In this document: positions 1-64,000 of the stretch, piece by piece
How positions within the stretch are numbered: the stretch's first letter is position 1
How the letters are laid out: the number at the start of each line of letters is the position of its first letter
Assembly (NCBI GenBank): GCA_029339505.1
Contig: JAQISU010000109.1
Coordinates: 834,001-898,000 of the forward strand
Length of the DNA: 64,000 nucleotides
Direction: 5' to 3'
Source of the DNA: Unio delphinus
Lineage: Eukaryota; Mollusca; Bivalvia; Unionida; Unionidae
The notes under the pieces: generated by a model
Database searches by the model: none
Told to the model about the DNA's origin: nothing
The model's input: only the letters and a program-made list of their open reading frames with translations
Program-made: the position numbers and the translations under genes

Positions 1-1599
1 TGTTTGTTTGGACAATTACCAATGAGGATAAAACTATGCACAGTTATATCCGGTTGTGAAATTGTCCTTCAAGTTTTATAGGCAAATAATAATGGCGCCC
101 ACATCGAGTGTTGAACTTGTGGTTGCTCTCCAGAAAAAGACAATTGTCTAGCCTCAATACTTGCCCCACTTGCCCGACGAATACAAACCTATGCATGCAT
201 GGGGATTTTGGGGGATTTCATATTTCAAAAAGAAGATGCAAACTTTCCGTCAATGCGAAAGGTTAGACGTCATAAAGGCATTTAGCTATAGGTCTCAATG
301 ATGATAATTTGATTTACTTACTTTTTATGACGTATATTCACTTTTTTAGCTCTTCGTCAATCAATATTCCTTAGAAAAGCATAGTATTGACGCAGAGAGA
401 AATGCATATGACAAAATCAGTGGTATAGAATGTTGACACTTTCAGACTAACCAATTAAGTAAGAGGTGTGATCCAGTTTAAACCAGATTCAATGTCACGC
501 TTCGAAATCACAATGAAAGCGACGCGTATTGGAAACATTAAAGTAGCCCCAGCACGTTTAGTGGAAACATTAAAGTAGCCCCAGCACGTTTAGTGGAAAC
601 ATTAAAGTAGCCCCAGCACGTTTAGTGATTAGATCGACTTGTCTTGATCCATTTTAGTTCCAGTTTGCAAATGTAAAAGTCTATAGCAATCAAATTCTTT
701 ATCTGGAAGTCTTACGATGACAACAACAGTGTTCATCACTCAATAACCAGCAATGAACAGACTTTGGTAAAACTATGTGAGTACATGCATTCCATTTTAG
801 AACAACAAAGAATGTCTTATTTAAAACCAGTAAAGGCGCATATATGACTACATTGACATATACTTTATTCTGAAATGTTTCCACTTTTTCCTGTAACATG
901 TTAAATTTACAATATACTATTTATAAATATAAATATAATAGAAACAGATGTACATCACGTGGTTGATCGAAATGATCTGTGCATTTGTGGGATAGTCAGC
1001 TGACATGAATAGAGATACTGTTTGGCAGTGCAGATCAATCTGTCCAAGGATAAAATTTACATTGTAGACGTTAACATTAATCATTTTATTTCAATTTTTC
1101 AATTATTTCTTACTTTAATCTAAGGTTGCAATATCAGAAGACAGATTTTCATTTATAATTTGACCTTTTACACATAATCCTATAGATTTCAGTTATATTT
1201 CGAGACTCAAGAAGGCAACTGTCAAAATGTTGTCACGATAATTTATGTAATATTACAATATCCATATAATTAATTTTTTTTAATTAGTCTTTGCCACCAA
1301 AGCAAATGACAAGTCGATGCACATTTGTATGAAATTGAAATGGAATCTATTGTCTATTTTTCTCCCCCGTTTTATTCAGGTAAGTAACTCGTTCATATTA
1401 CTTGACAGTAATAATGTTTTCATATTAATGGAATACACCTGGAAATAATAATGTCGCTGTCTGTCACATACAAAACATGACAATCAGTTGATATTTGGAA
1501 CCAACAAACTCAGTCTGTTCGTACATTATTCAGTGACTCCTCAATGTATCAATTGCTTACGAGATTATGGAACTATGGCCTCATTATTTCTGCAAAATA
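1..1599. other. AT-rich non-coding stretch
   Basis: I see no protein-like reading frame, RNA gene or transposon signature here apart from the small triplicated repeat listed separately. The only reading frame over 60 codons that lies wholly inside, on the minus strand near 699-899, has no recognisable domain and no splice context. Confidence 0.5.
531..626. repeat. 32-bp tandem repeat, three copies
   Basis: Three adjacent, essentially identical 32-bp units start at 531, 563 and 595. Each contains GGAAACATTAAAGTAGCCCC followed by AGCACGTTTAGT. The exact identity suggests a recent local expansion. Confidence 0.9.
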
Positions 1600-1695
1600 A
1601 ACACACACACATACATACATACACACACGCATACATACATACATACATACATACATACATACATACATACATACATACATACATACATACATACA
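1600..1695. repeat. (ACAT)n microsatellite
   Basis: An AC-rich start (ACACACAC with one ACGC interruption) passes into a pure ACAT tetranucleotide run. Long open frames of repeated YIHT or YVCM type across it are repeat artefacts. Confidence 0.95.
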
Positions 1696-1759
1696 TTTTA
1701 AAATAGTTTTGCATGTTACTTGATTTTAAAAAAATGTTAGTGCGTATAATTACGTCCAT

Positions 1760-1760
<1 letters not shown>

Positions 1761-1853
<93 letters not shown>
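1761..1853. repeat. (AT)n-(GT)n compound microsatellite
   Basis: A pure AT dinucleotide run of about 56 bp changes directly to a pure GT run of about 36 bp at 1817. The shared T and purine alternation suggests one run arose from the other by substitution and slippage. Confidence 0.95.
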
Positions 1854-1855
<2 letters not shown>

Positions 1856-3289
1856 ACTTCATTAGAGGTTTTCATATTATTCATTTTCATCTTAATTTGT
1901 TAAAATTTACAGTCCATTAGTTAGCGCTTATTGAAGTATTTAGTTGAATGCTGATTTGTGGCAATTCTTGCTAGCAATGTGTGAGAGGATGAGACGACGT
2001 AGATTTAGTGAATTTAAACTTATTTTTACAACCATACAATAACTGCCATTCCAATGATTGCAATCATCGAATCAATGACATACCAGCTTAAATTGAAACG
2101 AGATTCAGTTAAACCTTGCTTGCATTATTTATAATATTTTCAGAAATTCTTACAAACATTTCTTATAAATAAATTCTTATGCCTTTTTAATACTTTCCTT
2201 GCAACCCCATTTTATTACATATAATCAGGAAATGTATCTAATTATTTCAGCAATGACAAAATACTGAACTGGAATCATGGTAACGTTCTACATGACATAT
2301 CTTTACTGAATGGTGAATCTTACCACATTCACACTGATTATCAAGTTTGGCAATTTATTTCAGGAATATCAATCGCATCCATTTTTGTAAATTATTTCAG
2401 AAAAGCCAAATAAGTATCATACATTTTCCGTACATTAGTCATCTAATTTGATGCATTTTTTGTCATGTTTACTTGTTAATCAAATTTAAAATCGTCATAC
2501 CATATTTTCCATTGATGAGCGTCTCTCTTCAGGTATATTATTCAGGCCACCCTGTTAATCCAATACATATGTACCCCTGACACAAGTCATTCACAAAGTA
2601 GAATTGGACAAAGAATAATCAGGTCATAAACGGACACACTACAAATATTACTGTACAAAATTACTCGTGTCGTTGTTACACATGGTTTCACTTTCAATGG
2701 GGTCGCGTTTAGGGCAACACACTTGATTTCACTTTCAATGGATCGAATTTAGAGTAAAATGCGCCATAATCACTGCATACTATTAGACTGCACCACATTT
2801 CAATTCTTTCCTCACATTTTTCATGTTAATTGCTGGTCCTGCATATCATTTTACAACGATATGTACTAAGGAGTGGTAGAATACTTTTTAGTTTTCATAA
2901 GTATTACTTTTTTTTCATTTTGTTTTAAGATTTATAAGAAATTGCGTCTTTTTGTTTCTACTAAGGATACTGTTCTAAAATGTTTGAAATCGGTAATGTC
3001 AGAACGTTCAACTAAAATAGCCTTGGATAATTATATATCAAATTAGTTTACTAAATCTGAAGCAAAACAGAATATCCTAACGCTTTGTCATTTTAAAATA
3101 TTTACCAATCCCTTCAGCCTATCCTACCAAAAGTAATTTGAAATAAATCACTTTGGAGGACACGTACAAACCATTGTTGCCAAAGTTATTTAGATCATGA
3201 AAAACGGTTAGAGTTTGATATCTTAAGAACTCACACGCTCGAACGCACACGCCAAAGTTAGAATATAACAAACTGAAGCAAGTATAGCC
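1854..3289. other. Non-coding stretch
   Basis: No gene is recognisable. The only internal structure I noticed is a short imperfect duplication around 2680-2760, where the phrase TTTCACTTTCAATGG occurs twice about 42 bp apart. Confidence 0.45.
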
Positions 3290-3492
3290 ATACATACCTA
3301 CATACATACCTACATACATACCAACCTACCTACCTACCTACCTACCTGCATGCATGCATGCATGCATGCATACATACATACATACATACATACATACATA
3401 CATACATACATACATACATACATACATACATACATACATACATACATACATACATACATACATACATACGTACATACGTACATATATACATA
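3290..3492. repeat. CATA/CCTA/CATG compound microsatellite
   Basis: Mixed CATA and CCTA tetranucleotides give way to a CATG run near 3345-3368, then a long pure CATA run to about 3470, with GTACATAC variants at the end. Confidence 0.95.
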
Positions 3493-3543
3493 CTGATTGA
3501 TAGACAGACAGACAGATTGACAAACGGACCGATTGATAGTTTT

Positions 3544-4734
<1,191 letters not shown>

Positions 4735-6335
4735 ATTGCTATATAAGTATATTACCGTATCATTGCAATGTACATATATTATGTAATACCACTGCTATGT
4801 AATTATATTACCTAAGATCATTGATATATAATTATATTACCTAATATCACTGCTCTGTAATTATGTTACCTAATATGGTTGTTACGTAATTATCTTACGT
4901 AATATTATTTTTACGTAATTTGTTACCTAATTTAATTAATATGAAATTATATTGCCTAATTGTATTGCTATGTAGTTATGTTACCTAATATCATAGCTTC
5001 GTAATTATGTTACCTAATATCATTGCCATGTTATTGTTACCTAATTTCATTGCTAGGGAAATATGTTGCCTAATATCATTGCTATGTATTTGTGTTGCCT
5101 AATATTATTGTTACGTAATTATTTTACCTAACAGCATTACTATGTAGTTATGTTACATAATATGCTTGCTCTGTAATTATAATACCTAATATAAGTTCTA
5201 CGCAGTTATGTAAACTTATTGAATTTATATGTAATTATGTTGCCTAATTGCATTGCTATGTAATAATGTTACCTAATATAATTGCTATGTAATTGTGTTA
5301 ATTAATCTGATTGTTGCTTTATTATGCTACCTATCATTGTATTGAAATTATGTTAGCTAATATCATTGTCATATAATTATGTTACCTAATTTCATTGTTA
5401 GGTAATATCTGTTGACTAATATCAATGCTATGCAATTATTTTACCTATTATCATTTATAAACAATTAGAATACCTAATATCATTGCCACGTAATTTTGTT
5501 GCCTAATATCATTGTTACGTCATTATGTTAACTTATTTCATTGAAATATAATTATATTATCTAATTTCATTACTATGATAATATATTGCCTAATATCATG
5601 TATACGTAAATACATTACCTCATATCATTATTATGTAATTATGCTACCTAATATCACTGCTATGCAATTAGGTTTCCTAATATTATTGTCACGTAATTAA
5701 GTTCCCTGATAGCATTGTTACGAAATTGTGTTACCTAATATCTATATTATATTGCCTGTTATCATTGATATACAATCATGTTCCCGAATATTATTAGTAT
5801 AAAATTAGTATGCTTAATAAAATTGTGACGTAATTATGTTGCTTAATAACATTGTTACGTAGTTATGGTACCTAACTTTAGTCCTATGTAATTATGTTGC
5901 CTAATTTCATTGCTATGTAATTATGCTACCTAATATCATTGCTATGTAATTATATTACGTAATATCATTGTAACGATATTATTTTACCTAAGATCGTTGT
6001 TATGTAATTATATTACCTAGTATCATTGTTATGTAATTATGTTGCATACTATCATTGTTACGTAATTATATTACCTAAGATCATTGTTATGTATTTATTT
6101 TAAATCATTGTTACGTAATTATGTTACGTAATATCATTGTTGCTTAACTGTGTTACTTAATATTGTTACGTAGTTATGTTATCTAATATCATTGCTATGT
6201 AAATATGTTAAAATCAGTATTCTGTAAATATATGACCTAATATCCTCGTTGCATTATGTTGCCTAATGACATTGATATGCAATTATGTTGCCTAATATAA
6301 TTGTTACCTAATTATGTTACCTAATATCATAGTGA
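4735..6335. repeat. Degenerate 29-30 bp satellite, about 50 copies
   Basis: The phrase TAATTATGTTACCTAATATC recurs with many substitutions every 29-30 bp, usually followed by ATTGCTATG or ATTGTTACG. Individual units differ by several bases and small indels, so this array is much older than the homogeneous arrays further right. No reading frame spans it. Confidence 0.9.
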
Positions 6336-6585
6336 TTTAAACAAAGAAGCTCTTACGTCTTCCAATTCGACAGCTTATTCACAGAAACCGTATTTTCACT
6401 TTTCTTTACGCAATGCAAGCAAAACTATAAACAACTTTATTCATTAATTGTTTATTGTTTTAGGTTTGAGATTTCCATGTGTACTGAGTAACCTCATCGC
6501 CTTATTCTCTTAATTGATAATTAACGAAGCACTTTGTTTTACAAAACCGACAGATCAGTCAATTGTCTCGTTTCTCGTAGAAACC

Positions 6586-6740
6586 GAGGTGGTTTGTTGC
6601 TGCCAGCGTGCTGGACTGCAAAGGTGTAGGTTCGAATCCTACCATCGAATCAGCCCCTGTTGGCTACTGTGGTGCCCTTGGGCAATACCCTTTAGTCATA
6701 TTTCTTCAACACTAAATAGTCTATAAATGTTGATTCACCG
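6586..6740 (+). mobile_element. tRNA-derived SINE-like fragment
   Basis: A good RNA polymerase III B box, GGTTCGAATCC, lies at 6629-6639. It is preceded by a tRNA-like stretch (GCGTGCTGGACTGCAAAGG) and a degraded A-box region near 6590. The body downstream contains CCCTTGGGCAATACCCTTTA, which resembles the conserved CCTTGGGCAAGGCACTT segment of many animal tRNA-SINEs. The head does not fold into a convincing complete cloverleaf, so I do not call a functional tRNA. The exact 3' end is unclear. Confidence 0.6.
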
Positions 6741-7361
6741 TTAGGTCAGCAAACCAAACTAAATAGTACTGAGATACGAAACTTAAGCCCACGAGAATTC
6801 TAGAATATAAGCCATGTTTTGTCTAACGGTACAAATAGTGAGATTATTTAAGCTTGTGTTATAACTGCTAAGCAAATAACGGGAAGAGATAAAACCAATA
6901 TTGGATATAACTTAAATAGGTGGTTCCTTATGAAATCTTTTTTAAAAAAACATATATGAAGCAAAAAAAAAAATCATGCAAATTGGTTAATTTATGGCAC
7001 GATGAAAGAACATTTATCTCACTGTGAAAGTAAAGTTATCGCACGGTATAAGGAAATTTATTGCACGGTGAAAGGAACGTTAGTAAATGAATAATTGACT
7101 CATTTTTCGTGCAAGATTTGAACATAAATTGTGCGAGACATTAAATGAAGGGTATCTACAGAAATACGGTTTCTTGTGAATAAAATGTGAAATAGCAGTA
7201 TTTATGTTTTGAAGGTCATTGAGAATCATAAACCATATCCATTAAAATTCCAGTTAGACAACACGCCACATATGTTACCTTTTGGGATTGAAGAAGCTAC
7301 TTTGAAGCATTCTAGGCATGAAATATAGGTATTTCTTTAATCATTATTAAATACCAATTAC
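6741..7361. other. Non-coding stretch before the 27-bp array
   Basis: AT-rich, with short A runs near 6945-6975 and a weak repeat of the phrase GCACGGTGAAAGGAACGTT (around 6995-7080). No gene is recognised. Confidence 0.4.
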
Positions 7362-8555
7362 TGGTAATGATTTCAGTATATTGCATACTGGTAATGATTT
7401 CAATGTATTGCATAATGGTAATGTTTTCAATGTAATGCTTGCTAGTAATGTTTTTAATGTAATGCATGCTAGTAATGTTTTCAATGTAATGCATGCTAGT
7501 AATGTTTTCAATGTATTGCATAATGGTATTGTTTTCAATGTAATGCATACTGGTAATGTTTTCAATGTATTGCATACTGGTAATGTTTTCAATGTATTGC
7601 ATACAGGTAATGTTTTCAATATATTGAATACTGGTAATGTTTTCAATGTATTGCATAATGGTAATGTTTTCAATGTAATGCATACTTGTAATGTTTTCAA
7701 TGTAATGCATACTAGTAATGTTTTCAAGGTATTGCATACTGGTAATGTTTTCAATGTAATGCATACTGGTAATGCTTTCAATGTAATACTTGCTAGTAAT
7801 GTTTTTAATGTAATGCATGCTAGTAATGTTTTCAATGTAATGCATGCTAGTAATGTTTTCAATGTATTGCATAATGGTATTGTTTTCAATGTAATGCATA
7901 CTAGTAATGTTTTCAATGTATTGCATAATGGTAATGTTTTCAATGTAATGCATGCTAGTAATGTTTTCAATGTATTGCATAATGGTATTGTTTTCAATGT
8001 AATGCATACTAGTAATGTTTTCAATGTATTGCATAATGGTAATGTTTTCAATGTAATGCATGCTAGTAATGTTTTCAATGTATTGCATAATGGTATTGTT
8101 TTCAATGTAATGCATACTAGTAATGTTTTCAATGTAATGCATACTGGTAATGTTTTCAAGGTATTACATAAAGGTAATGTTTTCAAGGCATTGCATAATG
8201 GTAATGTTTTCAATGTATTGCATAATGGTAATGTTTTCAATGTAATGCATACTGGTAATGTTTTCAATGTAATGCATACTGGTAATGTTTTCAATGTATT
8301 GAATTCTGGTAATGTTTTCAATGTAATGCATACTAGTAATGTTTTCAATGTAATGCATACTGGTAATGTTTTCAATGTATTGCATACAGGTAATGTTTTC
8401 AATATATTGAATACTGGTAATGTTTTCAATGTATTGCATACTGGTAATGTTTTCAATGTATTGCATAATGGTAATGTTTTCAAGGTATTGAATACTGGTA
8501 ATGTTTTCAAGGTATTGCATACTGATGATGCTTTCAATGCACTAAATACTGATTA
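7362..8555. repeat. 27-bp minisatellite, about 44 copies
   Basis: The unit reads GGTAATGTTTTCAATGTATT followed by GCATACT, with common variants (GCATAAT, GCATGCT, AATGC for ATTGC). The 27-bp period is a multiple of three and lacks stops in several frames, so long frames of 276, 396 and 391 codons appear on both strands. They are repeat artefacts. Variant units occur in repeated order, for example around 7860-8130, which shows multi-unit duplications. The array lies just 3' of the Msx gene, beyond its likely polyadenylation site. Confidence 0.95.
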
Positions 8556-8564
8556 AACTTTCAT

Positions 8565-8568
<4 letters not shown>

Positions 8569-8650
<82 letters not shown>

Positions 8651-8661
8651 GTGTGTGTGTA
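8569..8661. repeat. (AT)n-(GT)n microsatellite
   Basis: About 78 bp of pure AT are followed by a short GT run. It sits between the 27-bp minisatellite and the 3' end of the Msx gene. Confidence 0.95.
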
Positions 8662-8683
8662 ACAAATGTTCCAGTTTATATAC

Positions 8684-8689
8684 TTTATT
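8684..8689 (-). terminator. Candidate polyadenylation signal of the Msx gene
   Basis: The minus strand reads AATAAA here, about 185 bp after the Msx stop codon. This is the first canonical signal I found downstream of the stop and would give a short 3' UTR ending before the microsatellites. It is a sequence match only. Confidence 0.45.
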
Positions 8690-8874
8690 GTGACGTTTAC
8701 AACAGGCATCATTTTCGAAGCAGAACATTATTGTCATAACTTTGTTTTCACTGCGTAAGTGTTGATATACATATACAACACCAATATTAATATACAGTTC
8801 CAGATTGTTATATAAAACACAAATGTAAATATGTAAATATACACTTCCGTGTTGGTATAAATAAAACGCCAATG

Positions 8875-9300
<426 letters not shown>

Positions 9301-10312
9301 TTAAATTCAAAGAAATAGAATGTGGATATAACAGGCAGGATATTATTTCTATTATCTTGCTAAAAAACGAATTAGTGAAATTACCATTGTATTTTCTTAA
9401 TTAATATATGGTATGTAACTGATGTGGTTTGTTTTTCCAGACTAATATCTTGTGTATGTTTTTATTATTATTCCATATATGGACATTTGAAACTGAGCAA
9501 GTATATAAGTAAACTCTGCAATTAAAACAAATTTGAAAAGGATAGATGGTAGTGGCAAAATAAGGAGATATCACATGAATAACTTCCAAACGAGACTTGT
9601 AGAAACTAGTCATCAATTCAGTTTATTTCCTAACCTCTGATAATCAGCTATGTCACTAACTTTTATCCGTTTCAAATTTGTTTTTAATTGCATTGTTTTA
9701 TTACATAACTACTTAGTTATCAAGTAACAACATGAGATTGAATAATTATTTATTTGATTATACTTCCAGAAACTAAAAGTGCGGTACAAAGCAATAAACA
9801 AACAATAAACACGCCAGATTTATCATTCGCATATTGTAGTTCACTTGACCGGCACATAACCTTAACAAAACTAGAACAGATTTTTTCTTGTGCAAATGTA
9901 GCCACCTACAAAATACGAAACACTTTTTCATTTGCATGTTATACGGTGAACAAGGTCTTGAGATGTTTAAAACCTTCGTACGCGTACGCAGTTAACATAT
10001 GATATATTTGAAAAGGATGGTTTTTAAACAGCGAATGTGAAAGGGTCTTCGCAGGTTTTTTTTATCAAGTAAATAAAACTGAAGTTGTGAAAGATCATCC
10101 GCGATTGCTAGAAATTAATTTGAAAAAAAAATCTGAAAACACGATGTAATCAGTCGAGGTACCTATAACTAATTTCTTGAAGAACGTCCTTCTGTCTTTT
10201 TTAAAAATTATTATAAACGTTTTGAAAAATAAAATACTCAATAATTGTAAGAATTTTGAAAGAAATATGATTAAATTGACAATATAATTTCGATCTCGTC
10301 AAATTGCACTTT

Positions 10313-10870
10313 GGGGCTATCCGCCCGCATGTCCGCAATCCGCCCGCATGTCCGCAATTATAACTAAGAAACCGAACAATACAAAAATCGGTATAAACTG
10401 GTCTGCCGTTAAATCGCACATTTGGGCTATCTACCTGCAGTGGCGTCGCTATGGAAGGGGGTGGGTGCGGACCGCACCGCGTGACACCAAAAAGACTGTC
10501 TATCAAAAAGTGAAGTGTTTCGGCAGAAATTTATTATCTTTTTAAAACATATCTCTGCAGTTAGTTATAACCACAGAAACATATTTTGTACCACATGTAC
10601 TGTAAACAATTTACCTACAAGGCTAAAACTCCATCGGGGTGACACAATGAGTTACCGCACTGGGTGACACCAACCCTAGTGACGCCCCCTTCCGCCTGCA
10701 TGTCCGCTGTTATAACGAACAATCCGAACAATAAAAAACCGGTACAGGTCAGCCGTCCAATCGCACATCGGTTCTATCCGTCTGCATGTTCGCAATTATG
10801 ACCAACAATCCGAACAATAACAAGATTGGTAGACTGCTCAGCCATCCTTTTAGTTTGCACATCGCAGTTG
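10313..10870. repeat. Roughly 100-bp tandem repeat interrupted by a MITE
   Basis: Units contain CCGCCTGCATGTCCGCAATT, a variable AACCGAACAATA phrase and TCGCACATTTGGGCTATC. Parts of about four units are visible (10313-10439 and about 10692-10870). The array is split by the element at 10440-10686, which landed inside a TATCTACCTGCA / CCGCCTGCA segment. Confidence 0.8.
10440..10686. mobile_element. MITE-like element with GGCGTCRCTA terminal inverted repeats (copy 1)
   Basis: The left end reads GGCGTCGCTATGG and the right end is its inverse (CCCTAGTGACGCC). Internally it has the phrase GGGTGACACC and GTGCGGACCGCACC. It interrupts a tandem repeat. The hexamer CCTGCA is present on both sides (10434-10439 and 10694-10699), a possible target duplication offset by a few bases on the right. 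It has no coding capacity. A second copy lies at 25072-25392. The superfamily is unknown to me. Confidence 0.75.
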
Positions 10871-11024
10871 TCATGCACAATACTAAGAATCAGTATAGAC
10901 TGGTTAGCTTGCATTTTCATATTCAAATGTATTCATCTTGATATGATTTCTTCTTCAAGTCAGTTCATTTTATCTCAAGATGCAATTTCATATATTAATT
11001 ACTACTTCTCTTTATAAGTATCGA

Positions 11025-11835
11025 TAACACACAGAGCTAATCCATGCCTACTTAATCACGATATCAAAAAGATCTTTTGCAACCATCAATACACATAGTT
11101 AATCCAATCATAAATAATCAAAATATCAAATTCGATCTTTTGTAAGCAACAACACACTGAGCTAATCCGTGCTTAACTACTAACGATATCAAATCGATTA
11201 TTTGTTACTAACAACACACGGAGCTAATCCCTGCCTAAATAATAACGATATCAAATCGATTATTTGTTACTAACAACACATGGAGCTAATCCCTGCCTAA
11301 ATAATAACGATATCAAATCGATTATTTGTTACTAACAACACAATGAGGTGATCCACGCCTAAATCGTCAGTCAGTCAAATCGATTTTTCAAAAGCAACAA
11401 CACACACACACGTTTAATCCATAACTAAATTTTCACATAATCAAATCGATGTTTTATAATAAAAAATACAAGGCACTAATCCACATCTAAATGATAATAC
11501 GATCAAATATATATTTTATACGAACACCATACGGTGTTAATCTACAATTAAATAATAACACAATCAAATCTATATTTATAACTAACAAGACACCGCGCTA
11601 ATCCACACCTATATTGTCACACAATCAAATCAATATTTTGTAATCAATAACACGCGGCACTTTTCCACATCTAAATGGTCACACGGTCAGATAAATATCT
11701 TATAACCAAGAAACACGCTAAGCTAATCCACAATTAAATAATCACCCAGTCAAATCGATATTTTGTAACCAACAACACTCGGAACTAATCCACACCTAAG
11801 TCGTCACAATATCAACACTGTATTTTATAATCAAC
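11025..11835. repeat. Roughly 62-bp tandem repeat, about 13 copies
   Basis: Units share AACACACGGAGCTAATCC and CGATATCAAATCGATTATTT phrases. Central units (11160-11340) are almost identical while the outer ones are eroded, the pattern expected when exchange homogenises the middle of an array. Confidence 0.9.
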
Positions 11836-12205
11836 AATCAGTCACCAAAGCAACACAAAATATTTAACACGCTTTCGTTTGTGACCCATAACTCAACACA
11901 TACATTCAGTACTACTACAGTGCAGACGCTTTATATACTCGTCATTTGTACAACTTGTTACTACATCAGTTGCGATAATCTCTGGATAACGGGAATTTAG
12001 ACGTCGCAGTATTACACACTGGGTACGGTACCTAACGTACTTTGAGTTAGGAAAAGAAAGAAATGTAGATACAAAATATTACATCTTTGTAAGAATATGA
12101 AGTTATTAAATCATCCGATGTCTGATATATTATTAATTTGAGTTCATTCATAAAGAGTGTATTCTCTTCAACAGTATCAGTAACGATCGTTACTTTTTCT
12201 AATTT

Positions 12206-12219
12206 CATTATTATTATTA

Positions 12220-12268
<49 letters not shown>
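12206..12268. repeat. (TTA)n microsatellite
   Basis: A nearly pure ATT/TTA trinucleotide run, with related TTG/TTA-rich sequence continuing to about 12350. Confidence 0.95.
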
Positions 12269-12269
<1 letters not shown>

Positions 12270-12540
12270 ATATATCATTATTATTATTGTTGTTGTTATT
12301 TTTATTTTTAATGATAGTGTTGTTATTGTTGTAATATATTATGTATTGTTGTTGTCCTTGTACGTTTTATTGTCTTACATATCACAATATTACATGTAGC
12401 TAATTTAATATGCTATTTAGTGAAATATATTTTCTCAGTTTAAAACTTGTGTGCTTTCAGAATGCAATTTCAATCAAATTAAAATTAATGTTATTCTTTT
12501 TGATTGCACATTTAATCACTTTCTAATGAAGGTTATCCTT

Positions 12541-14625
12541 TAGTATACCTATCCAATCAAACATTTTGATTGAACGCAATGATTTTAGTATGCCTATCCA
12601 ATCAAACATTTTGATTGAACGCAATGATTTTAGTATACCTATCCAATCAAACATTTTGATTGAACGCAATGCTTTTAGCATGCCTATCCAATCAAACATT
12701 TTAATTGAACGCAATGCTTTTAGTATACCTATCCAATCAAACATTTTAATTGAACGCAGTTCTTTTAGTATACCTATCCAATCAAACATTTTAATTGAAC
12801 GCAATGCTTTTATTATACCTATCCAATCAAACATTTTAATTGAACGCAGTTCTTTTAGTATACCTATCCAATCAAACATTTTAATTGAACGCAATGCTTT
12901 TAGTATACCTATCCAATCAAACATTTTAATTGAACGCAGTTCTTTTAATATACCTATCCAATCAAACATTTTAATTGAACGCAGTTCTTTTAGTATACCT
13001 ATCCAATCAAACATTTTAATTGAACGCAATGCTTTTAGTATACCTATCCAATCAAACATTTTAATTGAACGCAGTTCTTTTAGTATACCTATCCAATCAA
13101 ACATTTTAATTGAACGCAATGCTTTTATTATACCTATCCAATCAAACATTTTAATTGAACGCAATGCTTTTAATATACCTATCCAATCAAACATTTTAAT
13201 TGAACGCAATGCTTTTATTATACCTATCCAATCAAACATTTTAATTGAACGCAATGCTTTTAATATACCTATCCAATCAAACATTTTAATTGAACGCAAT
13301 GCTTTTAATATACCTATCCAATCAAACATTTTAATTGAACGCAATGCTTTTATTATACCTATCCAATCAAACATTTTAATTGAACGCAATGCTTTTAGTA
13401 TACCTATCCAATCAAACATTTTAATTGAACGCAGTGCTTTTAGTATACCTATCCAATCAAACATTTTAATTGAACGCAATGCTTTTAGTATACCTATCCA
13501 ATCAAACATTTTAATTGAACGCAGTGCTTTTATTATACCTATCCAATCAAACATTTTAATTGAACGCAATGCTTTTAGTATACCTATCCAATCAAACATT
13601 TTAATTGAACGCAGTGCTTTTAGTATACCTATCCAATCAAACATTTTAATTGAACGCAGTGCTTTTAGTATACCTATCCAATCAAACATTTTAATTGAAC
13701 GCAATGCTTTTATTATACCTATCCAATCAAACATTTTAATTGAACGCAATGCTTTTAGTATACCTATCCAATCAAACATTTTAATTGAACGCAATGCTTT
13801 TAATATACCTATCCAATCAAACATTTTAATTGAACGCAATGCTTTTATTATACCTATCCAATCAAACATTTTAATTGAACGCAATGCTTTTAATATACCT
13901 ATCCAATCAAACATTTTAATTGAACGCAGTTCTTTTAGTATACCTATCCAATCAAACATTTTAATTGAACGCAGTTCTTTTAGTATACCTATCCAATCAA
14001 ACATTTTAATTGAACGCAATGCTTTTAGTATACCTATCCAATCAAACATTTTAATTGAACGCAGTGCTTTTAGTATACCTATCCAATCAAACATTTTAAT
14101 TGAACGCAATGCTTTTAATATGCCTATCCAATCAAACATTTTAATTGAACGCAATGCTTTTAGTATACCTATCCAATCAAACATTTTAATTGAAAGCAAT
14201 GCTTTTATTATACCTATCCAATCAAACATTTTAATTGAACGCAATGCTTTTAGTATACCTATCCAATCAAACATTTTAATTGAACGCAATGCTTTTATTA
14301 TACCTATCCAATCAAACATTTTAATTGAACGCAGTTCTTTTAGTATACCTATCCAATCAAACATTTTAATTGAAAGCAATGCTTTTATTATACCTATCCA
14401 ATCAAACATTTTAATTGAACGCAATGCTTTTAGTATACCTATCCAATCAAACATTTTAATTGAACGCAATGCTTTTAGTATACCTATCCAATCAAACATT
14501 TTAATTGAACGCAATGCTTTTATTATACCTATCCAATCAAACATTTTAATTGAACGCAGTGCTTTTAGTATACCTATCCAATCAAACATTTTAATTGAAC
14601 GCAATGCTTTTAGTATGCGTATTCA
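12541..14625. repeat. 45-bp minisatellite, about 46 copies, in the Msx intron
   Basis: A very homogeneous 45-bp unit contains ATACCTATCCAATCAAACAT and TTTTAATTGAACGCAATGCT, with a few variant positions (AGT/ATT/AAT before ATACC; CAATGC, CAGTGC or CAGTTC). 45 is a multiple of three and the unit has no stop in one frame on each strand, so reading frames of about 700 codons exist on both strands. They have no start or splice context and overlap each other, so they are artefacts. The array is intronic and would be present in the Msx pre-mRNA. Confidence 0.97.
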
Positions 14626-14639
14626 ATCATTTTACAAGC

Positions 14640-15207
14640 AACGGTATGCTTTCAGTATACATATTCAATCAATTTAAAATGATCTTATGCTTTCAGTGGG
14701 CATGTTCAATCGTTTAAAAATATGTTATGCTTTCATTATACCTATTCAATAATTTTAAAATTAACGTTATGCTTTCAGTATACCTATTCAATCATTATAA
14801 AATGAATGTTATGTTTTCATTATACCTATTCAGTCATTTTAAAATGAACGTTATGCTTTCCGTATACCTATTCAATCATTATAAAATGAATGTTATGTTT
14901 TCATTATACATATTCAGTCATTTTAAAATGAACGTTATGCTTTCAGTATACCTATTAAATCATTATAAAATGAATGTTATGTTTTCATTATACCTATTCA
15001 GTCATTTTAAAATGAACGTTATGCTTTCCGTATACCTATTCAATGAATTTAAAATGAACGTTATGCTTTCCGTATACATATGCAATCAATTTACAAATAA
15101 CGTTATGCTTTCAGTATACCTATTCAATAAATTTAAAATGAACGTTATGCTTTCAGGATACCTATTAATTTTATTAAACAAACGTTATGCTTTCTGCATG
15201 TACGTTC
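14640..15207. repeat. Diverged 42-43 bp repeat related to the 45-bp array
   Basis: Units read ATGCTTTCAGTATACCTATT then CAATCATTTTAAAATGAACG, a clear relative of the neighbouring 45-bp unit with a three-base difference in length. Between about 14770 and 15030 two variants alternate (CAATCATTATAAAATG and CAGTCATTTTAAAATG), giving an 84-bp dimer. Confidence 0.92.
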
Positions 15208-15594
15208 AATCAATATATAATGAACGTTATGCTGGTAGTATCCATATTCAATCAATATATAATGAACGTTATGCTGGTAGTATCCATATTCAATCAATAT
15301 ATAATGAACGTTATGCTGGTAGTATCCATATTCAATCAATATATAATGAACGTTATGCTGGTAGTATCCATATTCAATCAATATATAATGAACGTTATGC
15401 TGGTAGTATCCATATTCAATCAATATATAATGAACGTTATGCTGGTAGTATCCATATTCAATCAATATATAATGAACGTTATGCTGGTAGTATCCATATT
15501 CAATCAATATATAATGAACGTTATGCTGGTAGTATCCATATTCAATCAATATATAATGAACGTTATGCTGGTAGTATCCATATTCAATCAATAT
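15208..15594. repeat. Homogeneous 42-bp repeat, nine to ten copies
   Basis: The unit contains AACGTTATGCTGGTAGTATC and CATATTCAATCAATATATAA. The copies are practically identical, so this is the youngest part of the 12.5-15.6 kb repeat series, derived from the adjacent diverged 42-bp units. Confidence 0.97.
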
Positions 15595-17815
15595 AAAATT
15601 AATGCTGTGTGATTTTATGATGCACTTTGAATCCATTTAAGATGAACTCAATGTGACTGTACTATTTCTGTTCAATCAATTTAAAACAAACGATGTACCT
15701 TTAGTATGCATAATCAATGAACTAAAATAAGCCATGTGTGTCTACACATGTATTTGCATCGCATCGTGCTTAAAATGAATCCACTTGAATCGTTGTTGTT
15801 TAACAACTTGTTATGCATTGCTGGTATTATTTGTGAATTACAAAGAATATCGCACGTATGGCATAATTAACAAATAAATTAATAAATAAAAAGAAAACAG
15901 CTGTCAATTGTTTGATAAAATTCGTCACTTTTAATTAATGCTACTCTTTATAAATAATAAGATGGGAAAATGAAAGACGCTAGTCACTTTATGTCGCAAG
16001 TCATGTTTATTACAGTAAATGGTAGTGGCTTGTTTTATCTAAGTTTATCTGGACTAATATAAAAAGACTTTGTTTTATATTGCTTTTAAAAACAGGATAC
16101 TTTTAAAGGAAAAAAGTGATTTAATTCAAACTGCTTCATAAGCATTCAAAATTAAGTTTAGAAATATTTATTTCAACGGTCTAAATAATTTTATTTTATG
16201 AGTACCATCTTAAAATTATAACCAAATCAAATTCTTTATACGGGAAATATTTCTAAAATAATCAAAGGTATAAATTCTAAGATGCCAAAACTGATTCCAT
16301 GGCAGTCCGATATATTGCCCAGAATATTTTGTTTGCATAGCTCATGTACTAGACAATTACATCCAGGCATGTATATTTAAAATCTTAGTCTCATACTCCT
16401 TCCACAGTTCTAAAATAATTTATGGATATATGAGCGATTACTATATATGTACGTAATCATAACTTCATCCAAAGGTCTTTTAGCTCATACACAAAACACA
16501 CAAGTCTTTTAGTTTGTGTGTATAGAGTTTAATCCAAATTTTAACAGCTTCTTTGTGGTGTGGATTTGATACATATCTCGGACACATTCTGTCAAAACTC
16601 GTTAGAATGATGCCAATTATATACATTTTAATACACGCCTAAGAGCGATAACGTTTTCTTAGTTTTAAAAAAATATATATCATTTGAATCAACCTATATA
16701 TAGTGCTATGATTATTGAATGAACGCATAGCACGATATATTGAATCCATTAAAGAAGGCAAAAAGCACACTCGGGTGGGGAGCAAAAACTGATCTTTGAA
16801 AGCGTACGACCCAGTAAATAGACATTATCTAGTATTTTAGTGCGTCTCGTTGAACCTCTGCTTTTACATGGGCTGCTTCTCAGCCGAGTTGATCGCTGTG
16901 GCAGATTGACTACACTAATTTAACCCAGATGTGATTTCAAAAGATATAAAACATGCCCTATTGTGATCGAGTAAGCTTATTTTGGTGAACACAAATTACA
17001 CTACTGAAATATCTGGGTAGTAAGTTATTTAATGAAATAGGTTTCATTAGATCCTATGAAACAATCACGTTCCTCAGAATTATGTCAATGATATGAAATT
17101 GGTCAAGGTTATATTTTGTAGAAGTCTTTAAAAATTTCAAATTTTAATGACAACTGTCCGCACTTTATGAATGTTTTCAATGCTCAAAGTATTAAACTGA
17201 AATCAAATTTGTTCGCTATGACCTTTTAGAGGCTTCCATTAACATAACTAACCTGACGATTTATTTTGTCCATGATTGTGATATATCGACATATTTTCGT
17301 TTTTAGAAGGAGGGATATTATGTTTTTAAGCTTTTGCTTTCTATCGGACCATTTTCAGAAAGTACGGTTTTGAAACTAGTCTTGACTTAAATTACTCCAT
17401 GGAAATTAGTTATCATGTAAACTACTCTAGCGAAACTAGTAATAATTTGAATAACTCTAGCGAAACGATGCCATTTTCTAAAACTAAATTGTTCGAGCGT
17501 ATACCTCTGCGTAAATAATAAATTTTGGATACGAAATATCACCACATTAATTATGGTGATTTCTTTGCCGTTACGGTGAGTCAGTCGCATTAACTCGAGC
17601 AGCGCTTACGGCTAACAACTAGTTTGATCTTTAATTTTCATTGAAAGAGACTAGTTCTACATTAATTATCTTTTCACGTATATAACAATTCTACTGCATT
17701 CTCGGATTATGCTCAACATTTATGATGTTAAGAGTATTTATTAGAAACGGTACACACATTCCTAATGATATTCTCAGGAAAAACAATTGTTAAACAAAAT
17801 AAAACTATAACTTAC

Positions 17816-18308
17816 GTGGCGGAGAAGATATTCTGGATCCATCGACCCAGCTAAACCCTGGCCTTGCTGCAAGCCCATAGGGCCATCGGTTGTCTATTGT
17901 AGGATTACAATGAAGTGAGGAAGAAGAACTGTCAGAACATAAAGCAGACTGCGATTTTCCAAGAATTCTATCTACACTAAATGAATATGTTTTTGATGAA
18001 CAATTAGGTGAAATAGAAGAATTAGTTCTTTCAGTTTTATCTGTGCAACCCCACTTCTGTTCCGAGATCACGATCTGATTTTTGGATTCTTGTCTTTCTG
18101 AGATTATCGAATCCACGCTGAATCGTAACGGTTTCTTTACCAAGCATCTTGTGAACATGTGCCCATTGTTAACTTGATTTCCTACATTACTATCACTCTC
18201 GCTTAAAATTGCACCGTCAGCGTTTATGTCCTCTGATTCCTCCTCCGAAAGAGGAGATCCTGGTCTTGAATCACACAATGCCGAATTACTGCTAATTTCT
18301 TGAGACAT
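17816..18308 (-). CDS. Msx: Msx-class homeobox protein, exon 1
   Basis: This is the 5' coding exon of the Msx gene. I start it at the ATG at 18306-18308, in an ACC-ATG context, because the following MSQEISSN and acidic PLSEEESED segment look like a normal Msx N-terminus and give a 303-residue protein, close to other Msx lengths. Residues 62-68 (FSVDSII) are the conserved Msx engrailed-homology-1 type motif that recruits Groucho corepressors. A second such motif, FSVDRIL, lies at 110-116. The exon ends in SRISSPP plus one base at a GTAAGT donor. The splice joins in phase 1 to exon 2. The frame stays open upstream to 18605, so a longer protein of 402 residues is possible but less likely. Confidence 0.88.
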
Positions 18309-18605
18309 GGTTGGTAGCGATTTTATGATGTCCAAAACATATGCTTTCAAATTACAAACTATCAAAAATGAACTTGTTTCTACCGTGTTTAAAAGTTTTA
18401 AAGAGGTTATAGGTCTTCTCAAAAACCCTACACAGACTAAATCGTAAAGTTCATTGCAGAAGCCATACTTTGATACAGGGTGTGACGTCACAGTAAAGGC
18501 GCGAGCTGATAGGTGAGCACGCAAATCAGTCAAAGATGAGATATCCGTTGCCGCGGTTTGACTGGCTGCATTTAATATCTGTTTAATTTCTTTGCTTCTT
18601 GACAC
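18309..18605 (-). other. Open in-frame extension upstream of the Msx start, probably 5' UTR
   Basis: The Msx frame remains open for 99 further codons to an ATG at 18605. The predicted residues are hydrophobic and Cys-containing in places and unlike Msx N-termini. I read it as 5' UTR, or an alternative N-terminus if transcripts show it. Confidence 0.5.
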
Positions 18606-21600
18606 GGTAATATGATGAGGGTAAACAAATCATTGGTCTCTCGGTACACGTGGGCTTCTGTCTGAACTATCCAGCTAATAGTGTATTATGCAAAAAGAAA
18701 GAAACGCTTTATTCGGCTCTATGATCACAATGCCACGAGGCGCGAACACGGTATGTGACCATATCAAATTATCCTTTAATAACCACGTTAGTATAAACTT
18801 TAAATTGAGAATGTATAGGACTACAGCTTAAATATGCTGGAAGACTGAACGCTAGTTTCACCCTTTTCTCTTTCTCACTGCGTTATCGATGACTCGGGGC
18901 CACTGTATCAACAATTAATTACGCTAATAAATGTTCTAAGTTATTGTCAGGATTCAAATTTGGATGCTGGGCTCTAGAATTATTCTGGCGTTGTGTGTCA
19001 CTCCACAGAATTTTGAAGAGGACGGTCGTTGATATTTCATCCCACAATACATCTAAATTCTATTGCTAGTAATGCATGTAATAACATGCCAGTAACGATA
19101 TTTATTAAACGATCAATCTTGTGTAAAGAAATCGATACCATTTTGGTGAAATATATTTCAAAAGATGCGTATTTTAATCTCTTAAAGCATGCGCTTAATT
19201 TGCATGTATCTCTTTGTTTCCTCATGTCATTCAGAGGCTAACAACAAGAGGCTAAAATACATTTATTATGTAAAGTGAATGGAAAAGTTAGAAAAACAGT
19301 TTTATATTTAATTTTCTTCTGTTAAGAATATGATTTCAGTAGATAAAATATATGACAAAATAAAGTCACAGTTACTTAGGAAATATTTTCATCTTTCTCA
19401 CCTGTCATTATGATCGGTATTTTGAAAATGTTGGTCTATTTAGAATCCGTGCAGACGAAAGGCATATTGAAGAATTTCTGGGCGATTGTTATGAGAACGA
19501 GAACCTTGGTCTCTATTTTTTCGTAAAGTAATTAGGTTTCTTTCAACACTCGTCGAGGTTTTTGTTTTGAATCGGACACGGGAGATCTGTCATTATATTC
19601 AGGTCAACATCTAATTAATGCGTCTCTAATTATCACCATCTTTGGTCATGTTTGAAACATTTAGTTTGCTATTCTAGCACACATGGAAAGAATCAAAGTA
19701 TTTTTCCTGAACAAGATTTTTGTATCAATTTTTATTGATTTTTCTGTATCCCTTGTTTCTTGAATATGTTTAGTTTTTTGTCATTGGTTTTTTTTATTTA
19801 CTATCATTTAATCGCTCTATCTTTATATATTCAATAAGTGAGTTGCTATATTGCCATTTCACTTCCAACAATATTATTTTCCTTTTTTAATTTGGAAATT
19901 TTATATTTTTTGTCGATATCGTATTCATTGGTTTGCGATATTAATTTCCTTTTTGAGTAATAAAACTTCTTTCATGCTGAAAATAAAAACAAAAATTTTA
20001 TTCGACTCTCTGAATCCGATTACTATCATGCAAAACTAGAAAGGACGAGTTGCAAAGAAAAGACAAGTGATTTCTTTATAAGATATAACAACCTGAAATA
20101 TATACCTTACGCACGATGTCGAGTAATACTGTACGTGAACAAAACTTGAATCTGATGACTTCAAACAATATAATCATTCATTTTATAAGTAACATGCAGC
20201 TTTCATCGGGAGAATGTTACCTTCCTGTTTTAAAAAAAAAAAATATACTGCTTAGAAGCCGTTAACAATCACTTTAACGTCTTTGGATTGACGAGTTAAA
20301 TCCCGGTTTCACAGTGGAGTTCTAATAATAATACTCTAGTACCTTTGATTAATCAAGTTGTTTGTAACATATTAGTCCGAAATGTCTACATAGAATTATA
20401 CTATTTAGTAATACTGACATTTAAATTTCGAAAGTAGCACCACAAAAGCCGCGAAAAAAAAAACGTTTTGGGTAGAAATGGGCTGGCTTTTTATGCAACG
20501 TTTAATGGAAATATTTCATCGGGCAATTGATTAAGTTATATTTTTAATGCGTTTTATGATTACATACCATATAATTTCTCTTTCTCTCATGCAATTCCTA
20601 TCAAACATCAACCATACACATATTTAGTTCGTCTCTCTATCTGTCTTATAGTTTTCTTACAATAATAACGACGACGACTAGCTACGTTCAAAAGTCGTCA
20701 CGTGGCACTAACTCGAATGTTATAATCAGCCAGATGCTTAATTGCGAATAAAGGCAGCGCGAGGGGGGAATTGTTTGCACGCGCTAAATTTTGCAGATGA
20801 CCAAGTTTAATATAATTATAGAGTGTTTTCAGTACATTGGATAAGCACATATTAGTATATAAATAAGTTTCTAACAAACCAAATATCCGGAGGTGGAAAT
20901 CTCGTGGACCTGGATGGTTTATATAGATTAAAAGTGTCTTGTATTTTCCAAAGTTAACTTTTCTTTCTATCTCTGAGCATGAGAGGAGAACATAATATGA
21001 AAGATAAAAGTATATCAGCTTTGTTTGCAGCCAGGTTGAACTATCATCTAAAATATACACCGTTAAATCCATGTCATAAATGCTTGATTATTTAGAAATC
21101 TTTTCATCCATGAATTCTCAATAATAAGAAAAAGCGATATTAATAAGTATATGCGGCCTTAAACTGACGACAAGGATTACGTCACGGCATTAACAATGGA
21201 TGATAAAATACATGGGAGATATGTAGGTCAGTTGTGATTAAATAAAAGGAGTACAACAAGCGCATACAGCTTCCCATACCTGTCATCATAATGCCAAATT
21301 TGAAAGTTCAGACATTATTTGCAGACAGAGATATACTGGTTTAAATGAAAATCAGCTCACATCTTCATGTTCAACAGTCATTCGGACTCATTCGGTCATC
21401 CAGATAAAGTTGACGTTACGTATAAATTTGAGTTAGCCTTGCCTTTTATGCAGAAATTGTCAGAGTCTTCGAGTTCAATATCATCGGTATGAAAATGATA
21501 GATACACAAATTTACAGCAACGTTCGATACTTATTCCTTTAGAAATGTATTTAGATGACAAATCATGATTTTTTTATAGTATTAGACACACATAAATATA

Positions 21601-21899
21601 TAATGTCTCATTCGGCAGTATGTTATGAAAATTACAAATATGTAGCACCTTGTTATCTAATTGCAAGGAATATAAATAGAAGTATTTGAACGTGTCGCGA
21701 CACTGCGAGTTAAAATATACCACACGATGAAATATATCAGGTATTAACGTAGTAAAAGACAAATCTATCTTTATTATATACTCAGCTTGCTCAAGAATCA
21801 ATTTGTAGAATATTGAACTCACTCTTCCGAAGAACATCCTCATCCCACCCTCTTGTAAATTTACCTCCCGTTCAAAGCCTAATCATATCAATATACACC
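18606..21899. other. Msx upstream region, no other gene recognised
   Basis: The Msx promoter should lie at the left edge. I cannot point to a convincing TATA box or CpG cluster. Frames at 19029-19241, 19851-20039, 20698-21072 (minus, 124 codons) and 21574-21843 have no recognisable domains. No tandem repeat or transposon end is obvious. Confidence 0.4.
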
Positions 21900-22291
21900 T
21901 ACAACAACCTACGTTATCAGAAGTAATGCATTCCGGGAAATTTAAGACGCCATGGTGGATTTTCGCTTTAATTGAATCTATATCTAAACTGCTTTAAATT
22001 CTGTATAAATCAAACCTTTTAGGTAAATGAGGGTGTGTTCCAAAGACAAAAGATTATCTTCATTTAGGGAGTGTGGCGTGTACTTTCTTCAAAAACATCA
22101 ACCAATCATCGTTTTTTGAAGTTATCAGCTACATTTGGGACACATATTTAAAACAGACAATACTCTGATAACCTGCTAATTATGGTACACTAGGTAATTT
22201 TGTATGGAATTACCTCGAATCGACAGATCAGTCAAATATGGCGGCTCAAATTTCCCGCAATGCATCACTTCCGGTGACGTTGGTTGTTGGC
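21900..22291. mobile_element. Palindromic MITE-like element with roughly 55-bp terminal inverted repeats
   Basis: The left end (21900-21955) contains AAGTAATGCATTCCGGGAAA then TTTAAGACGCCAT. The right end (22238-22291) carries the inverse, GGCGGCTCAAATTTCCCGCA then ATGCATCACTTCC. The similarity continues outward through ACAACAACC / GGTTGTTGG and inward through GTGTGTTCCAAA / TTTGGGACACAT. The whole is a roughly 390-bp imperfect hairpin without coding capacity. Short repeats at the outer edges are not clear enough to call a target duplication. Confidence 0.65.
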
Positions 22292-23872
22292 TCTGAGTAG
22301 ACGTGATTTAAGAAAGCGATAGGATTGGATTGACCTTAGCTGTCTCAGCAAATTACATTTTTGTCATTTTGTAAACTATTTGACCATATCGGGAGAAAAA
22401 AACGCAAGTCCGATTCAGCGACACATTACAGCAGATTTGTCGTTGTTGCCAATGACGTAAGGGGGGAATAACATTAGAGACGCGAACGTTATCTGATCAA
22501 ATTTCATTATCAAATATTAGTTTCCATCTCTGAAATGTGAGGCAGCTTCTATTTATTTGTTCTTGCTCGCTAGGTACATTTTGTTGTTGCAGGTACAGCT
22601 TTTGTAGACACACACACAAGCGTCTCATGGCATAATGGGAAATCGAATCGAATATTTTCACGTGAAAAACAATAGGATATATTTTTTATATGTCACATGT
22701 GAGAATATAGCAGTGAAAACAATATGAAAAGTAATTCACCAATAATTCATGTTTCTTTATGTTTCAGGCCCGTTACCCACGAAAGCAAATGTGAAAAACT
22801 GTTACAGTCATTCTGGACACTTAAATTTGCTAATCTGACAGATTTTGAAATAGGTAGAATATTTGTTTGCTTTATATGATCTGTGATGCCAAACAATGAC
22901 GCAAAATTCTGTTGTTTATTTTCTTCAAGACTTTCTCGCTCTCAGTTGAATTTTTCGGGAATTGGTGCCGTGCCTGTTTCAGATTAAAGAGGGATTCATT
23001 TATTGCTTAATGAGTAAGAAAGAGAAGAAAAACGAAAAACTTAATAAGGACAGATCAGCGGCAATCAAAAAATACTTCTTCATGAGTGCTACACTTAAGT
23101 TTTGGAACATTTTCAAAGACTTAGTGAAGAAAAAGTGCAGTAAAACTAATATCAAAGGAAGATAAAATTGCCAAAATTGATAATCTTAGTTTTGCTCTCC
23201 TTTGCGATATAATTACCGGTTAAGTTGGGATGTGATTTATGGCTGCTGTAAAGCAATGCATGTTTGAGGTATTGATGGTTTAATTCGTTTCGTAATGAAT
23301 TTATCAAACGTGTGAGCATGGATTGAAAAGCTCTTTTTCACGACTAAAGACACCTTCTGCGATTTGAAATAACACTGCAGAGCATAAATGAACAATGTTC
23401 AATGAACATTGTAATGGACACTCCCCCCTCCTCTTTTAATGTCATAGAAATCTACTTGTTCATCGTGAAAACGTATACGTTTTTAACTCTTTTATCCATT
23501 CATCATTGCTTTTCTATTTAATGCTACTCAATGTATAAAATGAAGGAATACCTGAAAGGCGTGTGGATTTCCGCTGACAAGATTAAGACATTTGTCACTT
23601 GAATAATGGACGAAATATTCATTGTTGTGAATCTAAGCGTGATGTAAATCAGGGATGACCCAGACGATTTTCGCTATTAAATTCAAGTCGATATAAATAC
23701 CGGAAAAAAAACATGTTAATTGTCAAACACCACACATAGTGAAATATTCATGATCGAAAACAATATTAAAATGTAAATAATCTTAAAAAAAAATCAATAA
23801 AAATAATAGAAGCTAAGGACCAAATATAAAAGAGAAAGATAGAAAAATTACCAACACGAGAGATTAATTGAC
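22292..23872. other. Non-coding stretch
   Basis: A plus-strand frame at 22962-23165 contains a Lys-rich ATG-started segment (MSKKEKKNEKLNKD) but no known domain. I regard it as unproven. A small perfect palindrome near 23400 is listed separately. Confidence 0.4.
23392..23412. other. Perfect 10+1+10 palindrome with paired SOX-like cores
   Basis: ACAATGTTCA, one A, then its exact complement. Each arm contains an ACAATG / CATTGT core like those bound by SOX proteins. This is a sequence observation only; chance is possible in AT-rich DNA. Confidence 0.4.
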
Positions 23873-23873
23873 A

Positions 23874-24019
23874 TGTATGTATGTATGCATGTATGTATGT
23901 ATGTATGTATGTATGTATGTATGTATGTATGTATGTATGTATGTATGTATGTATGTATGTATGTATGTATGTATGTATGTATGTATGTATGTAGGTATGT
24001 ATGTATGTATGTATGTATT
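23874..24019. repeat. (ATGT)n microsatellite
   Basis: About 145 bp of ATGT tetranucleotides with one ATGC and one AGGT interruption. Confidence 0.97.
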
Positions 24020-25071
24020 GACATGATGTGTAAATGGAAGACTTGTAGAAAACATTAGATCAACGCTAAAGCAGAGAACCTACCCCCGCCCTCCTAGACT
24101 TCAAGACGCCAACAACAAAAAAATAACCAGTAAATTCAGACTTATGCTTCAATTAAATTTTATACCTGATAGTTAGCTCTTATCAATTACAGCTCAGCAA
24201 GGATTTATTCTGCCAGAAACACATATACACATTGTAAGAATATACCTCATGAAACGGTCTTTGATTTTCAAAGACGACTTGCTTACACGAAAATGCATTC
24301 CAAGCTTCAAAATATTAATTCTTTCAATGGCCATGGTACACATGGAACCTACCATTTGCATCTCAGTTTAGTTTCCGACAAATCAGCAAGTGACCATCCA
24401 GGTTAAATATGGATTTCTGGAACGAAACCTTATCGGAAATACACACGGAGTCTGATAGGCTGTCACTGGGTCTACGGAAGACTTCCCAGCTTGTAAATGA
24501 AGATGAATGACACAATTGGCTACGACCCATTGACCTCCAGGCTCCTGAAGGGTTAATAATTCTGATAAGGCTATAATGTCTCGAAAGAGTAGACTGATTC
24601 TATATGCCTTTTGTAAATAATCAATCTCTCCTAATAATAGTTTATCATCACTAGCCTCTTCAGAACCCTGCTGATCACAGCCATTAATACGGGAAAATTA
24701 ACATATTCTACACTTTGATTTGCATTTCGAGGCCTCGATAGGAACTAACAATAACATCGGTTAGCAGTTAAATCTCGTTTAATGTCGTATTACCGGAAAA
24801 TATCCTGTATAAACAGTAAATATAGTAAAACTTGACTTTCCATAAACAAAAATTAGGAAATATTCACGGCTGACAGGGCCTCCATTGTTGCACATTGACA
24901 AAAGTATTCTATAAGTGGTACGTGATGAATGTGTTACGTTCTAAGTTGTTGTATAAGGAAAGCCCCTCTTCCGCCTCTTGAAAGACAAAATAAGCATCCC
25001 TGCAGTAAATATATTGCACTTATCTCCAGTAAGAAAGAGTAATTTTGATCCAGTTTATAATGTTCATGGCA
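24020..25071. other. Non-coding stretch
   Basis: I see no gene, tandem repeat or transposon end in this interval. Confidence 0.4.
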
Positions 25072-25392
25072 GCGACGTCGCTACGGTTCGTGTCACCCAG
25101 TGCGGTAAACTCATGGTGTCACCCCTCCAGACGTGTCACCCAGTGCGGTAAACTCATGGTGTCACCCCTCCAAACTTCCAACATGGAGCACCAGACGCTC
25201 TGCAAATTGCATGGTGGCACCCTGTGCCTGCTAGTCATGTATTTAACTATGATCGGTTATCCGCTCATGAAATCCGACTAGACCGAGCAGTGTGTGCTCT
25301 GTAAAATTTGCAATTTTTCATTTTGGTGTCACCCCTCTGAGATGGTGTCACCCGGTGCAGTCCGCACCCCCGCACCCTCCTAGCGACGCCAC
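25072..25392. mobile_element. MITE-like element with GGCGTCGCTA terminal inverted repeats (copy 2)
   Basis: The left end reads GACGTCGCTACGG and the right end CCTAGCGACGCC, so the ends are inverted copies matching the element at 10440-10686. Internally a 44-bp unit with GTGTCACCCAGTGCGGTAAA then CTCATGGTGTCACCCC occurs twice in tandem, and the right half carries GTGCAGTCCGCACCCC. The shared GGTGTCACCC (GGGTGACACC) phrase ties the two copies together. The 78-codon frame inside is not a recognised protein. Confidence 0.75.
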
Positions 25393-25539
25393 TGGTTCAT
25401 AGAACAGATCCTAAAATTAATAGCAGAACCAGTCTTACACCACTAGGCTGCAGAGTGGAATGTTTATATTTAGTCACCCGCTATAAGAATTTGAGTCATA
25501 TAGTTACGATGTCTGCATCGTGATCCTTTGTAGTGAAGT

Positions 25540-25830
25540 CGTGATCAAACACCATCACGAGAGCACTGATTGCTTTTAAAATTAAACCCATCACGAGAGT
25601 ACCCAACGTTTTAAAACCATGGACAATCACGAGAGTACCCGTCGCTTACAATCATAGACCATCATGAGAGCATCAATCGCGTTAAAATCAAAGATCATCA
25701 CGAGAGTACATAAAGCTTTACAATCGTAGACCATCACGAGATTACTCTACGCTTTACAATCATCGCTATGCAATCAAAGATCACCATGAGAGTACCCGTT
25801 GTTTTACAATCAAAGACAATATCATATTAT
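25540..25830. repeat. Degenerate roughly 40-bp tandem repeat
   Basis: The phrase CATCACGAGAGTACCC with a following CGCTTTACAATCA recurs about seven times with substitutions. Confidence 0.8.
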
Positions 25831-25979
25831 TACCGAAAATATGTCACCTTTTTCATCAACGTCCGGCCGTCAACTCTGTTCTAGCCAAATAATCAGCATC
25901 GCAACAAAAGGTATCAAAAACATTTCATAACGTTTTATCTCTATTTGTGTAATGTTTCACTCCAATATACAGTGCACAC

Positions 25980-26165
25980 AGCCCCTTAAAACAACCATAA
26001 AGCATATAATCTGGTCCAGCCTCCTTAAACAACAATACAGCCTGAATTCTGTTTTGTCGCTTAAAACAACACTAACGCATATAATCTTATATAATCCTTT
26101 AAAACAACAATAACGCATAAAACCTTGTCTAGTCCATTAAAACAATAATGCAGTATATAATCTTG
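25980..26165. repeat. Degenerate 40-50 bp tandem repeat
   Basis: The phrase CCTTAAAACAACAATAACGC followed by ATATAATCTTGTC recurs about four times with variation. Confidence 0.7.
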
Positions 26166-27199
26166 TCAAGTCGGCCTTGTGTTTATCATGAACACACATT
26201 AATTTGCCTCTGGAATGATTATGGATTTGATCATGTATAACAAATTTAAAAACCCTTACACTTCTCTTGTTATTACTGTCATGTGCGCCCTCTACGATGT
26301 TTTCTGTCCTTTGATACGGCCTATAGTTTACCCTAGCCATCACTATTTCGTGGTCATGGACATGCGCAGTAACTGTTTTCCAAGACAGTAGGCATCTATG
26401 CCTGAAGATATGAAACGGATGCGGCGCTCGTTTTCAGACTCATATATCCCTGTTTACTCATGTTTAAGATAACCGTCAATTATCTAACTTTTAGTGTCTA
26501 TAGCTGCAAACTACGGAGCTAATTTACTGCTGAGAAGAGGCACTTAAAAAGGTCGACATCTTACACTGATACGAGCTTCCACAAAGTCCTCGTGTTAGCT
26601 AATAACAGGTGTAACTGATCTATGCGTTCTACTGGATTAACAAACTAATGCCGAAATGTGTATAAGTGCTGGTTATAATAAAAGCATATAGTTTTGTTTC
26701 ACACGTGGTGTTGATTTTAATATTTACAGCAGGAACACATTCAAAAATTATTATGATGTGAAGATACATTGATTGCTCTGACTTGAAAGCTTAAAGAATT
26801 TGCTCAACACGTAGGGAGATGCAGGATCTACGTGGTTTGAAATGTTACTTACGTTAAACAGCAAAAAACAGAAACGCTTTGGGGTTTACGCTCAAACTTT
26901 AAAATATGATACCTTTTGTGATTATATCTTGCAGATTGGTTCAGATTAGTCTCTTATAGGCTAAAACTGTCCACTTTGATGAACTTAGAACATGAAAGAA
27001 ATTTAACATTACATTTGAATGCTTTACGTTTATAAAGACAGACATGAAGAGCCAAATCCCGCTTTCGTAATATGTAAAGAACGTGACAAATGTCAGAAAT
27101 GTATGTGAACTTGTGGAACTGGATGTTACAGTAATCAGAGCATAAGCACTTTCGTCAAAGAAACAATATTAAAATTAAAAAATTAAAAAATACTAGTGT
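26166..27199. other. Non-coding stretch
   Basis: No gene, tandem array or transposon end recognised. Confidence 0.4.
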
Positions 27200-27382
27200 G
27201 TGGCATCCGATTTGCATTTCATTCAACACGGAGGAATTTATGAGAAAATGGAGACCATCTCTGGTGAAGAGTGGTCAACAATCTATCAAATTGTTGTTCC
27301 TAAGTCGTATAAACAGGAAATTCTTACGCTAGCCCACGAAAATCCTTCCAATGAACATCAGCACATTCAATATTGGAATTAA
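27200..27382 (+). pseudogene. Ty3/Gypsy pol fragment (integrase N-terminal region)
   Basis: The reading frame contains EEWSTIYQIVVPKSYKQEIL followed by TLAHENPSNEHQHIQYWN. The QIVVPKSYRxEILxLAHE block is the conserved lead-in to the zinc-binding H2C2 region of Gypsy integrases. The first His is present, the second is displaced, and the rest of the domain and all flanking pol are missing. The frame ends in a stop just before an AT microsatellite. It is a short dead remnant, not related in sequence to the large Gypsy element at 36-64 kb beyond family level. Confidence 0.75.
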
Positions 27383-27403
27383 TTCAGAACACCACGGGAA
27401 TAC

Positions 27404-27404
<1 letters not shown>

Positions 27405-27471
<67 letters not shown>
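27405..27471. repeat. (AT)n microsatellite
   Basis: Pure AT dinucleotide run of about 66 bp directly 3' of the Gypsy fragment. Confidence 0.95.
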
Positions 27472-27475
<4 letters not shown>

Positions 27476-27692
27476 GTTTTCTGTAGATTTAAACTTCAAT
27501 TACTTAGTGAACAATTTTTTTGTCTTAAAAAGCAAAAATGTTGAGTTTTATAATATAAAATTCCTCAATCATTCTTTCCGAGTCTATCTGTTTGACCACA
27601 TCCTTTTCGTTCATTAAAAGTTAATGTAATACTGTCGTCACTTTTCAAAGTATTTAACTATTTTTTTCTGACCGGTAACTGCAGATATTGTC

Positions 27693-27782
<90 letters not shown>
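27693..27782. repeat. (AT)n microsatellite
   Basis: Pure AT dinucleotide run of about 88 bp. The neighbouring 27783-28120 holds no recognised feature besides a short A run near 27829. Confidence 0.95.
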
Positions 27783-27784
<2 letters not shown>

Positions 27785-28120
27785 ACACTTTATTATCATC
27801 AGAACAATCTGACGTCTCAACGCTTTTTAAAAAAAAAAAAAAGAACCGCCTAAAACTATCGGTTCAATAAATATTATAAAAATGAAACATTTAAAAAGAC
27901 ATCTTTACGCTCATTAGACTGGGATTCAAGTTTTGTTTTACATATGAACGAGGCATCTTTATGCTCAATCCAATCAGAATTTCAGTAGCGTAGAACGATA
28001 TGCAGAATGCACGCAATATTTAGCAAGATATCGTGTTCTATATTGTTATTATGCCAACATAAATTAGCATACTATTTAGGAATTACATGTGAGCCAAATT
28101 TCGTTTCTTTTTAATATTGA

Positions 28121-29419
28121 CAAAGATATAGTTTGGCATATCGAATCAATGTTATCGAACACAAAGATATAGTTTGGCATATCGAATCAATGTTATCGAG
28201 CACAAAGATATAGTTTGGCATATCGAATCAATGTTATCGAACAAAGATATAGTTTGTCATATCGAATCAATGTTATCGAACACAAAGATATAGTTTGGCA
28301 TATCGAATCAATTTTATCGAACACAAAGATATAGTTTGGCATTTTGAATCAATGTTATCGAACACAAAGATATAGTTTGGCATATCGAATCAATGTTATC
28401 GAACAAAGATATAGTTTGGCATATCGAATCAATGTTATCGAACACAAAGATATAGTTTGGCATATCAAATCAATGTTATCGAACAAAGATATAGTTTGGC
28501 ATATCGAATCAATGTTATCGAACACAAAGATATAGTTTGGCATATCGAATCAATGTTATCGAACACAAAGATATAGTTTGGCATATCGAATCAATGATAT
28601 CGACACAAAGATATAGTTTGGCATATCGAATCAATGTTATCGAACACAAAGATATAGTTTGGCATATCGAATCAATGTTGTCGACACAAAGATATAGTTT
28701 GGCATATCGAATCAATGTTATCGAACAAAGATATAGTTTGGCATATCAAATCAATGTTATCGAACACAAAGATATAGTTTGGCATACCGAATCAATTTTA
28801 TCGAACACAAAGATATAGTTTGGCATATCGAATCAATGTTATCGAACACAAAGATATAGTTTGGCATTTTGAATCAATGTTATCGAACACAAAGATATAG
28901 TTTGGCATATCGAATCAATGTTATCTACACAAAGATATAGTTTGGCATATCGAATCAATGTTATCGAACACAAAGATATAGTTTGGTATATCGAATCAAT
29001 GTTATCGAACACAAATTTATAGTTTGGCATATCGAATCAATGTTATCGAACAAAGATATAGTTTGGCATATCGAATCAATGTTATCGAACACAAAGATAT
29101 AGTTTGGCATATCAAATCAATGTTATCGAACAAAGATATAGTTTGGCATATCGAATCAATGTTATCGAACACAAAGATATAGTTTGGCATATCGAATCAA
29201 TGTTATCGAACACAAAGATATAGTTTGGCATATCGAATCAATGATATCGACACAAAGATATAGTTTGGCATATCGAATCAATGTTATCGAACACAAAGAT
29301 ATAGTTTGGCATATCGAATCAATGTTATCGAACACAAAGATATAGTTTGGCATATCGAATCAATGATATCGACACAAAGATATAGTTTGGCATATCAAAT
29401 CAATGTTATCGAACACAAA
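28121..29419. repeat. 39-41 bp minisatellite, about 32 copies
   Basis: The unit reads AAAGATATAGTTTGGCATAT then CGAATCAATGTTATCGAACAC. Shorter variants lack AC at the end (CGAACAAAG) or read CGACACAAAG. The order of variants at about 28400-28610 recurs at about 29045-29255, which indicates duplication of a block of several units. Small frames of 60-90 codons inside are artefacts. Confidence 0.95.
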
Positions 29420-29579
29420 TTTCGAACATTTGTTAATGAGTTTAGGTCTCCCTATCATAATATTTTAGATAAGTCACGTGTTTGCGGTTGATTGGCCCCG
29501 ATAATGATGGAATTACTAAATTTAAACGCATTCAACCAGCGTTGGAGATAAATACACTATCCAATAATCTATTAATCTT

Positions 29580-30180
29580 ATCGCAACGAAATCAACGTTT
29601 TATTTCGAAGCCCTTTTTTAAGCGAAACACATATTCTACAATATACTGATCCTAAAGTAGTGAAAATGTATGCTTTCATTCAAAGCATTTTTGAAGTTTA
29701 ACACCATTCCTACAGTCCAGTAGTCCTAATATAGCGAAAATAGAAGCTTTTATTCGAAGACATTTTCTCTTCCAGCGCAACTGTCAATTATGCAGTCAGT
29801 GGTCAAACGCAACGAAATCAATGTTTCATTTCGAAGCCTTGGTTAAGGATAAACATCCAATTCTATAACCCAGTAGTCTAAACGTAAGGATATTAATGTT
29901 TTATTTCGATTACTTGTTTGAAGATTAACATCCAATCCTACAGGCCAGCAGTCTAAACGCAAGGAAATCAAGGTTTGATTTCGAAGCCTTGTTTGAAGTA
30001 AAACATCCAATCCTACAACTCAGTAGACTATACGCAAGGTAATCAATGTTCTGTTGCGAAGCATTGGTTTAAGATAAATATCCAATCATACAGCCCAGTA
30101 GTCTAAACGGAAGGAAATCAATGTTTTATTTCGAAGCCTTTTTGCAGATAAACAATTAATCCTACGTCCAGTAGTCTTAG
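29580..30180. repeat. 75-bp tandem repeat, about eight copies
   Basis: The phrase CGCAAGGAAATCAATGTTTT then ATTTCGAAGCC starts at about 29582, 29657, 29732, 29807, 29882, 29957, 30032 and 30107, giving an exact 75-bp spacing. Each unit also has ACATCCAATCCTACAGCCCA and GTAGTCTAAA. Copies are moderately diverged. Confidence 0.9.
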
Positions 30181-30704
30181 GCACTTTGTAACTCGAGCTC
30201 TGCCTGGCAAATATTGATGACTGGTGTAAATGAATATACAGAGAATTTTACATGATTGCTTATTTTAAACGAAATTTAAAACCAAACCTATTCTAATAGT
30301 CATCGCAAGGCTTTATTAGTAAAAGTTTGAAATTATTCGGCGTGATTCAATAATTTCACTTGGAATGAACACCAATATAAAAATTGTATTTTTATCAAGT
30401 AACAAAAATTACTTGATATTAAAATATTTTCATTACAGTTATCTCCATTTTAACGAAAATGCAAAGAACTGTAATGAAATGACTACGAAAGAAAAATACC
30501 CGATGTCTCGATAAGAATGTTTGTTCAACATAAGGTGATTACGTCACTTATGATGTTAACAATTGATGTTACGTTAATATAAACTATATTATACATTTTA
30601 AAATATATTTAGTGTTACATGACTAAAGTCAAAGTATATGTAAGATAATGAGGGTCTAATATCAAATAGTATTTTATTAGTTTTCAAACAGGGATGAAAC
30701 TTTC

Positions 30705-31035
30705 CAGTTACTGATAACTGCAAAACAAATTCAACGCTGTTGCAAATAAAGGCGAAGCAAATTAGAGGCAGTTACAAATAACGGCAATACAATTCGACGC
30801 ATTTACTGATAAATGCAATGCAAATTATCGCAGTTACTGATAATTTCAATGCAAATTACTGAAAACTTCAGTACAAATCAACGCAGTTACTGATAAATGC
30901 ATTACAATTCAACGCAGTAAGTAATAATTGCAATTAACGCAATTGCTGATAAATGCAGTACAAATCAACATAATCAATGATAACCGCAATACAATTAAAC
31001 GCAATTACTGATAACTGTAATACAATTCAATGTAT
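30705..31035. repeat. Degenerate roughly 33-bp tandem repeat, about ten copies
   Basis: The phrase AGTTACTGATAAATGCAATA then CAAATTCAACGC recurs with many substitutions. Confidence 0.85.
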
Positions 31036-31211
31036 AAAAACACGTACTCTTATCTACCAGTTTCCATTTAAAGAAAAAAAAGAAAAAAGTTAATGAATGA
31101 CGTTTAATTCTTTGAGTATGTTATCTGAATGATTAATATTGTATTAACTAAATATTTATCATTTCACTGTATATTTTTAAGACAGACGTAATTTTATCAG
31201 ATAAAGTAATG

Positions 31212-32795
<1,584 letters not shown>

Positions 32796-32959
32796 GAATA
32801 AAAAGAGATAAGCAGTTGTATTACTTTTTTATTATGTATTTATGTATAATGCACTTTTTTAAAATCTAATTTATATTCTTGACGAGTCTTCAATCATCAG
32901 AACTCAATTCATTTAATAAAAGTTATTATGGTATACATAATACTTACAATATGCATATT

Positions 32960-33060
32960 TCTTCCAGGTTCCTCCACCATTAATTCTGGCCGCCATGTAT
33001 AGCCTATCGTGTGCTGAAAAATGGCGTTAAACCCTACAACAACTACAAGAGCAAGCAATT
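32960..33060. repeat. Possible SINE tail
   Basis: The phrase GCTGAAAAATGGCGTTAAAC resembles the GGCGTTAAA-type 3' tails of SINEs that are common in mollusc genomes. No RNA polymerase III promoter is visible next to it, so this is a weak call. Confidence 0.3.
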
Positions 33061-33114
33061 TATAAATAATTAGTAATGTTATCTTGAGAATAATTTAAAA
33101 ATGGACTTTGATAT

Positions 33115-33590
33115 TTAATTTTTTGGTAAATTAGAATAATATACAATTATTGTTACGAAGATGTCAACAATGGATATAAACAAAAAAATAATAAATGAAT
33201 GTCGTATAGTATTTTGGAATTTAGACCTTTCCTTTAGCAGACGTACCATATCGGAATCAGCTATAACAATAAATTGAATGGAGAAATCTTGCACAGTATG
33301 GGAACTCTTGTTAAAATATGCGGCAACATGAGATGAAATTAATTGATCGATATAATGGTTTATATCTGATCTATATTGGTTCATTTGTTTAGATATTTGT
33401 TTACCGGATTGTCCAAAATATTGGATGCCACATTTTTTGCATGCGATCAGATAAATAACATTTGATGTTGGACAATTAAATTAGTATCACAACATGTATT
33501 AAAAATTTCTTTCTTACTATTGCTATTGAAAAAAGTATTTTTATTAATAAAAGAAAAGTGAATACATCTAGGTCTATTACACAACGTATG
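33115..33590 (-). pseudogene. Penelope-like element remnant, GIY-YIG endonuclease region
   Basis: On the minus strand from 33477 down to the stop at 33115 the frame is open for 120 codons. It contains NVIYLIACKKCGIQYFGQSG, the GIY-YIG-type core with its flanking Cys pair, then YRSDI and a VAAYFNKSSHTVQDFSIQFI block, as found in the C-terminal endonuclease of Penelope-like retroelements. Upstream, in a different frame (33590-33480), CNRPRC is also typical, so at least one frameshift is present. No reverse transcriptase domain is visible; a microsatellite abuts the remnant at 33601. Confidence 0.7.
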
Positions 33591-33600
33591 TGTCATCCAC

Positions 33601-33722
33601 ATATAGGTATGTATGTATGTATGTATGTATGTACGTATGTATGTATGTATGTATGTATGTATGTATGTATGTATGTATGTATGTATGTATGTATGTATGT
33701 ATGTATGTATGTATGTATGTAT
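33601..33722. repeat. (ATGT)n microsatellite
   Basis: ATGT tetranucleotides with a single ACGT interruption. They abut the Penelope-like remnant. Confidence 0.95.
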
Positions 33723-34439
33723 ATGTTAGTGTGTGTATGAACGTGTGTGCACTTATTACGCTGTTACCATTAGATTCAACCGTCGCTGGATATAAAAAGG
33801 CTTTAATTAGTAAATATGTTCTTCACTCATTTGAAAATATTTGCATGGTATGGTCATTCATAGATGACGTCTTATACTACCATTCTCCTAAAGAAAACAA
33901 AATTATTAAAAAAGTTTTAAAAATTATTTATAATATAGACTTCTAATACTTTTGAAAATGTTTTTCTTTTGACATGTGTGTGCATACCAATTTGTCAAAA
34001 ACATGATTGTTTCACGACATAGTATGCTGAATAAAAACGTTTAACAGCGTAGTTTTAGTTAAATAAAACTAGTAAATATTGTCTTGCATACATCAAAGCA
34101 CGCATTCTTAAATTATCTGCAGACATGTTTCCACATTGTAATATCAGTTTTAAGAATAGTACAAATTATTGCCACTCGTTATAGAACATTTCCTTGTACT
34201 ATTGATATATGCTGAATAACTCTAAATGTAGTAAAACTTCATTTTGTACAAAATGGGCCAAATTATGTAATTCATTGTTAAATCTCCATTTTAGATATAT
34301 GATTTCAGTTGCAACAAAATGAGTTTTAACGGTTTGTAGACATAACAAAAGCGTTACATATACTCTTTATCGAAAATTATAAAGTTATGCAAATGATTAC
34401 AGGCTTACAGCACTTCCTTAACTAACATAACTACGTATT
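33723..34439. other. Non-coding stretch
   Basis: A plus-strand frame running out of the microsatellite to 33946 shows no recognised domain. Sequence near 34235-34325 (TTTTGTACAAAATGGGCCA ... GTTGCAACAAAATG) weakly resembles 35180-35255. Confidence 0.35.
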
Positions 34440-34860
34440 GACTCAGTCGTTATCCACAGTATAATACTATTAAATATTGACTCATCTAGTAAATATTGAC
34501 TCCGATTTCATCCACCCAATGGAACTATTAAATATTGACTGGGTTGTGATCCACTGAATAAAACTAGTAAATATTGACCCATTTTGTCTTACATCCTATA
34601 AAACTAGTCAATATTGACTAATTTGTCATTCACCTTATAAAATGAGTACATATTGACTTAGGTTGTCATCCACCTTATAAAATGGGTAGATAACGACTCG
34701 GGTTGCCATTCACAATATAAAACTAGTAAATATTGACTCAGTTGTCATCCACCTTATAAAAGGAGTAAATATTGACTCGGGTTCTCATTCACACTATAAA
34801 ACTAGTAAATATTGATTATGTTGTCTTCATTCACTGTAAAACTAATAAGTATAAACTTAA
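34440..34860. repeat. Degenerate roughly 41-bp tandem repeat, about ten copies
   Basis: The phrase AAAACTAGTAAATATTGACT then CAGTTGTCATCCACCTTAT recurs with substitutions. Confidence 0.88.
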
Positions 34861-35061
34861 TTCTGGGGCAATGCCACAAAAAAAAATGAGAAAATCTCTA
34901 AGAAGTCCTTCGATAATAGGCAAGTGTTTGTAAGCATTTTTCTTCAATTTTGTTTAGAAGTTTCTTTGTTTCATAAACTATATACATTTATTTGGCTTAA
35001 TGCCCTCTCATTTTAGTTAATTTGAAAGACAATGGAAATTTCATTCCATTCCCTATAATCT

Positions 35062-35160
35062 GATAGAATTAATTCCATTTAAATATTGACGTTTGTCTGA
35101 AATGATTAGCATTTAAATATTGACGTTTGTCTGGAATGATTAGCATTTAAATATTTGTAT
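35062..35160. repeat. Tandem repeat of roughly 35 bp, about 2.5 copies
   Basis: CATTTAAATATTGACGTTTG then TCTGAAATGATTAG occurs twice, plus a third partial start. Confidence 0.85.
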
Positions 35161-36291
35161 GTTGTAATGAGCAACAATTTAAAGTTTTGTACAAACGGGC
35201 CACATAATATAATAATTAATGTTTGTATCGTATCTGTTGCAAAACGAATATGGTGGCACTGTAAGTCTTTGATACACTAAAATGCTTACATGCATTCAAG
35301 ACTTAATACAAGTACTATTGATATTAATCTAGGAACCGTATTCGCTGATAAAGGTGTTTACCTGCTAAATTTCGTTTCTCACTCTGTGAATATGCGTAAC
35401 GTTGTAATCTCCAGCTCTAATATTAGGAGTCATTCATGCTGGCGTTTTAAGAACATTTCCTGTGACCTTCCAAGTAAATATAGTATGCCATTCAAATATG
35501 CCGTAAATTCATTTGTCCAGAACGCATACAATACACTTCTCAGTTTTATCATTAAATCTTTACCGAACACGAAAACATTTGCAAAATTCGGAAGTTGTTA
35601 AAATGCTTTCCATTCAGGTTCAGTGGTAATACGTCTTCTGACTCCGGTTAGTTCCAAAGAATGCACAAATATGTTTGGAATTATCACTTTTAAATCGGCT
35701 TACAAGCGCTCTTTGCGCAGAACGTTTATTTTATATTTTTCACAGAAACATACAAATTCTTGGAAAATACGTCTAACTCTTGAAGCTTAGAGTTAGGTGG
35801 GTTTGGAAAAGGTAGAAATAGGTTAGTCATCTTCGAATTGATTAAGTAAGCCTTTGACATGATACGGATTTATCATTACACCTGCCGTTCCGGGCACAAG
35901 GGGAAATACTGTGTTAAAACTATAGGTTTACATGTGTGAGCCATTCTTGTGACAATGGGAAATTTACATAGCATTTATCTTGTCCAAATAAATGTAATGG
36001 CACACGAACAACTCAGGATACAGTTAGCCATCAAAAACATCCATTTCCAGCTATTCTTCTTTTCTGAACATGTTTATGAGGTCAGAAATGTGTTGGCCTG
36101 GTCCATGCATTGGCATAAGGGAAGAAGTAATGCCTTAGCCAGAAGTTTGGAACGAATGCAGAATGCTTCAGTGACACATATGTCTATTTTCCATTCTGAA
36201 GCGAAACATTTGTTTTTGCTCTCGTGACGGCTTTTTTTAGGATCTCGTTGATGATGATGTTTTGATTAAAAGCTTTCCTTGCGTTAAAGCT
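35161..36291. other. Flank of the LTR retrotransposon, no gene recognised
   Basis: Frames at 35290-35601 and 35949-36227 have no domain I recognise. Parts of the minus strand between 35400 and 35850 have weak LINE-like phrases but are too broken to call. Confidence 0.35.
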
Positions 36292-37967
36292 TGTCAAGTG
36301 CCAAATTTTTCGTCAGTGACATCCAGTAATTAATTCGTAGGCTAGCCGACAATCAACTGTCTTGGAGTAGAGTTTGGAACGAAAAAAATGTTAGTTTAAC
36401 TCGGTCAGACTGTTACAATAATTAGAGCGAAAACGGACTGAGTGTTTGACACGTTAAAATTATGGGATTACTCACGCAGAGCTTTCAAAAATGATTGAGA
36501 CAAATGTTAAGGTGATATTTCGATCCTAAGTGGCATTTTTGGCATCTTGAAAGACGGTTTTCAGAAGGTCAGTAAGAATAGCATTTATTCCGATTGGGCG
36601 AATGCATAGGGAAGGGGATGTGTCAGACCCCAGAATCGGGGAAATATATACTTCGTATCAAACGATGTTAGTCAGTCTAGGAAGATCCCTGCAAGAGAGG
36701 AAATAAAAACTACATAGAGAAGACTCCGTACGTCTTTGAAAGACAGACGTTCGTAAATTAATTGTGGTTCCGGGAAACTGAATGTGGAACGATTGTAAGA
36801 CGCCAAAAACACAAGGTATTTAACTCAAATTCACCTTTATTATGATGTAATGTATATGCTGTTTATCTTTGGCATAGATGCATAATGTATCGATACTACG
36901 ATACAAATAGTTCCGTATTACATTGATTTAATAACGTACTTTGATATGTTTCTTTGTTACAGATGCATGATGTGTTCATATTTTGTATGGATAGTCGGTT
37001 TTACAGTGATTTAATAATGTATTTTGAATTCTGAATTAGCATCTTTTACCTTATATACTTAGGTAGGTAAATGGGTGGTGTAGAAAAACCCGCCGTGTAC
37101 ATTTATGATTGGAAGATGTTACATTAATTTGAATTGATCATATTAGTAAATATGGATTGTGTGTTATGTTATATTGCCTCACTTTACGTAATGATTTCCG
37201 GGAATATATGACTTTCCCGAATTCTGATGTCGATAATTAGCAGTATAGCTCTATTGATCTGAAACCATGTATAGAATTTGTTAGCCGTATAAATGATAAC
37301 ACTGATAGTAAGATCTGATTGTTCGAACATGAAGACGGACGAACAATCGCAACTCTGAAAGTAACGAGATACTTAGGGCGTTTTACCCTTTTCTTTCACA
37401 AGGAAAATAGTTTATTTTGGCAAGAGTGAGAATCAGCGAGAAGTCAAAGGAAAATAGTTTATCTGGCAAGAGTGAGAATCAGCGAGAAGTCAAAGGAAAA
37501 AAGAGAAAAAAAGAAGTAAGAAGTCAGAGTGTGGAATTCCCGTTCAATCAAAGGACAAGCTGAAGACGGACGCACGCAGGGAAAAGAAAAAAAAAAAAAC
37601 CAGTCGACGAAAAAGGTCATGTTGAATCACCCAACAGTCCAATGTTAAATGAACATTCGATTCCTTGATGAAATTTACTCTCAGTATTAATGGCTAACTT
37701 CATTTATTTTCATTAGTGTTTGAATTGTTATGAATGTATCCATTATTTTAAAGCTTCGGCATTTGTATTTTTTCTGAACTAAGTGTATTCAGAAAGAGAG
37801 AAATTGTAATTCACAGTGTCATTCTTTTCTTAATTGTACTTTTAATTAAATTCATATTTTATCTTTACGGGAGCTCGTGTATTGTCTTGTTCAAAGTACC
37901 ATCTCAGATTACTATATTCACTGACCGGGCAGATTACACCGTAGCGATCATCTTCTAGATAACGACA
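36292..37967 (+). repeat. 5' LTR
   Basis: The start is certain from alignment with the 3' copy. Homology can be followed to about 37500, where the 3' copy leaves the window. I place the end tentatively at GACA (37964-37967), which mirrors the initial TGTC and precedes TGGGAGGC, a possible primer-binding site. Near the aligned limit this LTR has a tandem duplication of about 50 bp, with GGCAAGAGTGAGAATCAGCG present at both about 37420 and 37467. Confidence 0.75.
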
Positions 37968-38583
37968 ATTAGTGGGAGGCAGTCTTCAAGTGTTGTTTTC
38001 CAAGTTGTGCAATATCTCTGACCAGGCCTTGTGCAATATTGTACTAATAACACTTTGATAACCCGCCAGCACCACGTTACAAAGTGTGGCCTCGTCTTGG
38101 GATTTGAAGGTTTTCATTGTGATTGAAGTATCTGAGCGTATTTTGAACAAAGGCATACATTTGTTATTATTATTAAGTAGGAATTGAGTGAATCAAACAT
38201 TGTCTGCTATTTTTGTATACTTGCATGCAAATTGTTTACGGTAAAAGGGTATTGTAGAATTTGAGATTTATACCTTCTGTGTGAAATTACCAAAAAGGCG
38301 TTATAGCGGCACTACCTAAATAGTCTCTTGAGACAAGAACCAATTATTTGGGCAGTACTGTATTTTGGACAGCAGTTAATCACGTTTTGCTAACAGGGTA
38401 CTGCTGCGCGGAGCGTGTGGTACTGGAATTTCTGTCTGGTCAATTAATTGCGGCTGATTCGACCTGTCCATCTCGCTGCAGATAAGGTTATTCTAGGTCA
38501 AACTATTTTCGTAGGAAGAATCCCTGATTGTAGGTCAGTTAAGGACATAGTTCTAGAGAAAAAGGAAAGACAAAACATACGTA
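37968..38583 (+). other. Retrotransposon leader between 5' LTR and gag
   Basis: This non-coding 600 bp should contain the primer-binding site and packaging sequences. I cannot match a specific tRNA with confidence. Confidence 0.5.
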
Positions 38584-39990
38584 ATGGCGACAGACAGACA
38601 GTTACTAAAGGAATTTAAATCCATCGGAAAAGACGAACTTGGGTACGAGGGAGAAAAACTAACTGAATTTATGGAAAGAAGTTTGAAAGAACACAAGGAA
38701 GAAAAAGCTAGGGAACGAGAGAAGGAGAAACAGAAAGAAATGGAATTAGCCCGACTTCAGGCGGAAGATAAAACTAGAGAAAAGGAGAGAGAAGTTGAAC
38801 TAGCCCGACTACAGGCTGAGGAGAAGGCGAGAGAACGAGAGCATGAGTTAGCCATGGAGAGACTAAGGCTCGAAGCCGAGTTCAGGAGGGGTGAAGAATC
38901 GAACGTACGTCCGGACACCCCGAGTAGTCGCGTGGAAGACAGACGACCCATACAGTTAACCATGCCGATGTTTAATGACAAGGATGAAATAAATGACAAC
39001 TTTTTGACGCAGTTTGAAAAGTTGGCCCTGGTTCATCAAATACCTAAGGACCAGTGAGCATCAATATTTCAGCCTTTTTACAGGGGACGGCAAAAGATGT
39101 GTACCACAACATGACCCCAGCCGAGATAGACGATTATGACACTCTGAAGAAAGCTTTACTTCGCCACTATGAGTTGTCAGCGGAAACGTTCCGGAAACTT
39201 TTTAGGGAATCGTCAAAAAGGGCTACCGAAACACACGCGCAATTTCACAGTCGAGTGCGCGTGATTTTTGATAAATGGATAAAAATGTCTGGCACCGCGT
39301 TAACGTACGAAGGTATTCGCGAAGAGATTTTTAAGGAACACGTGTTAAGTACCTACAGAAAAGATTTAATTGTGTTTTTGCGGAGCGCGAATTCTCAACT
39401 TTGGATGAGATAAGCATAATAGCCGAGCGCTATGAGAGCGCGCATGCGCGTCCAACTACTTGGAATGGTAGGGACCGACCTGGAATCGGTGAGCTTAGAA
39501 AGACCACTGAGGTGACACCCCATAGACGAAATGGTCAAAATGGTGGGAGGCCAGGGGCCGGGAATCCCAGCCAAGTACATTTCCGTGGGTCGGGAAAGAC
39601 TCAAGGGGTAGATAGGGATACCTCGGGTAGAAGACGTGAGCCAGTGTGTTATGGCTGTAATAAACCAGACCATGTTGTCAAGGACTGTAGAAAGTATCGT
39701 CCGACAACGGTTAATTCGGTAACTCCGAATACTGTTAAGAAAGGGAAAACAGTGGAGTCTACGAACGTAGCGAGAGCTACGGTAAATGGTGAGGAAGCCA
39801 CGGTGCTGTATGACACCGGCTATAGTTACCCTGCCTTGGTAGATCGTAGATACGTCAAACCTGGAGATTATACAGGTGAGACGGTGGAAGTACAGTTTGC
39901 TAACAGGACGAAGGATTCGCTTCCGGTCGTTAGCATAGACCTTGATTCGCCATATGTAAAAGGGCGAATTCAAGCAGCGTGTTTGTCGGG
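38584..39990 (+). pseudogene. gag: gag and 5' part of the protease of the Gmr1-like element, frame-broken
   Basis: ATG at 38584 opens a frame with a long charged coiled-coil segment (EKAREREKEKQKEMELARLQ). It ends at a TGA at 39055-39057 and the coding sense continues in a second frame (39054-39413) with a Gypsy-type capsid region. A further frame change near 39380-39400 leads into 39401-39990. This third part holds a CCHC knuckle (CYGCNKPDHVVKDC) and the protease active-site DTG about 45 residues later. The two frame changes each look like a small indel; programmed shifting is unlikely because there are two and one coincides with a stop. The protease is cut at 39990 by the palindromic insertion before its ILG motif, which reappears at 59837-59845. 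Confidence 0.88.
39985..39990. other. Left copy of the 6-bp target-site duplication
   Basis: GTCGGG immediately precedes the AGTAGT end of the palindromic element. The same hexamer follows its other end. Six bases is the duplication length made by Polinton/Maverick integrases. Confidence 0.92.
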
Positions 39991-40009
39991 AGTAGTATAT
40001 GGGGATACT

Positions 40010-40400
40010 CTAGCGTCAAGGGAAAATCCAGTCAAAAAGGGCTTGGGAACATCTAGCGTCAAGGGGAATTTAACATGGGGGATTATCTAGCGTCAAGGGA
40101 AATTTAACATGGGAACTATATGGGACTTTCTAGCGTCAAGGGAAATTGAACATAGTGGCCTATCTAGCGTCAAGGGGAATTGAACATAGTGGGCCTATCT
40201 AGCGTCAAGGGAAAATCCAGTCAAAAAGGGCTTGGGCAAATCTAGCGTCAAGGGGAATTTAACATGGGAAAATGTAACTAGGAGTGAATGGGGAATTGAA
40301 CATAGCGACAAGGATTGGGTCACTTTAGTGTCAATGGGACCGTAACGTTAAACATGGATATATCAGAATTGGTGTCAATGGGAATTTAACATAAGAATCT
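40010..40400. repeat. Subterminal TCTAGCGTCAAGG repeats, left end
   Basis: CTAGCGTCAAGG occurs seven times at irregular 33-45 bp spacing (about 40010, 40053, 40087, 40129, 40163, 40199 and 40242). The phrase GGGAATTTAACATGGG lies between copies and eroded copies continue to about 40400. Such clusters near a terminus are candidates for binding sites of an integrase or of the terminal-protein replication complex; this role is inference. Confidence 0.85.
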
Positions 40401-40548
40401 CACCTGAAGTTCTAAGGGAATTGAACATTGGTGACTTCATTGTGTTTAAAGAGGGTCGAAACTATTTATAGGGTAAAATAGACTTGTAGGGAGAAAGGGC
40501 TGATAGGGACAAACATAGACATACAGAAAGAAACATGGGTTCAAAACA

Positions 40549-40554
40549 TTTATT
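40549..40554 (-). terminator. Candidate polyadenylation signal, left polymerase gene
   Basis: AATAAA on the minus strand about 450 bp beyond the polymerase stop, conserved in the other arm at 59251-59256. Confidence 0.5.
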
Positions 40555-41000
40555 CAAGTATATACATAGGCTCTCTGGCCTGTGCTTTGGTCTAAGCACT
40601 ATCCATTTAAAACATTCAAATCTGAACATAGAACAAATCTTTGATCTAGAAAAAATACTTTTATAATTAAATTGTATGCCTTCAAAAAGACCTCACTTTA
40701 CATACAACGCATACGCATTTCATATAAGAATTTTACTTTTCATACAACAATTAATATCCATTTTTAAGAAAAAAGCTAAACCAAAACAAGTAACAAACAA
40801 TCAAATAGGAGAAAGTTCATGTTGCTTTCTATATCCGTCACACACATGGTCTAAAATCTGGTCAGCTATCGCTTGTGTCCCAGCGTAGATGTTTCCCATT
40901 ACGTACCCTTTTCATTCGTAAATCTGCTTGAGTCTTACGCTCGATACTTGGTGTGTGAAATGATTCATCTTTCTCGCTTGGCAGTGTTAGTCACAATGAA

Positions 41001-44000
41001 CTATTGGTCTTGGACGATGTCCCTTTTTATATGCTGCCCAATCTCGACGTGACCGTACGGTAAAGTGAAGTGATTGGGAAGCCGCACTCTCTTCTGGTAC
41101 ACGATTTGATAGACTTTTTCCAAAGGTCGGCTAACAATTTGGTGTGTGGGTAAACGGACAATCTTGTGCGGTTCGTGGGTAGTCACTTGAAAAGTTTCAT
41201 CCTGTCCAGACTGTAAGGCTTCTTGAAGCACGTCAAAGTTCACCACTTGACTGGTGCGATAATTGAGAGTCAATCCTTTTACTTTACATTCGGTGTGCAT
41301 ATCTCCTTGTAGGTCTCGGTATTCGTAGCCGTAATTTTTAGGACCACCACTTGCAAAACTTAGAATCTTGTCGTCGGGATGTTCATCGGTCCAGGCTCCT
41401 AAACGGTCTCCTTCGATGGTAGGGTTACACTGGTTCGGTCGGTGAATGTAGATGCAACTGTCTGTGTCAAAATACAGGACGCGATCTCCTAGCAGTTCTA
41501 ACACTTCGTACAATTTTAAGCGAGCATGGGCTGTCACGTAAGCCGCAATGATGACATTTCCAAATTTGTCGGCTTCTACAAAGTTTAGTTCTTCTTCGTA
41601 ATTGACTAAGATCAAGTCCTCACGAATGACGTCCACGTGTTTGATGACTTTGGTTTTGTCGTGAATCATCTGGAAGTAGCGAGAAGGTTCAGACAAATAC
41701 TCCGTCTTGGGTAAAGACGGACGTTGTGCCATTTTACCCCACAAACAATTGAGCATGACTTTGGCAAAAGATCGCCTTCCTTCGTTTTTCTCGACATGGT
41801 CTAAAGTGATACCTTCCTGCTCCCTATATTTTTCTTTGAATTTCTTTTGGTCTTCGGGAGTGTGACACCAGGACGGATAGCCACTAGCTTCTTGTTTTAG
41901 TTTTAAAAAAGCATTCACGTAGTCTGCAAAAATACCTTTCTGTGTCTCGTCGCCCTTGCGGTATTGTTGTGTTTTGGGAAAGTGATAAATTTCGTGCACT
42001 TCTAACAGTCGGTATCCCATGTCCAGAGCTTTATACAATTCCACGCTCACCCACGTTCCTGTCAAGGCGCGTTCTTCCAGGCTGTGTTGACAAGGTTGGT
42101 CTTGGTTGCACGTTTCGGCACATGTGTGACACAAAGGAAACATCAGTTTTCCTTGGCAATGGTGAGGTAAAACGGGATGGTACAAGTCTGTGGGTGGTAA
42201 GACTTTGCACTTGATTAATCCTTCGTACTGACGAATGTGGTCCAAATCAATGTGTTCTGTCATCAGTTCTGGATGTCCTACGGGAAAGTGACAATATTTG
42301 CAGACGTAAGGATACAGCGAACACACGTCCAAGTATTTGATTTCTTCTCCCTTCTCCTCGTCCGCTTGGTACAGTAAACAGGTAGCATTCGTTCGTCCTC
42401 CGTACAAACTATTCCGAGGGTTCAATGGGTCCACCAACTTGTAACTTTCTACGATGCGTTTAAACTCGGGATCGGTTTTCAAACGCAGATCGTACTCGTG
42501 TTCCCACATTTCCACTACCTGGTATCCTTGCTGTTCTAACTTCAAACGTCGCTGACACGTGGTCTGGTACAAGTCTTCCATAGTCCGTTGTAAAAATTGA
42601 TTTTTGGTGTTACGCTGAGGGTAGCACATAGGGCATCCGTGAAATAAGCATCCGTTAAACTCGTACACAATTTGAGGGTTTTTTAAGTCCCAACCATCTA
42701 CCGAATACGTTCCGATGGTCTTTTCGCCTCCTCCGTTGCGAGCGTGTTGGATCCATTTGTTTTCCTTGTCACACAAGTAATGGAGCCAGCGTAGGGCTTT
42801 GACCGAGTATTGCCGTTTGACAAAATTTGTCGTTTGAGGACTGATGACCGCTAGAGTATTTTCGGGCATAAAGTATTTTCGGTACACTAAGGAACATGCT
42901 TTGGCAATGGTACAAGCTTCTTTCAAAGGATCGATCCCTCCGTATTCCATGAACAGTTCTCGAAATTTTCCAGAACAGCGTCGTAAAATGTCCACGTCAG
43001 ATCGACAATACTTTAACATTTCTTCTTGAAAGTCAAAAGGGTCCGAGGCGTGAGTCTGGTACCAAGCGAAGAAAGCTTCTCGTTGTTCGGTACGCATGTT
43101 GTCAGGGTCGTAATAGTGAGCCTCCGGCAAATGGAGCAGAACGGTACGTTGATTGGCTTCGGTATTGAAAAAGTGTGGAAAATAACCTTTAGCCATTTCT
43201 GGCATACCAAACGTTTTAGGCATGCGACTCAATGGCATGGCCAAGTAACTCATCGAATCTTTAAACTGCACTTGTCCTACTTGCATGTAAATGATTTTGG
43301 CTCCGTTCAAAGTCACTTTAGGACGTTCGGTACTTTGTTCCGTATAGTATCTGAGCAGAAATTGCCCATCGTATCCCGAGAAATTGTGAGCCATGACCGT
43401 GGCATGGCGATGACAATCTCTGTAACGTTCGATGTCTTCTGGACTCCACGTCTCATCGATGGGGTTTAAGATCCATTGGGCAAAATTGACCAAGGTGTTT
43501 GACCCTCGAAATATTTTTTCACGTCCTCCAGGAATCTTGCTACAGTGAGGGCAATGACTAAAGATGGGTTCTTGGATACACTGATCGCACGCTCGATGAG
43601 CCACGCAGAAATTGGGAATGTGAATACCGGTCTCTTGCATGCATTCGAAATCAAAAAAGATAAAATTTCCTTTTTTCTGGGTATCTTCTGGTAGGGGTTG
43701 GTATTTTTGAATGAAGCATTCGTGATCCAAATCCACGATTTGGCGACAAATGTGACATAGTTTCTTACCTCGACAAACGTGAAACTTGGCACTATTGGTA
43801 CGTATGCCTTGTCCACAAGTAGGGCACAATCTCAGGAGTTGACAAGCGTTTCTCTGCTGTGAACCTTGCATCTTCAAATGTTGTTGGTAACAGGTAGGAC
43901 TGACAAAAGTGCACTGAAACACAGGGCAATGCACTCGTACTTGTCCTTTGTCCAGACAAGGTTTAGAGGCCAAACATCCCTCACATTTTGATCCACAATA

Positions 44001-45068
44001 CTTGTGTTGTTCTCGATTGTTATAACCATAGTCACATTTTTCACAGTAGTAACCGTATCCCAGGAATCCAGTGATACTGGTAATGGTATCAAAATGCTCA
44101 TCGTGATGATAGACGTGAATGTATTTTCCGTCTTTGAAATTGGGGCCTCGAAACAAAAGAGGTCCACGCACTTCTTGAGGGTGTACTTTCAAGGTGTAAC
44201 GTGGAGCCAAGACGTCTTGCAACTTTTGCATTTCTGGAATGCCGCTAAGGGTGTCTTTGGATATCCCCGCTTGCTGTAACAGGAGTTCTGCTTCACTTCT
44301 TTGTTTGGCTCGGTCCGATTGTTGAATAGTTTTCCAGGCTCTTTTCCATTCTACCGTGTCGTTCTTGTTGGCATACGTTCGTCCCACGACGACAGCACGG
44401 GCTAAACACATCTGGTCTTGAGGATTGTTAATTCGGACGAGGCTTAGTTTGGTGTTGCGAAGGTTGTCGACCAATAATACTTTTTTGCGTCCTGTCCCCT
44501 GGGGAAGAGACACGTGGGTCATGAACAGTGTGGCTTTTCCGTCGGCAATGTGAAACTTGTCATTGGATTGTTGCACATGTTGAATCTTGTCGATGACTTT
44601 AGAAGGTGTCAGTTCTGATGGACTGCTAAACTCGATCCAAACAGGAGACTTCAAACCGTCGTGATGAATGGAAAGTGTCAAGCGATCGTCTTCTTTGCAT
44701 TGGCATCGTAGTTTCAGTGAGGTTAACAAAGAGTCCCAAAAATCGGCGATGAACCCTTCTACTTTCTCCAAAGGTACTTCCGACTTGAAATCTTTAATTT
44801 TCACCGTGTACCTGTAGGCTGTAGTTCTAAATTTTCTAGAGGAGCGTTTTTCCGTCTCTCGAATGTGGTAATACGTTTCGGGTGATACTGGTGGACTTTG
44901 GTTTGGAATATGCTCTCTCGGTCTGGCCTCAGACGTGGAAGGTATCGGTTCAGGTTCGCTCATGTCTTCGATTTGAGCAAACACTTCTTTACGTGTGTGA
45001 GGCGATACGTCACGTCGCTGCCTCTTACCTTCTTCTTCTCTCTCACTGAAATCGTGCGATCGTTTCAT
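41001..45068 (-). CDS. polB: Protein-primed family B DNA polymerase, left-arm copy
   Basis: A single 1355-codon frame is the mirror copy of the gene at 54737-58804. It is expected to replicate the element as linear DNA from protein-primed ends. The exonuclease motifs (DFE at 473-475, N562/D567, Y687-x3-D691) and polymerase motifs A (D914, SLYP), B (K1103, N1107) and C (DTD at 1201-1203) are all present. It differs from the right copy at 12 residues. Four are clustered at 376-386 in the Cys-rich region ahead of the exonuclease. There Cys384 of a CxxC pair is Phe and Arg386 is Cys, so one zinc-binding site is probably damaged. Other changes include Ser for Cys just after exonuclease motif III. 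The frame is otherwise intact, so function is possible but less assured than for the right copy. Confidence 0.93.
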   Translation of the reverse strand: MKRSHDFSEREEEGKRQRRDVSPHTRKEVFAQIEDMSEPEPIPSTSEARPREHIPNQSPPVSPETYYHIRETEKRSSRKFRTTAYRYTVKIKDFKSEVPLEKVEGFIADFWDSLLTSLKLRCQCKEDDRLTLSIHHDGLKSPVWIEFSSPSELTPSKVIDKIQHVQQSNDKFHIADGKATLFMTHVSLPQGTGRKKVLLVDNLRNTKLSLVRINNPQDQMCLARAVVVGRTYANKNDTVEWKRAWKTIQQSDRAKQRSEAELLLQQAGISKDTLSGIPEMQKLQDVLAPRYTLKVHPQEVRGPLLFRGPNFKDGKYIHVYHHDEHFDTITSITGFLGYGYYCEKCDYGYNNREQHKYCGSKCEGCLASKPCLDKGQVRVHCPVFQCTFVSPTCYQQHLKMQGSQQRNACQLLRLCPTCGQGIRTNSAKFHVCRGKKLCHICRQIVDLDHECFIQKYQPLPEDTQKKGNFIFFDFECMQETGIHIPNFCVAHRACDQCIQEPIFSHCPHCSKIPGGREKIFRGSNTLVNFAQWILNPIDETWSPEDIERYRDCHRHATVMAHNFSGYDGQFLLRYYTEQSTERPKVTLNGAKIIYMQVGQVQFKDSMSYLAMPLSRMPKTFGMPEMAKGYFPHFFNTEANQRTVLLHLPEAHYYDPDNMRTEQREAFFAWYQTHASDPFDFQEEMLKYCRSDVDILRRCSGKFRELFMEYGGIDPLKEACTIAKACSLVYRKYFMPENTLAVISPQTTNFVKRQYSVKALRWLHYLCDKENKWIQHARNGGGEKTIGTYSVDGWDLKNPQIVYEFNGCLFHGCPMCYPQRNTKNQFLQRTMEDLYQTTCQRRLKLEQQGYQVVEMWEHEYDLRLKTDPEFKRIVESYKLVDPLNPRNSLYGGRTNATCLLYQADEEKGEEIKYLDVCSLYPYVCKYCHFPVGHPELMTEHIDLDHIRQYEGLIKCKVLPPTDLYHPVLPHHCQGKLMFPLCHTCAETCNQDQPCQHSLEERALTGTWVSVELYKALDMGYRLLEVHEIYHFPKTQQYRKGDETQKGIFADYVNAFLKLKQEASGYPSWCHTPEDQKKFKEKYREQEGITLDHVEKNEGRRSFAKVMLNCLWGKMAQRPSLPKTEYLSEPSRYFQMIHDKTKVIKHVDVIREDLILVNYEEELNFVEADKFGNVIIAAYVTAHARLKLYEVLELLGDRVLYFDTDSCIYIHRPNQCNPTIEGDRLGAWTDEHPDDKILSFASGGPKNYGYEYRDLQGDMHTECKVKGLTLNYRTSQVVNFDVLQEALQSGQDETFQVTTHEPHKIVRLPTHQIVSRPLEKVYQIVYQKRVRLPNHFTLPYGHVEIGQHIKRDIVQDQ

Positions 45069-45111
45069 CCCAATTACTGATTCAGAAATGATTTAACTAA
45101 GTTCGATTTCT

Positions 45112-45122
45112 CTTTATATATA
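45112..45122 (-). promoter_or_regulatory. TATA box of the left polymerase gene
   Basis: TATATATAAAG on the minus strand, 43 bp upstream of the ATG, identical in the other arm. It would leave a 5' UTR of only 10-20 bases. Confidence 0.65.
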
Positions 45123-47151
45123 CCCCTATGTACCTCTAGTTATGATAATGACTTGGTATATTTCACAAGGGCAAGTGAAAGTCCAACAGTTTGGAAGCCC
45201 TGGATGACTTATGCAAACGACAATAGTAAGTCTGAAACACCTCATGCATCTTGACGACCCTTCGATTCAAATCCTACCACGAAAAGAAAAAGGTTGCAAG
45301 AAAAGGATAAAAACTAGACAGTTGGTGTCATCAAGAGCTCCAGAGACTATACTGTACTGTTAAAACACGTACGTACTCCATCTAGAAAACAACGCTACTT
45401 GACTACGATGTCTCATTCTCTTTGTCACTTCTACTTTGCTGTTGACCGCGATATCTACCAACCCTGATTTAACACACGTCTTTCTTCATTTGATATTTTA
45501 AGAAAATAATAAACCCATTTTTAAAAGAACTACCCCTTTTTTTGACAACAGCGACGATGTCTCCTCCTGCTCTTACTACTGTTGCTGCACCTACAACGAT
45601 GATCTTTCATAAGACCAAAGCATGAGTCAGAGTAAGTTAAGTTGTGAAGCTGAGCAGAGGTGTATAAACAACAACTGTCAAGACCCTATGTTCCAGTTCT
45701 GTTTGTGATAATAACTTGTGATACTTCACATTTTCTAAAGTGTAAATGTGTGCAAGTCGTACAAAAGTTATGTGACTATAGCATTTGACACTTGCACAGA
45801 CACTTCACTTCATAAGTATCAAGAAAAAATTACTATCAGATGTTTACCATTATACAAAATACGCACACACTTGCAATGTGACATGAATCTGCACTTCCAT
45901 ATTTGTGGATATACCACAGATTCGTCCCAACATACAGAGTTGGCTAAGAACTGTAGGAATATCACACCATTGTTTCAGAAATAACAACAACAAAAATTAT
46001 GTGTATCTTCCCCGTTCCACTCTTTATTAGTGTTTGGGTATGTTCTCTAAAAACACAAACAATATGGAACAAAATTAAATTTTGAATTAAAAATTCTCTC
46101 TTTATAATTTTTTTCTTGTGCATGTCAGATTACATTCAATGCCTTCTCCAAGTGAAAGACATTTCTACACGTCACTGCATTTGATAAATTCGGTTGTTTG
46201 TTTTTTGGGGTGTTAGTCATCGTTTATCTTCAATTCTATTCTTTTATATATTTTATCTTTTATAGAAGATGTAAGATTGTTGATTGCTGTAACGGTATAT
46301 ATTTTGTTTAGTCTATTGCTGCAAAAAGAAAATATATATAGCACAGGGCTTAGGTTTGTTCATATTTTTGTTATTTCAAGCTCTACATAACGTACCAAGT
46401 TTTGTTTTGCAAGAGGATTGAAACTTAAAGTTGCGCAGACGTGAAGAAAAACATGCCTTTGTTACAAAAGTTTGCACTCTGTGTTAATTCTAATCATGCT
46501 TGCCTTATATCTTTTTGTTTTAGATAACACATTTCTTCTGATGTAAATACATGCATCTCTGGACAGACAGTTTGGGTTATCATCCTTCATGTTCACTGTA
46601 CTTTAGTTTATTTACTTTATACAAACCCCAAATTCACTAGTTTAACAAAATTTACCACTTAGTACTATATTATTTCTCTCTACCTAGGCGAATGCGTTTA
46701 TGTCAAAGTGTCAAAGTGAGAAAGTATTTTCTTGGTCAGTTTTAAAACTCGAACAATAATTGCACAGTTAAGTAGTTGATGTGTCATGAAGAAATGGTAC
46801 AATGCGCAACAAAGGGATTGTAAGTTCACACTCCAGTCTGTCTGCGCTGCAAATGAATCAATGCATGAGCCTAGGCAAAACAATGCGACAGTAGTTAGAA
46901 GCAATTAATTGGCTACACTTTTTTCTACCCCCTTAGCTTCGAAATGCCCTTACTCGTTCTTAGTACAGTGACAAGATAAGACGTGTTTTTTCTGCGCCTG
47001 ATCACTACACTATCTACCTTGAATTTCGAACCCAACAATGTGTCACACATTGTAAGTGATTTCATTGGCAAACCGATATTTTCCACAGCCATCGCTTCAA
47101 ATCGGCTTCAGTTGTTATTCTCACAGTGAGAAGATAAGGCGTGTATTTCTG
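45123..47151. other. Left-arm region between polymerase promoter and internal duplication
   Basis: No complete gene is recognised. Short frames occur at 45748-45984 and, on the minus strand, 46698-46904. A 41-codon ATG-started patch with LLGSKFKVDS is the mirror of 52755-52880. Confidence 0.45.
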
Positions 47152-48794
47152 TACCTGTTCACTAGTCACTTTCCAAACAATAAAACTTATGCACAAATAA
47201 TCGCACCATCGTTGAAATGTCAGTCTTATTGCGAAATACACCAAAACATGTTTGGATGTACTATTCTGTGAGAACTTCACAAAACGTTTTTGACATAATG
47301 ATTTTAGTAGGCTATGTCTGTAATTCATTCTTGTGATATTTTACAATAGTGGTTTATTTCCTAAAGGAATAAGTATGTCAGTGAGATGTGTGTGAAATTT
47401 CGTAAGGAAAATATACCATACAAAACGTAAAAGAGTGGTGATATTTTTAAAAGTAAGAATAACACACTCTCTCTCTCTCTCTCTCTCTCTCCTAGCAATT
47501 TTTATTGAAATCTAATGGCATCTGTTCCTGTTTTGAAGATACCTCTCCAAAATTGTGAGCTGTAGTCACCATAATTACGTAAACTGTTCCTTCTGTCATG
47601 TAAATTTGTTTACAAAACTTACACCCTAAAATTATAGAACGAATTTTTCTTCTATCAGTAAATCATTGTATGAAACAAAATCTTGAGTTGACTTCAGCTT
47701 GTACAATTCTGGTATCTTAGCTTTATCCTATTTTTGCAAACTGCAATGTGTCATGAAAACAATCCTAATTTTTTATTCTTCTTCCAAAAGCCAGCAAACA
47801 CAGGGCTTTTTCAAGAATGACGCGAGTGACATTGCACTGTATAACCCTGCCTATGGTTAACTCTAAATTCTGAAAGCGAAACATGCGTTCAGAACAATTG
47901 TAGCAATGTTCGACCTATTTCTCTCAGTTTAGACTGTCGATAGAACAAGGCACATTTTGATACTGCATCTTTTCCATATCCTTAGATTTGTGAAAACTTT
48001 GTAACATTGTTGGTAGCGTGTGCTGCGAAACACAGGACACCTCGTTCATTTTCGATCCACTGCAAAATGTTAAGTAGGCAATTGACAATACATGTACGTA
48101 CCGCACTATCTTCTGTAGAAAATTGATGAATGAATGAATGAATGAAAACAATGACCATTTCTCATATGTAATGTGCGTTGGTCTTTATTAACGTTGTCCT
48201 TATCATACCGCAAAAAATAACAGACTCCAAAATGGTGTCCTACGTTTTGTATTTATTTACCAGTAATGTTAGCTATGTCTACCCATCTCTCAAACACTTC
48301 AGGCTAAAATATTGCCCAATCTACTGTTACCCATTTCAGTACAATTTGTGTGCGTGCTGTTGCTTTAGAAAAAAAATATGTGTTTGACTTATTGTAATGG
48401 TTATGAAAAAAAAAACAGACCCCAAATTGGTGTTTAACGTTTTTTTAACCATTTGTTTATTCTTTCTTTCTTTCTAAAACTTACACCTGTCCACTAGTCA
48501 CTTACCAAACAATAAAACTTATACACAAATAATCGCACCATCGTTGAAATGTCAGTCTTATTGCGAAATACACCAAAACATGTTTGGATGTACTATTCTG
48601 TGAGAACTTCACAAAACGTTTTTGACATAATGATTTTAGTAGGCTATGTCTGTAATTCATTCTTGTGATATTTTACAATAGTGGTTTATTTCCTAAAGGA
48701 ATAAGTATGTCAGTGAGATGAGTATGAAATTTTGTAAGGAAAATATGCTATACAAAACGTAAAAGAGTAGTGATATTTTTAAAAGTAGGAATAA

Positions 48795-48864
<70 letters not shown>

Positions 48865-49874
48865 GCAATTTTTATTGAAATCTAATGGTATCTGTTCCTG
48901 TTTTGAAGATACCTCTCCAAAATTGTGAGCTGTAGTCACCATAATTACGTAAACTGTTCCTTCTGTCATGTAAATTTGTTTACGAAACTTACATCCTAAA
49001 ATTATAGAACGATTTTTTTCTATCAGTAAATCATTGTATGAAACAAAATCTTGAGTTGACTTCAGCTTGTACAATTCAGGTATCTTAGCATCCTATTTTT
49101 GCAAACTGCAATGTGTCAAGAAAACAATTCTAACATTAGACCTACCGTTTTTTCTTCTTCTTCCAAAAGGCAACAAAAACAGGTTTATTTTCAAGAATGG
49201 CGCGAGTGACATTGCACTGTATAACCCTGCCTATGGTTAACTCTAAATTCTGAAAGCAAAACACGCGTTCAGAACAATTGTAGTAATGTTCGACCTATTT
49301 CACTGTTTAGACTGTCGATATAACAAGGCAAGTTTTTTTTATACTGCTTCTTTTCCATACCCTTAGATTTGTGATAACTGTGCAACATTGTTGGTAGCGT
49401 GTGCTGCGAAACACAGGTCACCTCGTACATTTTCGATCCACTGCAAAATGTTAAGTAGGCAATTGACAATACGTATCGCACTATCTTCTTTATAAAATTG
49501 ATGAATGAATGAATGAATGAAAACAATGACCATTTCTCATATGTAATGTGTGTTGGTCTTTATTAACGTTGTCATTATCATACCGCAAAAAATAGCAGAC
49601 CCCAAAATGGTGTCCTACGTTTTGTATTTATTTACCAGTAATGTTAGCTATGTCTGCTCATCTCTCAAAGACTCCAGGCTAAAGTATCGACTAATTTACT
49701 GTTACCCATTTCAGTACAATTTATTTGGGTGACAGTAGATTAAATAAATGTGTGTAAGAGTTTACAATAACACTTGTGTGCGTGCTTTTGCTTGAGAAAA
49801 AAAAATATGTGTAAGACCTATTGTAATAATTATAAAAAAAACTACGTTAAACGCCATTTTGGGGTCTGTTTTTA
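47152..49874. repeat. 1.33-kb direct duplication in the left arm (copies at about 47152-48470 and 48485-49874)
   Basis: The phrases CACTAGTCACTTTCCAAACA / CACTAGTCACTTACCAAACA open the two copies. Each holds, in order, a CT dinucleotide run, matching protein-like patches, a GAATGAATGAATGAAT run and an A-rich end with AGACCCCAAA. The two copies are about 90 percent alike. They are much less similar than the left and right arms, so the duplication is older than the palindrome. Confidence 0.9.
48797..48861. repeat. (CT)n microsatellite in the left arm
   Basis: About 65 bp of pure CT. The equivalent in the first copy (47467-47492) is about 26 bp. The mirror runs are at 50905-50969 and 52276-52338. 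Confidence 0.95.
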
Positions 49875-49890
49875 TATTAAATTATTATAT
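49875..49890. other. Centre of the palindrome, 16-bp AT-only spacer
   Basis: TCTGTTTTTA (49865-49874) and TAAAAACAGA (49891-49900) are the innermost matching arm sequences. Between them lie 16 A/T bases, largely without mirror symmetry. A spacer this short would fold as a hairpin loop, as expected if the palindrome arose by fold-back replication. Confidence 0.85.
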
Positions 49891-50900
49891 TAAAAACAGA
49901 CCCTAAAATGGCGTTTAACGTAGTTTTTTTTATAATTATTACAATAGGTCTTACACATATTTTTTTTTCTCAAGCAAAAGCACGCACACAAGTGTTATTG
50001 TAAACTCTTACACACATTTATTTAATCTACTGTCACCCAAATAAATTGTACTGAAATGGGTAACAGTAAATTAGTCGATACTTTAGCCTGGAGTCTTTGA
50101 GAGATGAGCAGACATAGCTAACATTACTGGTAAATAAATACAAAACGTAGGACACCATTTTGGGGTCTGCTATTTTTTGCGGTATGATAATGACAACGTT
50201 AATAAAGACCAACACACATTACATATGAGAAATGGTCATTGTTTTCATTCATTCATTCATTCATCAATTTTATAAAGAAGATAGTGCGATACGTATTGTC
50301 AATTGCCTACTTAACATTTTGCAGTGGATCGAAAATGTACGAGGTGACCTGTGTTTCGCAGCACACGCTACCAACAATGTTTCACAGTTATCACAAATCT
50401 AAGGGTATGGAAAAGAAGCAGTATAAAAAAAACTTGCCTTGTTATATCGACAGTCTAAACAGTGAAATAGGTCGAACATTACTACAATTGTTCTGAACGC
50501 GTGTTTTGCTTTCAGAATTTAGAGTTAACCATAGGCAGGGTTATACAGTGCAATGTCACTAGCGCCATTCTTGAAAATAAACCTGTGTTTGTTGCCTTTT
50601 GGAAGAAGAAGAAAAAACGGTAGATCTAATGTTAGAATTGTTTTCTTGACACATTGCAGTTTGCAAAAATAGGATGCTAAGATACCTGAATTGTACAAGC
50701 TGAAGTCAACTCAAGATTTTGTTTCATACAATGATTTACTGATAGAAAAAAATCGTTCTATAATTTTAGGATGTAAGTTTCGTAAACAAATTTACATGAC
50801 AGAAGGAACAGTTTACGTAATTATGGTGACTACAGCTCACAATTTTGGAGAGGTATCTTCAAAACAGGAACAGATACCATTAGATTTCAATAAAAATTGC

Positions 50901-50972
<72 letters not shown>

Positions 50973-52272
50973 TTATTCCTACTTTTAAAAATATCACTAC
51001 TCTTTTACGTTTTGTATAGCATATTTTCCTTACAAAATTTCATACTCATCTCACTGACATACTTATTCCTTTAGGAAATAAACCACTATTGTAAAATATC
51101 ACAAGAATGAATTACAGACATAGCCTACTAAAATCATTATGTCAAAAACGTTTTGTGAAGTTCTCACAGAATAGTACATCCAAACATGTTTTGGTGTATT
51201 TCGCAATAAGACTGACATTTCAACGATGGTGCGATTATTTGTGTATAAGTTTTATTGTTTGGTAAGTGACTAGTGGACAGGTGTAAGTTTTAGAAAGAAA
51301 GAAAGAATAAACAAATGGTTAAAAAAAACGTTAAACACCAATTTGGGGTCTGTTTTTTTTTTATAACCATTACAATAAGTCAAACACATATTTTTTTTCT
51401 AAAGCAACAGCACGCACACAAATTGTACTGAAATGGGTAACAGTAGATTGGGCAATATTTTAGCCTGAAGTGTTTGAGAGATGGGTAGACATAGCTAACA
51501 TTACTGGTAAATAAATACAAAACGTAGGACACCATTTTGGAGTCTGTTATTTTTTGCGGTATGATAAGGACAACGTTAATAAAGACCAACGCACATTACA
51601 TATGAGAAATGGTCATTGTTTTCATTCATTCATTCATTCATCAATTTTCTACAGAAGATAGTGCGGTACGTACATGTATTGTCAATTGCCTACTTAACAT
51701 TTTGCAGTGGATCGAAAATGAACGAGGTGTCCTGTGTTTCGCAGCACACGCTACCAACAATGTTACAAAGTTTTCACAAATCTAAGGATATGGAAAAGAT
51801 GCAGTATCAAAATGTGCCTTGTTCTATCGACAGTCTAAACTGAGAGAAATAGGTCGAACATTGCTACAATTGTTCTGAACGCATGTTTCGCTTTCAGAAT
51901 TTAGAGTTAACCATAGGCAGGGTTATACAGTGCAATGTCACTCGCGTCATTCTTGAAAAAGCCCTGTGTTTGCTGGCTTTTGGAAGAAGAATAAAAAATT
52001 AGGATTGTTTTCATGACACATTGCAGTTTGCAAAAATAGGATAAAGCTAAGATACCAGAATTGTACAAGCTGAAGTCAACTCAAGATTTTGTTTCATACA
52101 ATGATTTACTGATAGAAGAAAAATTCGTTCTATAATTTTAGGGTGTAAGTTTTGTAAACAAATTTACATGACAGACGGAACAGTTTACGTAATTATGGTG
52201 ACTACAGCTCACAATTTTGGAGAGGTATCTTCAAAACAGGAACAGATGCCATTAGATTTCAATAAAAATTGC

Positions 52273-52340
<68 letters not shown>

Positions 52341-52653
52341 TGTTATTCTTACTTTTAAAAATATCACCACTCTTTTACGTTTTGTATGGTATATTTTCCT
52401 TACGAAATTTCACACACATCTCACTGACATACTTATTCCTTTAGGAAATAAACCACTATTGTAAAATATCACAAGAATGAATTACAGACATAGCCTACTA
52501 AAATCATTATGTCAAAAACGTTTTGTGAAGTTCTCACAGAATAGTACATCCAAACATGTTTTGGTGTATTTCGCAATAAGACTGACATTTCAACGATGGT
52601 GCGATTATTTGTGCATAAGTTTTATTGTTTGGAAAGTGACTAGTGAACAGGTA
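49891..52653. repeat. 1.33-kb direct duplication in the right arm (copies at about 49891-51282 and 51295-52653)
   Basis: Mirror of the left-arm duplication. GA runs lie at 50905-50969 and 52276-52338. Plus-strand frames of 85 and 75 codons (50239-50496 and 51616-51843) are paralogous copies of one patch containing CSGSKM and VSQHTLPTM. A further patch (50691-50903) is open in one copy and frame-broken in the other. This is not what two functional coding copies would show. Confidence 0.88.
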
Positions 52654-54682
52654 CAGAAATACACGCCTTATCTTCTCACTGTGAGAATAACAACTGAAGC
52701 CGATTTGAAGCGATGGCTGTGGAAAATATCGGTTTGCCAATGAAATCACTTACAATGTGTGACACATTGTTGGGTTCGAAATTCAAGGTAGATAGTGTAG
52801 TGATCAGGCGCAGAAAAAACACGTCTTATCTTGTCACTGTACTAAGAACGAGTAAGGGCATTTCGAAGCTAAGGGGGTAGAAAAAAGTGTAGCCAATTAA
52901 TTGCTTCTAACTACTGTCGCATTGTTTTGCCTAGGCTCATGCATTGATTCATTTGCAGCGCAGACAGACTGGAGTGTGAACTTACAATCCCTTTGTTGCG
53001 CATTGTACCATTTCTTCATGACACATCAACTACTTAACTGTGCAATTATTGTTCGAGTTTTAAAACTGACCAAGAAAATACTTTCTCACTTTGACACTTT
53101 GATATAAACGCATTCGCCTAGGTAGAGAGAAATAATATAGTACTAAGTGGTAAATTTTGTTAAACTAGTGAATTTGGGGTTTGTATAAAGTAAATAAACT
53201 AAAGTACAGTGAACATGAAGGATGATAACCCAAACTGTCTGTCCAGAAATGCATGTATTTACATCAGAAGAAATGTGCTATCTAAAACAAAAATATATAA
53301 GGCAAGCATGATTAGAATTAACACAGAGTGCAAACTTTTGTAACAAAGGCATGTTTTCCTTCACGTCTGCGCAACTTTAAGTTTCAATCCTCTTGCAAAA
53401 CAAAACTTGGTACGTTATGTAGAGCTTGAAATAACAAAAATATGAACAAACCTAAGCCCTGTGCTATATATATTTTCTTTTTGCAGCAATAGACTAAACA
53501 AAATATATACCGTTACAGCAATCAACAATCTTACATCTTCTATAAAAGATAAAATATATAAAAGAATAGAATTGAAGATAAACGATGACTAACACCCCAA
53601 AAAACAAACAACCGAATTTATCAAATGCAGTGACGTGTAGAAATGTCTTTCACTTGGAGAAGGCATTGAATGTAATCTGACATGCACAAGAAAAAAATTA
53701 TAAAGAGAGAATTTTTAATTCAAAATTTAATTTTGTTCCATATTGTTTGTGTTTTTAGAGAACATACCCAAACACTAATAAAGAGTGGAACGGGGAAGAT
53801 ACACATAATTTTTGTTGTTGTTATTTCTGAAACAATGGTGTGATATTCCTACAGTTCTTAGCCAACTCTGTATGTTGGGACGAATCTGTGGTATATCCAC
53901 AAATATGGAAGTGCAGATTCATGTCACATTGCAAGTGTGTGCGTATTTTGTATAATGGTAAACATCTGATAGTAAATTTTTCTTGATACTTATGAAGTGA
54001 AGTGTCTGTGCAAGTGTCAAATGCTATAGTCACATAACTTTTGTACGACTTGCACACATTTACACTTTAGAAAATGTGAAGTATCACAAGTTATTATCAC
54101 AAACAGAACTGGAACATAGGGTCTTGACAGTTGTTGTTTATACACCTCTGCTCAGCTTCACAACTTAACTTACTCTGACTCATGCTTTGGTCTTATGAAA
54201 GATCATCGTTGTAGGTGCAGCAACAGTAGTAAGAGCAGAAGGAGACATCGTTGCTGTTGTCAAAAAAAGGGGTAGTTCTTTTAAAAATGGGTTTATTATT
54301 TTCTTAAAATATCAAATGAAGAAAGACGTGTGTTAAATCAGGGTTGGTAGATATCGCGGTCAACAGCAAAGTAGAAGTGACAAAGAGAATGAGACATCGT
54401 AGTCAAGTAGCGTTGTTTTCTAGATGGAGTACGTACGTGTTTTAACAGTACAGTATAGTCTCTGGAGCTCTTGATGACACCAACTGTCTAGTTTTTATCC
54501 TTTTCTTGCAACCTTTTTCTTTTCGTGGTAGGATTTGAATCGAAGGGTCGTCAAGATGCATGAGGTGTTTCAGACTTACTATTGTCGTTTGCATAAGTCA
54601 TCCAGGGCTTCCAAACTGTTGGACTTTCACTTGCCCTTGTGAAATATACCAAGTCATTATCATAACTAGAGGTACATAGGGG
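52654..54682. other. Right-arm region between internal duplication and polymerase promoter
   Basis: Mirror of the left-arm region. An ATG-started 41-codon frame at 52755-52880 has a protein-like composition (LLGSKFKVDSVVIRRRKNTS). The 68-codon frame at 52901-53107 has a hydrophobic start. No family is recognised for either. Confidence 0.45.
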
Positions 54683-54693
54683 TATATATAAAG
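54683..54693 (+). promoter_or_regulatory. TATA box of the right polymerase gene
   Basis: TATATATAAAG ends 43 bp before the ATG at 54737, the same as in the left arm. Confidence 0.65.
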
Positions 54694-54736
54694 AGAAATC
54701 GAACTTAGTTAAATCATTTCTGAATCAGTAATTGGG

Positions 54737-57700
54737 ATGAAACGATCGCACGATTTCAGTGAGAGAGAAGAAGAAGGTAAGAGGCAGCGACGTGACGTAT
54801 CGCCTCACACACGTAAAGAAGTGTTTGCTCAAATCGAAGACATGAGCGAACCTGAACCGATACCTTCCACGTCTGAGGCCAGACCGAGAGAGCATATTCC
54901 AAACCAAAGTCCACCAGTATCACCCGAAACGTATTACCACATTCGAGAGACGGAAAAACGCTCCTCTAGAAAATTTAGAACTACAGCCTACAGGTACACG
55001 GTGAAAATTAAAGATTTCAAGTCGGAAGTACCTTTGGAGAAAGTAGAAGGGTTCATCGCCGATTTTTGGGACTCTTTGTTAACCTCACTGAAACTACGAT
55101 GCCAATGCAAAGAAGACGATCGCTTGACACTTTCCATTCATCACGACGGTTTGAAGTCTCCTGTTTGGATCGAGTTTAGCAGTCCATCAGAACTGACACC
55201 TTCTAAAGTCATCGACAAGATTCAACATGTGCAACAATCCAATGACAAGTTTCACATTGCCGACGGAAAAGCCACACTGTTCATGACCCACGTGTCTCTT
55301 CCCCAGGGGACAGGACGCAAAAAAGTATTATTGGTCGACAACCTTCGCAACACCAAACTAAGCCTCGTCCGAATTAACAATCCTCAAGACCAGATGTGTT
55401 TAGCCCGTGCTGTCGTCGTGGGACGAACGTATGCCAACAAGAACGACACGGTAGAATGGAAAAGAGCCTGGAAAACTATTCAACAATCGGACCGAGCCAA
55501 ACAAAGAAGTGAAGCAGAACTCCTGTTACAGCAAGCGGGGATATCCAAAGACACCCTTAGCGGCATTCCAGAAATGCAAAAGTTGCAAGACGTCTTGGCT
55601 CCACGTTACACCTTGAAAGTACACCCTCAAGAAGTGCGTGGACCTCTTTTGTTTCGAGGCCCCGATTTCAAAGACGGAAAATACATTCACGTCTATCATC
55701 ACGATGAGCATTTTGATACCATTACCAGTATCACTGGATTCCTGGGATACGGTTACTACTGTGAAAAATGTGACTATGGTTATAACAATCGAGAACAACA
55801 CAAGTATTGTGGATCAAAATGTGAGGGATGTTTGGCCTCTAAACCTTGTCTGGACAAAGGAAAAGAAAGAGTGCATTGCCCTGTGTGTCAGCGCACTTTT
55901 GTCAGTCCTACCTGTTACCAACAACATTTGAAGATGCAAGGTTCACAGCAGAGAAACGCTTGTCAACTCCTGAGATTGTGCCCTACTTGTGGACAAGGCA
56001 TACGTACCAATAGTGCCAAGTTTCACGTTTGTCGAGGTAAGAAACTATGTCACATTTGTCGCCAAATCGTGGATTTGGATCACGAATGCTTCATTCAAAA
56101 ATACCAACCCCTACCAGAAGATACCCAGAAAAAAGGAAATTTTATCTTTTTTGATTTCGAATGCATGCAAGAGACCGGTATTCACATTCCCAATTTCTGC
56201 GTGGCTCATCGAGCGTGCGATCAGTGTATCCAAGAACCCATCTTTAGTCATTGCCCTCACTGTAGCAAGATTCCTGGAGGACGTGAAAAAATATTTCGAG
56301 GGTCAAACACCTTGGTCAATTTTGCCCAATGGATCTTAAACCCCATCGATGAGACGTGGAGTCCAGAAGACATCGAACGTTACAGAGATTGTCATCGCCA
56401 TGCAACGGTCATGGCTCACAATTTCTCGGGATACGATGGGCAATTTCTGCTCAGATACTATACGGAACAAAGTACCGAACGTCCTAAAGTGACTTTGAAC
56501 GGAGCCAAAATCATTTACATGCAAGTAGGACAAGTGCAGTTTAAAGATTCGATGAATTACTTGACCATGCCATTGAGTCGCATGCCTAAAACGTTTGGTA
56601 TGCCAGAAATGGCTAAAGGTTATTTTCCACACTTTTTCAATACCGAAGCCAATCAACGTACCGTTCTGCTCCATTTGCCGGAGGCTCACTATTACGACCC
56701 TGACAACATGAGTACCGAACAACGAGAAGCTTTCTTCGCTTGGTACCAGACTCACGCCTCGGACCCTTTTGACTTTCAAGAAGAAATGTTAAAGTACTGT
56801 CGATCTGACGTGGACATTTTACGACGTTGCTGTGGAAAATTTCGAGAATTGTTCATGGAGTACGGAGGGATCGATCCTTTGAAAGAAGCTTGTACCATCG
56901 CCAAAGCATGTTCCTTAGTGTACCGAAAATGCTTCATGCCTGAAAATACTCTAGCTGTCATCAGTCCTCAAACGACGAACTTTGTCAAACGGCAATACTC
57001 GGTCAAAGCCCTACGCTGGCTCCATTACTTGTGTGACAAGGAAAACAAATGGATCCAACACGCTCGCAACGGAGGAGGCGAAAAGACCATCGGAACGTAT
57101 TCGGTGGATGGTTGGGACTTAAAAAACCCTCAAATTGTGTACGAGTTTAACGGATGCTTATTTCACGGATGCCCTATGTGCTACCCTCAGCGTGACACCA
57201 AAAATCAATTTTTACAACGGACTATGGAAGACTTGTACCAGACCACGTGTCAGCGACGTTTGAAGTTAGAACAGCAAGGATACCAGGTAGTGGAAATGTG
57301 GGAACACGAGTACGATCTGCGTTTGAAAACCGATCCCGAGTTTAAACGCATCGTAGAAAGTTACAAGTTGGTGGACCCATTGAACCCTCGGAATAGTTTG
57401 TACGGAGGACGAACGAATGCTACTTGTTTGCTGTACCAAGCGGACGAGGAGAAGGGAGAAGAAATCAAATACTTGGACGTGTGTTCGCTGTATCCGTACG
57501 TCTGCAAATATTGTCACTTTCCCGTAGGACATCCAGAACTGATGACAGAACACATTGACTTGGACCACATTCGTCAGTACGAAGGATTAATCAAGTGCAA
57601 AGTCTTACCTCCCACAGACTTGTACCATCCCGTTTTACCTCACCATTGCCAAGGAAAACTGATGTTTCCTTTGTGTCGCACATGTGCCGAAACGTGCAAC

Positions 57701-58804
57701 CAAGATCAACCTTGTCAACACAGCCTGGAAGAACGCGCCTTGACAGGAACGTGGGTGAGCGTGGAATTGTATAAAGCTCTGGACATGGGATACCGACTGT
57801 TAGAAGTGCACGAAATTTATCACTTTCCCAAAACACAACAATACCGCAAGGGCGACGAGACACAGAAAGGTATTTTTGCAGACTACGTGAATGCTTTTTT
57901 AAAACTAAAACAAGAAGCTAGTGGCTATCCGTCCTGGTGTCACACTCCCGAAGACCAAAAGAAATTCAAAGAAAAATATAGGGAGCAGGAAGGTATCACT
58001 TTAGACCATGTCGAGAAAAACGAAGGAAGGCGATCTTTTGCCAAAGTCATGCTCAATTGTTTGTGGGGTAAAATGGCACAACGACCGTCTTTACCCAAGA
58101 CGGAGTATTTGTCTGAACCTTCTCGCTACTTCCAGATGATTCACGACAAAACCAAAGTCATCAAACACGTGGACGTCATTCGTGAGGACTTGATCTTAGT
58201 CAATTACGAAGAAGAACTAAACTTTGTAGAAGCCGACAAATTTGGAAATGTCATCATTGCGGCTTACGTGACAGCCCATGCTCGCTTAAAATTGTACGAA
58301 GTGTTAGAACTGCTAGGAGATCGCGTCCTGTATTTTGACACAGACAGTTGCATCTACATTCACCGACCGAACCAGTGTAACCCTACCATCGAAGGAGACC
58401 GTTTAGGAGCCTGGACCGATGAACATCCCGACGACAAGATTCTAAGTTTTGCAAGTGGTGGTCCTAAAAATTACGGCTACGAATACCGAGACCTACAAGG
58501 AGATATGCACACCGAATGTAAAGTAAAAGGATTGACTCTCAATTATCGCACCAGTCAAGTGGTGAACTTTGACGTGCTTCAAGAAGCCTTACAGTCTGGA
58601 CAGGATGAAACTTTTCAAGTGACTACCCACGAACCGCACAAGATTGTCCGTTTACCCACACACCAAATTGTTAGCCGACCTTTGGAAAAAGTCTATCAAA
58701 TCGTGTACCAGAAGAGAGTGCGGCTTCCCAATCACTTCACTTTACCGTACGGTCACGTCGAGATTGGGCAGCATATAAAAAGGGACATCGTCCAAGACCA
58801 ATAG
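54737..58804 (+). CDS. polB: Protein-primed family B DNA polymerase, right-arm copy
   Basis: This intact 1355-codon frame encodes a family B DNA polymerase of the protein-primed (Polinton, adenovirus, bidnavirus) type. The first 300 residues are of unknown function. A Cys/His-rich stretch at about 340-460 with several CxxC pairs suggests zinc binding. The 3'-5' exonuclease follows: DFE at 473-475, N562 and D567 in AHNFSGYDGQF, and Y687 and D691 in YCRSDVD. The polymerase domain has motif A at D914 (LDVCSLYP), motif B at K1103-N1107 (KVMLNCLWGK) and motif C at D1201/D1203 (YFDTDS). No catalytic residue is missing. The ATG follows a TATA box by 43 bp. At 1355 residues it is at the long end for Polinton polymerases. 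It reads outward and ends about 1 kb from the right terminus. No intron is needed. Confidence 0.96.
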   Translation: MKRSHDFSEREEEGKRQRRDVSPHTRKEVFAQIEDMSEPEPIPSTSEARPREHIPNQSPPVSPETYYHIRETEKRSSRKFRTTAYRYTVKIKDFKSEVPLEKVEGFIADFWDSLLTSLKLRCQCKEDDRLTLSIHHDGLKSPVWIEFSSPSELTPSKVIDKIQHVQQSNDKFHIADGKATLFMTHVSLPQGTGRKKVLLVDNLRNTKLSLVRINNPQDQMCLARAVVVGRTYANKNDTVEWKRAWKTIQQSDRAKQRSEAELLLQQAGISKDTLSGIPEMQKLQDVLAPRYTLKVHPQEVRGPLLFRGPDFKDGKYIHVYHHDEHFDTITSITGFLGYGYYCEKCDYGYNNREQHKYCGSKCEGCLASKPCLDKGKERVHCPVCQRTFVSPTCYQQHLKMQGSQQRNACQLLRLCPTCGQGIRTNSAKFHVCRGKKLCHICRQIVDLDHECFIQKYQPLPEDTQKKGNFIFFDFECMQETGIHIPNFCVAHRACDQCIQEPIFSHCPHCSKIPGGREKIFRGSNTLVNFAQWILNPIDETWSPEDIERYRDCHRHATVMAHNFSGYDGQFLLRYYTEQSTERPKVTLNGAKIIYMQVGQVQFKDSMNYLTMPLSRMPKTFGMPEMAKGYFPHFFNTEANQRTVLLHLPEAHYYDPDNMSTEQREAFFAWYQTHASDPFDFQEEMLKYCRSDVDILRRCCGKFRELFMEYGGIDPLKEACTIAKACSLVYRKCFMPENTLAVISPQTTNFVKRQYSVKALRWLHYLCDKENKWIQHARNGGGEKTIGTYSVDGWDLKNPQIVYEFNGCLFHGCPMCYPQRDTKNQFLQRTMEDLYQTTCQRRLKLEQQGYQVVEMWEHEYDLRLKTDPEFKRIVESYKLVDPLNPRNSLYGGRTNATCLLYQADEEKGEEIKYLDVCSLYPYVCKYCHFPVGHPELMTEHIDLDHIRQYEGLIKCKVLPPTDLYHPVLPHHCQGKLMFPLCRTCAETCNQDQPCQHSLEERALTGTWVSVELYKALDMGYRLLEVHEIYHFPKTQQYRKGDETQKGIFADYVNAFLKLKQEASGYPSWCHTPEDQKKFKEKYREQEGITLDHVEKNEGRRSFAKVMLNCLWGKMAQRPSLPKTEYLSEPSRYFQMIHDKTKVIKHVDVIREDLILVNYEEELNFVEADKFGNVIIAAYVTAHARLKLYEVLELLGDRVLYFDTDSCIYIHRPNQCNPTIEGDRLGAWTDEHPDDKILSFASGGPKNYGYEYRDLQGDMHTECKVKGLTLNYRTSQVVNFDVLQEALQSGQDETFQVTTHEPHKIVRLPTHQIVSRPLEKVYQIVYQKRVRLPNHFTLPYGHVEIGQHIKRDIVQDQ

Positions 58805-59250
58805 TTCATTGTGACTAACACTGCCAAGCGAGAAAGATGAATCATTTCACACACCAAGTATCGAGCGTAAGACTCAAGCAGATTTACGAATGAAAAGGGT
58901 ACGTAATGGGAAACATCTACGCTGGGACACAAGCGATAGCTGACCAGATTTTAGACCATGTGTGTGACGGATATAGAAAGCAACATGAACTTTCTCCTAT
59001 TTGATTGTTTGTTACTTGTTTTGGTTTAGCTTTTTTCTTAAAAATGGATATTAATTGTTGTATGAAAAGTAAAATTCTTATATGAAATGCGTATGCGTTG
59101 TATGTAAAGTGAGGTCTTTTTGAAGGCATACAATTTAATTATAAAAGTATTTTTTCTAGATCAAAGATTTGTTCTATGTTCAGATTTGAATGTTTTAAAT
59201 GGATAGTGCTTAGACCAAAGCACAGGCCAGAGAGCCTATGTATATACTTG

Positions 59251-59256
59251 AATAAA
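59251..59256 (+). terminator. Candidate polyadenylation signal, right polymerase gene
   Basis: AATAAA about 450 bp after the stop codon, conserved in both arms. Confidence 0.5.
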
Positions 59257-59399
59257 TGTTTTGAACCCATGTTTCTTTCTGTATGTCTATGTTTGTCCCT
59301 ATCAGCCCTTTCTCCCTACAAGTCTATTTTACCCTATAAATAGTTTCGACCCTCTTTAAACACAATGAAGTCACCAATGTTCAATTCCCTTAGAACTTC

Positions 59400-59800
59400 A
59401 GGTGAGATTCTTATGTTAAATTCCCATTGACACCAATTCTGATATATCCATGTTTAACGTTACGGTCCCATTGACACTAAAGTGACCCAATCCTTGTCGC
59501 TATGTTCAATTCCCCATTCACTCCTAGTTACATTTTCCCATGTTAAATTCCCCTTGACGCTAGATTTGCCCAAGCCCTTTTTGACTGGATTTTCCCTTGA
59601 CGCTAGATAGGCCCACTATGTTCAATTCCCCTTGACGCTAGATAGGCCACTATGTTCAATTTCCCTTGACGCTAGAAAGTCCCATATAGTTCCCATGTTA
59701 AATTTCCCTTGACGCTAGATAATCACCCATGTTAAATTCCCCTTGACGCTAGATGTTCCCAAGCCCTTTTTGACTGGATTTTCCTTTGACGCTAGAGTAT
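59400..59800. repeat. Subterminal repeats, right end
   Basis: CCTTGACGCTAG recurs with the same irregular spacing as in the left terminus. The last copy next to the end reads CCTTTGACGCTAG. Conservation in both arms fits either a functional terminal region or simple recent common origin. Confidence 0.85.
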
Positions 59801-59814
59801 CCCCATATACTACT

Positions 59815-59820
59815 GTCGGG
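59815..59820. other. Right copy of the 6-bp target-site duplication
   Basis: GTCGGG directly after the terminal ACTACT. The retrotransposon protease frame resumes at once. The insert plus one duplicated hexamer is 19830 bp, a multiple of three, so the flanking codons share a frame. Confidence 0.92.
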
Positions 59821-61240
59821 ACTGTCTCATGACGTAATATTAGGGTGTAGGTATGTGTTGCCCCAACCTAACCCTATGACGTGTAACCCTATACATGTCG
59901 GGTCAGTGGAGACGAGGGCTATGAAGCGAAGGTCAGGGTCGAAGCCGCTAAGATCCGTGACTTCGCCCATAGACATTTTGGTACCTGGTGAGTTAGAGAA
60001 GCTTCAAAAGGAAGATGTGTCTCTTGACAAGGTACGTAGGTACGCGACGGACGGGTCCGTACGGAAATTGCCAGAGGGCGAGGTTAAGTTCGCGACAAAA
60101 CGCTGTATTTTGTATCGGTACGCCAAGAAAAGGGTCGATACGTTTAAACAAGTTGTGGTTACCGTAGGGAAGCGCGACGAAGTGCTTAGGTTAGCACATG
60201 AGGGTCTTCTCGGAAGCCACATGGGCGTTGCGAAGACCAGAGATAGGTTGGTGAGGGAGTTTTATTGGCCAGGTGTACATGGGGATGTGAGGGTTTGTTT
60301 CTCATGTGACAAGTGTCAGCGAGTGGCACCGAAAACCTCCCATCGCCCAGTGCCACTAGGAACCACCCCACTAATAGATGAACCTTTCTCGAGAGTGGCG
60401 ATGGAATTAGTAGGCCCGATTAAGCCGGCGGCGGAAAGTGGAAATCGGTATATATTAACGGTCGTAGATTACGCTACCCGGTACCCGGAGGCAATGGCCT
60501 TGAAGAACATTGACTCAGTCACGGTGGCTGAGGCCTTGTTAGGGGTGTGGTCGAGAGTCGGAGTTCCAGACGAGATACTGACCGACCAAGGGACACAGTT
60601 CGTGAGCCAGGTGATAGAAGAGCTAAATAGATTACTCTCCATTAGACACCTGACGACTACCCCGTACCACCCGCAGTGTAATGGGTTGGTAGAACGTTTC
60701 AATGGGACATTGAAACAGGCTTTAAAGAAGCTATGTGAAGGTCGACCTAGGGATTAGGATCGATACCTTCCGGCGATACTGTTCGCGTATCGAGAAGTAC
60801 CGCAGGCAAGTTTGGGTTTTTCACCTTTTGAATTAGTTTATAGGCGGACGGTAAGGGGACCCATGGCTGTCTTGAAACAGTTATGGACGGATGAGCAAGC
60901 ATCCGAAGAAGTGCGTACAACATACCAATATGTTGTCGACTTGCGTAACAAACTAGAAGAAGTTTGTAAATTGGCTCAAGAAAATCTCTGCGACGCAAGG
61001 GGACGTCAAGCCAAGTATTACAACAAAAGGGCGAAGGAACGTCACTTTGAGGTGGGTGACAAGGTGTTGTTGTTGTTGCCATTGGAGCACAACAAGCTGC
61101 AAGTCTCATGGAGGGGGCCATTTGTTGTAACAGAGAAGAAAGGTGGACAAAACTACCGTATCCGAGTAGGGGATAAGGATAAGTTGTTCCACGTAAATCT
61201 TTTGAAGCGGTACCGTGTGCGAGAATCACCCGCGGAGTTC
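59821..61240 (+). pseudogene. Protease C-terminus and integrase of the Gmr1-like element, with a stop codon
   Basis: The protease end, with its ILG motif at 59837-59845, continues directly into integrase. The integrase has an H2C2 zinc region (LAHEGLLGSH ... CFSCDKC) and a DDE-type core. A GPF-containing C-terminal module (VSWRGPFVV) lies near 61100. In the core the first acidic residue is Glu (codon 60404-60406, in MELVGP) where the family has Asp. The other two, Asp at 60584-60586 and Glu at 60692-60694, are normal. An in-frame TAG at 60755-60757 falls where relatives usually have Trp, and the same frame continues after it. The Glu change and the stop should both abolish activity. Integrase precedes RT, the diagnostic order. 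Confidence 0.9.
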
Positions 61241-62770
61241 GTGGTGGCTACCGTCGTGACGGAAGAATCCAACGACAACGCAGGGCAGGCGGAAGTACTC
61301 CCTAGTTGTCCGTTGACGAGGGAGGAAACCTACGTCGACGTCACACTTGACGTTACGTTAACGTCAGACCAACGTAAAGAGGTGGAGTCGGTACTTCAAG
61401 AATATTCGAGCGTCTTAACAGAGAGACCGGGGAGGACAGAGCTGGAGGAGTTCTCTTTGAAGCTGCTGGACGAGAACCCAGTAAAGTTAAGACTATATCC
61501 GTTGCCGAACGCGAAGTTAGAAGCGGTCCGTAAGGAAGTTGAAACTATGTTAGACTTGGGTATTATCGAACCAAGCGAGTCGGCGTATAGCTCTCCTGTT
61601 GTACTGGTCCAGAAGAAGGATGGGGCACACAGATTTTGTGTTGACTACCGAAAGTTAAACCGAATCACAGAATTCCAGGTAGAACTTTTACCTGACCCTG
61701 AGTCTATTTTCGCAGGAGTAACCCATGCTAAATATTTTTCTAAGATCGATCTGTCCAAAGGATACTGGCAAATTCCAGTCCGTAGTGAAGACAGAGCAAA
61801 ACTCGCCTTTGCAACTCCAGATGGGACTTACCAGTGGGTGGTCATGCCATTCGGGGTGCAGAATGCGCCCAGTGTCTTCACCCGTATGATGCGGAAATTC
61901 CTTGAACCATTGTGGGGGATGGGAGTTTCCAACTTCATGGACGATCTTCTATTAGCTACATCTACATGGGAAGAACACATACTTTTGCTGAAAAACGTCT
62001 TAGAACGACTACGACAAACCCGACTGACCGCACGACCATCGAAGTGCCATATAGGGTTCAGACAATTAGACTACCTAGGACATACCCTCAGCGAGGACAC
62101 GTTAAAACCAGAGAGTTCAAAGGTCGAACAACTTAGGGACGCATTACGACCAACTAATAAGACTGAAGTTAGATCTTTTCTAGGTTTGGCAGGATACTAT
62201 AGGAGATATGTGGCAAATTTTAGTGCTATTGCAAGTCCATTGACTGACTTGACTCGGAAAAAAGAGCCGACCCAAGTAGTATGGACAGACGCATGTGAAC
62301 GCGCATTTCAGACGCTAAAAGACAGACTGACGTCAGACACCATAGTTAAGTTACCTGACGTGACACGGGATTTTGTTTTGAGGACAGATGCTTGTGATAG
62401 AGGTTTAGGGGCAGTGTTACTGCAAGAACACGAGGGAAGCTTATTCCCAGTTGCGTATGGAAGTAGGAAACTGTCAAATGCGGAAATTAATTATTCAGTG
62501 TCGGAGAAAGAATGTTTGGCGATTATATTTGGAATAACTAAGTTCCAACGGTATCTGTATGGTAGGAAGTTTACTTTAGAAACAGATCATCAACCACTGG
62601 CTTATTTAGACCAGGCGAAATTAACTAATGGTCGATTAATGAGATGGTCACTGTTTCTACAACAGTATCAGATTCTAGTGCGATACATCAAAGGCAGGGA
62701 TAATGTAGGAGCGGATTGTTTAAGTCGGTTAGGAATGGCTGAAGTGAATAGGTCGCCTAAGGACATGTAA
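61241..62770 (+). CDS. pol: Reverse transcriptase and RNase H of the Gmr1-like element
   Basis: The frame continues from integrase to a stop at 62768-62770. The RT has the Gypsy entry block LDLGIIEPSESAYSSPVVLV, the first catalytic Asp in FSKIDLSKGYWQI, and FMDD at 61934-61945, the usual YxDD site with Phe in place of Tyr. RNase H follows with DACDRGLGAVLLQ, the Glu in SEKECLAI and Asp in ETDHQPL. No integrase or chromodomain follows; the frame ends about 60 bp before the polypurine tract. The domain itself looks intact, but the upstream breaks mean the polyprotein cannot be made whole from this copy. Confidence 0.93.
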   Translation: MVATVVTEESNDNAGQAEVLPSCPLTREETYVDVTLDVTLTSDQRKEVESVLQEYSSVLTERPGRTELEEFSLKLLDENPVKLRLYPLPNAKLEAVRKEVETMLDLGIIEPSESAYSSPVVLVQKKDGAHRFCVDYRKLNRITEFQVELLPDPESIFAGVTHAKYFSKIDLSKGYWQIPVRSEDRAKLAFATPDGTYQWVVMPFGVQNAPSVFTRMMRKFLEPLWGMGVSNFMDDLLLATSTWEEHILLLKNVLERLRQTRLTARPSKCHIGFRQLDYLGHTLSEDTLKPESSKVEQLRDALRPTNKTEVRSFLGLAGYYRRYVANFSAIASPLTDLTRKKEPTQVVWTDACERAFQTLKDRLTSDTIVKLPDVTRDFVLRTDACDRGLGAVLLQEHEGSLFPVAYGSRKLSNAEINYSVSEKECLAIIFGITKFQRYLYGRKFTLETDHQPLAYLDQAKLTNGRLMRWSLFLQQYQILVRYIKGRDNVGADCLSRLGMAEVNRSPKDM

Positions 62771-62828
62771 CGGGAGCAGTATAGATCACCGAAAAATTTG
62801 GGAGAGTAAAAATACCGATTTTTCTCTT

Positions 62829-62840
62829 AGAAGGGGGTAA
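62829..62840 (+). other. Polypurine tract
   Basis: AGAAGGGGGTAA immediately before the TGTC start of the 3' LTR, the expected primer for plus-strand DNA synthesis. Confidence 0.8.
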
Positions 62841-64000
62841 TGTCAAGTGCCAAATTTTTCGTCAGTGACATCCAGTAATTAATTCGTAGGCTAGCCGACA
62901 ATCAACTGTCTTGGAGTAGAGTTTGGAACGAAAAAAATGTTAGTTTAACTCGGTCAGACTGTTACAATAATTAGAGCAAAAACGGACTGAGTGTTTCACA
63001 CGTTAAAATTATGGGATTACTCACGCAGAGCTTTCAAAAATGATTGAGAAAATGATAAGGTGATATTTCGATCCTAAGTGGCATTTTTGGCATCTTGATA
63101 GACGGTTTTCAGAAGGTCAGTAAGAATAGCATTTATTCCGATTGGGCGAATGCATAGGGAAGGGGGGGGGGTGTCAGACCCCAGAATCGGGGAAATATAT
63201 ACTTCGTATCAAACGATGTTAGTCAGTCTAGGAAGACCTCTGCAAGAGAGGAAATAAAAACTACATAGAGAAGACTCCGTACGTCTTTGAAAGACAGACG
63301 TTCGTAAATTAATTGTGGTTCCGGGAAACTGAATGTGGAACGATTGTAAGACGCCAAAAACACAAGGTATTTAACTCAAATTCACCTTTATTATGATGTA
63401 ATGTATATGCTGTTTATCTTTGGCATAGATGCATAATGTATCGATACTACGATACAAATAGTTCAGTATTACATTGATTTAATAACGTACTTTGATATGT
63501 TTCTTTGTTACAGATGCATGATGTGTTCATATTTTGTATGGATAGTCGGTTTTACAGTGATTTAATAATGTATTTTGAATTCTGAATTAGCATTTTTACC
63601 TTATATACTTAGGTAGGCAAATGGGTGGTGTAGAAAAACCCGCCGTGTACATTTATGATTGGAAGATGTTACATTAATTTGAATTGATCATATTAGTAAA
63701 TATGGATTGTGTGTTATGTTATATTGCCTCACTTTACGTAATGATTTACGGGAATATATGACTTTCCCGAATTCTGATGTCGATAATTAGCAGTATAGCT
63801 CTATTGATCTGAAACCATGTATAGAATTTGTTAGCCGTATAAATGATAACACTGATAGTAAGATCTAATTGTTCGAACATGAAGACGGACGAACAATCGC
63901 AACTCTGAAAGTAACGAGATACTTAGGGCGTTTTACCCTTTTCTTTCACAAGGAAAATAGTTTATCTGGCAAGAGTGAGAATCAGCGAGAAGTCAAAGGA
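62841..64000 (+). repeat. 3' LTR, truncated by the window end
   Basis: Aligns with 36292 onward with about a dozen substitutions and a few indels, including a longer G run at about 63162-63170 and a missing C near 63050. The last visible bases match about 37490-37500 of the 5' copy, so at least 1160 bp of LTR are present. Confidence 0.93.

Follow-up and report, generated by a model that had tools for sequence, protein, structure and literature searches.

What is a DNA element that consists almost wholly of its own mirror image, and does it move in that form? The question is raised by the window, the 64,000-nucleotide stretch of the Unio delphinus genome analysed here, in which a near-perfect palindrome spans positions 39991-59814 and arms of about 9.9 kb (39991-49874 and 49891-59814) flank a 16-nucleotide spacer. 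To judge from the sequence of this copy and its relatives, the element is likely to be a copy of a long-lived, mobile lineage of palindromic (snapback) Polintons with their own polymerase and a borrowed integrase. We call this palindromic type P. The window copy and its surroundings comprise:

39335..39990, + strand: interrupted retroelement frame, 5' part (530 codons once the flanks are joined)
39985..39990: left copy of the GTCGGG target duplication, 6 bp
39991..49874, + strand: left arm of the palindrome (arm comparison)
39991..40271, + strand: left terminus with TCTAGCGTCAAGGG iterons, 85% identical over 281 bp to the terminal repeat of full-length Polinton C119
41001..45068, - strand: family B DNA polymerase, 1355 codons, reading toward the left terminus (open reading frame and Pfam)
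41721..43008, - strand: recombination tract within the polymerase of the left arm, which differs here at 23 positions from the right arm and the other P copies, 20 of them with full-length Polinton polymerase alleles
46766..47275, + strand: Z core, 510 bp, left-arm copy, judged non-coding
47153..49731, + strand: left-arm tandem duplication, period about 1.37 kb, with (TC)n runs
49875..49890: central spacer (loop), 16 nucleotides (arm alignment)
49891..59814, - strand: right arm of the palindrome (arm comparison)
50034..52652, - strand: right-arm tandem duplication, mirroring the left one
52530..53039, - strand: Z core, right-arm copy
54737..58804, + strand: family B DNA polymerase, 1355 codons, reading toward the right terminus (open reading frame, Pfam and fold of residues 468-1355)
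59534..59814, - strand: right terminus with iterons, mirroring the left one
59815..59820: right copy of the GTCGGG target duplication
59821..60757, + strand: interrupted retroelement integrase frame, 3' part

Long-read sequencing is known to produce palindromic chimeras, and fold-back reads or a mis-join would give a structure of this kind; the chance that they account for it here is negligible. The first-pass annotation had described inverted arms of about 9.9 kb, AGTAGT termini and a GTCGGG duplication on either side, and all of these hold. AGTAGT forms both termini, and the arms are 99.4% complementary over their outer 7501 bp (43 mismatches, 0 gaps) and 99.5% complementary in their inner part. 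Their alignment has 59 substitution columns, the last 11 of which (49861 onward) lie at or in the centre, and the arms also differ by 38 nucleotides in length within a TC repeat. Because real substitutions separate the two arms, they are not a single sequence read twice. The flanks are unique, carry matching 6-bp duplications and, once joined, open one frame, that of a gypsy-like retroelement interrupted by the element. Unequal arms, matching duplications and the recurrence of the same architecture on many contigs rule out an assembly error. Across the genome, the 32-bp terminus occurs 399 times with up to two mismatches, as against 0 occurrences of the reversed control, which excludes chance. 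Five Rfam matches over the palindrome centre, all below the gathering score, were judged an effect of self-complementarity, and a hidden RNA gene was rejected.

Each arm carries one intact, outward-reading 1355-codon family B polymerase gene, as had been proposed; the two frames differ by 33 nucleotides and 12 amino acids, and the product matches Pfam DNA_pol_B_2. A sequence search of solved structures gave no useful match. When residues 468-1355 of the right-arm polymerase were folded, the first nine PDB fold matches were all phi29 DNA polymerase (E values of 9e-20 to 3e-16; TM scores by target of 0.67-0.71), with the next family B enzyme at 8e-8. By sequence and modelled fold the window polymerase is phi29-like, and it is predicted to be of the protein-primed class. 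When the 19 open reading frames of a full-length Polinton from the same genome were used as queries against the P arm, the polymerase alone matched; the integrase, packaging ATPase, adenovirus-like protease and major and minor capsid genes, whose absence had been noted from the start, found no match. Nor did Pfam reveal an integrase of the retrovirus-like DDE type in the scanned P-arm frames. Ten small frames in the arm had no Pfam match above the cut-off, and two weak matches below it were judged chance.

Type P is present at at least 24 loci of the 2.5-Gb genome, both arms being detected at least partly in 22. Inverted pairs were counted over the 40 scored matches of each search: 36 of the 40 matches to a P marker fall in 18 inverted pairs, as do 36 of the 40 to the Z core, and the full-length integrase forms none, its control set being the 40 matches most like that of C119 (the best 40 of 2504 candidates). 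Exact 6-bp duplications flank 22 of the 23 other insertions fetched and the window copy (23 of 24), in 23 different sequences. The 23 non-window insertions include 15 of P, 14 with an exact duplication; the exception, C117b, lacks a matching one. P therefore has the terminal inverted repeats and 6-bp target duplications of Polintons/Mavericks. Palindromic copies do recur and their duplications differ, which the first-pass annotation had suggested as a check. We conclude that the mirror form itself moves, probably by means of an integration enzyme from its ordinary relatives.

Such a relative, the full-length counterpart that had been sought, was found in the same genome as an ordinary 20-kb Polinton with an integrase (rve plus chromo), an ATPase and termini closely matching those of P. 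Its outermost terminus is near-identical to that of P, and over the 281-bp terminal region the identity between P and full-length element C119 is only 85%. Together with the polymerase and the 6-bp duplications, these termini bear out the proposed kinship with Polintons. All 40 scored integrase matches are 99-100% identical, which indicates that full-length elements are young and abundant; to judge from sequence, it is plausible that P borrows their integrase. Named integrase relatives among the 120 matches listed (of 2473) come from oysters and amphioxus, at 52-57% identity. P is not simply half of the full-length Polinton read, an origin rejected on two features: relative to the terminus its polymerase is inverted compared with that of C119, and its inner arm is absent from that element. 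The earlier idea of a derivative made almost wholly of terminal inverted repeat needs amending: P is not a simple enlargement of the terminal repeat of that element.

The inner P arm is common instead to a second palindromic family, X, which has 13 paired loci and capsid-region genes. X matches a section of the full-length element's right half colinearly (3.3 kb at 88%) but differs from it in the outer 3 kb and in an expanded minisatellite. It carries a minor capsid frame, and its major capsid gene is broken identically in all three X arms queried. The arms of X elements C9 and C214 end on either side of a short unique segment in which the minor capsid gene begins, and within each of these elements the two arms are no closer than arms of different elements. 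The Z core is conserved between P and X in opposite orientation relative to the terminus; a hidden coding gene in it was rejected, similarity being alike across the six frames.

Their nearly identical outer termini, common Z core and non-overlapping sets of matched genes could suggest that P and X are segments of one divided, virus-like multipartite genome, with the polymerase on P and the capsid functions on X. We regard this as very improbable, however: the broken major capsid gene largely refutes it for the X copies read, and integrase, ATPase and protease queries found no match in three X arms, as in P. A further alternative is that the palindromes are passive by-products of Polinton replication, copied and inserted by full-length enzymes, the P polymerase being a passenger that is intact because it is young. 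X amplifies despite its broken capsid gene, so a palindrome can spread without every gene being functional; the varying spacings of X pairs (2.7-7.6 kb) suggest repeated palindrome formation, and the youth and abundance of full-length elements also favour a passive origin. Passive origin is nevertheless unlikely in the light of the P polymerase, which is intact in 19 of 20 arms and in both of two further single arms (21 of 22). Between P copy C137 and palindromic lineage C265, dN/dS is 0.189 over 186 nucleotide differences, and between P and the C119 polymerase it is 0.19-0.20. On the ratio between the two palindromic lineages, purifying selection is acting on P polymerases; against this, dN/dS among the youngest P copies is 0.43-0.56, on only 16-19 differences. 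An earlier unrooted tree could not place C265 with P, and a tree rooted with six distant polymerases was made for that; it unites C265, of which the two ends (1.27 kb each) and a single polymerase were read, with the other P copies as a clade (support 0.98) nested inside full-length Polinton diversity. Together, the low ratio, the intact frames and this clade argue that the polymerase is selected within the palindromic lineage.

Long palindromes undergo conversion, and the likeness of P arms may have arisen in the chromosome once the element was inserted, by the arm-to-arm conversion that other large chromosomal palindromes show, in which case it would be uninformative about replication. We give this explanation somewhat less than an even chance. 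The 1.3-kb tract of foreign alleles in the left arm of the window copy shows that single arms recombine. Against our main reading, 4 of 20 P arms, both window arms included, are nearer to another arm than to their own partner. Distances within P elements nevertheless average 1.21 per kb, versus 2.94 between elements, a value as low in 0 of 20,000 shuffles. Terminus variants are symmetric in eight of nine elements compared: the forms in the window, C75 and C265, and a swapped outer 435 bp in C26, C46, C206, C239 and C251; C143b is asymmetric. The lower within-element distance and the symmetric variants suggest that one arm appears to have been copied onto the other, and because the swapped terminus is common to five insertions its symmetry predates them, which argues against conversion in the chromosome.

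We hypothesize that the mobile palindromic lineage began, in protein-primed replication, with a displaced strand that folded back and was copied onto itself by the polymerase. The form in which P now replicates, with its own polymerase, would be linear DNA or a snapback hairpin of 10 kb. Insertion would depend on the integrase of full-length Polintons, which would act on the AGTAGT termini in trans, and the likeness of the arms could be kept up if one serves as template for its partner, whether in the hairpin form or by conversion. All of these proposals on replication and mobility are based on integrated copies. More tentatively, and less probably than not, P may be a distinct protein-primed snapback replicon: a hairpin duplex of 10 kb, capped by protein at one end and closed by the loop at the other. 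Each cycle of copying round the loop would restore the 20-kb palindrome, so that both arms would always descend from one. P would then have persisted as a lineage apart, with a selected polymerase of its own and a borrowed integrase, and X would live on the same enzymes.

P resembles Polintons/Mavericks (polintoviruses) in having a phi29-like polymerase of family B, the AGTAGT terminal inverted repeats that the local full-length element also has, 6-bp duplications and a size of about 20 kb, but is palindromic, with the polymerase as its sole matched gene, present twice and inverted relative to the terminus. As is proposed for P, defective adenovirus DNA consists of end-derived molecules from a protein-primed linear genome; its left-end-duplicated form is an infection product and is not known as an integrated lineage. 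Incomplete adenovirus particles contain left-end fragments, according to the cited text (PMC5033970). The portion of PMC8235507 drawn on here describes snapback subgenomes from the two ends of the linear genome of AAV, a parvovirus with hairpin ends, in virion populations: like P and X they are palindromic, one kind with replication sequence (5'-SBG, rep) and the other with capsid sequence (3'-SBG, cap), whereas P is inherited as a family of insertions in the genome and has its own selected polymerase, which that portion does not describe for AAV. As in AAV, a palindrome with a short loop (16 nucleotides in P) has one genome end at both termini. Expansion of Polinton inverted repeats is stated as reported in the section used of PMC3573991, which also covers Galileo '2-TIR'/Foldback elements; these too are nearly all inverted repeat with exchange between copies, but the '2-TIR' elements belong to the P-superfamily, are 1.7-2.2 kb long and had no transposase sequence found in them. 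Foldback/Galileo 2-TIR elements are non-coding, and P has an intact polymerase per arm. Bidnaviruses, in the extract of PMC4061559 cited here, share a Polinton-derived polymerase and have two linear segments, but are single-stranded DNA viruses that package each segment in its own capsid. Together, P and X lack the complete working gene set of such a segmented genome. Three stretches of viral contigs matched a pattern and none encodes a relative by tblastn, and our literature search found no description of such a palindromic Polinton lineage.

Linear viral replication yields palindromic defective genomes. Here, such genomes appear to have turned into inherited genomic parasites, which keep a working polymerase gene, travel as one piece and persist beyond single events. 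To our knowledge, no Polinton has yet been watched replicating by protein priming; how protein-primed Polintons replicate, and whether snapback molecules evolve as independent elements, can now be addressed from sequence. A single genome allows autonomous Polintons and two palindromic dependant kinds to be counted and dated together.

The element at 39991–59814 is a palindrome in which a 16-nt spacer separates two 9.9-kb arms. The outer 7,501 bp of these arms are complementary at 99.4% without gaps, and each arm carries one outward-reading polymerase frame of 1,355 codons, open in both copies, as the first-pass annotation had described. Both frames match Pfam DNA_pol_B_2 (E 2e-41 and 4e-42). 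For a structure model of the right-arm polymerase (residues 468–1355; mean pLDDT 88), PDB matches 1–9 are phi29 DNA polymerase (E 9e-20 to 3e-16), including an entry bound to terminal protein, and the next family B enzyme follows at E 8e-8; by its predicted fold the enzyme belongs with the protein-primed family B polymerases. The element sits inside a gypsy-like retroelement, and joining the flanks at a single GTCGGG restores a 530-codon frame. Features of the window are:

12404–14700: minisatellite, unit length 45 bp (46 registers counted, overlapping); the long open frames that it creates on both strands are probably not genes
39991–59814: palindromic element
45200–46100: stretch just inside the polymerase, used as search marker
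46766–47275 and 52530–53039: 510-bp non-coding core of the inner arms
59786–62770: interrupted retroelement; H2C2 and rve integrase frame upstream of a reverse transcriptase and RNase H frame on the same strand

The integrase-first order of the retroelement is reminiscent of Gmr1-like gypsy elements.

Palindromes of this type (P) recur across the genome (2.5 Gb, 1,246 contigs). Allowing two mismatches at most, the 32-bp terminus is found at 198 places on one strand and at 201 on the other, and its reversed control has no occurrence genome-wide. Choosing from the first 100 places listed, we fetched 23 further terminus pairs, 10 + 3 as large pieces and 10 as 1.27-kb ends. With the window, these 24 insertions comprise 16 of type P, 4 of a second palindromic family (X), 3 ordinary non-palindromic Polintons (definition following an excerpt of PMC6431247; C185 and C197 classed from their ends) and the asymmetric 12.0-kb C143b (G000:C143:8493588-8505616), which is flanked by an exact TACGAA duplication and has a P-type right end and a left end with only 73 bp in common. 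Six P insertions are represented by their ends (C26, C46, C206, C239, C251 and C265, with one polymerase each also from C26 and C265), and in all six the left and right sides match over the full 1.24 kb. Two P copies depart in length: C184 (10.9 kb) has lost part of one arm, and C156 (26.4 kb; G000:C156:2150658-2177111) has three inner-arm marker copies, two of them in the same orientation.

The unit of insertion is the whole palindrome. An exact six-base duplication flanks the window element and all but one of the fetched insertions (22 of 23; the P element C117b lacks it), and no two of the 23 duplicated sequences are the same. Marker searches each scored the best 40 of 683, 948, 2,907 and 2,504 candidates, so that their counts are lower bounds. 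Among the best 40 matches, the P marker gave 18 plus-then-minus pairs (36 matches) spaced 7.1–11.0 kb apart and the 510-bp core likewise gave 18 pairs (36 matches); the X marker gave 13 pairs (26 matches, 14 unpaired) spaced 2.7–7.6 kb, four of them at 5.615–5.616 kb, and these differing spacings suggest several separate palindrome centres. The best 40 full-length integrase matches, all at 99–100%, included no two within 25 kb of each other. The recurrence with different duplications, which the first-pass annotation had asked about, is borne out; in all, at least 24 P loci were seen. Both arms were detected by sequence or marker in 22, among which C265 is known at its two ends only; the others are C184, in which one arm is partly deleted, and C255, of which a single arm is among the best-scored matches.

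The first-pass annotation had also raised the question of a full-length relative. C119, read as two pieces (L027 and L028) with about 0.5 kb of the middle uncovered, encodes by piecewise Pfam search a polymerase, a BIR-domain protein, a packaging-type ATPase (Pox_A32) and an integrase (rve and chromo). Position and sequence, without Pfam support, suggest putative products of the minor capsid, pX-like and major capsid kinds, and a match to a protease domain (Peptidase_C5, E 0.055) falls under the cut-off. The BIR (inhibitor of apoptosis) domain lies at L027:6501-7070 (E 6.5e-24). When 19 C119 ORFs were queried against the P arm, only the polymerase matched, in keeping with the first-pass annotation, which had found no integrase or capsid genes in the window element; ten small P-arm frames gave nothing above the Pfam cut-off. 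Between P and C119 the polymerase region is 93.4% identical, but in P its orientation relative to the terminus is reversed. All three X arms queried match the C119 minor capsid, pX, major capsid and ORF183, with the major capsid gene in five pieces and three frames. X arms also contain a greatly expanded minisatellite (L023:3126-5386) whose counterpart in the C119 right end is short. The inner P arm matches, in inverted orientation, the outer part of X and has no match in the C119 pieces. Within it the 510-bp core stands out, with P–X identity above that of its surroundings and conservation alike in every frame, and is a candidate cis-acting element.

Sequence comparison indicates that the P polymerase is maintained intact under purifying selection. 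Of 20 arms, 19 hold an intact gene (the exception being the deleted arm of C184), as do two further single arms; dN/dS is 0.19–0.20 between P and C119, 0.189 between P copies C137 and C265 (186 nucleotide and 79 amino acid differences) and 0.43–0.56 among the youngest copies, on 16–19 differences. In a tree rooted on six distant polymerases, C265 groups with the other P polymerases in one clade (support 0.98), so both lineages of the C137–C265 comparison descend from a common P ancestor. Because this clade is placed among full-length polymerases, whose own branching order is weakly supported, P appears to have arisen within these Polintons.

The arms of one P element seem to copy each other. 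They differ at 0–7 sites over 4.9 kb in nine elements (3.8 kb in C184) and at 33 sites over 4.9 kb in the window. Mean arm distance per kb is 1.21 within elements versus 2.94 between, a value as low being reached in none of 20,000 random pairings. For 16 of 20 arms the partner arm is among the nearest neighbours, in some cases through ties. Terminus variants are symmetric in eight of nine elements compared, C143b being asymmetric: C26, C46, C206, C239 and C251 carry another version of the outer 435 bp at both ends, and the window element, C75 and C265 show three further forms, one per element, each present at both ends. The X elements C9 and C214 lack this closeness, their arms being as close between elements as within. 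The window left arm is an informative exception: at 41721–43008, 20 of 23 sites carry alleles seen in full-length polymerases (eight sampled, seven of these partial), so P has recombined with full-length elements or with a similar unsampled lineage.

We found no description of palindromic Polintons in the open-access literature, judged from titles and abstract openings among the matches listed. An excerpt of PMC3573991 states that expansion of Polinton inverted repeats was reported earlier, and a related description may exist among its sources. The closest analogue is the AAV snapback subgenome, which carries rep or cap (PMC8235507).

P was probably born when a displaced strand folded back and was copied, as the short loops in P and X suggest. 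Its outermost terminus is, by sequence, nearly that of an integrase-bearing element. As the two polymerase genes point away from the centre of the palindrome, transcripts can avoid it, which may or may not matter. P would most likely replicate by its own polymerase and be inserted by a borrowed integrase, and one arm may template the other through a hairpin or conversion.
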